Of a DNA stretch of 44,856 bases, positions 1-44,856 are shown in pieces. A model generated the notes under the pieces. That model ran no database searches, had not been told where the DNA came from, and saw only the letters and a program-made list of their open reading frames with translations. Origin of the DNA: Burkholderiales bacterium. Lineage in GTDB: Bacteria > Pseudomonadota > Gammaproteobacteria > Burkholderiales > SG8-41. Location: the NCBI GenBank assembly GCA_030833315.1, contig JAURHM010000024.1, forward strand, positions 1 through 44,856, read 5' to 3'. The translations under genes and the position numbers were made by a program. Within the stretch, counting starts at the first letter, position 1. Each line of letters begins with the position of its first letter.

Positions 1-1
1 C

Positions 2-100
2 ACCGTGAGACCGCACAGCTCGCTGGGCTATCGGCCACCGGCACCTGCGGCGATCAACCCGCAACCACCCGTCTTGGAACAGGCAGAAGCTATGCAGTAA
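2..100 (+). pseudogene. IS3-family transposase, C-terminal fragment (cut by window edge)
   Basis: The reading frame open from the window edge ends in TAA at 98-100. It encodes about 32 residues containing RPHSSLGYRPP followed by a short proline-rich tail. That motif is the usual C-terminus of the DDE integrase domain of IS3-family (rve/OrfB) transposases. Only the tail is visible, so it is unknown whether the rest is intact to the left. Its 3' end overlaps by 11 bases the end of the convergent gene at 90-686, so the insertion sequence may have landed in, or supplied, the end of that gene. No terminal inverted repeat could be assigned. Confidence 0.65.
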
Positions 101-686
101 AGTGCGTCAATGAACCTGGCACAAAAAACCAGTCAGGCCACTTGCACTCCCGCTTGCTCTGCTTGCCAATCACCGCCAAACCTTGACCCAGCATGTTGTT
201 TTCTCTGCTGCGACTGGTGATCACGCGCGGCATATCCATCGTGTCTATTAGATAATCGCCATCAGCGCTTCTCTCTATCGCTCTATCCAACCATATCTGC
301 ACTTGGGGATCGCGCACGAGCTCTTCGCGCAAATGCTCTGCCGCATCTTCCATCAAGCTTTCGCTCTTGTTGCTGAGCTTTTTTTGCTGCGCCCTACGCT
401 TGGCTCCCAGCTTGGCTGGCATGTTGCAAGTACGCCCACCAAACTGCTCTGCTCGCCCCTCCCACATCAGCGCTCGATGCAGCATGCGTTGATATTGCGC
501 AATTTCGGCAGGCAATGATTCTGTTCGTAGGCGCCGTTGTTCTGCCCACCGCTGCTCGTAGCTATCCAGCTGTGCTTTTGTGAGCACCAAAGCCAAGTCC
601 CGCGCTTGTATGTCTTTGCCCGCCTCTAATCTCGCGATCAACTGCTTGATGCGCTGTGCACGAGAATCAGCAGTGAATTTGGCCAT
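90..686 (-). CDS. hypothetical protein next to integrase
   Basis: A 198-residue protein that I do not recognise. It is strongly charged, rich in Arg, Lys, Glu and Gln, and predicted to be largely helical through residue ~130 (for example the stretch around LGAKRRAQQKKLSNKSES). No signal peptide or membrane segment is seen. It starts 30 bases after the integrase stop on the same strand, so the two are probably co-transcribed and belong to the same integrated element. The last ~10 residues overlap the tail of an IS3-type transposase on the other strand, so the C-terminus may not be original. Function unknown. An accessory or DNA-associated role in the element is only a guess. Confidence 0.6.
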   Translation of the reverse strand: MAKFTADSRAQRIKQLIARLEAGKDIQARDLALVLTKAQLDSYEQRWAEQRRLRTESLPAEIAQYQRMLHRALMWEGRAEQFGGRTCNMPAKLGAKRRAQQKKLSNKSESLMEDAAEHLREELVRDPQVQIWLDRAIERSADGDYLIDTMDMPRVITSRSRENNMLGQGLAVIGKQSKRECKWPDWFFVPGSLTHFTA

Positions 687-716
687 GGGTCTAATCTACT
701 CGCTTGCGTGAATCGC

Positions 717-1919
717 TTATTTTCTTTTTTTGTCTTTACGTGGCCGACCAGCAAACTTCTCCGCCAAAAGTTCGGGCGTGATCTTGCTGTAGTGCTGCTC
801 CAGCATGCCCACGCTGGTGCCCATCTGCCGCGCCAGTTCGTGTATGCCGATGCCGTCCATCAGCGCGAAAGTAGCATAGGTATGTCGCAAGCTGTATAGA
901 GTGCGCGACTTGTCACTGGCCGCACCCACTGCCAAGCCCGAGTCCCGCATGAACTGTCGGAAGCTCTGGTTTAGGTTCGTAGTCTTAGTACCATCGGGCA
1001 ATCGAAACACGTAATCATTCACGCGCCGCTCCAGCAATTGATCAAAAGTCATCTTTGCCAGAGCGGGAAATCGACTTTGTATGCGCTTGAGATAGTCTTC
1101 CGTGTTCGCACGCGCTATCAAGCTCCGCGTGCCCGTCTTGCCAGACACAGTCACCCTCAAGTAGTGCTGTCGGTCTTTCTCAATCCACTCGATGTGCCGC
1201 CAGCGCAGGCTCTGCGCCTCTGTGCCATGTCTTATGCCCGTGTTGGCCAGTATCAGCACGTAGTCGCGTAGCAGCTCGCGCATGTCACGTGTTTTGGCCA
1301 TATGCCCTTGCGCAGACCAATGGCGCAGCTTCTGCACCATTGACCGATATTCCTGCAGCGTGAATGCAGGCCGAGCCTCACTTTTGCGCCCCTTGTTGAT
1401 CAGCTTGGGTAACTGATGTGCAGTTATCCAGCCGCGCTCCATCGCGTACTTGAACACGGCGTTGAGCGCGCTGTTATGGTTAGTGATGGTGCTGGCCACG
1501 GGCTGTTTGCCCATGCGCTCCGCTCGCCACTGCTCAAACTTGTTGAGCAGCACGGGAGTGATGCTGTCTACGTTGTACTTGCCGAAAAAGGGCGTGAGGT
1601 AGTGCGTTATGGCGCTGATGTAGCTGTGATACGCTGATTTGCCCGAGCCCGCCTCTAACTGCCGCTGCAGCTCAGTGATCACCGCGTCTGCAACTGCACT
1701 GAATCGGCGCGTGTTCTGCGGCAGCTTGTGCTCACGCTTGAACTCCGCGTCGTAGTAGAGCTTCATCGCGGCCTTGCCAGCCATCACGGGGTCGTACTCT
1801 CGAGTGCTCACTCGTCGCCATGTCTTGTTGGCCAGCTTTAGTCGTGCTTGCCAGCGACCACTGCGATCACGCCTATACAGCACCACTGCGTGAGGAATAA
1901 CTTGGATGAGTTCTGCCAT
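717..1919 (-). CDS. tyrosine recombinase (phage/island integrase)
   Basis: A 400-residue site-specific recombinase that would integrate and excise the element on its left. The N-terminal ~60 residues resemble an arm-binding domain. A SAM-like core-binding domain spans roughly 70-175. The catalytic domain has Arg230 (NTGIRHGTE), Lys261 (VSGKTGTR), the box Y342-S-L-R345-H346 and the nucleophile Tyr377 (EQHYSKI). The usual first His of the HxxR box is Tyr here, as in a number of related integrases. The C-terminus is a basic tail. The start codon lies 125 bases from the 3' end of tRNA-Phe and the gene points away from it, the classical layout of an island integrated in a tRNA gene. All catalytic residues needed appear present, so it may be active. 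Confidence 0.93.
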   Translation of the reverse strand: MAELIQVIPHAVVLYRRDRSGRWQARLKLANKTWRRVSTREYDPVMAGKAAMKLYYDAEFKREHKLPQNTRRFSAVADAVITELQRQLEAGSGKSAYHSYISAITHYLTPFFGKYNVDSITPVLLNKFEQWRAERMGKQPVASTITNHNSALNAVFKYAMERGWITAHQLPKLINKGRKSEARPAFTLQEYRSMVQKLRHWSAQGHMAKTRDMRELLRDYVLILANTGIRHGTEAQSLRWRHIEWIEKDRQHYLRVTVSGKTGTRSLIARANTEDYLKRIQSRFPALAKMTFDQLLERRVNDYVFRLPDGTKTTNLNQSFRQFMRDSGLAVGAASDKSRTLYSLRHTYATFALMDGIGIHELARQMGTSVGMLEQHYSKITPELLAEKFAGRPRKDKKRK

Positions 1920-1994
1920 AGCTGCGTGAGGCGCAAGATTGCGCGCGAAAAAACACAGCTTTGAGTGTAGCGTCGAAGGCGAAAGTGTGCGACC

Positions 1995-2021
1995 AGTGTG
2001 CTACGGGTTTCGTAGCACACT
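1995..2021. repeat. palindrome and AGTGTGC repeats between integrase and tRNA-Phe
   Basis: An 11-bp perfect inverted repeat (arms AGTGTGCTACG and CGTAGCACACT, loop GGTTT) lies between the integrase start and the tRNA. A further direct copy of AGTGTGC sits at 1984-1990. TTTT follows on the plus strand, so it could be a terminator reading rightward. The repeated heptamer next to an attachment site would also suit recombinase or excisionase arm sites, or an operator for the integrase promoter. The sequence alone does not decide. Confidence 0.5.
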
Positions 2022-2044
2022 TTTGCACGTAAGTGCTTGATTAT

Positions 2045-2120
2045 TGGTGGCCGGGGACGGAATTGAACCGCCGACACAAGGATTTTCAATCCTCTGCTCT
2101 ACCAACTGAGCTACCCGGCC
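2045..2120 (-). tRNA. tRNA-Phe (GAA)
   Basis: A 76-nt cloverleaf with encoded CCA. The 7-bp acceptor stem GGCCGGG/CCCGGCC has discriminator A. The anticodon stem GAGGA/TCCTT encloses loop TTGAAAA, giving anticodon GAA. The T loop is TTCAATT. The 3' half faces the integrase gene, so this is the likely attachment site of the left-hand element. The tRNA itself is complete, as expected when the element carries a copy of the tRNA 3' end. Confidence 0.97.
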
Positions 2121-2197
2121 GCTTGCTGCGTGACCTGCGCAAGGACTGCGCGGTCTTTGTCGTTTCACCCGCGAAACCTGCCGGACGAAAGGTCGCT

Positions 2198-2226
2198 ATT
2201 TAAACCGCAAACGTGTTCCGCGTCAA
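2198..2226 (-). promoter_or_regulatory. sigma-70 promoter of tRNA-Phe
   Basis: On the minus strand TTGACG (2221-2226) and TTAAAT (2198-2203) are separated by exactly 17 bases and followed by a GC-rich stretch (AGCGACC), a discriminator typical of stable-RNA promoters. Transcription would start near 2190, giving a leader of about 70 nt before the tRNA. Confidence 0.6.
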
Positions 2227-2277
2227 GGCGATAACGCGGAATCAGCCTTGATTTCACACGCAAAACCGCAAAAAGAA

Positions 2278-2295
2278 ACCCCGCCGAAGCGGGGT
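2278..2295 (-). terminator. rho-independent terminator of groES-groEL
   Basis: Read on the minus strand, a 7-bp stem ACCCCGC/GCGGGGT closes a TTCG tetraloop and is followed by TTTCTTTTT. It lies about 100 bases after the groEL stop and in front of the tRNA-Phe promoter, so it should end the chaperonin transcript. Confidence 0.85.
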
Positions 2296-2311
2296 CTCTT
2301 GCACAACCTTT

Positions 2312-4350
<2,039 letters not shown>

Positions 4351-4425
4351 GGTGCATCTCCTCAAGGATCAGATTGGATAATCAGGTAACAAACTCAAGT
4401 AACAAACAAACCGCGAGTGAGGCTG

Positions 4426-4452
4426 CTAGCACTCAACTCAAGCGAGTGCTAA
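4426..4452 (-). promoter_or_regulatory. CIRCE element (HrcA operator)
   Basis: CTAGCACTC, nine bases, GAGTGCTAA: one mismatch from the CIRCE consensus TTAGCACTC-N9-GAGTGCTAA. It lies 75 bases upstream of the groES start. HrcA binds this operator and represses groESL until heat or misfolded protein occupies GroEL. Confidence 0.95.
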
Positions 4453-4481
4453 TGATAGGGGCGTACCGGGTTTATATCAAG
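4453..4481 (-). promoter_or_regulatory. sigma-32-like heat-shock promoter of groESL
   Basis: On the minus strand CTTGATA (4475-4481) and CCCCTATCA (4453-4461) are spaced 13 bases apart, close to the sigma-32 pattern CTTGAA-N13-15-CCCCATNT. The -10-like box abuts the CIRCE operator, so HrcA would cover the transcription start. This suggests both positive (sigma-32) and negative (HrcA) control. Confidence 0.65.
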
Positions 4482-4482
4482 A

Positions 4483-4499
4483 GGCCCGAGAACCGGGCC
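4483..4499 (-). terminator. hairpin between hypothetical gene and groESL promoter
   Basis: A 6-bp stem GGCCCG/CGGGCC with a 5-base loop lies downstream of the minus-strand gene at 4563-5207 and just before the heat-shock promoter. It lacks a clear T tract, so it is at best a weak terminator that would insulate groESL. Confidence 0.3.
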
Positions 4500-4562
4500 C
4501 TTGCTGAAGCGAATACTCGCTTACAGTAAAATACTGTTTAAAAACAAATGGTTAATATCTAT

Positions 4563-5207
4563 TTATCGCGGCACCGGCAAGGTGCGGTGGCGCGGGATGC
4601 CGAAACGATAAACCGTTTTTCGCTTGCCCAGGCAGGTCGGCGGCAAGGGTGCATGGGGGCAAGGCGGCGCCCGGCGCCCCTCCTCGGACAAGGTGGCGTC
4701 GTCCGCAAATTCCTTCCAGATGCCACCGCGCACCGGCCGGAAGGTCCAGGTCAAATAACCACGCGCCGCCGCCAGGCCGACCAGTTCATCGGCATCCGGC
4801 GCTTCGGACACGGCGATCTGGTTGCCATTGACGGCTTGCGGGTAGTTGCCGAAAGCCTGCAGGCATTCCAGCGCTTCCATCGAATTAGCGCCCGGACGCA
4901 GGCAACCGGGGCGCTCGGCCCGTGCCACATCCCAAGCGCCGAGTTCCCAGCCGGCATCCATCGCCGCACAATCCAGCGCCACAAGATCACTCCAGCGTTC
5001 GTTCAACTGCAGCGAAGAACTCGGAATCGAAGTGAAGGCCACCGGCTCGGCTTCGTCCAGTTCGATCAGCTTCTGTTTGAAAAAACCGTGCCAGTGCAGC
5101 GTCAGGATCACCGGCGTGTCCGGGCACGGTACGGCGGCGAGCGTGATGCCGACAAGAGGAAAACCGCTGGCGTTGATCTGGTCTTCGATGCGCTCGAGAA
5201 TCTGCAT
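4563..5207 (-). CDS. hypothetical protein
   Basis: A 214-residue protein that I do not recognise. The start chosen is MQILERIEDQ, which has AGGAG a few bases upstream; a 28-codon upstream extension reads as non-coding sequence. There is no signal peptide or membrane helix. It has an acidic middle with several Trp (for example GWELGAWDVARA) and a basic, proline-rich C-terminus (PPTCLGKRKTVYRFGIPRHR). It is divergent from bioA and followed by groESL on the same strand. Nothing in the context fixes a function. Confidence 0.7.
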   Translation of the reverse strand: MQILERIEDQINASGFPLVGITLAAVPCPDTPVILTLHWHGFFKQKLIELDEAEPVAFTSIPSSSLQLNERWSDLVALDCAAMDAGWELGAWDVARAERPGCLRPGANSMEALECLQAFGNYPQAVNGNQIAVSEAPDADELVGLAAARGYLTWTFRPVRGGIWKEFADDATLSEEGRRAPPCPHAPLPPTCLGKRKTVYRFGIPRHRTLPVPR

Positions 5208-5386
5208 GGATAAACATCTCCTGTAGTGTGCTGTTAAACTCAAAACAACCGCCACAACTGCCGAAAACATTGAGAGCAAATTCGGTGCCACCGGGGTGCC
5301 GGTTCAAACGGCGTCGCATAAACTGCATAACGATCTCCCCGCGCACCGGTTGAACGTTACAAAGTATTGGATAAGGCTTTCCGGAA

Positions 5387-6712
5387 ATGCAAACCAGCAC
5401 TCGCAACACTGTGCTGCTAACACGCAGCCGCACCGCGGTGTGGCACCCGTGTACGCAGATGAAGCAGCACGAAACGCTGCCCATCGTGCCGATCGCCCGC
5501 GCCCGGGGCTGCTGGCTGTACGACTGCGACGGCAACCGTTATCTCGATGCGGTCAGCTCCTGGTGGGTCAATCTCTTCGGCCACAGCGAGCCGCGCATCA
5601 ACGCTGCACTGATCGACCAGCTGCAGAAACTCGAACATGTGATGCTCGCCGGCTTTACGCATGAGCCGGTAGTCGAACTCTCGGAGCGGCTATCGGCACT
5701 TACCGGCGGCAAGCTCGGCCATTGCTTCTACGGCAGTGACGGTGCCTCAGCCACCGAGATCGCGCTGAAAATGAGTTTTCATTACTGGCGCAACAGCGGC
5801 AAGACGGACAAAACCGAATTCATCAGCCTCGCCGGCAGTTACCACGGTGAAACGCTGGGGGCGCTGTCGGTCACCGATGTGGCGTTGTTCAAGGACACCT
5901 ACGCGCTGCTGCTGCGTCAAAGCGTGCAGGTGCCCAGCCCGGACTGGCGGCAGGCCGCCGGGGGCGTATCCCCTCGCGATCACGCCCTCGCCTGCGCAAA
6001 GGCACTGGAGCAGCATCTCGAAAAGCATCACGCGCGCACCGCCGCTCTGATCGTCGAACCGCTGGTGCAGGGCGCCGCCGGCATGGCGATGCACGATCCG
6101 GAATACCTGCGTCAGGCGCGGGTACTGTGCGACCGCTATGGCGTGCACCTGATCGCCGATGAAATCATGACCGGCTTCGGCCGCACCGGGACCTTCTTCG
6201 CGCATGAGCAGGCCGGGATCACACCGGATTTTCTGTGCCTGTCCAAAGGCATCACCGGCGGCTACCTGCCGCTGTCGGTGGTGATGACCACCGATACCGT
6301 CTATCAGGCGTTTTACGATGACAAAGTCACGCGCGGCTTCCTGCATTCGCATTCCTACACCGGCAATGCGCTGGCCTGCCGCGCCGCGCTGGCGACTCTG
6401 GACATCTTCAAACAGGATGATGTCATCCAGAACAACCGCGCCCGCGCACAGCGCATGACGGTGGCGGCGCAGCCGCTGGCCGCACATCCGCGGGTCCGCC
6501 ACTTCCGCAACACCGGCATGATCTGGGCGCTTGAAGTCGACGGCGCCGATGCAAGTTTCAGCCGCCGGCTGTTTGAAGCCGCGCTGGTCCGCGAAGTGCT
6601 GCTTCGGCCCATCGGCACCACCGTTTATTTCATGCCGCCCTATATCCTCAGCGATGCCGAAATGGATTTGCTGGCTACACGTACGCTCGAAGCCCTGGAC
6701 GCCACCCCTTGA
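5387..6712 (+). CDS. bioA: adenosylmethionine-8-amino-7-oxononanoate aminotransferase
   Basis: A 441-residue class III PLP aminotransferase that converts KAPA to DAPA in biotin synthesis using S-adenosylmethionine as amino donor. BioA marks are WHPCTQ at 19-24, DAVSSWWVN at 54-62, MLAGFTHEPV at 86-95, the cofactor Asp258 in IADEIMTGFGRTG, and the PLP lysine Lys287 in CLSKGITGGYLPL. RGFLHSHSYTGN follows at ~336-347. No other bio genes are in the window. Its stop overlaps the TTG start of the next gene by four bases (TTGA), so the two are translationally coupled although their functions look unrelated. Confidence 0.95.
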   Translation: MQTSTRNTVLLTRSRTAVWHPCTQMKQHETLPIVPIARARGCWLYDCDGNRYLDAVSSWWVNLFGHSEPRINAALIDQLQKLEHVMLAGFTHEPVVELSERLSALTGGKLGHCFYGSDGASATEIALKMSFHYWRNSGKTDKTEFISLAGSYHGETLGALSVTDVALFKDTYALLLRQSVQVPSPDWRQAAGGVSPRDHALACAKALEQHLEKHHARTAALIVEPLVQGAAGMAMHDPEYLRQARVLCDRYGVHLIADEIMTGFGRTGTFFAHEQAGITPDFLCLSKGITGGYLPLSVVMTTDTVYQAFYDDKVTRGFLHSHSYTGNALACRAALATLDIFKQDDVIQNNRARAQRMTVAAQPLAAHPRVRHFRNTGMIWALEVDGADASFSRRLFEAALVREVLLRPIGTTVYFMPPYILSDAEMDLLATRTLEALDATP

Positions 6713-8100
6713 AACTGACCTTCCTCGGCGCCGCAGGCGAAGTCACCGGCTCGAGCTTCCTGCTCGAGACCGATGACGTCAAATTACTGGTCGACTGCGG
6801 CATGTTCCAGGGTGGTCGCGAAGCCGAACCGAAAAACCGTGCGCGTTTCGCCTTTGATCCGAAAACCCTGGATTGCGTACTGCTGACCCATGCCCACATC
6901 GACCACTCCGGCCTGCTGCCACGGCTGATCGCCGCCGGTTACACCGGGCCGGTTTATGCGACGCCCGCGACCTGTGACCTGCTGGAAGTCATGCTCGCCG
7001 ACTCGGCGCATATCCAGGAAAAGGAAGCGGAGTGGATGCAGAAGTCAAAGGCGCGTGGCGCCGGACGGCCGCCGCTGTACACCATTGCCGAAGTGCAGCG
7101 CACGCTGCGCCAGCTCAAACCGGTGGCTTATGGCGCCGAGTTCCGCCCGCACCCGGCACTGCGCTGCATTTTCCGCGACGCCGGCCACATCATTGGTGCC
7201 GCAATCATTGAACTGTGGATCCGGAACGGCAGCAAGAGCCGCAAAATCGTGTTCTCCGGCGACATCGGCCAGCCCAACAGGCCGCTGGTGCGCGATCCGA
7301 CGCCGATCAGCGAAGCCGATGTGCTGGTGGTTGAATCCACTTACGGCAACCGCCTGCACAAGTCGATGGACGACACGATGACGGAACTGGAGCACGCCGT
7401 CACCGACACGCTGGTCCGCAAAAAAGGCAATGTGATCATTCCTGCGTTTGCGGTGGGTCGCACCCAGGAAATGCTCTACCTGCTGGTCGATCTGCATAAA
7501 CAGGGACGACTGCCGGAGATGAACATTTACGTCGATTCGCCGATGGCCTTGAAGGCCACCGCGATCACCGCCAAACACTGGGGACTACTCGATCCGGAAG
7601 CGGCTGCGCTGATGGAATGGATCAAACGCGGACGCGGCAAACCGAAAATCCATTTTGTGCAGGATGCAGTCGAATCGGTGAACCTGCAGAACGTCAAACA
7701 CGGCGCGGTGATCATTTCCGCCAGCGGCATGTGCAATGCCGGTCGCATCAAGCATCATTTGCGCAATAATCTGCCGCGCCGTGATTCCACCATATTGATC
7801 GTCGGCTTCCAGGCCGCGGGCACTCTGGGGCGGCGCATCGTCGACGGCATCAAAACCGTGCGCATTTTCGGCATCCCGGTGCCGGTGAAAGCCGATGTCT
7901 ACACCATCGGCGGATTGTCCGCCCACGGCGACCAGGCTGCGCTGCTCGGCTGGCTGGGCCATTTCAAACCCGCGCCACAACGCACCTTCGTTGTCCACGG
8001 CGAGCCGACAGCCTCGGAAAGTTTTGCCGCCGCCATTCATGAAAAACTGGGCTGGAGCGGTGTTGATCTGCCGGCACAGCACAGCTCGGTCATCCTGTAA
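6709..8100 (+). CDS. beta-CASP metallo-beta-lactamase RNA-processing exonuclease-like protein
   Basis: A 463-residue protein of the CPSF/YSH1-like family. The metal-binding HAHIDH is at residues 61-66, a second ligand region is FSGDIGQPNRPLV, the beta-CASP linker includes VVESTYGNRLH, and SASGMCNAGRIKHHL with a late VVHGEP complete the site. Such proteins are zinc-dependent RNases (endo and/or 5'-exo) in the cytoplasm. The bacterial members of this subgroup have no settled cellular role. The start is TTG, overlapping the bioA stop by four bases; the first residues MKLTFLGAAGEVTGS match the family N-terminus, so this start is sound. Confidence 0.88.
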   Translation: MKLTFLGAAGEVTGSSFLLETDDVKLLVDCGMFQGGREAEPKNRARFAFDPKTLDCVLLTHAHIDHSGLLPRLIAAGYTGPVYATPATCDLLEVMLADSAHIQEKEAEWMQKSKARGAGRPPLYTIAEVQRTLRQLKPVAYGAEFRPHPALRCIFRDAGHIIGAAIIELWIRNGSKSRKIVFSGDIGQPNRPLVRDPTPISEADVLVVESTYGNRLHKSMDDTMTELEHAVTDTLVRKKGNVIIPAFAVGRTQEMLYLLVDLHKQGRLPEMNIYVDSPMALKATAITAKHWGLLDPEAAALMEWIKRGRGKPKIHFVQDAVESVNLQNVKHGAVIISASGMCNAGRIKHHLRNNLPRRDSTILIVGFQAAGTLGRRIVDGIKTVRIFGIPVPVKADVYTIGGLSAHGDQAALLGWLGHFKPAPQRTFVVHGEPTASESFAAAIHEKLGWSGVDLPAQHSSVIL

Positions 8101-8133
8101 GCCCCATCATCATCAGCACCAGACACCCTACGC

Positions 8134-9603
8134 ATGCTTAAACGAATCATCGCCCTCACCCTGCTTCTGCTGCCTGCAACGCTTGTCTTTGCGCAACCCG
8201 CCTCCGTACTGCCTGAACCGGTTGCCCGCGCATTGGCACAGGCCGGCATCCCGGAATCCGCTGTCGGCGTTTATGTGCACGAAATCGGCGCCGATCAGCC
8301 GGTGCTGTCCATCGGCGCCGAGCGCGCGCTGAATCCGGCGTCGACCATGAAACTGGTCACCACCTATGCCGGACTGGAATTGCTTGGACCGGCTTTTGTG
8401 TGGAATACCGACGTGCTGACTGACGGCACGCTGACCCAGGATGTGTTGAACGGCAATCTGTATATCAAGGGGGCCGGGGATCCGAAGCTGACGGTGGAGA
8501 GTTTCTGGCTGCTGTTACGCAACCTGCGCGCACGCGGCATCCGTGAAATCCGCGGCGATCTGATTCTCGACCGTCGCCTGTTCGCCGAAGAAGTGCAGGA
8601 CCCGGGCGCCTTCGATGACCAGCCCACGCGCCCCTACAACACCGGACCCAGCGCGCTGCTGGTCAACTTCAAGGCGGTCACGCTGCAGTTCATCCCCGAT
8701 GCCGCGACTCGCACCGTGCGTATCACCGTTGAGCCGCCTCTGCCGCAGGTGCAGATCATCAACAACCTGAAAATTGCCGACGGTCCCTGCGGCGACTGGG
8801 TTGGCAAGCTGCGGCTGGATGCGCAGGGCAACGCCGATTCGGCACGCCTCGCCTTCAATGGCACTTATGCGCTGGACTGCGGCGAAGGCATACGCAGCTT
8901 CAGCGTACTGGGCCATCGCCAGTACGTCGGCGCGCTGTTTACCCAATTTTGGAAAGACCTCGGCGGCGCATTCAACGGACAGGTGCGCGACGGCGCCACG
9001 CCGGATCAGGCGCGCAGGCTGACTACTGCGCGTTCATTATCGCTTTCGGAAATCGTCCGCGACGTCAACAAATACTCCAACAATGTGATGGCGCGACAGC
9101 TGTTTCTTTCGCTGGGCATGAACAACGGCGCGCAGGCGACCACCACCACGGCAGCGACCGGCGTCAAACAATGGCTGGCATTAAAAGGCCTCGCCGTTCC
9201 CGAACTGGTGCTAGAAAACGGCTCGGGCCTGTCACGCATCGAGCGCATCAGCGCACGTAACCTGGGTGCGGTGCTGCTGAATGCTTATGCAAGCCCGGTG
9301 ATGCCCGAGCTGATGGCCTCACTGCCGGTTGCCGCCGTTGACGGCACGCTGCGCAAACGCCTGAAAAGCGCCGAAGTCGCCGGCCAGGCGCACGTCAAAA
9401 CCGGATCACTGTCAGGAGTGCGCTCGATTGCCGGTTATGTGCTGGATGCGCAAGGCAACCGTTCGGTGATCGTGTTCCTGGTCAATCACACCAATGCCTT
9501 CAATGCGCAGGCGGCGCAGGATGCGCTAATGGCCTGGGCGCACAACCGCGACAGCAGCGCCTGCTGCGGACGGCAGGACCGGAAACGTCAGGCCAAAAAG
9601 TAG
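8134..9603 (+). CDS. dacB: D-alanyl-D-alanine carboxypeptidase/endopeptidase (PBP4 type)
   Basis: A 489-residue periplasmic class C penicillin-binding protein that trims pentapeptides and cleaves cross-links in peptidoglycan. The signal peptide spans residues 1-20, with cleavage likely after VFA. The three active-site motifs are Ser70-x-x-Lys73 (STMK), Ser315-Asn-Asn317 (KYSNN) and Lys422-Thr-Gly424 (KTG). The long insert between the first two motifs is typical of PBP4. The C-terminus ends in a short Cys-containing basic tail (SSACCGRQDRKRQAKK) not usual for the family. It follows the beta-CASP gene by 33 bases on the same strand. Confidence 0.93.
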   Translation: MLKRIIALTLLLLPATLVFAQPASVLPEPVARALAQAGIPESAVGVYVHEIGADQPVLSIGAERALNPASTMKLVTTYAGLELLGPAFVWNTDVLTDGTLTQDVLNGNLYIKGAGDPKLTVESFWLLLRNLRARGIREIRGDLILDRRLFAEEVQDPGAFDDQPTRPYNTGPSALLVNFKAVTLQFIPDAATRTVRITVEPPLPQVQIINNLKIADGPCGDWVGKLRLDAQGNADSARLAFNGTYALDCGEGIRSFSVLGHRQYVGALFTQFWKDLGGAFNGQVRDGATPDQARRLTTARSLSLSEIVRDVNKYSNNVMARQLFLSLGMNNGAQATTTTAATGVKQWLALKGLAVPELVLENGSGLSRIERISARNLGAVLLNAYASPVMPELMASLPVAAVDGTLRKRLKSAEVAGQAHVKTGSLSGVRSIAGYVLDAQGNRSVIVFLVNHTNAFNAQAAQDALMAWAHNRDSSACCGRQDRKRQAKK

Positions 9604-9622
9604 CCGCGCTTGCAGCGCGGCT
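9602..9622. terminator. shared hairpin between convergent genes
   Basis: An 8-bp stem AGCCGCGC/GCGCGGCT with loop TTGCA. It touches the stop codons of both dacB (9601-9603) and the convergent membrane protein gene (9622-9624). No T tract follows on either strand, so it may act as a weak bidirectional terminator or RNA 3'-end protector. Confidence 0.4.
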
Positions 9623-10407
9623 CAGCGCGCGCCTTGTGCAAGCGTATGACGGGTCAGCCAGACCCGCGTCAGCGCCTGAACCACAGCAGCTGCCAGCACC
9701 GACCACAGAAACGCCATGCCGATGCCGGTGGCAGGCAGCGTCCACGCCAGAACCATGCAAAAGATGCTGAACGCATAAAACCCGAAGACCATGCCGCGCA
9801 GCAGCCGGATCGCCGCTGCACCCCCCGCACTGCGATGCGTGAACAGCACCAGCACCGTACCCATCACCGGGAACATCGCAAACACGCCGCTGAGTCCGGG
9901 GCCGAGATGGGCCGCGAAATGCGTGACCAGCAGCACCAGCATTGCCCCTGCAGCCATGCGCAGCAGCATGTCATTGGCCGGCTTTGAAGTGACGGCCGCG
10001 GTGTTGCGCGCTTCAGGATAAAACCGCGGCGCCAGCAGCAGTGCTGCAAACACCACGGGCGCTGCGATCATCAACGTCGCATCCCGGAGACTCAGTACAA
10101 AGACGGCTGCGGCATAACCCGCATAGGCAAGTGCCAGGCTGGCCGGCCAGTCGTACCGCCGGGCAGCCCAGGCGTAGCTGATACCGAAAGCGAGCATCGC
10201 CAGTACGGCGGACAGCGTACCGACTGCCGCATTCGCGGCGAAGTTCGCGCCCTGCTCGACGGCAATAAAAAACAGAATGGGGCCGGCCACCACCGGAAAC
10301 GCCGACAACCAGCCGGCAACCCCGGGGCCCCAGCGCCGCCCGGCCAGCGTCACCAGCGCAATCAGCAGCGGCACCAGGAACAGCTTGAGCAGCAGGACGG
10401 CGTTCAT
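9622..10407 (-). CDS. integral membrane protein, unknown function
   Basis: A 261-residue protein with about eight hydrophobic segments spread over its length, starting MNAVLLLKLFLVPLLIALVTLAG. An upstream extension into a Cys/Arg-rich stretch is rejected as the start. Small loops such as GRRWGPGVAGW and AARRYDWP separate the helices. I do not recognise a transport or enzyme motif. It is the last gene of the minus-strand run behind ubiD, with a gap of 55 bases, so co-transcription is possible. Confidence 0.75.
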   Translation of the reverse strand: MNAVLLLKLFLVPLLIALVTLAGRRWGPGVAGWLSAFPVVAGPILFFIAVEQGANFAANAAVGTLSAVLAMLAFGISYAWAARRYDWPASLALAYAGYAAAVFVLSLRDATLMIAAPVVFAALLLAPRFYPEARNTAAVTSKPANDMLLRMAAGAMLVLLVTHFAAHLGPGLSGVFAMFPVMGTVLVLFTHRSAGGAAAIRLLRGMVFGFYAFSIFCMVLAWTLPATGIGMAFLWSVLAAAVVQALTRVWLTRHTLAQGAR

Positions 10408-10462
10408 TGAAGCGCGTCCACGCCGGCAGCCGGGCCGCCCGTCACCGCAGTCCGGCGGGACA

Positions 10463-11929
10463 TCAGGAAAGACCCAACTGGCTCCACAGCGCATCGACGC
10501 GCTGCTTCACTTCCGGGCTCATCGCGATGGGGGTACCCCACTCGCGGCTGGTTTCCGCCGGCCATTTGTTGGTGGCATCGATACCCATCTTTGAACCGAG
10601 TCCGGCGACCGGGCTGGCGAAATCCAGGTAATCGATCGGCGTCGCATCGGCGATCAGCGTGTCGCGTTTGGGATCGACGCGCGTGGTCATCGCCCAGATC
10701 ACTTCCTTCCAGTCGCGCACGTTGACGTCATCGTCAGTGACGATGATGAACTTGGTGTACATGAACTGGCGCAGGAAACTCCAGATACCGAACATCACGC
10801 GCTTGGCGTGGCCAGGATATTGTTTCTTGATGCTGACGCAGGCGACGCGGTAGGAACAGCCCTCGGGCGGCAGATAGAAATCGACTATTTCCGGAAACTG
10901 CTGCACCAGCAGCGGCACGAAGACTTCGTTCAGCGCCTCACCCAGCACAGCCGGCTCATCCGGCGGCTTGCCGGTGTAGGTCGAGTGATAGATCGGGTCG
11001 CGGCGCAGCGTGATGCGATCCACCGTGAACACGGGGAAACGGTCCTGCTCATTGTAATAACCGGTGTGATCACCGAAGGGACCTTCAAGCGCGGTGTCGT
11101 TGGGGTGAATATGGCCTTCAAGCACGATTTCTGAACGGGCCGGTACTTTCAGGTCGTGCGTAATGCATTGTGCGATTTCGGTTTTTTCACCGCGCAGCAA
11201 ACCGGCGAACTGGTATTCCGACAAGGAATCCGGTACCGGCGTCACCGCGCCGAGCATCGTCGCCGGATCGGCGCCGAGCGCCACCGCCACCGGGAAGGGC
11301 TCACGCGGATGCGCCAGGCAATGGTCGCGGTAGTCGAGTGCGCCGCCACGATGCGCCAGCCAGCGCATGATCAGCCGGTTGCGACCGATCACCTGCTGGC
11401 GGTAAATGCCGAGGTTCTGTCGCGTCTTGTTCGGGCCGCGCGTCACCGTCAGACCCCAGGTCAGCAAGGGGCCAATGTCGCCGGGCCAGCAGGTTTGGAT
11501 CGGCAGCTTCGCCAGATCCACGTCATCACCTTCCCACACCTGCTCCTGACAGAGCGGGTCGCGCACCAGTTTCGGCTGCATCGACAGGATCTGCCGCAGC
11601 AGCGGCAGTTTGTCCCAGGCGTCCTTCAGGCCTTTCGGCGGTTCGGGCTGTTTCAGCTGCGCCAGCACCTGCCCGAGTTCACGCAGTGCCGCCACGGAAT
11701 CGCGGCCCATGCCCAATGCCACACGCTGCGTCGTGCCGAACAGATTGCCCAGCACCGGCATGGCGTAGCCCTTGGGTTTTTCAAACAACAGCGCCGGACC
11801 ACCCTGCTTGAGCACACGATCGCAGATCTCGGTCATTTCCAGTTTCGGATCGACTTCGACGGCAATGCGTTTCAATTGGTCGTCGCGTTCCAGCCCGGCG
11901 ATGAAGTCGCGCAAATCCCGATAACTCAT
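10463..11929 (-). CDS. ubiD: 4-hydroxy-3-polyprenylbenzoate decarboxylase
   Basis: A 488-residue prenylated-FMN-dependent decarboxylase of ubiquinone synthesis, acting on the product of UbiA. Characteristic segments are [33 protein letters not shown] near 50, [19 protein letters not shown] near 180, and [25 protein letters not shown] near 285. The start at MSYRDL is chosen because its ATG overlaps the ubiA stop (ATGA), which signals translational coupling. The UbiX partner that makes the cofactor is not in the window. Confidence 0.95.
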
Positions 11930-12816
11930 AGCAGCACCTGCGGATACTGCCACCAGTCAGCCGCAGTGCCGGCGAAGATGGCAAAACCCGTCCAGTTATT
12001 GTTCATAAAAGCCCGGAAACAGCCCTCTCGGCTGCGTTCATGGATCAGTAAATACTGGTAAATCACCAGCGCCGACGCGACCGTCAGCCCGGCAAAATAA
12101 AATGCGCCGCGCAACTGCCAGATACCGAGCCCGGTCATCAGCCCCAGAAACAGCGCATGCGCGGTCATCACGCCGAGTACATCGTAGCGGCCGAACAGGA
12201 TTGCCGAGGATTTGACGCCGATCTTCACGTCATCATCGCGGTCGACCATCGCATATTCCGTGTCATAGGCAATCGCCCAGAAAACCGTCGCCAGTAACAA
12301 CAACCAGGCTACCGGCGGCAGTGCTTGCCACAGCGCGGCATAGGCCATCGGGATGCCGAAGCCGAAAGCGACACCCAGCCAGGCCTGCGGCAGCGGGAAC
12401 ACCCGCTTCACAAAGGGATAAATCACCGCAATCGCTGCCGCGACAAACGCCAGCTGGATGGTCAGGGCATTGAGAAACAGCACCAGACCGAATGCACACA
12501 GCATCAATACCGCCGCCAGGATCAGCGCCTCTTTCGGCCGGATGACCCCGGCGGCCAAAGGCCGGTCCTTGGTGCGTTCGACATGGGGATCGAAATTGCG
12601 GTCAGCATAATCATTGACGACGCAGCCCGCGGAACGCATCAGCGCGGTGCCGGTTATGAAAATCAGCAGCACGTCCAGCGGCGGCAGGCCGGCCGACGCG
12701 AACCACAACCCCCACAGCGTCGGCCACAGCAGCAGCAGGATGCCGATGGGCTTGTCCAGCCGCATCAGCCGCTCGTAGGCGTTGAGTCTGTCCTTCAGCG
12801 TCAATGCAGGGTTCAC
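11926..12816 (-). CDS. ubiA: 4-hydroxybenzoate polyprenyltransferase
   Basis: A membrane prenyltransferase of 296 residues that attaches the polyprenyl chain to 4-hydroxybenzoate. Both Asp-rich motifs are present: [21 protein letters not shown] in the first cytosolic loop, and [20 protein letters not shown] in the second. About eight membrane helices surround them. The preferred start is GTG at 12816 ([23 protein letters not shown]), which overlaps the ubiC stop by four bases (GTGA). A longer frame reaching 12897 runs inside ubiC and is not needed. Confidence 0.95.
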
Positions 12817-13346
12817 AGGTCGTATATCGCGGGCAGGAATACTTCGCTGACCAGTATAGGCGAATTGCCCAAGGCAAAAATCGAGCGCCGCGCCCACAGC
12901 GGCGGCGGCTGTTTTTTCAATTGCGCCGCAGCGCGGCGATGCAGCGGATGCAGCAGCGGCAGTTTTTTCTGGCGCAAGGGAAAACGTGCGATACGCGGAT
13001 CAGCAAACAACGCTGCGCCGAGCGGTCGCGTGCCGAGCGCCGTAACGCTGCGCCAGGCGCCGCGCAGCGCACTCGGCGCCACCACCGTATGGGCGAATAC
13101 CAGCGGTTTGGTACCGCACATCAACAACACCTCGCGCACCAGAACGCGTGCAACAGGAGATGCAAACAGAAAAGCCTCGTCCTGATTCACCCGCCGCAAA
13201 CCCTGGAACAGCACCTTGACCTTGATTGCTCCCGCATGCTGCTCGAGACGCGCCGTCAGCGAACCGCGATCCGTCAGCCAGCGGCGCAACGGCCCGGCGG
13301 CGACCGGTGCGGCGCACCAGTGGGGATCTCGGGGAATGGTTTTCAC
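12813..13346 (-). CDS. ubiC: chorismate lyase (chorismate--pyruvate lyase)
   Basis: A 177-residue cytosolic enzyme that converts chorismate to 4-hydroxybenzoate and pyruvate, the committed step of ubiquinone synthesis. It has the family arrangement of a W near the N-terminus (HWCAAP), VREVLLMCGTKPLVFAHTVVA in the centre, and RSIFALGNSPILVSEVFLP at the C-terminus. It heads a coupled ubiC-ubiA-ubiD operon with four-base overlaps at both junctions, which puts three successive steps under one transcript. Confidence 0.93.
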   Translation of the reverse strand: MKTIPRDPHWCAAPVAAGPLRRWLTDRGSLTARLEQHAGAIKVKVLFQGLRRVNQDEAFLFASPVARVLVREVLLMCGTKPLVFAHTVVAPSALRGAWRSVTALGTRPLGAALFADPRIARFPLRQKKLPLLHPLHRRAAAQLKKQPPPLWARRSIFALGNSPILVSEVFLPAIYDL

Positions 13347-13476
13347 GATTTGTAGTTTTTGTTGAGAGAGAATTATCGCATCAACGCTACGGTTTCTGTT
13401 TGTTCAGGGACGTCAAAACCGCACAACTTTGCTCCGAGATCTGGCAAGAGTCGAAGATCCGCAACGCAATAAAACC

Positions 13477-15561
13477 TCAAACCTTCAAATACTCATTCCT
13501 GCCACCCAGCCAGCGCGCAAGATGTCCCTTTGCAATCTCCGGCTCATCGCGCAACAGCCGCTCGGCCGCCTCCCTCGCGGCATCCAGCAAATCCAGATCC
13601 AGTGCCAGATCGGCAAAGCGCAGCATCGGCACCCCGCTCTGCCGCGCGCCGAGCAACTCGCCGGGCCCGCGCAACTGCAGATCCTGTCTTGCGATTTCAA
13701 AGCCGTCGGTGTTTTCGTAAATCACTTTCAGCCGCTCTTTCGCCATCGGGGACAGTGGCGTCTGATAGAGCAGCACGCAGGCGCTTTCCGCGGCGCCGCG
13801 ACCGACGCGGCCGCGCAGCTGATGCAGCTGCGACAGGCCCATGCGTTCGGCGTGTTCAATCACCATCAGCGAGGCGTTGGGCACATCCACGCCGACTTCG
13901 ATCACCGTGGTCGCCACCAGCAGCTGCACCTCGCCCTGCTTGAATGCCGCCATCACGGCCTGCTTTTCCGCGCCTTTCAGGCGGCCGTGGACAAGACCGA
14001 CGCGCAGCTCGGGAAAGGTCTCTTGCAGATGGGCATAGGTATCGAGGGCGGTCTGCAATTGCAGCGTTTCCGATTCCTCGATCAGCGGACATACCCAGTA
14101 GGCCTGGCGGCCGTCGACACAGGCGTCGCGCACGCGCTGGATCACTTCGTCGCGGCGCTCTTCCGATACCAGCTTGGTCACCACCGGCGTGCGGCCCGGG
14201 GGCAGTTCATCGATCACTGAAACATCGAGATCGGCGTAATAGCTCATCGCCAGCGTGCGCGGAATCGGTGTCGCGCTCATCATCAGTTGGTGCGGCTGCG
14301 CACCCTTGTTCGGCTGTGTGCCTTTCATACGCAGCGCCAGGCGCTGATGCACGCCGAAGCGGTGCTGTTCATCGATGATGGCGAGGCCGAGGTTTTTGAA
14401 TATCACTTCATCTTCAAACAGCGCATGGGTGCCGACGGCGATCATCGCCTCGCCTTGGGAAATATTTGCAAGTGATTGTTTTTTTTCGGATTTTTTTAGG
14501 CTTCCGGATAACCACGCCACTTTCAGCCCGAGCGGCTCCAGCCACTCGGAGAACTTGCGGTAATGCTGCTCGGCGAGGATTTCGGTGGGCGCCATCACCG
14601 CGGCCTGATAACCGTTTTCGATGCATTGCAGTGCGGCCAGCGCAGCAACCACCGTTTTGCCACTGCCGACATCGCCCTGGAGCAGGCGCTGCATCGGATG
14701 CGCTTGCTGAAGATCGCCGCGCACCTGCGCCAGCACCTTGTTCTGCGCCGCGGTCAGCTGAAACGGCAGGCTCGCCAGCAGTGCGCTGACCAGTTTGCCG
14801 CGCACGCATAATACCGGTGCACCCGCCGCGCGGCGGCGCTGGTAATGCACGCGCATCGACAACTGCTGCGCCAGCAGTTCATCGAATTTCATGCGCCGCC
14901 ACGCTGGATGGGTGCGGCCCTGCAAGCTGGCCTGCGCAATATCCGGCGGCGGATTGTGCAGCAGCTTCACCGCCGCGCCGAATGCGGGCAGACCCAAGGC
15001 GTCGAGCAGCGACGGCGGCAGCAATTCCGTCAGTGATTCGTCGGCCAGCGCGCGGGCGATCAAACGCCGCAGCATGTCCTGACCCAGCCCCGCCGTCGTC
15101 GGATAAACCGGCGTCAGCGACTGCGCCACCGGCATGTCGCCGGACGCCACGCGAAAGCGCGGATGTACCATCTCCGCACCGAAATGGCCAAGACGCACAT
15201 TGCCAAAGGCGCGAATGACGTTACCGACGGCCAGCAACTTGACCTGGCTGCCGTAGAAATTGAGAAAACGCAGCGTCAGCGCTTCGCCGCTGTCATCCAT
15301 GATGCGGCAGACCAGCTGGCGTTTCGGACGGAACTTGATGTCGCAATCGGTGACCGTGCCCTGCACCAGCAGTTCTTCGCCGGGCATCACATCGGCGATC
15401 GGACACAACGCGGTTTCATCGTCGTAACGCAGCGGCAGATGCAGAGCCAGATCAAACTTGCGGGCAAGGCCCAGCTTGGCGAGTTTGTCGACGATGGCCT
15501 TGCTCAGGCCCGACAGCGAAGGATGAACGTCCGGCGGCGTATCGGCGCGGGCCCGCGTCAT
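13477..15561 (-). CDS. recG: ATP-dependent DNA helicase RecG
   Basis: A 694-residue helicase that remodels stalled replication forks and Holliday junctions. The N-terminal wedge/OB-fold region (about 1-240) includes the typical LPLRYDDET. The helicase core carries Walker A GDVGSGKT, Walker B-type IDEQHRFG, the motif III stretch MSATPIPRTLAMSYYADLDVSVIDELPPGR, and motif VI QLRGRVGRG. The length fits RecG. It sits 38 bases behind ridA on the same strand, a pairing that suggests one operon. Confidence 0.97.
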   Translation of the reverse strand: MTRARADTPPDVHPSLSGLSKAIVDKLAKLGLARKFDLALHLPLRYDDETALCPIADVMPGEELLVQGTVTDCDIKFRPKRQLVCRIMDDSGEALTLRFLNFYGSQVKLLAVGNVIRAFGNVRLGHFGAEMVHPRFRVASGDMPVAQSLTPVYPTTAGLGQDMLRRLIARALADESLTELLPPSLLDALGLPAFGAAVKLLHNPPPDIAQASLQGRTHPAWRRMKFDELLAQQLSMRVHYQRRRAAGAPVLCVRGKLVSALLASLPFQLTAAQNKVLAQVRGDLQQAHPMQRLLQGDVGSGKTVVAALAALQCIENGYQAAVMAPTEILAEQHYRKFSEWLEPLGLKVAWLSGSLKKSEKKQSLANISQGEAMIAVGTHALFEDEVIFKNLGLAIIDEQHRFGVHQRLALRMKGTQPNKGAQPHQLMMSATPIPRTLAMSYYADLDVSVIDELPPGRTPVVTKLVSEERRDEVIQRVRDACVDGRQAYWVCPLIEESETLQLQTALDTYAHLQETFPELRVGLVHGRLKGAEKQAVMAAFKQGEVQLLVATTVIEVGVDVPNASLMVIEHAERMGLSQLHQLRGRVGRGAAESACVLLYQTPLSPMAKERLKVIYENTDGFEIARQDLQLRGPGELLGARQSGVPMLRFADLALDLDLLDAAREAAERLLRDEPEIAKGHLARWLGGRNEYLKV

Positions 15562-15598
15562 GCCCCTGATGCTCCGTTATTGATGCGGTGGCGGGTCA

Positions 15599-15976
15599 CT
15601 ACAGCGACATCACCGCATCGACTTCAACCAGCGCACTGCGCGGCAGGCTGGCAACGCCGACCGCAGCGCGTGCCGGATACGGCTCGTGAAAATAGCCAGC
15701 CATGATTTCATTGACCTTGGCGAAATGGCCGAGATCGGTCAGGTAGACATTGACCTTGGCGCAATCATCCAGCGTGCCGCCGGCCGCTGCCGCGACCGCC
15801 TGCAGGTTTTTGAAAACGCGATGAATCTGCGCCTCGATGCCGTCGGCCATCTGCATGGTCGCCGGATCAAGACCGATCTGCCCCGCCAGATAAACCGTGT
15901 TGCCGCAGCGCACGGCCTGTGAATAGGTGCCGATCGCTTTCGGTGCGTTGTCGGTATGAATGATTTGTTTGCTCAT
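15599..15976 (-). CDS. ridA: RidA/YjgF family reactive-intermediate deaminase
   Basis: A 125-residue member of the Rid family, trimeric cytosolic enzymes that hydrolyse reactive enamine/imine intermediates such as 2-aminoacrylate. It has the family start [33 protein letters not shown] and the C-terminal Arg-containing signature [24 protein letters not shown]. The start MSKQIIHTD is chosen for its AGGAGT ribosome site; the upstream open extension is non-coding in character. It is followed closely by recG. Confidence 0.95.
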
Positions 15977-16156
15977 GCGTGACTCCTGCGCGTTCTGGCT
16001 GAGGTGATTAAACTGCGCTATCATGAAGCGCAAACCGCGATAATTCAACGCGCATTCATTGCCCGCATTTATTGTCACCGCTTCCATGACCGGCCCGCAG
16101 GTCACCAAACAAACCTTGATCGCTTCTTCCCGTCACGCCGCCGCTGATCCGCAGCG

Positions 16157-18169
16157 TTGCAGGCCGGTGATCTGATCCGGCCGGCCGCAACAGCCCCATT
16201 GGCGACTACCCACAAACTGCGTGATATGGTCATCGGCGCCCCGCGCGATCCGATGAATCCTGAAACACGCCAGCACATCGCGCTGATCGCGTTTTTCGCC
16301 TGGGTCGGCCTCGGCGCCGACGGCCTGTCCTCCGCCTGTTACGGCCCGGAGGAGGCCTATCTCGCGCTGGGCACGCACACCCAGCTCGGCCTGTACCTCG
16401 CGGCTGCCACAGTGCTCACCGTGTTCATCATTTCACTGGCCTACAACCAGGTCATTGAACTATTCCCGAACGGCGGCGGCGGTTACAAAGTTGCCACCCA
16501 GTTGATCGGGCCGCGCGCGGGGCTGGTCTCGGGCTCGGCGCTGATCGTCGACTATGTACTGACCATCGCCATTTCCGTGGCCAGCGGCGCCGATGCGGTG
16601 TTCAGCCTGCTGCCGCTCGAATGGCATCCCTGGAAGGTGGCTTTTGCGATGCTGCTGGTCGGTCTGCTGCTGACCATCAATCTGCGCGGCATCAAGGAAG
16701 CCATCAAGATTCTGCTGCCGGTCTTTGTCGGATTCGTCGTCGTGCACGTGGCGCTGATCGGCTGGGGTATTTATGCCCACGCCGAACGCCTGCCTCAGCT
16801 GATCCCGGCAACCCTCGGCGAAACCGCGGTGATGGCCAAAGAATCCGGCTGGATGTTCGTCACGGCGACGCTGCTGTTCGCCTACTCCCACGGCGGCGGC
16901 ACCTACACCGGCCTGGAAGCGGTCTCCAACAACATCAACACGCTGGCCGAGCCGCGCGTGCGCACCGGCAAATGGACGATGTTATACATGGCCACTTCGC
17001 TGGCCTTCACCGCGGGCGGCATCCTGGTGCTGTACATGCTGTGGGATGCCGTAAAAACACCGGGGCAGACTTTGAATGCCACGGTGTTCAAGGCCATCAT
17101 CAATGACTTCAACCTGGGCAGCGTTGCCGTCAACGAGACCGCGCTACTGATCGTGCTGATTCTCGAAGCCGGCCTGCTGTTCGTCGCCGCCAACACCGGC
17201 TTCCTCGGCGGCCCTGCCGTACTGGCGAATATGGCCGCGGATTCCTGGGTGCCGCGCCAGTTTCGCCAGTTGTCGAGCCGGCTGGTCACGCAGAACGGCG
17301 TGGTGCTGATGGGCGCCGCCGCGCTGGTGGTGCTGCTGTGGAGCCAGGGCAGCGTCGCGCTGCTGGTGGTGCTCTACAGCATCAATGTGTTCCTGACGTT
17401 TTCGATCGCGCTTTGGGGTCTTTGCCTGTACTGGATCAAAAACCGCCGCTCGGCACCGAACTGGCGCGGCCGGCTGGCACTGTCGGCGCTGGGGTTTATT
17501 GTCACCGCCGGCATTCTGGCGATTTTGATTCTCGGCAAATTCCACGAAGGAGGCTGGGTCACCCTGCTGATCACCGGTGGCGTCATCGCACTCTGCGCAA
17601 CCATCCGCTGGCACTATGACGAAACCCGCGAACAGCTACGCAAGATCGACAGCCTGTTCTCAAGCGGCAAACCGCTGCAGGAAGTGACCAATCCCCCGCA
17701 GCTTGATCCGCAAAAACCGACCGCGGTATTTTTTGTTGGTAAAAACCGCGGCGTCGGCATGCACGCGATGCTGTGGGTGCAGCGTCTGTTCCCGGGGCAC
17801 TTCCGCAATTTCGTGTTTGTCAGCGTCGGCGAAATCGACGCCCAGCGTTATGACGGGCCGGGGGCGCTGCGCACGCTGCAGTACGAAATCGAAAATTCAC
17901 TGCGGTATTACGAGAACTTTTGCCACACCCACGATCTGGCAGCGAAGACCTACTGCGCCTTCGGCACCGAGCCGGTCGAAGAACTGCTCAAGCTGACCGA
18001 ACAAATCTCGCGGGATTTCCCCAACAGTGTGTTCTTTGCATCCAAGCTGATTTTTGTGCACGACAATCTCTTCACCCGCTGGTTACACAATCAAACTGCT
18101 CTGGCCATGCAGCAGCGACTGCATCTGCAGGGGATGCAGATGGTGATATTGCCCATGAAAGTGGAGTAA
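16157..18169 (+). CDS. APC-superfamily permease with C-terminal soluble domain
   Basis: A protein of up to 670 residues in the inner membrane. About twelve helices span residues ~35-470. The consensus first-helix stretch is WVGLGADGLSSACYGPEEAY; NGGGGYKVATQLIG and the later GGGTYTGLEAVSNNIN fit amino-acid/cation permeases of the APC superfamily. A hydrophilic domain of about 180 residues follows (starting FFVGKNRGVGMHAML), reminiscent of a nucleotide-binding or UspA-like fold. Substrate unknown. The start is unclear: TTG at 16157 or 16199, or ATG at 16226. Sequence similarity to relatives appears to begin around HKLRDMVIG, favouring a start before 16226. It ends four bases before the convergent acyl-CoA dehydrogenase gene. 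Confidence 0.85.
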   Translation: MQAGDLIRPAATAPLATTHKLRDMVIGAPRDPMNPETRQHIALIAFFAWVGLGADGLSSACYGPEEAYLALGTHTQLGLYLAAATVLTVFIISLAYNQVIELFPNGGGGYKVATQLIGPRAGLVSGSALIVDYVLTIAISVASGADAVFSLLPLEWHPWKVAFAMLLVGLLLTINLRGIKEAIKILLPVFVGFVVVHVALIGWGIYAHAERLPQLIPATLGETAVMAKESGWMFVTATLLFAYSHGGGTYTGLEAVSNNINTLAEPRVRTGKWTMLYMATSLAFTAGGILVLYMLWDAVKTPGQTLNATVFKAIINDFNLGSVAVNETALLIVLILEAGLLFVAANTGFLGGPAVLANMAADSWVPRQFRQLSSRLVTQNGVVLMGAAALVVLLWSQGSVALLVVLYSINVFLTFSIALWGLCLYWIKNRRSAPNWRGRLALSALGFIVTAGILAILILGKFHEGGWVTLLITGGVIALCATIRWHYDETREQLRKIDSLFSSGKPLQEVTNPPQLDPQKPTAVFFVGKNRGVGMHAMLWVQRLFPGHFRNFVFVSVGEIDAQRYDGPGALRTLQYEIENSLRYYENFCHTHDLAAKTYCAFGTEPVEELLKLTEQISRDFPNSVFFASKLIFVHDNLFTRWLHNQTALAMQQRLHLQGMQMVILPMKVE

Positions 18170-18173
18170 TACT

Positions 18174-19325
18174 TTAGGACGGCAAGTTCAGTACGTACTT
18201 GGCGAGAATGTTGCGCTGAATTTCGTTGGAACCGCCGTAAATCGTGCCGGGCCGCGAGTTGTAGAACGGCGACAGCACATCAATGGCGGTCTCACCAAAG
18301 GCCACTTCGCCCTCGACGGCGCCGTATTCACCGGCGGCATCCATCAGCAGCTCCGACAAACGCTGGTAGGTGTCCATCGACCAGACCTTCAATATCGAAA
18401 CATCCGGCCCCATGGCTTCGCCCCGCCGCGCCTTGTCGACATAACGGCCGTACAGCGAACCGAGGTCGGCCAGATCCAGTTTCAGTTGGGTGAAGCGTTC
18501 GGCAAAAGCCGGATCGGTGAGCAGGCCGCGCGCCTGCGCGAGCATTTCCAGTTTTTCCAGTGCCTGTAGCGGACGCCGCGGACTGCCGATATTAAGGCGC
18601 TCGAAACCGAGCAGGCCCTTGGCAATGGTCCAGCCCTTGTGCAGTTCGCCGACAAGATTCTCTTTCGGCGTACGCACATTGTCAAAAAACACCTGGCAGA
18701 ACTCTTCATGGCCGGCGATGTTGCGGATGGTGCGCAGCGTGATGCCCGGCGTTTTCATATCGACCAGGAAAAAACTGATGCCTTCCTGTTTTTTCTTCGC
18801 TTGCCTGTCGGTGCGGGCGAGCACGTAAATATTGGTGGCATCGTGGGCCATCGACGTCCAGATCTTGCTGCCGTTGATGACATAGTCGTCGCCGTCGGGC
18901 AAAGCTTCCGTGCGCAGGCTGGCAAGATCGGAACCGGCATTGGGTTCGGAATATCCCTGACACCAGATCGCATCGCCGGCGATGATTTTCGGCAGGTAGC
19001 GCGCGCGCTGTGCGTCATTGCCGAAGCGGATCAGCGTCGGCCCGACCATGGTGATGCCCTGATCAGGCATGCGGCCGACGCCGGCGCGTTCGGTTTCCTC
19101 GAAATAAATCAGCAGCTTCGATGGTGACAGACCCATGCCGCCGTGTTCGCGCGGCCAATTCGGCGCGATCCAGCCTTTTTTCGACAGCTTCAGGTACCAG
19201 TCGCGGCATTCACTCCAGCGCATGCGTCGCGGCAGGAATTTGAATTCTTCCGGGAATTCACCCTCGAAAAAGGCGCGCGCTTCCGCGCGGAAGGCTTCGT
19301 CGCTCATCGCATTCCAGTCGCTCAT
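18174..19325 (-). CDS. acyl-CoA dehydrogenase family protein (subunit 2 of pair)
   Basis: A 383-residue flavoprotein of the acyl-CoA dehydrogenase fold. It has the FAD/substrate stretch WCQGYSEPNAGSDLASLRTEA at ~130, the beta-domain segment INGSKIWTSMAHDATN, and the late GTIYGGSNEIQRNILAKYVLNLP typical of the family. It overlaps the next dehydrogenase gene by four bases (ATGA), so two different subunits are probably made together and form a heteromer, as known for PimC/PimD and the actinobacterial steroid-side-chain enzymes. The substrate cannot be read from sequence. It may act on dicarboxyl-, cyclic or branched acyl-CoAs. Confidence 0.9.
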   Translation of the reverse strand: MSDWNAMSDEAFRAEARAFFEGEFPEEFKFLPRRMRWSECRDWYLKLSKKGWIAPNWPREHGGMGLSPSKLLIYFEETERAGVGRMPDQGITMVGPTLIRFGNDAQRARYLPKIIAGDAIWCQGYSEPNAGSDLASLRTEALPDGDDYVINGSKIWTSMAHDATNIYVLARTDRQAKKKQEGISFFLVDMKTPGITLRTIRNIAGHEEFCQVFFDNVRTPKENLVGELHKGWTIAKGLLGFERLNIGSPRRPLQALEKLEMLAQARGLLTDPAFAERFTQLKLDLADLGSLYGRYVDKARRGEAMGPDVSILKVWSMDTYQRLSELLMDAAGEYGAVEGEVAFGETAIDVLSPFYNSRPGTIYGGSNEIQRNILAKYVLNLPS

Positions 19326-20485
19326 GCCGCCTCCTTGCGCAGCACCTTCGCGGACAAGCGTGCATATCGTGCACGATGGTTGCGACCGTTACCGAGCCAG
19401 GCCGATACGGTCATCGCCCGTTTGACATAGAGCCCGACGTCGCAATCCTCGGTAAATCCGATCGCGCCATGGAACTGGATTGCGGCACGGGTAACCGCCA
19501 GCGCGGCATCGGCGCAGCGGGACTTGGCGCGGCTTGCCGACAACGCACGTGTTTGTTCATCCGGGGCACCATCAAGCTGGCGGATCACGTCACGCAGCAC
19601 GGCGTCGGCCAGCTCCTGCTGGATGTACAAATCGACGGCGCGATGTTGCAAGGCCTGGAAACTGCCGATGGGTTTGCCGAACTGCACCCGGGTTTTCATG
19701 TAGTCCAGGCTCATTTCATTGGCGCGTTTCATGATGCCAACGAGTTCGGCTGAAGCCGTCACCGCCGCGTGGTCCAGCGCACGATTCAGCGCAGCTCTCG
19801 CAGCGTCAGCGGATGCCAGCACCTGCTCGCGCGGCACCACGACATCCTTGAGCGTCAAGGTGCCGTAACTGCGGCCATCCGCCAGCGGCTGCCGTCCGGT
19901 CGTGCAGCCTGCGGCACTGCGCGGCACCCACAGCAGCTGCAAGCCGTCCGCAGCATTCGCAGTCACCAGATAACCGTCGGCCGCTCCCGCACCGATGACA
20001 AATTGTTTTTCGCCGCTGACGCGATAACCCCCTTCGAAGGGCGTCGCTGTCGTGGCCACCTGCAGTCCGCCAAAATCGTCAGCCTGTTCCTGCCAGGCAA
20101 GCACAGGCACACGCTCACCTGATGCGAGACCGGTGAGCAATTCGTCGCGTAGCGGACCGGCTGATTGCTCCAGTACGCGCGCGGCCAGCACGGCCACAGC
20201 GGTATAGGGTTCCGGCGTCAGCGCGCGGCCAAGGCCTTCCGCCACAATCGCCGCCTCGGCCAATCCCAGCCCGAGCCCACAGCAGGATTCCGGCACCAAA
20301 ATACCCAGCCAGCCGAGCTCAGCCAGCTGGCGCCACTGTGCGGCATCAAAATCGGCATGGGTCTGCGGCAGTGCACGCACGCGCGGCAAGTCGGCGCCGC
20401 GTTTGACGAAATCGCCAACACTCTGAGCAAGCATTCCGGCGTGACTGCTGTCTTCGCTGATAGTCATCTGAAACTCACTCGTCAC
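19322..20485 (-). CDS. acyl-CoA dehydrogenase family protein (subunit 1 of pair)
   Basis: A 387-residue acyl-CoA dehydrogenase-like protein upstream of, and coupled to, the partner at 18174-19325. The N-terminal helical domain contains LAELGWLGILVPESCCGLGLGLAEAAIVAEGLGRAL. The C-terminal domain has MKTRVQFGKPIGSFQALQHRAVDLY and QFHGAIGFTEDCDVGLYVKRA. The beta-domain around 130-200 is divergent, with a weaker FAD loop than its partner, which suits a non-equivalent subunit in a heteromeric enzyme. A second in-frame Met at residue 7 is an alternative start. The gap to the pit gene upstream is only 24 bases. Confidence 0.88.
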   Translation of the reverse strand: MTSEFQMTISEDSSHAGMLAQSVGDFVKRGADLPRVRALPQTHADFDAAQWRQLAELGWLGILVPESCCGLGLGLAEAAIVAEGLGRALTPEPYTAVAVLAARVLEQSAGPLRDELLTGLASGERVPVLAWQEQADDFGGLQVATTATPFEGGYRVSGEKQFVIGAGAADGYLVTANAADGLQLLWVPRSAAGCTTGRQPLADGRSYGTLTLKDVVVPREQVLASADAARAALNRALDHAAVTASAELVGIMKRANEMSLDYMKTRVQFGKPIGSFQALQHRAVDLYIQQELADAVLRDVIRQLDGAPDEQTRALSASRAKSRCADAALAVTRAAIQFHGAIGFTEDCDVGLYVKRAMTVSAWLGNGRNHRARYARLSAKVLRKEAA

Positions 20486-20509
20486 TTCTGCTTGCGGGCT
20501 ATGGCTTGA

Positions 20510-21520
20510 TCAGGGGAAAAGGCTGAGGCTGAGCCACCAGGTAATCGCCGAAATGGTCGCCGAGCAGGGTATGGTCAGCACCCAGGCCAGCACGATGTTG
20601 CCGGCAACGCCCCAGCGCACGGCTGAGACCGACTGCGCCGAACCGACGCCGACGATGGAACCGGTAATGGTGTGCGTCGTCGACACCGGGACGCCGAGGC
20701 TGGTCGCCATGAACAGGGTCAGCGCGCCTCCGGTCTCAGCGCAGAAACCGCCGACCGGTTTCAACTTGGTGATTTTCTGGCCCATGGTCCTGACGATTCG
20801 CCAGCCGCCGAGCAGCGTGCCGATGCTGATCGTGGCGTAGCAGCTGATGACCACCCACATCGGCACCGGATCCTTGGGCCCGCTGATACCTGCGGCAATC
20901 AGCAGCATGAGGATGATGCCCATGGTTTTCTGCGCGTCATTGCCCCCGTGACCGAGGCTATACATCGCCGCCGACAGCAGCTGCAGCCGGCGGAACCAGC
21001 GGTCAACCTTGGCCGGCGTCGTGCGCCGGCAAATCCATGACACTGCAACCATCAGCAGCCCCGCCAGCAGAAAGCCGAGCGTCGGCGATATGACAATGAA
21101 GATCAGCGTCTTGTAGATGCCGGCGCTTTGCAGTGCCCAGAATCCGCTTTTGGCCACTGCGGCGCCGATGAGGCCGCCGATCAGCGCATGCGAAGAACTC
21201 GACGGCAGGCCGTAGTACCAGGTGATGATGTTCCAGACAATGGCACCGACCAGTGCACCGAAAATAATATGGTGATCCACCACCGAAGCATCGATGATGC
21301 CCTGGCCCACCGTCGTCGCCACTTTCAGATGGAACACGAACAGCGCGGCAAAGTTGAAAAAGGCCGCCCACATGACGGCCTGGTACGGCTTCAGCACCCG
21401 GGTCGACACCACGGTGGCGATCGAGTTCGCGGCATCGTGGAAGCCGTTCATGAAATCGAATATCAGCGCAACCGTGACCAGCAGCACGATGACGCCCAGG
21501 CTGATGCTTAAGTGATCCAT
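20510..21520 (-). CDS. pit: PiT-family inorganic phosphate transporter
   Basis: A 336-residue membrane transporter of the PiT family (proton- or cation-coupled phosphate uptake). The duplicated signature is seen in the N-terminal half as DFMNGFHDAANSIATVVSTRVLKP and in the C-terminal half as SLGHGGNDAQKTMGIILMLL. GVPVSTTHTITGSIVGVG is also typical. About ten membrane helices. It lies 11 bases behind a DUF47 gene, the common partner of low-affinity PiT transporters. Confidence 0.93.
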   Translation of the reverse strand: MDHLSISLGVIVLLVTVALIFDFMNGFHDAANSIATVVSTRVLKPYQAVMWAAFFNFAALFVFHLKVATTVGQGIIDASVVDHHIIFGALVGAIVWNIITWYYGLPSSSSHALIGGLIGAAVAKSGFWALQSAGIYKTLIFIVISPTLGFLLAGLLMVAVSWICRRTTPAKVDRWFRRLQLLSAAMYSLGHGGNDAQKTMGIILMLLIAAGISGPKDPVPMWVVISCYATISIGTLLGGWRIVRTMGQKITKLKPVGGFCAETGGALTLFMATSLGVPVSTTHTITGSIVGVGSAQSVSAVRWGVAGNIVLAWVLTIPCSATISAITWWLSLSLFP

Positions 21521-21531
21521 GAGGGCGCGGC

Positions 21532-22167
21532 CTAGGAGTGTTCGAGAACAATGCCTTCGATGATGTTCGCGACATCCTCGCAGCGGTCGGTGATTTCCTC
21601 GAGCAGCATGTACACCGAACGCAGCTTGAAGACCTGCTTCAGATCGGACTCGTCGCGGAACAGCCGCGACATCGCCGAGCGCATCACGCGGTCGGCGTCG
21701 GATTCCAGGCGGTCGATTTCCTCGCAGGTTTTGAGGATCGCGTCGGGCGCGCTCAGCTTGGGCAGCAGGCTCACCGCGGTCTTGATCCGCTCGCAGGACA
21801 TGTGGCAGATCTGCGCCAGCTGTTCGGCTTCCGGCGTGCCGCGGCGGATGTCATACAGCAGCAGCGATTCAGCGACGTCCTGGATCAGATCGAGGATGTC
21901 GTCCATATTGGTAATCAACTGGTGAATCTGGTCGCGGTCGATTGGCGTGATGAACGTGCTGTGCAACACCAGAATCGTGTCGTGGGTGATCTTGTCCGCC
22001 GCCCGCTCGGCCTCATCGATGCGCCGGGTATAACTTTCCGCGTCATGCAGATTGCTCATAAGCCCGACCAGCTCGCGGCTGCCTTCCACAATACGAAGCG
22101 CGTGCGCGTTAAAGAAATCGAAAAACCGGCCCTCGCGGGGCATCAGTTTGGAAAAGAGGGTGGCCAT
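21532..22167 (-). CDS. DUF47 / PhoU-like protein, partner of phosphate transporter
   Basis: A 211-residue all-helical cytosolic protein starting MATLFSKLMPREGRFFDFFNAHA, the usual N-terminus of the DUF47 family (TIGR00153-like). The acidic helices DAESYTRRIDEAERAADKITHDTI and TNMDDILDLIQDVAES resemble the metal-binding ExxxD repeats of PhoU. It precedes pit by 11 bases. In other bacteria this partner modulates PiT activity, so a regulatory role is inferred from context. Confidence 0.92.
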   Translation of the reverse strand: MATLFSKLMPREGRFFDFFNAHALRIVEGSRELVGLMSNLHDAESYTRRIDEAERAADKITHDTILVLHSTFITPIDRDQIHQLITNMDDILDLIQDVAESLLLYDIRRGTPEAEQLAQICHMSCERIKTAVSLLPKLSAPDAILKTCEEIDRLESDADRVMRSAMSRLFRDESDLKQVFKLRSVYMLLEEITDRCEDVANIIEGIVLEHS

Positions 22168-22332
22168 AGGAAGATTACGCTCGCAGGATTATAGTTAAGT
22201 ATTTGCTTTTATTGATTATTTTTTGGATACGCTAGAGCAGGCCGCTGTTCTGAACGTACTTTACCGAAATACCGGCACGCCGGCCATACGGATCGCACCG
22301 TGCGGACCCGGCTTCGCAGGCCCGCAAGGTTC

Positions 22333-23073
22333 TCATGCCGCCGGCCGGGCCGGCCGCAGATCGGGCTCCAGCGATTCGCGTTCATCAAACACGAAACAGT
22401 TGCCCTGCCAGTGACGGCCGTCGGTTTCTTCAAAATATTTCAGGATGCCACCATCCAACTGCAACACGTTATGCAGTCCGAGCTCATGCATGTACAGCGC
22501 CGCCTTTTCGCAGCGGATGCCGCCGGTGCAATAACTGACGATGGTTTTATCCTGCAACTCGGCGCGGTGATCCTGCACGGCCTTCGGAAACTCGGTGAAC
22601 TTCCGGATCCGCCAGTTGATGGCATTGTTGAATTTGCCGTAATCGACTTCGAAGTCGTTGCGTGTATCGAGCATCACCACCGGCTTGCCGGCGTCATCAC
22701 AGCCCTGATCCAACCAGCGCGCCAGGGTTTTGGCATCCACCGCCGGCGCCCGCCCTTCAACCGGGCAGATCGTGGGGTAATCCATGCGGATAATTTCTTT
22801 TTTGACCTTGACCTTCAAGCGCTTGAATGGAACTGTTGACGACCAACTTTCCTTGGCCGGCAACGCCGCAAAACCGGGCACCGCGCGCAATGCCGCGAGC
22901 ATCCCGTAGCAAGCCTGCTCTTCGCCGGCGATAAACGCGTTCAAACCTTCCGGGGTGACGAGGATTGTGCCTTTGACACCGAGCGACCGGCCTGCGGCCT
23001 TCAGTGCCGCACAAGTGGAATCCGGATCGCTGACAGGCCAGAAATAATAGGCGGCAAGGTTGAGAATACGCAT
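22333..23073 (-). CDS. trhO: tRNA uridine(34) hydroxylase (TrhO / YceA, rhodanese domain)
   Basis: A 246-residue protein that performs oxygen-dependent hydroxylation of U34 in tRNA, part of the wobble 5-oxyacetyluridine pathway. The N-terminal ~100 residues form the small domain with GTILVTPEGLNAFIAG. The rhodanese domain follows, with MLDTRNDFEVDYGKFNNAINW and the catalytic Cys182 in VSYCTGGIRCEKAALYM. It is shorter than the E. coli protein at the C-terminus, ending soon after HWQGNCFVFDERES. It is the last housekeeping gene before the polysaccharide locus. Confidence 0.93.
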   Translation of the reverse strand: MRILNLAAYYFWPVSDPDSTCAALKAAGRSLGVKGTILVTPEGLNAFIAGEEQACYGMLAALRAVPGFAALPAKESWSSTVPFKRLKVKVKKEIIRMDYPTICPVEGRAPAVDAKTLARWLDQGCDDAGKPVVMLDTRNDFEVDYGKFNNAINWRIRKFTEFPKAVQDHRAELQDKTIVSYCTGGIRCEKAALYMHELGLHNVLQLDGGILKYFEETDGRHWQGNCFVFDERESLEPDLRPARPAA

Positions 23074-23131
23074 GCCGTATAGGATAAACCCTGATCGATA
23101 ATCTTGAACGCGGCAGTTTGCCGTGACAACA

Positions 23132-23155
23132 AAAAGCCGCCCGTGGGCGGCTTTT
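23132..23155 (-). terminator. terminator at the end of the polysaccharide locus
   Basis: A 10-bp stem AAAAGCCGCC/GGCGGCTTTT with a 4-base loop. On the minus strand it ends in TTTTTG. It lies about 425 bases after the last gene of the polysaccharide locus and before trhO, so it should end that long transcript. The symmetrical A/T ends also permit use on the plus strand. The rest of the 505-base space between trhO and the locus holds the helix-turn-helix remnant described next and nothing else I can identify. Confidence 0.75.
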
Positions 23156-23222
23156 CTGAACTTTGGTTGTGGAATATATCTCTATTTCGAAATTCGCTCA
23201 ATTGCCCCATCCTGCCGGATAG

Positions 23223-23564
23223 CAGGCGCGCGGACAAAAGCCAAAGTCTCCGCAGCGTTTCTCAATCGTTTGGCAGATCAGTGAAGCGACGCTGGAGCGC
23301 TGGCGAACAGAAGCGGGCGGGCCGGTGTTTCTCAAACTTGGCGCTAAGGTCCGATACCGCGTTCGTGACGTTGAAGCCTTCGAAGCTGAGGCCCTTCGTG
23401 AATCGACCATGTCGGACGGCGGCGTAGTCCAGCACGCGATCGTCGATCAACCAAAACGCCAGATCAAAACCACAGTTCGCCCTGCACGACCAATCACCAT
23501 CTGGTTTTATGCCGGTCCTCGCCGCACCCGTTTGCGCCCAGGTTTCGCTGGCCGTACCCGGTGA
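23223..23564 (+). pseudogene. excisionase-like helix-turn-helix protein, decayed
   Basis: An open plus-strand frame between stops at 23220 and 23562. Its middle reads QISEATLERWRTEAGGPVFLKLGAKVRYRVRDVEAFEAEAL, a MerR/AlpA/excisionase-type DNA-binding domain (helix, wing and the typical FxKLGxxVRYRxxDVEAFE). No proper start with a ribosome site precedes the domain, and the frame after RESTMSD looks non-coding, so it is probably a remnant. Such small regulators belong to integrated elements and phages. Its place at the edge of the polysaccharide locus suggests a former mobile element boundary. Confidence 0.6.
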
Positions 23565-23578
23565 CGACGGATGCATCA

Positions 23579-25516
23579 TCAAGCCAAACCCAATGCTTGA
23601 GCCTCGGCTTCCTGCTCCAGATACACCCAATCCACGATCTCATCGCTCGGCGTGTAGCCACTGACGAGCTTTTCCATCATCAAGCGGATGACACCGACGT
23701 CATTCACATTAAGCGCCATCTCCAACGACTTCAGCTTGCCTTCAAGCTCCGCCCAAGGGACGAACTCCTCGTGGGCTTTCATGATTCTCTGATGGGAGGT
23801 TGGCTTGGGGTTGTCGCCGATTAGCAGTTCTTCGTGAAGCTTCTCACCTGGACGCAGGCCGGTGATTTCGATCTCGATATCCCCATCGGGGTTTTGCTCA
23901 TCTTTGACGGTCAAGCCTGAGAGTTCGATCATGCGACGGGCCAGATCCATGATCTTGACCGATTGACCCATGTCCAGCACGAACACATCCCCCCCCTTAG
24001 CCATAGCCCCCGCCTGGATCACCAACTGAGAGGCCTCTGGGATGGTCATGAAGTAGCGGGTGATATCTGGGTGGGTGAGCGCGATCGGCCCACCGTCACG
24101 GATCTGCTGACGGAACTTGGGTACCACAGATCCGGATGAACCCAGCACATTGCCAAAGCGCACCATGCTGACTTTGGTGCCGGGGCTATTGGCAGCCAGT
24201 GCCTGCAGTGCCATTTCTGCTAGCCGCTTGCTGGCGCCCATGATGTTGGTCGGGCGCACCGCCTTGTCGGTGCTGATCAGAACAAAATCAGAAACACCGT
24301 TTTCGGTAGCAGCCTGCGCTGTTCTAAGCGTTCCGAGGACATTGTTCTTGATGCCTACTGCCGGGTTGTGCTCCACCAGCGGCACATGCTTATAGGCGGC
24401 AGCGTGGTATACCGTGTCCGGGTGCCAAGTGGACATGATCTCGTGCATACGCTCGCTGTCTTGTACCGAGGCCAAAAGTGGTACTAACACGATGCCACGA
24501 TCGGTGATCTTTTCTTCAAGCTCCTGGTGAATGCTATAGAGGGCGAATTCACTCTGTTCGATCAGCAGCAGTTTGCTTGGGCCAACCGTCACGATCTGGC
24601 GGCAGATTTCGCTGCCGATTGAGCCACCGGCACCGGTCACCATGACCACCTTACTGCGCACGTTCATGGCCAGCAGGATGTGATTAGGCACCACCGGCTC
24701 GCGGCCAAGCAGGTCGTCGATGTCCAGTTCACGCAGATCGGAGATGCTGACTTTGCCCTGGGCCAAATCGGTCACGCTTGGGAGCGTACGAACTGCCACG
24801 CGAGCTGTTCGAATCTGGGCCAGGATTTCATTGCGACGCTTGCGGTTCAGGCTGGGCATCGCCAGAAGTACGTCACTAATGGTCAATGTAGTGGCTAGAT
24901 TGGCCAGATCTGCAGGGTTGTAGATAGGCTGCCCATTCAATACATGGCCATGCAGACGATCGTCGTCGTCGAGAAGGCCGACGACCTGCATCTCATGGCT
25001 ATTGGCCAAAGCGGCGACCAGCTGGCGGCCGGTGCGCCCCGCACCGTAGATGAGCACCTTGGGGCGAGATGTGCGCTTCAGGATGTTCTGGTACTGATCG
25101 CCAAGCCAAATGCGTGCTAAGGCTCGAGATGCGCCAACAAACAGCAGGAGCAATATTGGTTGGATGATGCCAACGGTACGAGGAACCTCTTGAACTCCAA
25201 TCGCTGTGAATACTGATACGTAAAGCAAGCCATAGATACTGATTGACCTAGCAACCGCCAACAAGGCGGGCCAGCCGCTATAACGAAATATGGCTCGATA
25301 GAGCCCCGTTGAGATAAAGATTGGCAAAGCAACGCCAATGGATGTCACGACCGCCCAAAAGGCATTCCCTGACAAGGCGACAAATTCACCAAGTCGAAGG
25401 TAGTAAGCCAGCCAGACGGTCAGTACACACAGGGCGGAATCAAGCGCCAAGACAATAAAGCGCTTGGCCCATCGTGGTAATGCCAATATAGGCATCGTGA
25501 AGTTTTGCAACAGCAC
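23579..25516 (-). CDS. WbpM/CapD-like nucleotide-sugar 4,6-dehydratase (membrane-anchored)
   Basis: A 645-residue inner-membrane protein with four N-terminal helices (to ~130). It has a first Rossmann segment (GAGRTGRQLVAALANS) and a C-terminal short-chain dehydrogenase domain starting VTGAGGSIGSEICRQ near 290. YHAAAYKHVPLVEHNP and ISTDKAVRPTNIMGASKRLAEM follow. The MxxxK in place of YxxxK is characteristic of the WbpM class, which makes UDP-4-keto-6-deoxy-N-acetyl sugars from UDP-GlcNAc, the entry to QuiNAc, FucNAc or bacillosamine. It is the last gene of the locus, the position wbpM has in pseudomonad O-antigen clusters. Confidence 0.93.
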   Translation of the reverse strand: MLLQNFTMPILALPRWAKRFIVLALDSALCVLTVWLAYYLRLGEFVALSGNAFWAVVTSIGVALPIFISTGLYRAIFRYSGWPALLAVARSISIYGLLYVSVFTAIGVQEVPRTVGIIQPILLLLFVGASRALARIWLGDQYQNILKRTSRPKVLIYGAGRTGRQLVAALANSHEMQVVGLLDDDDRLHGHVLNGQPIYNPADLANLATTLTISDVLLAMPSLNRKRRNEILAQIRTARVAVRTLPSVTDLAQGKVSISDLRELDIDDLLGREPVVPNHILLAMNVRSKVVMVTGAGGSIGSEICRQIVTVGPSKLLLIEQSEFALYSIHQELEEKITDRGIVLVPLLASVQDSERMHEIMSTWHPDTVYHAAAYKHVPLVEHNPAVGIKNNVLGTLRTAQAATENGVSDFVLISTDKAVRPTNIMGASKRLAEMALQALAANSPGTKVSMVRFGNVLGSSGSVVPKFRQQIRDGGPIALTHPDITRYFMTIPEASQLVIQAGAMAKGGDVFVLDMGQSVKIMDLARRMIELSGLTVKDEQNPDGDIEIEITGLRPGEKLHEELLIGDNPKPTSHQRIMKAHEEFVPWAELEGKLKSLEMALNVNDVGVIRLMMEKLVSGYTPSDEIVDWVYLEQEAEAQALGLA

Positions 25517-25540
25517 TCTTACTCCAGTAAGTTTGGCTGG

Positions 25541-26104
25541 TTAATGTGAGACACCATCCCGTCGCAGGACCTTCAGCAGAGTCAGCCACAGAATCCATAG
25601 GTCAAACCCGAATGAACGCCTTTGAAGGTACTCAGCGTCCAGTTTGACCTTGTCAGGAACCGGCAATTCGTCCCTACCATTTACTTGTGCCCAACCCGTG
25701 AGGCCTGGCACCAGTTCGTTAATGCCCGCATCGGTACGCAAGGCGATTAGATCATCCTGGTTGAAAAGCGCTGGACGAGGGCCTACAAAGCTCATATCGC
25801 CCTTAAGGATGCTCCACAACTGTGGCAGCTCATCCAAGCTGGATTTGCGCAGAAACGATCCTACGGGCGTCAACCATTGGCCGGGACTCTGTAGGAGATG
25901 TGTGGCCACCGCCGGCGTATCGATGCGCATACTGCGGAATTTGGGCATTTTGAAAATTCGGTTGCCTCGGCCCACCCGGTCGCTCCAGTAGATAGCTGGT
26001 CCAGACGAGGTCAGGCGAACGAGGAGAACAATTACAACCACTGGTATAATCAACATCGCCATCAGCAACAGAGCCACCAATAAATCAAACGCTCGTTTTA
26101 GCAT
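25541..26104 (-). CDS. initiating sugar-phosphate transferase (PglC/WbpL-like small PGT)
   Basis: A 187-residue bacterial sugar transferase that moves a sugar phosphate from UDP-sugar to undecaprenyl phosphate and so starts each repeat unit. It is a minimal monotopic form: one N-terminal hydrophobic segment (about 5-32), then FKMPKFRSMRIDT, the catalytic SLDELPQLWSILKGDMSFVGPRP near 95-115, and PGLTGWAQVNGRD. It lacks the large polytopic N-terminus of WbaP/WcaJ. Its ATG shares one base with the stop of the upstream glycosyltransferase (TAATG). With the WbpM-like enzyme next to it, the first sugar may be an N-acetyl-6-deoxyhexose. Confidence 0.94.
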   Translation of the reverse strand: MLKRAFDLLVALLLMAMLIIPVVVIVLLVRLTSSGPAIYWSDRVGRGNRIFKMPKFRSMRIDTPAVATHLLQSPGQWLTPVGSFLRKSSLDELPQLWSILKGDMSFVGPRPALFNQDDLIALRTDAGINELVPGLTGWAQVNGRDELPVPDKVKLDAEYLQRRSFGFDLWILWLTLLKVLRRDGVSH

Positions 26105-27264
26105 TAGCTCAATCTATTCGAAAAGATATCGCGGAAATATCGAACATATCCATCCACTACATTCTGCTGTTCAAATTTAGACATCACCCGACTCCGGGCA
26201 GCGATTGCATACTGGCCTCGTTCCTCAGGTAGCTCACACCATAGCGTCATAAGCTTAGACAACTCTTCGATGTTCCCCACTGATACCAGCCTACCAGTAC
26301 GCCCTTCTTCAATAGCATCTGTGATTCCGTATATTCGAGTTCCGATTGCAGGGATACCAGCCGCCGCAGCCTCAAGAATAACCATACCAAAACCTTCACG
26401 GTAGCTAGGAAGGCACAAAAAATCCGCGACGGCGAGCTGTTTCTCTGGGTTATTGGTAAATCCTAAAATCCGCAATCGATCGCTTAATGGCTTTGGCACC
26501 AGTTCACGCAACCGAGCTTCCATTTCTTCTTCATCGGGGCCCGCAAGCATCAACCACAGGTCATCTCTAGAAGCCGCGCTGCGAACAAAGGCTTTGGCTA
26601 GATCAAGCACCCCCTTGTCAAACGCCAGCCGCCCCAAAAAGATACACACCACCGCGTGCTCCGGAATCCCCAACTCCGCTCGAACTTGTTTACGCAGCAC
26701 GGAATTAGGCCTGAACTTTTCAGTATCAACGCCACAGATAGACCCTGCACCCAATACCTGTAACTTGCCCACTGGTACAACATGTTCCCGCTCCAGAAAT
26801 CTCTTTTCACCCTCACTTACCGCCAAGACATGGGTAGCTAGGCGGGCCGTCACACCATCCATGAATTTGAGTAAAAAACACATCGGTCCACGCCGGGACG
26901 CCCAGACTTCACCCTGAAATATGTGCACTCGATGGGGAACACGAAGCAAGAAAGCCGCTAGCATGCCGAGCAAGCCAGCCTTGGGAACAACAGACACGAC
27001 GATGTCGAAACGCTCTCGCCCAAAGAGTCGGCACAATCTAAACAGTGCCAGCAGATCGCGCCAAGGTGCAATTTTTCGCTCTATCTCTACACCCACCTCC
27101 CGTACGGGCAAATCCAGCGGAGGCACATAAGTGTCGCAGTGGGGATTGCAGGCTAATGTCACCTCAAAGTAACTAGCCAACTCGCGCAAATGAGGCTTTA
27201 AAAAGAAGTGAATAGAGAGAGGTGTTGCCGCAAGCACGCACATCCGTGGAAGCCGGTTACTCAT
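26104..27264 (-). CDS. glycosyltransferase family 4 (GT-B)
   Basis: A 386-residue cytosolic glycosyltransferase. The N-terminal acceptor domain contains IHIFQGEVWASRR-like sequence near 120. The C-terminal donor domain has VCIFLGRLAFDKGVLDLAKAF and the retaining-enzyme E-x7-E motif in PSYREGFGMVILEAAAAGIPAIGT, with GITDAIEEGRTGRLV after it. It resembles enzymes that add the second sugar to an undecaprenyl-linked N-acetylhexosamine. Donor sugar unknown. It overlaps the GT2 gene upstream by four bases and the sugar transferase downstream by one. Confidence 0.92.
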   Translation of the reverse strand: MSNRLPRMCVLAATPLSIHFFLKPHLRELASYFEVTLACNPHCDTYVPPLDLPVREVGVEIERKIAPWRDLLALFRLCRLFGRERFDIVVSVVPKAGLLGMLAAFLLRVPHRVHIFQGEVWASRRGPMCFLLKFMDGVTARLATHVLAVSEGEKRFLEREHVVPVGKLQVLGAGSICGVDTEKFRPNSVLRKQVRAELGIPEHAVVCIFLGRLAFDKGVLDLAKAFVRSAASRDDLWLMLAGPDEEEMEARLRELVPKPLSDRLRILGFTNNPEKQLAVADFLCLPSYREGFGMVILEAAAAGIPAIGTRIYGITDAIEEGRTGRLVSVGNIEELSKLMTLWCELPEERGQYAIAARSRVMSKFEQQNVVDGYVRYFRDIFSNRLS

Positions 27265-28061
27265 CCCGCTATCCGCATAATCCAGAGACGGCGGAGGAAT
27301 TTAACCAATGACCAACCAATGGAAACGAAAAAGACAAACCAAGACAGGTTACGCTCGGCGCGTAACACTCGCAGCGCTGCCAACTCTCGCTTTTCGTGTG
27401 TCCAAAGTTGCCCGCTATAACCGCCGGGGCTGAAATCAGGCCGCAAAGAATATGCTAGGCACACCTCCATACGATATGCCGACATGTTTGCTGCAATGAT
27501 CTGTAGCCAGAGGAGATAGTCCTCCGTGACGGATCTTCCCTGAAAGCGGAATGGCAAGTCGCAACGTAACATCACCGAGCGGGTTGGTAGCCTGCAAGAA
27601 ACTAACATTTTGGACATTGTAAGTCGGGTGGCTTGGGGTTTGGTATCAACAGGGGGATCGATGCCCCCATCTGTGAATCGCGAGTCATGGCCGCACAGCA
27701 CCACATCGGGATGATCTAACAGCCACGCCCACTGAATCTCCAGTTTGCGCGGATGCCACACATCATCGGCATCCAGGAACGCCAGCCATGGTTGAGTGGA
27801 TGCATCCCAACCTGCATTGCGGGCTAAGCCCGGGCCACCGTTCTGCTTCAGAGAGATCACCCGTAAACGTGGTGCGTGCACCTTTTCGAATTGATGTAGA
27901 ACCTCCAGCGTTCCATCTCCACTAGCATCGTCAATGAGCAAAATTTCAGCAGGCTGAAGAGTTTGACTCAGAACTGAATTGAGCGCATAAACCACTTCAG
28001 CTTGGCATCGGTAACAAGGAATGACTACAGTAATTGGTGCATAGTGGCTGGGAACAGACAT
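27261..28061 (-). CDS. glycosyltransferase family 2
   Basis: A 266-residue GT-A glycosyltransferase. It has the nucleotide-binding start ITVVIPCYRCQAEVVYALNSVLSQ, the metal-binding stretch LLIDDASGDGT, NGGPGLARNAGWDAS and the DxD-type FLDADDVWHPRKLE near 100. A hydrophobic C-terminal segment (SWFVFFVSIGWSLVKFL) probably tethers it to the inner membrane. It lies downstream of the decayed polymerase gene and overlaps the next glycosyltransferase by four bases. Donor and acceptor unknown. Confidence 0.9.
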   Translation of the reverse strand: MSVPSHYAPITVVIPCYRCQAEVVYALNSVLSQTLQPAEILLIDDASGDGTLEVLHQFEKVHAPRLRVISLKQNGGPGLARNAGWDASTQPWLAFLDADDVWHPRKLEIQWAWLLDHPDVVLCGHDSRFTDGGIDPPVDTKPQATRLTMSKMLVSCRLPTRSVMLRCDLPFRFQGRSVTEDYLLWLQIIAANMSAYRMEVCLAYSLRPDFSPGGYSGQLWTHEKRELAALRVLRAERNLSWFVFFVSIGWSLVKFLRRLWIMRIAG

Positions 28062-28153
28062 GGAAGGATATTCAGAAGTTCAGGAATGTGAACAGGCTCG
28101 ATTTAAGAGTGCTTCCGCCTATTTGGACTCAATCACACAGATCAGCACGACGC

Positions 28154-28985
28154 TCATGAAAAAAAGATCAAGGCAGGCAATTGGCTTTTAAGCGAACCAC
28201 CAAAATGTGCAACTATTATTGACATTGACCAACCTGCGACTGCCGAAAGAACCGGATTGCGATTCGCCATATGCACAAACATCTCAGCATACTGCATAGC
28301 CACAACGAGTAAAGTCATAATGACGAACACGACCACCAAAAAACCTGAAAGATAAAGGAAGGCGATACCGTCGGGCAGGGACATAAAGCGAACGTTTTTG
28401 TTTAATTCATTTCCCTGAAGAGCGGGCCAAGGTGCGATCGTTGAATAAATTGATTCAGATTTGATGGAGGTGGCCAAGGTTGCACTTAAAAACAACGGTG
28501 GCAACCCCAAATACGGTCAGAATAAATAGAACCCAATTCCAGCGTCTAATGGACTTCAGCCACCTAGGACGTTCTTCTTCATCCATCTTCCCCTGTAAAG
28601 TTTTCAACCCCCCTGGCAGTGTCTCGAAAATAAACCGAGCACTCATAACAGCCAATGCCCCGATGTTAGAAATATGCAAAGCATGGTCCTAGTGTGATGC
28701 CGAGCCGCTGAACTGCCCGGTAGGCTCGGGATATCCGTTACTCCAAGCCAAATGCCACGACAACTTAAACATAAACCCAACCACAAGAATATCGTCAGGT
28801 ACGTGTAGCCATAGGTGCGATGCTTAACAAAAGCGCTTCCCAGCAACGCCATGAATGCATCCGAAAACAGCATATAAACAAACGCGCTGCCCTCATATTT
28901 TCTTAAGGCGATAAAAAACAAGACAGCGATGGGAACAGCACGCTCGATCTCATCAGCCTGCTCGGCTCGGGTCAGGGTTCTTCAT
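28154..28985 (-). pseudogene. decayed O-antigen/EPS polymerase-like (Wzy) membrane protein gene
   Basis: Read on the minus strand, three frames each hold convincing membrane-protein sequence that joins into one protein. The first, LFFIALRKYEGSAFVYMLF to YTYLTIFLWLG, runs in one frame. After a one-base loss near 28776 the sequence continues as FMFKLSWHLAWSNGYPEPTG. The codon TAG (28689-28691) then replaces the Trp expected in SASHxDHALHISNIGALAV, and that frame ends at 28455. Hydrophobic sequence (LYLSGFLVVVFVIMTLL) resumes in the first frame. A further extra base may separate the ribosome site and ATG at 28985 from the coding frame. The total is ~275 codons, shorter than normal Wzy proteins (over 400), so there is also a deletion. 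Calling it Wzy rests on the membrane pattern and locus context. Confidence 0.75.
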
Positions 28986-29030
28986 CGCTGCTTGCTCCTA
29001 ATTGCAATTGAAGCTTCGTAACTTCAATTT

Positions 29031-30146
29031 TTATAACTCCAGCTTCGCTATCACCCCATCCATCGCCGTTAGGAAACTCGTCCTTACCGCCGTTTCGCTA
29101 AAGCGCGAATCCTTCACGGGATTGCAACGCCCTTTTATGAGGGCCTGTTCCACGCCGGTAGCAATTGCGTCCGCATCAAAGGGGTCAAAGTAGCACGCAT
29201 AATCACCCGCTACCTCGTGCATTACCGGCAAATCCGAGCACGCCAGCGGTGCGCCCGCCTCCATAGCCTCAAGGCAAACTCTCCCGAAACCTTCGCAAAG
29301 TGATGGATATACAACGGCATCCGCCGCCGCGTAGGCCAAGCGCAACGCTGCGTCTGACAACTTGCCAGAGAAGGCAACGCGAGACCTAATATCCGTTGGG
29401 ATCTGCGCCAAGGTATCTCTCCAGCGCTGATCCTCGTTCCCGGTCACCAACAGAGTTAGGTCCGGGACTGTCTGGGTCACCTGTGCAAAAGCCTCGGCAA
29501 GTCGACCCACATTCTTGCGGAATTCCGAGCCGCCCGAATAGAGCACAAAGCGACCCCCCTGCGCAAAACGCCTCTTGAACTCCGCGACAGCGCCCGAGTC
29601 CGCCGCGTGGCTGAAGTGGGGCGTCAATGCGTTGCACACAACGCTGATTCGCTGCGAGGGGACGCCATAGCGCCGGGTCAGCTTGTCCCTGCTAGTCTGC
29701 GACACGGTAATGACATGAGACGCGCGACGCAAATTTCGCCGCAGCAAGGCAAGGTAATAAAGCCGAATGCGGCGCGGGTAAACAGTCGCCAGTTCATCTA
29801 AGCACAAATCATGCACGCCAATCACGCTGGGCACTACGCTGGGCATGCGCACGTCGTGGTAGGGGCTCATCACCAGGTCGGGACGCAGGCGGGCCCCCGC
29901 CCGGGGAAAGATCACATTGTCGTACCAAGGGTGCCGCAAAGGGCGTGGCAACCACTGCGGCCAGGCCACGTGTACGTGCTCCCAATTGCCACTGCGCGGC
30001 AGAAAGTCCTGATTGAAATCAGGCCCCAGCAGAAGAAAGTGTGCATCCGGCCGATGTTCGACCCATGCAGCCAGCAGCGGCGCAAACCAGTGGGCGATGC
30101 CACCCCCGTAGAGGGCGAGGTTTTTGGTGTCTATAAGAATGTGCAC
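29031..30146 (-). CDS. glycosyltransferase family 4 (GT-B)
   Basis: A 371-residue glycosyltransferase. It starts MHILIDTKNLALYGGGIAHW, has SVIGVHDLCLDE and HVITVSQTSRDKLTRRYGVP in the acceptor half, then FVLYSGGSEFRKNVGRLAEAF and the donor-site motif YPSLCEGFGRVCLEAMEAGAPLACSD with both Glu residues of E-x7-E. This is the pattern of mannosyl- and rhamnosyl-type transferases (WbaZ/MtfA-like). With a GDP-mannose enzyme in the locus, mannose is a reasonable but unproven donor. It is followed by the decayed polymerase gene. Confidence 0.92.
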   Translation of the reverse strand: MHILIDTKNLALYGGGIAHWFAPLLAAWVEHRPDAHFLLLGPDFNQDFLPRSGNWEHVHVAWPQWLPRPLRHPWYDNVIFPRAGARLRPDLVMSPYHDVRMPSVVPSVIGVHDLCLDELATVYPRRIRLYYLALLRRNLRRASHVITVSQTSRDKLTRRYGVPSQRISVVCNALTPHFSHAADSGAVAEFKRRFAQGGRFVLYSGGSEFRKNVGRLAEAFAQVTQTVPDLTLLVTGNEDQRWRDTLAQIPTDIRSRVAFSGKLSDAALRLAYAAADAVVYPSLCEGFGRVCLEAMEAGAPLACSDLPVMHEVAGDYACYFDPFDADAIATGVEQALIKGRCNPVKDSRFSETAVRTSFLTAMDGVIAKLEL

Positions 30147-30164
30147 AACGAGACAGCGTTACTT

Positions 30165-31145
30165 TTACTCATTACCCAATGGATTAATCCAGTGCGAATG
30201 ATGCGGGGGGTCCACTTTATCGGCCAAATTACGCAACCATGCGGCAGTCCGCCCTCGCCCCCGAATTTCGAACCCTTTCCCTTTTCGAGCATTCATTTCA
30301 GCCCACGCGCTGATTTCGGCAAATATCGTTGATGGCATCCATGCCGAATTCTGTTGCCCAAGGGTTACTTCGTAGGCCAAATCAAGATATCCATAGACCG
30401 CACAAAGCGCCCAGTAGTGAGCCAGCAACCTAAGTGGCTCCGCGGTGGATGTCAGAATATTTCGAAAGCTTTCAGGATCGCGGAAGTAAAGGGCATCAGC
30501 CGCCAGCAATTGCCCCTTGCGCCCGCCGAGAGATGCGCTATTTCGCCACTTATGACAAAGAAGATTGCCCAAGTCAACGAGCATGAACCCATGCTCTCTC
30601 ATGAATTCATCTACGTCAGAGTATAAGGGTTGTTCACGATATAGCGGGGTGAACTCAACCTCCAACTCCACCACCAGAAGTGTCGCCTGCAGACATCGCC
30701 TAGCACCCCGCAGTATGGCCAGTTCTGTACCTTGCGTATCAGCCTTCAGCGCTGCAATCTCGAGTTGTGCCGTTCGGCTCGCAGCATCAAGCGTCGTGCA
30801 AGGCACTGCAACCGTTTTCATCACATCAAAATCCGATGGATTCTGATAGATACGATCAACAATTGGCCGATTTGGCGGCAGCAGCGAAGTATTGGTTTGA
30901 TGGCGAGTAACCAAAAGCGAAATTTCCGTCTCCCGTTCCCCGAGTGCGGCATTGATCCAGACGCGGTCGCTACGCTCCGCGAGCAGGTCAAACTCCCGAT
31001 GATCTGGCTCAAAACCCAAAACCTTTAGATACCCACCCAGCCTCAACCACCGCTGATGTATCCCACCAGCAGCACCCGCATCAGCCAAAGTCAACGGGTG
31101 ATCAGACAGAACCGTGATAAGACAGGATGGAATGGTCGATTGCAT
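30165..31145 (-). CDS. FkbM-family methyltransferase
   Basis: A 326-residue predicted SAM-dependent O-methyltransferase. The SAM site is LADAGAAGGIHQRW at ~20-33, followed by KVLGFEPD (acidic end of strand 2), TLDAASRT and the FkbM signature ALKADTQGTELAILRGA near 150. FkbM-type enzymes in polysaccharide loci often O-methylate a sugar of the repeat unit or a chain end. About 100 residues after the catalytic domain are not typical of the minimal family and contain mixed helical sequence. It lies 18 bases before the next glycosyltransferase. Confidence 0.88.
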   Translation of the reverse strand: MQSTIPSCLITVLSDHPLTLADAGAAGGIHQRWLRLGGYLKVLGFEPDHREFDLLAERSDRVWINAALGERETEISLLVTRHQTNTSLLPPNRPIVDRIYQNPSDFDVMKTVAVPCTTLDAASRTAQLEIAALKADTQGTELAILRGARRCLQATLLVVELEVEFTPLYREQPLYSDVDEFMREHGFMLVDLGNLLCHKWRNSASLGGRKGQLLAADALYFRDPESFRNILTSTAEPLRLLAHYWALCAVYGYLDLAYEVTLGQQNSAWMPSTIFAEISAWAEMNARKGKGFEIRGRGRTAAWLRNLADKVDPPHHSHWINPLGNE

Positions 31146-31177
31146 AAGAACATTGAGATAGTTGAGTGAGATAGAAA

Positions 31178-32299
31178 TTACTTTGAACGCTCATTGGTAA
31201 CTGGCTCTACTCCGGGGTAAAGACTATAAAAAAGTTTGTCGTATTTAGCTGCAATTTTGCGCCAGTCAAACTTCATGGATTGCGTACGGGCGTTGGTACT
31301 CGGCGCGACATCCAGCACGCTCTCCAGTGCTCTTGCATAAGCCTGCGAATCGTGCACATCGCACAGGAGTCCGCCATCGTCCACCACATAGCGCTGGCGT
31401 GGCCCATCGTGCGCCACCACCGGCAGACCGGCCGCCATGGCCTCGACGAACACTATGCCGAACGCCTCTGCTGGTGAGGCCAACGAGAACACGTCGGCCC
31501 CTCGATAGACCTCCGGCATCTCGTAAAAAGTGTGTTGACAGAACTCAACCCTCCCCGCTTTCGCCAGCGGATGCTGCGCCAGCACGGCCCTGTGCGGGCC
31601 GGCGCCCACGCACTTGACCCAGACATGGCCCGGCATGCGCATGACCGCGTTGAACAGCAGATCGTGCCGCTTGTCCGGCACCAATGCAGCCGCGCAGAGA
31701 ATGACGCGCCGCGTTCGGCCGCGCCGGGAAGCACCCATGGGGACCGGTGCGAAGCGCCCGGTATCAACCCCGTTGGGGATGATGCATGTGGGCATGCCCG
31801 GCCGCATCTGGTTCGCCCGTTGCTCGTCGTGGGGCGTGAGCGCAACAAAAATATCACTGAGCGCTAGATCCTGCGGCACTGGACCTGCTTGACCGATGCC
31901 GACAAGCCGAGCTTCTGGAAATGCCTTGCTCGCGAAACGGTAGGACCACGAGCCGGCCAGCGGCACAACAAGGTCGAAAGCACTGGGCGACCAGTACTTG
32001 CGGTAGTGATACAGCAACGACAGGGTCTCGATATCCGCTGCACCACCAAGCCCCAGAGGACGCAGCAGCCGGCACAGCCACGGCAATCGGTCCAGCCAGG
32101 CTAGCCGCTCCCGCGCCAACAGTCGACCTTTTTGGAAATGCACGCCTGGGATTTCGGAGTCATGGGGCCCCGACAGCACCGTGACCGCATACCGCGAGGT
32201 ATCCATCCGGGACACCAGTTCCGTCACAAAGGCTTCCACCCCCCGGTGCACCGAGCCAAACCTCGGCACGATGAAGAGCAGGCGCAATGCGTGACTCAT
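31178..32299 (-). CDS. glycosyltransferase family 4 (GT-B)
   Basis: A 373-residue glycosyltransferase. The start LRLLFIVPRFGSVHRGVEAFVTELVSRM is typical of the acceptor domain. CIIPNGVDTGRFAPV leads into the donor domain, which carries RRVILCAAALVPDKRHDLLFNAV and the E-x7-E motif in SPAEAFGIVFVEAMAAGLPVVAHDGP. Donor and acceptor cannot be assigned. It lies downstream of the flippase, 54 bases away. Confidence 0.92.
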   Translation of the reverse strand: MSHALRLLFIVPRFGSVHRGVEAFVTELVSRMDTSRYAVTVLSGPHDSEIPGVHFQKGRLLARERLAWLDRLPWLCRLLRPLGLGGAADIETLSLLYHYRKYWSPSAFDLVVPLAGSWSYRFASKAFPEARLVGIGQAGPVPQDLALSDIFVALTPHDEQRANQMRPGMPTCIIPNGVDTGRFAPVPMGASRRGRTRRVILCAAALVPDKRHDLLFNAVMRMPGHVWVKCVGAGPHRAVLAQHPLAKAGRVEFCQHTFYEMPEVYRGADVFSLASPAEAFGIVFVEAMAAGLPVVAHDGPRQRYVVDDGGLLCDVHDSQAYARALESVLDVAPSTNARTQSMKFDWRKIAAKYDKLFYSLYPGVEPVTNERSK

Positions 32300-32353
32300 T
32301 CAATTACCTCACAAGCCAGGCCATAGAGGCCTTCATTATTCGGGGCATCCATC

Positions 32354-33847
32354 TCATCGGGTCCGCCCCAGTATCTGTCGAATATCAAGTATGCCTACCA
32401 CGCTGGCCATGACGGCGGCACTCGTGCCAAACACGGTCAAAGCAACCGCTAGGCCCGCCAGGGCGCCCCAGAAAGTTCCGCTGCCGGCCACCGGCGGAGT
32501 CACCCAAAGTGCAAGCAGAATCACTGCGCACGCACGCCATAGCCAGGCCCCGGCGGCACGTACATAACGGAACGGCTGGGCCGTGCCGCGCAGGAGCATG
32601 AATAGCACCACGAACAGGCCAACCGTATTGCCAATAGTCCAGTGCCATTGCACCAGCGCCACGCTGCCCAGCTCGCCGGCCAGCAGCACCATGGCCACGC
32701 CGCTGAGGGCGATGCTTGCGCCGACCATGGTCAAAGCGCGGCCGCGCCCTTGAGTGAGCAGGATCTTCCCTAAAATCGTCACTAGACTGATCGGAATAGC
32801 AGCGAAGACGGTGGCACGCAAGGCTTGGCTGGTTTGTGCCACGGAAGTTGCGTCAAATGATCCACGAGCGAACAAAGCTTCCACGATTTCCGACGCAAAG
32901 CGTCCGGCAAAGCTACAACATGCCAGCAGGGCCAGAGTCAGCGGAGCCACGACTCGGGCGGCCGTTTGGAGCATGGCGTCAGCATCACCCTGCTGCGCCT
33001 GCGCCAGAAAGCGCGGCCAGAGTAGATTAGCCATTGGAAAGGCCAGGAGGCTGATGAGCACATTGACCAACGCTACACTGTACTGGTAAGAGGCCACCAG
33101 CCCCGGCATCATGCCTAGCATGATGGTGCGCTCACACACCACGTATACCTGCGCCAGCAGATAGGCAAACAGCAAGGCCGAAAACACCGAGCGAAAGCGC
33201 GACTCTTTCCACAGGGCGTCGATACCACGCCAAACCCAGCGCATACCTTCGCGCTGCAACCCTACGATAGACACCAGCAGGGTGACAATCTGCGCAATTA
33301 GAAGGCTAAGCACTAACGCAAAAACTCCAATACGCCCGACCAGTAGCCATAAACAGGTCAGACCAATGAGCGCGGAGGCCAGCCGCGCTACGGCCTGGTA
33401 AACCACGCGATTGAAGCTCATCAACAAGCCGTTGCAGGTCTCGGCTATCGCATAAAGCAGAAAGTAAGGAAGGAAGCCGAGCCATAGGCTACTTTCGCCC
33501 GCTACATCCAAACCCACGCGCGCAATTAAGCCAGCGGGTGTCAACAACAATAAGGCCATAGAGGCCAATGCAAGCATAGCCTGGGCGGCCAGACCCGCTG
33601 AAAACAAAGCGGAGGCACTTTCTCTGTCCACGGCAGCGGCGGAGTACACAGGCGGCACCAGCGCCTCGCGCAGCGGCTGCACATAGAAAACCAGAAGGTT
33701 AGCCAGAGCGAAGAGCGCCCAGTAAGTGTCAAGCAACGCCGAGGTGCCTAAATGGTAGGACACCACCAGCTGATTACCGAAACTTAGCAGATACCCGGCC
33801 GCCGAGAGGATAAACAGCAGACCGAATCGCTTCTGGAAGTTGCTCAT
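32354..33847 (-). CDS. polysaccharide flippase (Wzx-type, MOP superfamily)
   Basis: A 497-residue inner-membrane protein with about 12-14 helices and almost no soluble domain, starting MSNFQKRFGLLFILSAAGYLLSFGNQLVVSYHLGTSALLDTYWALFALANLLVFYV. The alternating helices and short charged loops match lipid-linked-oligosaccharide flippases (Wzx/MurJ-like) that turn the undecaprenyl-linked repeat to the periplasm. Its presence, with an initiating transferase and a polymerase remnant, marks a Wzx/Wzy-type pathway rather than an ABC-transporter one. Confidence 0.9.
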   Translation of the reverse strand: MSNFQKRFGLLFILSAAGYLLSFGNQLVVSYHLGTSALLDTYWALFALANLLVFYVQPLREALVPPVYSAAAVDRESASALFSAGLAAQAMLALASMALLLLTPAGLIARVGLDVAGESSLWLGFLPYFLLYAIAETCNGLLMSFNRVVYQAVARLASALIGLTCLWLLVGRIGVFALVLSLLIAQIVTLLVSIVGLQREGMRWVWRGIDALWKESRFRSVFSALLFAYLLAQVYVVCERTIMLGMMPGLVASYQYSVALVNVLISLLAFPMANLLWPRFLAQAQQGDADAMLQTAARVVAPLTLALLACCSFAGRFASEIVEALFARGSFDATSVAQTSQALRATVFAAIPISLVTILGKILLTQGRGRALTMVGASIALSGVAMVLLAGELGSVALVQWHWTIGNTVGLFVVLFMLLRGTAQPFRYVRAAGAWLWRACAVILLALWVTPPVAGSGTFWGALAGLAVALTVFGTSAAVMASVVGILDIRQILGRTR

Positions 33848-33906
33848 CGGCTACAAGGATCGGCCATGAAATTCCCCACTTGCCCTGGGGTACATGCTGA
33901 AATGGC

Positions 33907-35016
33907 TCATGAGCGACGAAAGAGATCGCGCATCTTGTCGAGCGCGCCCAAGAAAACAGCCAGGCTCAACAGAGCCAAAGATGCCAATCGACCTAAAAGC
34001 TTTGTATATACGCCGCCCGATGAGCAAACCAATGCCCGACCAGCGCTAGCCACTGCGGCACCCGACAGATTCAATGCCACGAGCGCTGAAAAACAATCCT
34101 CCGGGCGCAGCGCCACGAGTTTGCGTGATTGCCGCACAAGGTCGAGCAAACGCTCCGCCCGGTGCCTATAGGTATGATTTTCCAAAACGTGGCGGCGAGC
34201 GGCGTCACCGATGCGTCGACAACGCTCCGGATCCTGCAGCAAGCCACGGATCAAGGCGAGCAGCGTCAGTTCATCGCGGTACTCTAGGTAATGCTCGCCA
34301 GCATTGAACAGGTCCTCGACGCCGTTATCCCGGGCATGGTCGGTGAGCAGCACCGCGCCGGCGCCCATGGCCTCGAAATAGCGCATGTTGACATCGTTGT
34401 TCACGCTCTTATTGAACACCATCTTCGCCTTAGCATAAACACGTCCCATTTCCTGTGGGCTGGTCATGCCCATGAAGACGTTGGGAAAGTCCTTGCAGAT
34501 CGCGCTCAACAAAGCATGCCGAACCGGGTGCACGGTAGCGCTATTGCTGCCCACATAGGCCACATCATGACAACGATGCATTTCCTTTTGTGGATAAAGT
34601 TCCGGCGCGCACGCCAGCGGCAACCAGTACACCTGCCGCAGTCCATCTTGTCGCAAACGCTCGACAAATTCCTTCTGCGCGACGAAGGTCATGTCGAACA
34701 GGCGACCGATGCGTAGATGCTTGGCATAGTCCATGTGGGTGTCAATGCCGTACCAGGCCGTGAGGCAGGACATGCGCTCCAGCCCCGTCGGGAAGAGGCG
34801 CATGGTGCCACCCTCGACGAAAAGCATGAGATCCGGCACTAGCCCGTGGCGGGCACAGACCTGCGTCACGTCCACCGCACCGCGCACCCGCAGGCTGTCC
34901 AGCGGACTGGCGACGTCAGAGCAGACGAACAGCTCGTGCCCTGCTTCCCTCATCGCGGTAATCAGGTAGTTGCCGGTGGTGGTCGGGGTCAGCGATGCGA
35001 CAAGAAGAATTTTCAC
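33907..35016 (-). CDS. CgeB-like glycosyltransferase
   Basis: A 369-residue GT-B protein resembling the CgeB / Glyco_trans_1_2 group. It starts MKILLVASLTPTTTGNYLITAMREAGHEL. In the middle LTAWYGIDTHMDYAKHLRIGRLFDMTFVAQKEF is the typical DxHxxY region. The C-terminal half has VAYVGSNSATVHPVR, KMVFNKSVNNDVNMRYFEAMGAGAVLLTD and ENHTYRHRAERLLDLV. An unusual hydrophobic segment near the C-terminus (GRLASLALLSLAVFLGALDKM) may anchor it to the membrane. Donor unknown. Confidence 0.88.
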   Translation of the reverse strand: MKILLVASLTPTTTGNYLITAMREAGHELFVCSDVASPLDSLRVRGAVDVTQVCARHGLVPDLMLFVEGGTMRLFPTGLERMSCLTAWYGIDTHMDYAKHLRIGRLFDMTFVAQKEFVERLRQDGLRQVYWLPLACAPELYPQKEMHRCHDVAYVGSNSATVHPVRHALLSAICKDFPNVFMGMTSPQEMGRVYAKAKMVFNKSVNNDVNMRYFEAMGAGAVLLTDHARDNGVEDLFNAGEHYLEYRDELTLLALIRGLLQDPERCRRIGDAARRHVLENHTYRHRAERLLDLVRQSRKLVALRPEDCFSALVALNLSGAAVASAGRALVCSSGGVYTKLLGRLASLALLSLAVFLGALDKMRDLFRRS

Positions 35017-35037
35017 GTCCCGGCTCTCCTCAGGCCA

Positions 35038-35817
35038 TCATTGCGGCGCGCGGCTCTTCACCGACAGGAAACCGTTCGACCATTTCTTGCGGAAGTAGGC
35101 GGTATTCTTTTCGTGCAAGGCAACAGTGTCGATGGTCTTGTGCAGGTAGGCGATGTCCACCTTCTGGGCGCTGACGCCGTGGTGATGGAAGTGCTTGATG
35201 TTCACCCCGGGATGCACGACGCACTTGAGCCCTGCCTGCCGGATGCGGAAGCTGAAGTCGATCTCTTCATAGCCGGCGGGGGAGTATTCGACATCAAAGC
35301 CGCCCAGCCGGCGGAAGGTGGCGGAGCGCACAAGGAAGCAGAAGCCAGACACCACGTCGGACTCGACCGGCTGCTCGCCCTCGGCATAGCTGTTGTGCTG
35401 GAGGTTCTCCCAGTAGGAGCCAGCGGGGCCCACCTCTCCCACCTGCGCATCGTCGAACAGGGCGCACAGTGGTTCGATCGCATCCTTGCCCACTTGCACG
35501 TCATCATTCAGGTAGCAGAGGATGTCCCCCTCGGCCATATCAGCGCCCATGTTCCAGGAGCGTGCCACGCCGACGTTGACGCTGTTCAGGCAGTACTTGT
35601 CGATGTGCGGGTGGGTGGCGACGAACTCCACCAGCTCCTGGTCCTGCCCGTTGCAGACCACAATCACTTCGTGCGGCAGGCTCACGTTGTCGTGCAGGTC
35701 GCGCAGCACGTCGGGCAGGGTGTAGCGCGGCATGAAAAAGCGCGCCTTGTTGAGCGGGCGCTTGAGGTGCAGCACGGGAATGATGAAGCTGACTTTGGGT
35801 TGCGGTGCGGTAGTCAT
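35038..35817 (-). CDS. glycosyltransferase family 2
   Basis: A 259-residue GT-A glycosyltransferase. VSFIIPVLHLKRPL at the start, EVIVVCNGQDQELVEF, NVGVARSWNMGADMAEGDILCYLNDDVQVG (the DxD-like NDD) near 100, and the acceptor-side GGFDVEYSPAGYEEIDFSFRIRQAG near 195 mark a rhamnosyltransferase-like inverting enzyme. No membrane segment. It overlaps the upstream glycosyltransferase gene by four bases (ATGA), so the two are translated together. Confidence 0.91.
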   Translation of the reverse strand: MTTAPQPKVSFIIPVLHLKRPLNKARFFMPRYTLPDVLRDLHDNVSLPHEVIVVCNGQDQELVEFVATHPHIDKYCLNSVNVGVARSWNMGADMAEGDILCYLNDDVQVGKDAIEPLCALFDDAQVGEVGPAGSYWENLQHNSYAEGEQPVESDVVSGFCFLVRSATFRRLGGFDVEYSPAGYEEIDFSFRIRQAGLKCVVHPGVNIKHFHHHGVSAQKVDIAYLHKTIDTVALHEKNTAYFRKKWSNGFLSVKSRAPQ

Positions 35818-36779
35818 GGCCTGAGCTGTTCAATGGTGTCCCAGAACTCATCATTGGCCCGGGCGAAGTTGGCCGGATTGCCGATGTCAAATGGGAAAGA
35901 GGTGGCACCGACGTTTCCGTTGGTGATGAGTTGGCAGCCACACAGCGCGGCTTCGGTCACTACTCGACCCTGCGGCTCGGGCCAACGCGGTAGGAAGACG
36001 AAGTGTTTCGCCCGGTTCATGAAATTGGGGATTTCGCTGTAGGGCACGCTGCCGTGCCAAGTGCCGAAGTCTAGTTTCTCCCCCGGTACGATCTTGCCAA
36101 CGAAATGGATGTTGGCACCACGGAAACGCTCGCGCATGGCAGCCAAGCCCTTGGCCTCACCAATGACGCCAACGAAAAGGTAGTCAATGTCGCGCTCACG
36201 ACGCTGGTTATAGAAGACGGTGCCATCGATTGTGGGCTTGAGTACAAACGATACCCGACCTCGATCTTCGCCCAGAATGCCTTCGATGGTACGCTGGTGC
36301 AGAGGAGATAGATAAACGTTGAGCGCAGACCTAGCGAAAAGCTTGCGCACCAGTGGGTCGAGTGCAAAACATTGCTGCCCAAAATCACGCAGCGCTAGGT
36401 TATGCACCAAATGCAGCGGCGATTTGTAAGCACACCGAGCCTGCGAATGTCCGGAACATGGCAGGTGCCCGAGGTTACAGACGTCCACATAGGCGTTGCT
36501 CATATGGATGAAGGGACGATTGTCTACAATATCTTCCAGCAAGTCTGGTTCAAAACGCAGCCATGCACCGCGGCTCTTGAGGGTCTGCGGGAAATTAAAA
36601 ACATCCACTAACCAGTACAGGTCTGCCTGGCCGGTGCCTTCATCCACACGTGGGCGGATCGAGCGTAGACAAATGGTGTGGCCACGCCTTCTCCCCGCCT
36701 CGATTAACGCGCGGGTGATCATTTCCCCGCCACCGCCATGAATGATGGGGTTGAAGTAGGAAAGGCAGTCGATCTTCAT
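35814..36779 (-). CDS. glycosyltransferase (GT-B, family 1/4-like)
   Basis: A 321-residue protein starting MKIDCLSYFNPIIHGGGGEMITRALIEAG, a glycine-rich acceptor-domain loop. The donor half has VSFVLKPTIDGTVFYNQ, DIDYLFVGVIGEAKGLAAM and FVFLPRWPEPQGRVVTEAALCGCQLITN, where E-P-Q-G-R-V-V-T-E supplies the two-Glu motif. It is shorter than most GT4 enzymes, so the fold is a compact variant. It lies 16 bases behind the UDP-xylose synthase gene. Donor unknown; xylose or glucuronate are obvious candidates from context only. Confidence 0.85.
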   Translation of the reverse strand: MKIDCLSYFNPIIHGGGGEMITRALIEAGRRRGHTICLRSIRPRVDEGTGQADLYWLVDVFNFPQTLKSRGAWLRFEPDLLEDIVDNRPFIHMSNAYVDVCNLGHLPCSGHSQARCAYKSPLHLVHNLALRDFGQQCFALDPLVRKLFARSALNVYLSPLHQRTIEGILGEDRGRVSFVLKPTIDGTVFYNQRRERDIDYLFVGVIGEAKGLAAMRERFRGANIHFVGKIVPGEKLDFGTWHGSVPYSEIPNFMNRAKHFVFLPRWPEPQGRVVTEAALCGCQLITNGNVGATSFPFDIGNPANFARANDEFWDTIEQLRP

Positions 36780-36795
36780 CGGTTGTCGCGCCGCT

Positions 36796-37779
36796 TCAGT
36801 CCCCGCTGGCGAGCAGCTGGTCGAAGTAGGCGATGGTCTTTTTCAGGCCTTCGTCCAGCTGCACCTGGGGCGCCCAGCCGCCCAGGCGCTCTTTCGCTCG
36901 CGTGATGTCGGGCTGGCGCTGCATGGGGTCGTCGGCCGGCAGGGGCTGGAAGACCAGCTTCGATCTGGCGCCGGTCAGGGCGATGACTTTCTCAGCCAGC
37001 TGGCGGATGGTGAACTCGCCGGGGTTGCCCAGGTTGATGGGGCCGGGGAAGCCGGGCGCGCCGTCGGCGCCGCGGGGGATGTCCATGAAGCGGATGAAGC
37101 CTTCCACTAGATCATCAACATAGCAGAAGCTACGGGTCTGCTGGCCTTCGCCGTAGATAGTGATCGACTCGCCACGCAGAGCCTGCACGATGAAATTGCT
37201 GACCACGCGACCGTCATTGGGGTGCATGCGAGGACCGTAGGTGTTGAAAATGCGAGCAACGCGGATATCCAATCCGTATTGTCGGTGGTAGTCGAAAAAC
37301 AGGGTTTCGGCACAGCGCTTGCCTTCGTCGTAGCAACTGCGGATGCCGATGGGATTGACATTGCCCCAGTAGGCTTCGGTCTGGGGGTGTACGGCGGGAT
37401 CCCCATAGACTTCGCTGGTGCTAGCCTGAAAAATGAGAGCCTTGAGGCGCTTGGCCAAGCCCAGCATGTTGATGGCGCCATGCACGCTGGTCTTGGTAGT
37501 CTGCACGGGGTCGTGCTGGTAGTGAACAGGGCTGGCAGGGCAGGCTAGGTTGTAGATTTGGTCCACCTCGACATATAAGGGGAACGTGACATCGTGGCGA
37601 ATAAATTCGAAGCGCGGGTTATCAACTAGGTGCTCAATATTGCGCTTGCTGCCGGTAAAGAGGTTGTCAGCGCATATGACCTCGTCGCCACGTTCTAGCA
37701 GGCGGTCTATGAGATGCGAGCCTAGGAAGCCGGCACCACCGGTAACGAGAATGCGCTTGCGTGGGTTGTAGTTTCTCAT
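36796..37779 (-). CDS. UDP-glucuronate decarboxylase (UDP-xylose synthase)
   Basis: An extended short-chain dehydrogenase of 327 residues from MRNYNPRK. It converts UDP-glucuronate to UDP-xylose with NAD bound in [18 protein letters not shown]. Family marks are [38 protein letters not shown], the YxxxK pair in [12 protein letters not shown], and [22 protein letters not shown]. Six further upstream codons are open (start at 37797), but AGGAC sits well placed for the start used. It follows directly on ugd, whose product is its substrate. Confidence 0.94.
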
Positions 37780-37783
37780 GGGT

Positions 37784-38950
37784 TCAGTCCTGTCCAAAGA
37801 GGTCGCGGGTGTAGACCTTGTGCTGTACGTCGCGGATCTGGTCGGTCAACCGATTAGCTATGATGACATCCGCCTCCCTCTTGAAAGCAGCCAAGTCGTT
37901 GACAACGCGAGAGTGAAAGAACTCCGGCCCCTTCATGACGGGCTCGTAGATAATGACTTCAACCCCCTTGCCCTTGAGCCGCTTCATGATTCCTTGCACG
38001 CTACTGGCGCGGTAGTTGTCGGAGCCAGCTTTCATGACCAGGCGATAGACGCCCACAGTGCGCGGCTGGCGCGCCAAGATGTCTTGGGCCACGAAGTCCT
38101 TGCGGGTACTGTTGGCTTGGACGATAGCGCCGATGAGGGTCTGCGGCACGTCCTGATAGTTGGCTAGGAGTTGCTTGGTATCCTTAGGTAGGCAGTAGCC
38201 GCCGTAGCCGAAGCTGGGATTGTTGTAGTAGTTGCCAATGCGCGGATCCATACTAACACCCTGAATGATTTGCTGAGTATCAAGCCCATGAATAGCAGCA
38301 TAAGTATCGAGCTCATTGAAATAAGCCACCCGCATGGCAAGGTAGGTATTGGCAAATAGCTTGATCGCTTCAGCCTCTGTGCTGTCAGTAAAAAGCACAG
38401 GAACGTCCTTGCGGATAGCAGCCTGCTGCAGCAAATCAGCAAAGATTCGAGCACGCTCGGACTGTTCGCCAACGATGATACGTGAGGGATGCAGGTTGTC
38501 GTACAAGGCGCGGCCTTCGCGAAGAAATTCGGGGGAAAAGATCAGGCTGTCGCAACCCAGCTGCTTGCAAGTGCGCAGCGTGTAGCCGACGGGAATGGTG
38601 GACTTGATGACCATGGTGGCCGCCGGATTGATGGCCATCACGTCGCGAATCACGGATTCGATCGAGCGGGTATTGAAGTAATTGGTGTCCGGGTCGTAAT
38701 CGGTCGGCGTGGCGATGATGACGAAGTCCGCGCCCGCGTAGGCGGCCTGCTTGTCCAGGGTGGCGGTGAGCCGCAGCGGTTTGTTGCGCAGGTATTCCTC
38801 AAGCTCCGCGTCCTCGATCGGTGATTCGCGCCGCTGCAACATGGCCACCTTTTCAGGCACCACATCAAGCAATACGATGTCATTATTTTGTGATAGTAGA
38901 ACAGCGTTAGACAAGCCAACGTAGCCAGCACCGACAACAGCGATTTTCAT
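37784..38950 (-). CDS. ugd: UDP-glucose 6-dehydrogenase
   Basis: A 388-residue cytosolic enzyme that oxidises UDP-glucose to UDP-glucuronate with NAD. Dinucleotide-binding [21 protein letters not shown] is at the start, then [27 protein letters not shown], the substrate segment [24 protein letters not shown] and the catalytic Cys in [14 protein letters not shown]. This is the short, MMPJ-type Ugd typical of capsule and O-antigen loci. Start MKIAVV is preferred over an upstream Met four codons earlier. Its product feeds the next gene. Confidence 0.95.
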
Positions 38951-39032
38951 TCTTTTCCTCATAAAGGACGCTTCAGAAATTCTTTGAAATCACAGCAAAT
39001 GTTTACATAATTATTGGACTTAGGTTTCATGC

Positions 39033-40478
39033 TTAGCTGCGGCCGTAGGCGTCATCAAGCCGGACTATGTCGTCTTCGCTCAAGTAGCTGCCCGATTGCA
39101 CCTCGATGATTTCCAGCGGAATGTTGCCGGGATTGGCAAGGCGATGCACCACGCCGAGCGGGATGTAGGTGGACTGGTTTTCGGTAAGCAGCACTTTTTT
39201 GTCGGCGCAGGTGATTTCAGCCGTGCCGCTGACGACCACCCAGTGCTCGGCGCGGTGGTGGTGCTTTTGCAGGCTGAGGCTAGCACCGGGCTTGACTTGT
39301 ATGCGCTTGACTTTGAAGCGGCCGCCTTCGTCGATGCTGTCGTACCAGCCCCATGGGCGGTGGACTTTGCGGTGCAGGGTGTGCTCTTCGCGCACTTGCT
39401 GCTGCAGTGCGTTGACGATGTGCTTGACGTCCTGGCTGCGTGACCGGTCGGCTACCAAGACAGCGTCGGGCGTTTCCACCACCACCAGGTTTTGAACGCC
39501 AACCAAGGCCACCAGGCGGCTGGTGGAATGCACCAGGGTGTTGCTGCAGTCGATAGCCAGCACGTCGCCCACATGGGCGTTGCCCTGTGCGTCTTTGGGC
39601 AAGACGCTCCACACGGCGTCCCAGGCGCCGAGGTCGCTCCAGCCGGCATTGAGCGGAGCCATGCGAATGGGGAAGCGGCTACCAGGGCACCGTTCCATGA
39701 CGGCGTAGTCGATGGAGTCACTGGGTATGGCGGCAAACTCGGCCTGGCAAGGCCGAACGAATGCGGCATCGGTGCTGCGCTGGGCCCAGGCGGCGCGGGT
39801 GGTGGCTGCCATATCAGGCCGGAAGCTTTCGATGGCCTGGAGCCAGACGGACGCCTTGAGCACGAACATACCGGCGTTCCAGTAGTATCCGCCTTCAGCC
39901 AAGTACTGCCTGGCGGTGGCTTCATCGGGTTTTTCGACAAACCGCTTGACCAACAAGGTGGCCGTAGGCGCCACAACGGCCTGGATGTAGCCGTAGCCGG
40001 TTTCGGGGCGGTCGGGAGCGATACCCAGGATCACGATGGCGCCCTCTGCCGCCTGACGTATAGCGTCATGCATGGCTTCATTGAACACCCTGGCGTCTGC
40101 CACGGTCTGGTCTGCCGGTGAGACAACCAGCACGGGGTCGTCGCCGTTTTCCACGGCAGCCAGTGCGGCCAGGGTCAACGCAGGGGCGGTGTTTCGGGCC
40201 ACCGGCTCCAACAGGGCGGCAGCCGGTGATATGCCGATTTCACGCAACTGCTCCAGTGCCAGAAACCGATGGTCTTCACCCGTCACGACAAGGGGATTAG
40301 CCACCTGAATGCTTTCAGCGCCCAGACTCATCAATCGTTTCGCAGCTTGCTGAAACAGGCTTTCGGCCCCCGTCAGGCAAAGGAACTGCTTTGGGAAACC
40401 TGCGCGCGAGAGCGGCCACAGGCGAGTGCCAGAGCCACCACACAGAATAACGGGCTGTACCTTGGTCTTATTGGTCAT
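39033..40478 (-). CDS. manC: bifunctional mannose-1-phosphate guanylyltransferase / mannose-6-phosphate isomerase
   Basis: A 481-residue type II PMI/GMP enzyme. The N-terminal nucleotidyltransferase has [23 protein letters not shown] and the FVEKPD signature. The C-terminal cupin isomerase has [32 protein letters not shown]-type sequence, [18 protein letters not shown] and a late [12 protein letters not shown]. It makes GDP-mannose from fructose 6-phosphate/mannose 6-phosphate for the locus. Its ATG overlaps the end of the broken galE by four bases (ATGA), so disruption of galE could weaken its translation. No GDP-mannose dehydratase gene is present in the window, so mannose itself is probably used. 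Confidence 0.95.
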
Positions 40479-41271
40479 GAAGCAACCCTCAACTCCACCA
40501 ACTGCTGGAATCGCCATGCTCTGACACACATGTCTTCCAATGTGCGCGTAGCACTCCAATTCAATCGTTCGCTGGCCTTCTTTGGGTCTGCATAGCATGC
40601 GGCCACATCACCCGCACGGCGGGCAACCACCTTGCATGGCACTTGGCGGCCAGATGCTTTTTCAAATGCCTGGACCATGTCAAGCACGCTGTAGCCCATC
40701 CCTGTGCCCAGGTTGATAGCATGCCAACCGGTGGTTTGAGACAAGAAACTCAACGCAGCTGCGTGCCCATCTGCTAAGTCCATTAAATGGATGTAATCCC
40801 TCACGCCCGTAACATCGGCAGTGGGATAGTTGTTACCAAACACTCTCAGTTCAGCGCGCCGGCCAGAAGCCACTTGGGCGATGTAGGGCATTAGGTTGTT
40901 GGGCACCCCGTTAGGTTTCTCACCAATCAGGCCGACTGCATCGCCTGCAGCAAGCTGAAGGTGCCTTGAACGTTGTTGGCGTAATAGTCGACCGGCTTTT
41001 CAACGGACTCGCCAACGGCTTTTAAACCAGCAAAGTGAATGACAGCATCAATATGGTGAGCGGCGAGCCTGCCTTTTAGCAGCTCGGTATCACGCACATC
41101 GCCGTTAATGAAGCGGATTTGTTGCCCAGTGATTTGGGAAAGTTTTTCGAGAACGGATTTACTACTATTTGACAGGTTGTCATACAAGACAATTTGATAC
41201 CCTAACTGCGACAGCACGACTGCTGTGTGACTACCAATGTAGCCCGTTCCGTCTGTGAGCAGCACATTCAT
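40475..41271 (-). pseudogene. galE: UDP-glucose 4-epimerase, internally deleted
   Basis: The N-terminal part (114 residues, MNVLLTDGTGYIGSHTAVVL to [12 protein letters not shown]) ends at TGA 40927-40929. The C-terminal part continues in another frame from [20 protein letters not shown] to the stop at 40475. Compared with E. coli GalE, the segment of about residues 115-186 is absent, which includes the catalytic Ser124 and the Tyr149-x-x-x-Lys153 pair. The loss is also out of frame. No active epimerase can be made. Both remaining halves are otherwise well preserved, so the event looks recent. Its start overlaps the stop of the MarR gene by four bases. Confidence 0.9.
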
Positions 41272-41654
41272 GGGCTTTGTCGGCCTTTTTTAGAACACAC
41301 TTCACATTCAAGCTCAGACTGCAATGCATCAATTCCGGCTTGAAGCGTTTCATACTCCACCACCTTCCACCTCAAAAATTCCGCCGTGAGTTTGGACTTT
41401 TCTGCCACCCCGGCAGGCGTGAGCAAATTGGCATAACGCAGCTTGTTCTTGCTCTGGCTGAAGTTCTGCATTTTCACCAAGACCTTTTCCACCAGGGCCT
41501 GGAAGCAGAAATTGATCGTGCCAAGCCTCACCCCCAGATCCCTGGCCAGCGCACGCTGACTGACCTGGGGCGTTTGATACAAACGACGCAGGACTTCGAA
41601 CTGAATTTCCTTTAGGAACCCAGCCAATTTCTGAAGTGGGGATACGAGGCTCAA
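41268..41654 (-). CDS. MarR-family EPS-associated transcriptional regulator
   Basis: A 128-residue winged-helix protein. The core FEVLRRLYQTPQVSQRALARDLGVRLGTINFCFQALVEK and NFSQSKNKLRYANLLTPAGVAEKSKLTAEFLRWKVVEYETLQ match the EPS-associated MarR family (TIGR04176-type) found at the head of exopolysaccharide loci. The C-terminus ends in a Cys-containing tail. The start is uncertain: the TTG at 41654 has no good ribosome site and the family usually begins near residue 14. The ops element lies 10 bases before that TTG, so the regulator is the first gene in the RfaH-controlled transcript. It overlaps galE by four bases. Confidence 0.85.
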   Translation of the reverse strand: MSLVSPLQKLAGFLKEIQFEVLRRLYQTPQVSQRALARDLGVRLGTINFCFQALVEKVLVKMQNFSQSKNKLRYANLLTPAGVAEKSKLTAEFLRWKVVEYETLQAGIDALQSELECEVCSKKGRQSP

Positions 41655-41659
41655 GGCGG

Positions 41660-41677
41660 TTTAGGCACGCTACCGCC
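41660..41677 (-). promoter_or_regulatory. ops element (RfaH recruitment and pause site)
   Basis: The minus strand reads GGCGGTAGCGTGCCTAAA at 41677-41660. The first 13 bases equal the enterobacterial ops element GGCGGTAGCGTGC, and the following five also match the E. coli example I recall. At ops RNA polymerase pauses and RfaH loads onto the exposed non-template strand, suppressing termination in long operons. It sits in the leader of the MarR gene and downstream of rfaH. The upstream half of the longer JUMPstart sequence is not recognisable. The six outer bases also pair with ACCGCC at 41655-41660 (plus-strand GGCGGT), giving a possible stem around the element. Confidence 0.9.
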
Positions 41678-41754
41678 ATGCCGTTTCACGATCAGCAAGC
41701 GCGGTCAGCGGGTTTTAAAAGGGGTCCGGAGCAATAAAGTGCGGCCTAGGGGTG

Positions 41755-41812
41755 CTTCCTCAAGCTCGACGGACGAGCTGCAATCTAGCACACCGTCATG
41801 ACTTTGAGGAAG
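41755..41812. repeat. nested inverted repeats between rfaH and ops
   Basis: A 9-bp outer stem CTTCCTCAA/TTGAGGAAG (41755-41763 with 41804-41812) surrounds a 6-bp inner stem AGCTCG/CGAGCT (41763-41768 with 41774-41779). GTTTTTTG follows the outer arm on the plus strand. Its place between rfaH and the locus suggests a role in separating or regulating the two, but on the sense strand it lacks a terminal T tract. No convincing promoter for the downstream operon was found in 41678-41848. Confidence 0.45.
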
Positions 41813-41848
41813 GTTTTTTGCCAAACAGGCAATAACGCCGCAGGTTTA

Positions 41849-42346
41849 TCAACTCGCCTTGCGTAAACTGGCCGGAGCGACACGCACGGCTACAGGCTTG
41901 CTCAGGATCTCGATCAGCACAATGACCCGACGCTCGCCGTCTTTCATTTGGTAGATGCCTTCAATGCCGGCGAACGGGGTTTCTGTGAGGCGCACGCGCT
42001 CACCAGCTTTGAACAGCCGAACCGGCTCAGCCTGAACCGCCGCTTCCTGCGTGCGCAACAGTTCGATCAGCCCATCATCGACCCGCGCCGGTTCGATCCC
42101 GAAGCTGACCAAACGGCTGACGCCCTTGGTCGAACGGATGGGTGCCCAGCTCTTGGCCGAATCACCCAGGCCCAAGTGAATAAACAGATAACGGGGAAAA
42201 AGGGGTTCGTCTGCAACCGTCAACATCCCCTTACGGAGCTTTTCTGATGGGAGGGTCGGGAGGTAGCACTGATAACCCTGCCGATGGAGGTTGTCCAGGG
42301 CGCACTTTTCCTGTCTGGGCTTGGTATGAACAAGATACCAGTGCAT
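41849..42346 (-). CDS. rfaH: transcription antiterminator RfaH (NusG paralogue)
   Basis: A 165-residue specialised NusG paralogue. WYLVHTKPRQEKCALDNLHRQGYQCYLP, EPLFPRYLFIHL and IRSTKGVSRLVSFG follow E. coli RfaH closely. Of the positions known there to touch ops DNA, Arg23 and Gln24 are kept (here the RQ of LHRQG) and Thr72 is kept. Arg73 is Lys and His20 is Asn. The C-terminal KOW region (ERVRLTETPFAGIEGIYQMKDGE) resembles RfaH more than NusG. The start at 42346 has GGAGG in good position; a GTG two codons earlier is less likely. It lies 36 bases behind tRNA-Ala and upstream of an exact ops site. Confidence 0.93.
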   Translation of the reverse strand: MHWYLVHTKPRQEKCALDNLHRQGYQCYLPTLPSEKLRKGMLTVADEPLFPRYLFIHLGLGDSAKSWAPIRSTKGVSRLVSFGIEPARVDDGLIELLRTQEAAVQAEPVRLFKAGERVRLTETPFAGIEGIYQMKDGERRVIVLIEILSKPVAVRVAPASLRKAS

Positions 42347-42382
42347 CGCCACCTCCGAAGGTTAACGGTTGCCCTTAAATAC

Positions 42383-42458
<76 letters not shown>

Positions 42459-42472
42459 GAAACGTGGATCGG

Positions 42473-42501
42473 ATTTTACCCGCTCGATCTACCTGCTGCA
42501 A
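42473..42501 (-). promoter_or_regulatory. sigma-70 promoter of tRNA-Ala and probably rfaH
   Basis: On the minus strand TTGCAG (42496-42501) and TAAAAT (42473-42478) are spaced by exactly 17 bases. Transcription would begin about 8 bases before the tRNA. No terminator is seen between the tRNA and rfaH, so read-through into rfaH is likely. Confidence 0.65.
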
Positions 42502-42562
42502 ATGACACCCCTGCTCAGGGCTTTAATCAGCTGACTTGCCGCACTGCCGATTTTCCGAATTT

Positions 42563-42761
42563 TCGCTCGCCATCCGCGATTACCCGGTGACCTTCATTTC
42601 GGGGGATAACGGCGACACCTTTGTCACGATGGTGATACTCGGCCCGAGCCTATCTGCACCTGTTGTCCCTGGGCAACTTCCAGCGCCTGCTGGATCGCCG
42701 GGCGTTGCGTCTGGCCCAGGAAAAGGCCGCGCCGAAAGTCGATCCTAAAACCCTGAACTGA
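42563..42761 (+). pseudogene. plus-strand gene remnant, unidentified
   Basis: Two stretches of coding character lie in different frames. LAIRDYPVTFISGDNGDTFVTMVILG is in one frame (42566 to about 42643). ARAYLHLLSLGNFQRLLDRRALRLAQEKAAPKVDPKTLN is in another, ending at TGA 42759-42761 just before the lgt stop. I do not recognise either; together they look like a frameshifted or truncated C-terminus of a lost gene. The remaining bases from 42502 to 42562 show nothing clear. Confidence 0.45.
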
Positions 42762-42768
42762 ACACGAC

Positions 42769-43551
42769 TCAGCGCGGCCGGGTCCACGACCAGGCCAGGA
42801 GACAGGCGCCGGCGAAGACCATCGGAATGGACAGCCACTGACCCATGGTCAGTCCCAGCGCCAGGAAGCCGAGGAAGCTGTCGGGTTCCCGCGTGTATTC
42901 AACACCGAAACGGAACACGCCGTAACCGATCAGGAACAATGCCGAAGCAGCGCCGCGCGGCCGCGGCTTGAGCGTGTAGAGCCACAGCACCGCAAACAGC
43001 ACCAGGCCTTCAAGCGCGAATTCGTACAGCTGCGACGGATGGCGGGCCAGGCGGTCGACGTTGGGAAAAACCATCGCCCACGGCAGATCCGTTGGCCGGC
43101 CCCACAGTTCGGCATTAATGAAATTGCCCATGCGCCCGGCGGCGAGACCCAGCGGCACCAGCGGCGCGATGAAATCCGTGATCTGCAGCCAGTCCTGCCG
43201 CCGCGTGCGTGCGAACCACACCATCGCAATCACCACGCCAAGGAAGCCGCCGTGGAAGGACATGCCGCCTTCCCACACGAAAAATATCTTCCACGGCGCG
43301 ACAATGTAGTCGCTGAACTTGTAGAACAGCACATAGCCCAGCCGCCCGCCTAGGATGGTGCCGAGGATGCCGAAAAACAGCGCATCATCGAGGTCGGCGC
43401 GCGTCCACACGCCGACCGGATTGCGGTCGATGCGGTAACGGCCCAGCAACCAGATCATGGCGAAGCCGAGCAGATACATCAAACCGTACCAGCGCAGGGC
43501 CATTGGCCCGAGCTGCAGTACCACGGGATCAAACTGCGGGTGGACGAGCAT
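42769..43551 (-). CDS. lgt: phosphatidylglycerol--prolipoprotein diacylglyceryl transferase
   Basis: A 260-residue inner-membrane enzyme with about seven helices that attaches the diacylglyceryl group to the lipobox Cys of prolipoproteins. The start [30 protein letters not shown] is the usual N-terminus; an upstream Met 13 codons earlier is rejected. The Lgt signature [30 protein letters not shown] contains the essential Arg and Asn. [13 protein letters not shown] and the late [16 protein letters not shown] also fit. It is divergent from ilvD. Confidence 0.96.
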
Positions 43552-43647
43552 GGGGAATTCGCGGGGGATACGATAAAATGACCCGTTCATTATACGTGCC
43601 CCGCGTCATCGTCCGCCTGCCATTGACACCTTCATTGGAGAACTTTC

Positions 43648-44856
43648 ATGCCACTCAATAAACGCAGCCAGTTGATCACCGCCGGTGTTGCACGCTCGCC
43701 CAACCGGGCGATGCTGCGTGCCGTGGGATTCGGCGACGGCGATTTCAAGAAACCCATCGTCGGCGTTGCCAACGGCCATTCGACGATGAACCCCTGCAAT
43801 GCCGGCATTCAGCCCCTGGTCGACCGTGCGATGGACTCGCTGAAATCCGCCGGCGCGATGCCGCAGGTCTTCGGCGTGCCGACCATCACCGACGGCATCG
43901 GCATGGGCACCGAGGCAATGAAGTATTCGCTGGTGTCGCGCGAAGTCATCGCCGACTGCATCGAAACCTCGGTCAACGGCCAGTCGATGGACGGCGTGCT
44001 GGTCTGCGGCGGCTGCGACAAGAACATGCCGGGTGGCATGATCGCGATGCTGCGCATGAACGTGCCGGGCATCTATGTGTACGCCGGCACCATCAAGCCC
44101 GGCAAATGGAAGGGCCAGGACCTGACCATCGTCAGCGCCTTCGAAGCGGTCGGCTCCTACGCCGCCGGCAAGATGAGCAAAGCCGATTTCATCGGCATCG
44201 AAAAAAATGCCTGCCCGTCGGTCGGCGCCTGCGGCGGCATGTACACCGCGAACACGATGTCCTCGTCCTTTGAAGCGCTGGGCATGAGCATCCTCGGCTC
44301 ATCGCAAATGGCTTCACCCGATCCGGAAAAAGCCGATTCCGCCGCGTATTCCGCAAAAGTGCTGGTCAATGCGATCAAGCAGAATATCCGGCCGCGCGAT
44401 ATCGTCACCCGCAAATCGATTGAAAACGCGGTCGCGCTGATCATGGCCACCGGCGGCTCGACCAATGCGGTGCTGCATTTCCTCGCCATCGCGCATGCGG
44501 CGCAGGTCAAATGGACCATCGACGATTTCGAGCGCATGCGCCGCAAGGTACCGGTGCTGTGCGACCTCAAGCCCTCGGGCCGTTATGTCGCGGTGGACTT
44601 CCATCGTGCCGGCGGCGTGCCGCAGGTACTGAAGATGTTGCTCAACAACGGTCTGCTGCACGGCGACTGCATGACCATCACCGGCCGCACGATGGCGCAG
44701 GAACTGAAAAACATTCCGGATGCGCCGCGCGCGAACCAGGATGTGATTCGTCAATGATCGAATCCGATGTACAAGCAGGGCCACCTCGCCATCCTCAAGG
44801 GAAATCTGTCACCCGAAGGTTGTGTCGCCAAGATCACCGGACTCAGATCACCGAAG
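43648..44856 (+). CDS. ilvD: dihydroxy-acid dehydratase (in-frame stop; runs off window)
   Basis: An iron-sulfur dehydratase of valine/isoleucine synthesis. Cluster cysteines are visible in [18 protein letters not shown] and [16 protein letters not shown], with [19 protein letters not shown] at ~270. The frame stops at TGA 44755-44757 after 369 residues, while the family needs over 550. The same frame continues with [29 protein letters not shown], normal IlvD sequence. Around the stop the bases read CGTCAATGATCG where relatives encode IRPMS, consistent with a lost C and a gained A. This may be a true mutation or a sequencing/assembly error close to the end. A GGAG ribosome site precedes the ATG. 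Confidence 0.92.

Follow-up and report, generated by a model that had tools for sequence, protein, structure and literature searches.

The polysaccharide locus in the window, i.e., the whole stretch of 44,856 nt of DNA analyzed, is headed by a gene for an RfaH protein, followed by a small covarying stem-loop and an exact copy of the ops sequence. With a probability of a little under 0.8, this arrangement represents a self-contained RfaH antitermination cassette, JUMPstart-like in form, which heads an acquired polysaccharide operon and travels with its target. The anatomy of the cassette, its linkage and conservation, the covariation and register of its stem and its patchy distribution were observed directly and are presented below.

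Organization of the locus and its ops site

The order on the minus strand is lgt, tRNA-Ala(cgc), rfaH, a gap of 171 nt, ops, the gene of a MarR_EPS regulator and polysaccharide genes down to position 23579 (Table 1). The first gene (43590-42769, minus strand), which was matched in relatives, is one that we take to be lgt in our own judgment. The ATG start of rfaH is probably the one preceded by GGAGG. The MarR_EPS protein belongs to TIGR04176 (126.3 bits vs. a cut-off of 88); the TTG start of its gene is uncertain, and a Shine-Dalgarno sequence is not obvious by eye. The cluster behind it spans 18 kb, with intergenic gaps of -124 to +92 nt and one exception of 520 nt, and encodes GalE (in two ORFs), ManC/GMP-PMI, a UDP-glucose dehydrogenase, an epimerase, glycosyltransferases, a MurJ-like flippase, an FkbM methyltransferase, a sugar phosphotransferase and a CapD-like protein. 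The galE gene is split into ORFs 40475-40906 and 40927-41271 (minus strand), with N- and C-terminal parts, and is either an interrupted gene or an assembly error; the manC ORF overlaps the galE end.

Table 1. Features at the head of the polysaccharide locus (window positions).
Feature	Positions	Strand	Basis or remark
tRNA-Ala(cgc)	42383..42458	-	adjoins rfaH; right boundary of the block that two sister genomes lack
rfaH, 165 aa	41849..42346	-	TIGR01955; ATG after GGAGG
Extended -10-like block TGTGCTAGATT	41782..41792	-	conserved in an alignment of 16 rfaH-ops spacers
Conserved GCGCT	41698..41702	-	directly 5' of the stem
Stem-loop TGCTG-ATCGTGAAA-CGGCA, 5 bp, 9-nt loop	41679..41697	-	covariation and consensus
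ops element GGCGGTAGCGTG	41666..41677	-	exact 12-mer match
MarR_EPS regulator	41268..41654	-	TIGR04176; first gene after ops
Co-directional polysaccharide cluster	23579..41271	-	profile matches, ORF layout

In the preliminary description, an 18-base match to ops and its E. coli 3' neighbors was reported here. Its location is right, the 18 bases being 41677..41660 on the minus strand, which had been left unstated. As for the match itself, the 12-mer is identical, but the 3' neighbors are not: CCTAAA follows in the window, CATTAA in E. coli rfb and CTTTTT in waaQ, and beyond the 12-mer the first C alone is common to all three sites. The rfaH gene does lie where it had been placed, some 170 bases upstream (end at 41849), and is on the same strand. 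A search of the whole window returned a single exact match to GGCGGTAGCGTG, in leader position on the coding strand of the polysaccharide operon. In the draft genome, of 3.1 Mb in 105 contigs, there are four exact 12-mers against about 0.55 expected; three lie within ORFs of 512, 553, and 408 codons, and only that of the window, at the start of a 111-codon ORF overlapping the MarR_EPS gene out of phase, is outside any ORF of more than 400 codons. What makes the window ops more than a chance match is where it lies, the conserved 30 nt on its 5' side and the covarying stem.

An extended -10-like block, TGTGGCACAAT in most relatives and TGTGCTAGATT in the window, is found 105 nt before ops and is likely the promoter of the polysaccharide operon. 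A consensus promoter scan did not report this block, and no intrinsic terminator was found by a scan of 41500-42760. A long imperfect inverted repeat, CTTCCTCAA...TTGAGGAAG, is present on the minus strand of the rfaH-ops spacer (41730-41830) and overlaps the -10 block; as read by eye, its T run is on the plus-strand side only. Another repeat, GTTCG...CGAAC, stands where the leader probably begins and is kept by several relatives in the alignment of 16 spacers.

Regarding the origin of the block, two congeneric genomes carry lgt, tRNA-Ala(cgc), two acyl-CoA dehydrogenase genes and recG in the same order, with a tRNA-to-dehydrogenase distance of 6.1 and 1.8 kb vs. 21.9 kb in the window; neither RfaH (at E 1e-25) nor the element was found in these two, and the polysaccharide cluster is missing. 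In two genomes of a sister genus lgt was found, the arrangement not being found in the stretches examined, and the four relatives gave no match to trhO, which lies at the other end of the block. The G+C content of the block (24-42 kb) is 53-59% vs. 61-63% at 6-21 kb, and at 1-6 kb it is 57-59% too. The window RfaH is 89-92% identical to those of loci L080, L098, L128, and L099. In L099, a Hydrogenophilaceae MAG, RfaH is 92% identical to that of the window whereas lgt from the same contig is 60% identical, a difference that points to transfer. Acquisition of the block next to a tRNA gene would fit these observations, with MAG binning errors limiting claims about families. Genes for tRNA-Phe(gaa) or tRNA-Ala(cgc), which are possible insertion sites, are found no more than a few kb from the cassettes of L080, L281, L099, and the window.

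The stem-loop and its register to the ops pause

The full unit reads GCGCTTGCYG-ATCGTGAMA-CRGCA-N-GGCGGTAGCGTG, the 3' edge of the stem-loop in the window lying 1 nt before ops. The locus-borne RfaH/ops module put forward in the preliminary description is supported, but this hairpin half of the signal had been missed. Among the leaders of 30 MarR_EPS loci (the window and 29 from the order sample), exact ops occurs in five, the remainder being at least four mismatches off, and the upstream sequence is common to four of the five, L012 differing. In L012 (G064), exact ops is found upstream of MarR_EPS without the beta-type extension, and another possible hairpin, GGTCA-AGTC-TGACC, is found a few nt further upstream of ops.

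A pattern derived from the elements beside MarR_EPS genes, with no selection for RfaH, was used to scan the genome_contigs collection (named genomes). This RfaH-blind pattern, ATCGTGNNANNNNNNGGCGGTAGCGTG, in which the stem positions are free, was matched exactly and returned 66 sites. The upstream consensus GCGCTTGCYGATCGTGNMACRGCAN, which reaches 3 bases further 5', is matched at 21 or more of its 28 positions in 62 of the 66, 7 of the 28 being fixed by the scan pattern; the sites below this level are L074, L100, L119, and L134. By record title, 45 of the 66 are from Betaproteobacteria. Herbaspirillum sp. 3R11 and Castellaniella caeni are examples of cultured environmental bacteria that carry the element. 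The remainder come from methanotrophic or other Gammaproteobacteria, from unspecific proteobacteria, or from metagenome bins with titles such as Bacteroidetes, Akkermansia, or Nitrospira, and these last bins may be misbinned.

The stem was assessed in an unselected set of 55 rows, 54 of them distinct, with the four odd sites kept (alignment A3 omits L074, L100, L119, and L134, which are kept in A1, and adds others). In this set, 94.8% of the cells of the 5-bp stem are paired, and both sides change together at all five pairs. Double-change cells number 20 against 6.6 in shuffles (0 of 500 shuffles as high), and slid versions of the stem yield at most three. The changes are concentrated at one pair (C-G to U-A in 15), with one or two at each of the others. 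Folded alone, the window hairpin reaches -4.0 kcal/mol, which is no better than shuffles (154 of 200 as good), and the 42-mer reaches -16.3 kcal/mol, with 9 of 200 shuffles equally good. An alternative helix obtained from folding the 42-mer (columns 17-21/28-32) was rejected: it has no double changes, although the pattern largely fixed its 5' side.

The window element has the geometry of JUMPstart, i.e., a 5-bp stem-loop whose 3' edge lies 1 nt before ops. The rfb and waaQ leaders of E. coli have a 5-bp stem ending 1 nt before ops, an equally long one at offset 0 also being possible, and the stem of the Rfam JUMPstart consensus (RF01707), likewise of 5 bp, ends at the same place. The score of the window element against RF01707 is 13.8 bits, from the ops part only, vs. 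a gathering threshold of 35; a search over 1.2 kb gave no match at E up to 10, and the threshold was reached in none of the 12 beta-type and 17 gamma loci searched. The register is found among the 26 gamma-type sites (23 downstream of rfaH and 3 upstream): in 19 of them, a stem of 5 bp or more, containing no more than one G-U, has its 3' edge exactly 1 nt before ops, vs. a mean of 2.7 and a maximum of 8 in dinucleotide shuffles. Such stems number 11 at offset 2 and 7 at offset 3, largely as sub-stems, and 0 to 5 at other offsets. Since the loops of the 19 stems vary from 4 to 17 nt while the offset to ops stays fixed, the conserved feature across the gamma sites is the position of the 3' edge of the stem.

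From this edge to the ops pause (U11/T11) there are 12 nt, the pause having been placed at U11 (PMC11001881). Sequences resembling ops are reported to cause pausing of diverse polymerases (PMC7593976), and in assays with E. coli RfaH its recruitment shows as a delay at G12/C13. As RNA duplexes 11-12 nt before the RNA 3' end are described as making pauses about tenfold longer (PMC12288461), the hairpin would, by analogy, prolong pausing at ops. On the other hand, the E. coli ops-paused complex is described as biochemically distinct from complexes stabilized by RNA hairpins, and the hairpin in the non-template strand as locking the pause with no extra inputs needed (PMC11001881).

Instead of acting on the pause, the hairpin RNA could be bound by RfaH or some other protein, as dfn is by LoaP. 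In the beta type, the loop ATCGTGAMA hardly varies, which is more conservation than a pause hairpin needs, and LoaP is reported to need a leader RNA hairpin (PMC12691694). This invariance is, however, partly built in because ATCGTG was required by the scan, and the 19 gamma loops differ in sequence as well as length at a fixed distance from ops, which suits a spacing rule better; a binding site is held to be unlikely. It is also conceivable that GCGCT, which could pair with AGCGT of ops, does so in the finished RNA, the whole fold then shaping the 5' leader or hiding or exposing the start of the first gene. The GCGC 5' of the stem is conserved in the beta type and present in the Rfam JUMPstart consensus, and the stability of the 42-mer given above speaks for such a fold. 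The outer helix shows no double changes, none being possible with ops fixed in the set, and GCGC is, by eye, missing at that place in most gamma sites, which makes a role of the finished RNA improbable.

Linkage of rfaH with ops and properties of RfaH

In the scan of named genomes, rfaH lies within 600 nt on the same strand in 20 of the 53 sites with at least 1 kb of upstream sequence and within 600 nt in 3 of the 13 with less. Short flanks included, 43 of the 66 sites have no same-strand rfaH within 600 nt, and in a few of these the gene is divergent, 0.75-4 kb upstream, or downstream. The MarR_EPS start is within 600 nt downstream in 27 of the 50 sites with a flank of at least 900 nt. By accession, six scanned genomes have two sites each (L079 and L137 in Pusillimonas minor, L083 and L127 in Tepidicella, L086 and L096, L077 and L135, L099 and L131, L097 and L134), and one RfaH may therefore serve several sites. 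Going by these counts, the hairpin-ops element is often not linked to rfaH.

In the order sample, RfaH is present in 8 of the 9 genomes with a strong element (at least 43 bits, a line set after a gap down to 33 bits was seen) vs. 15 of 200 overall (hypergeometric p 1e-9); the element model R1 was built including elements of several genomes later matched, and those match by construction. G063 has a strong element, with no RfaH at E 1e-25, and in G018 and G109 RfaH is divergent, only about 34% identical, and on another contig. Some R1 match at E 0.1 is found in 66 of the 200 order genomes, nearly all weak, and 7 of the 15 RfaH-bearing order genomes are without a strong element. With R1, the window is the sole strong match of the class sample, others reaching at most 27.2 bits; the evidence from gamma loci therefore rests on exact ops.

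The class-wide sample has RfaH in 62 of 274 genomes at E 1e-25. A set of 73 rfaH loci was composed of 61 class-sample matches (that of the window excluded), together with 12 out of 17 from the order sample. The five order-sample matches outside this set (the window, G006, G043, G129, and the first of three in G087) have ops downstream, that of G087 lying within an included stretch. Over the 342 kb scanned, exact ops is found downstream on the same strand in 24 of the 73 loci, with none on the opposite strand and no exact copy of the reversed pattern. One-mismatch versions do not exceed the control (3 for ops vs. 5 for the reversed pattern), and the excess is thus limited to exact copies. In the class sample, 22 of the 61 loci have an exact ops no more than 6 kb downstream and on the same strand vs. 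0.02 expected, with none on the opposite strand; five of the 61 have less than 700 nt of downstream sequence. In 49 of the 73 loci, the downstream DNA examined holds no exact ops. Co-occurrence across genomes, which had been suggested as a check, is thereby supported, as is the proposal that the module travels with its target operon: the single RfaH and the single non-coding ops of the draft genome adjoin, the congeners lack RfaH, and the pairing of rfaH with the element recurs in other genera and orders.

The gamma loci differ in layout. In 12 of 21, the rfaH-ops interval holds a same-strand ORF of about 200-225 codons; all four such ORFs scanned match the winged-helix HTH_24, and of four scanned with NCBIfam three match TIGR04176 below its cut-off, L232 giving no match. 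The cassette is therefore often, as far as these profiles tell, made of three parts, rfaH, a MarR-like gene and hairpin-ops, in two orders. The scanned genes directly after gamma ops are mostly those of sugar enzymes or a lipid-linked exporter. In some gamma loci ops precedes rfaH, by 8 nt from the ORF in L203 and with a MarR_EPS gene between in L240 and L246, which suggests self-loading of RfaH on its own transcript. L267 (G134) has, on its minus strand, a partial rfaH match (473-739) beside a one-mismatch ops and a full rfaH (5980-6465) some 5.7 kb upstream, a layout that looks like an insertion of DNA between two copies of a duplicated rfaH. In L098, L128, and L268, two different same-strand RfaH genes lie about 4.4 kb apart, their products having 90 or 84% and about 56% identity with the window RfaH, and only the nearer gene is directly before the hairpin-ops element.

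The window protein is a member of TIGR01955 (164.5 bits vs. a cut-off of 144.5), passing the RfaH cut-offs and not those of UpxY or LoaP. It is the one RfaH of the genome above the curated cut-off; a weaker second match (57 bits) is presumably NusG. Compared with E. coli RfaH, K10, R23, Q24, T72, E48, I93, R138, and L142 are kept, and H20 is changed to N, R73 to K, N70-A71 to R-S and F130 to Y. Duplicates and seven RfaH ORFs in which no start motif turned up were omitted from the list for alignment A2. Among ops-linked RfaHs, K10 is found in 44 of 46, Q24 and T72 in all 46, N20 in 39 (24 of 24 beta and 15 of 22 gamma), and R70 and S71 in 45 each, position 73 being variable. Those without ops found downstream, a group of 31 which includes L203, L240, and L246 with ops upstream of rfaH, have N20 in 22, R70 in 28 and S71 in 28. 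Since unlinked RfaHs share N20, R70, and S71, E. coli may be the exception at the ops-reading positions. In E. coli RfaH, change of H20 or R73 to alanine is reported to weaken recruitment dramatically (PMC5995543); because the 12-mer is identical and these residues differ, locus-borne RfaHs would read ops in another mode, or more weakly.

AlphaFold2 (AF2) modeled the C-terminal domain of the window RfaH as a beta-barrel (mean pLDDT 85) and not as the autoinhibited helix. With a smaller alignment, residues 137-148 had a pLDDT below 50, and the predicted beta form is only a hint. According to a 2026 preprint, beta-form RfaHs adjoin long operons and act like an ops-independent variant (PMC13015549). 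Together with the loss of H20 and R73, this linkage to neighboring operons and the beta-form models would agree with a cis factor that loads without ops, the sequence being merely a pause or a relic. Such a factor would, however, leave the exact 12-mer downstream in so many class-sample loci unaccounted for, one-mismatch versions being without excess, and this exact-only excess implies that bases 3 to 8 are under strong selection as well; in E. coli, these bases are reported to be important to RfaH but not to pausing (PMC5995543). Loading without ops consequently has a low probability. If the window RfaH is a beta form, the exact ops alongside is the unexpected part. Mere coincidence of a 12-mer with rfaH, to which the three further genomic copies might lend color, is practically negligible given that these copies sit in long ORFs and given the class-sample count, the 30-nt extension, the covariation and the repeated linkage.

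Proposed mechanism and relation to known systems

The functional steps of the proposed cassette, i.e., promoter, pausing, binding of RfaH, role of the hairpin and effect on expression, are taken from E. coli RfaH and would run as follows. RNA polymerase would start at the promoter between rfaH and ops, transcribe the 5-bp hairpin and, 12 nt on, pause at T11 of ops, where the hairpin in the RNA exit channel may hold the paused complex or block backtracking. The ops bases of the non-template strand would then capture RfaH made from the neighboring gene; RfaH would stay on the polymerase, exclude NusG and Rho, and allow the 18-kb operon to be read to its end. RfaH-assisted ribosome loading on MarR_EPS would fit as well, since this first gene has no clear ribosome site. 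Points against the cassette are that H20 and R73 are not kept, that the AF2 model is of the beta form and that many sites are unlinked. A broader reading, held tentatively and at somewhat less than even odds, is that ops is the 3' half of a bipartite signal, made of an exit-channel hairpin 12 nt before the pause and non-template bases, that has been kept across Beta- and Gammaproteobacteria while the stem and loop sequences drift. Locus-borne RfaHs would read this signal via K10, N20, R70, S71, and T72, unlike E. coli, and sequence-specific loading at ops would date to a cis-linked stage and not only to trans-acting RfaH.

The closest known system is JUMPstart (RF01707)/ops of enterobacterial O-antigen and LPS core operons. 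As in the window, a 5-bp stem lies 1 nt before the identical 12-mer, the loop is of 9 nt in both E. coli leaders (rfb and waaQ), GCGC precedes the stem in the Rfam consensus and the element is in the leader of polysaccharide operons. In contrast, the stem and loop sequences of the window differ, leaving it below the Rfam threshold, and rfaH is adjacent, whereas the enterobacterial gene is elsewhere on the chromosome. JUMPstart with its stem-loop has been published for Gammaproteobacteria (PMC2864571), and, according to a review, the leader of the brp exopolysaccharide operon of Vibrio vulnificus holds an ops site (PMC7819879). Locus-borne RfaH near polysaccharide genes is already known: the clusters CL2-CL8 have rfaH beside envelope-polysaccharide genes, and CL4 has a MarR-like HTH neighbor, the likeness to the window lying in gene neighborhood (Wang et al., 2020, PMC7593976). 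In the parts of that survey available to us, ops next to these rfaH genes is not reported.

Other specialized NusG paralogs activating particular long operons are UpxY from Bacteroides, TaA from Myxococcus and LoaP from Bacillus, the first two being encoded inside their target operons (PMC7593976); the parts of the literature available to us do not state the use of ops for any of the three. In NusG-dependent pausing of B. subtilis, a non-template DNA motif is likewise combined with an RNA hairpin that precedes the 3' end by 11-12 nt, with housekeeping NusG and a T-rich motif, however, in place of a specialized paralog and ops (PMC12288461). Among the open-licence papers listed in a literature search, no description was found of a JUMPstart-like element or ops in Betaproteobacteria, of ops beside locus-borne rfaH as a rule, of a fixed 12-nt hairpin register, or of hairpin-ops beside a locus-borne RfaH with reading residues other than those of E. 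coli.

According to the 2020 survey, E. coli RfaH is the sole representative whose mode of recruitment is known in detail, and recruitment of operon-encoded NusG paralogs is stated there to be unknown (PMC7593976). Exact ops downstream of rfaH in 22 of the 61 class-sample loci offers a direct, testable answer for many of these paralogs. The fixed register of the hairpin is a candidate reason for the length of JUMPstart, about 39 nt rather than 12, and the presence of different DNA-reading residues on an identical ops offers a natural way to test how specificity is achieved. Finally, a model of the element would help annotators to find RfaH-linked polysaccharide loci that are missed by Rfam.
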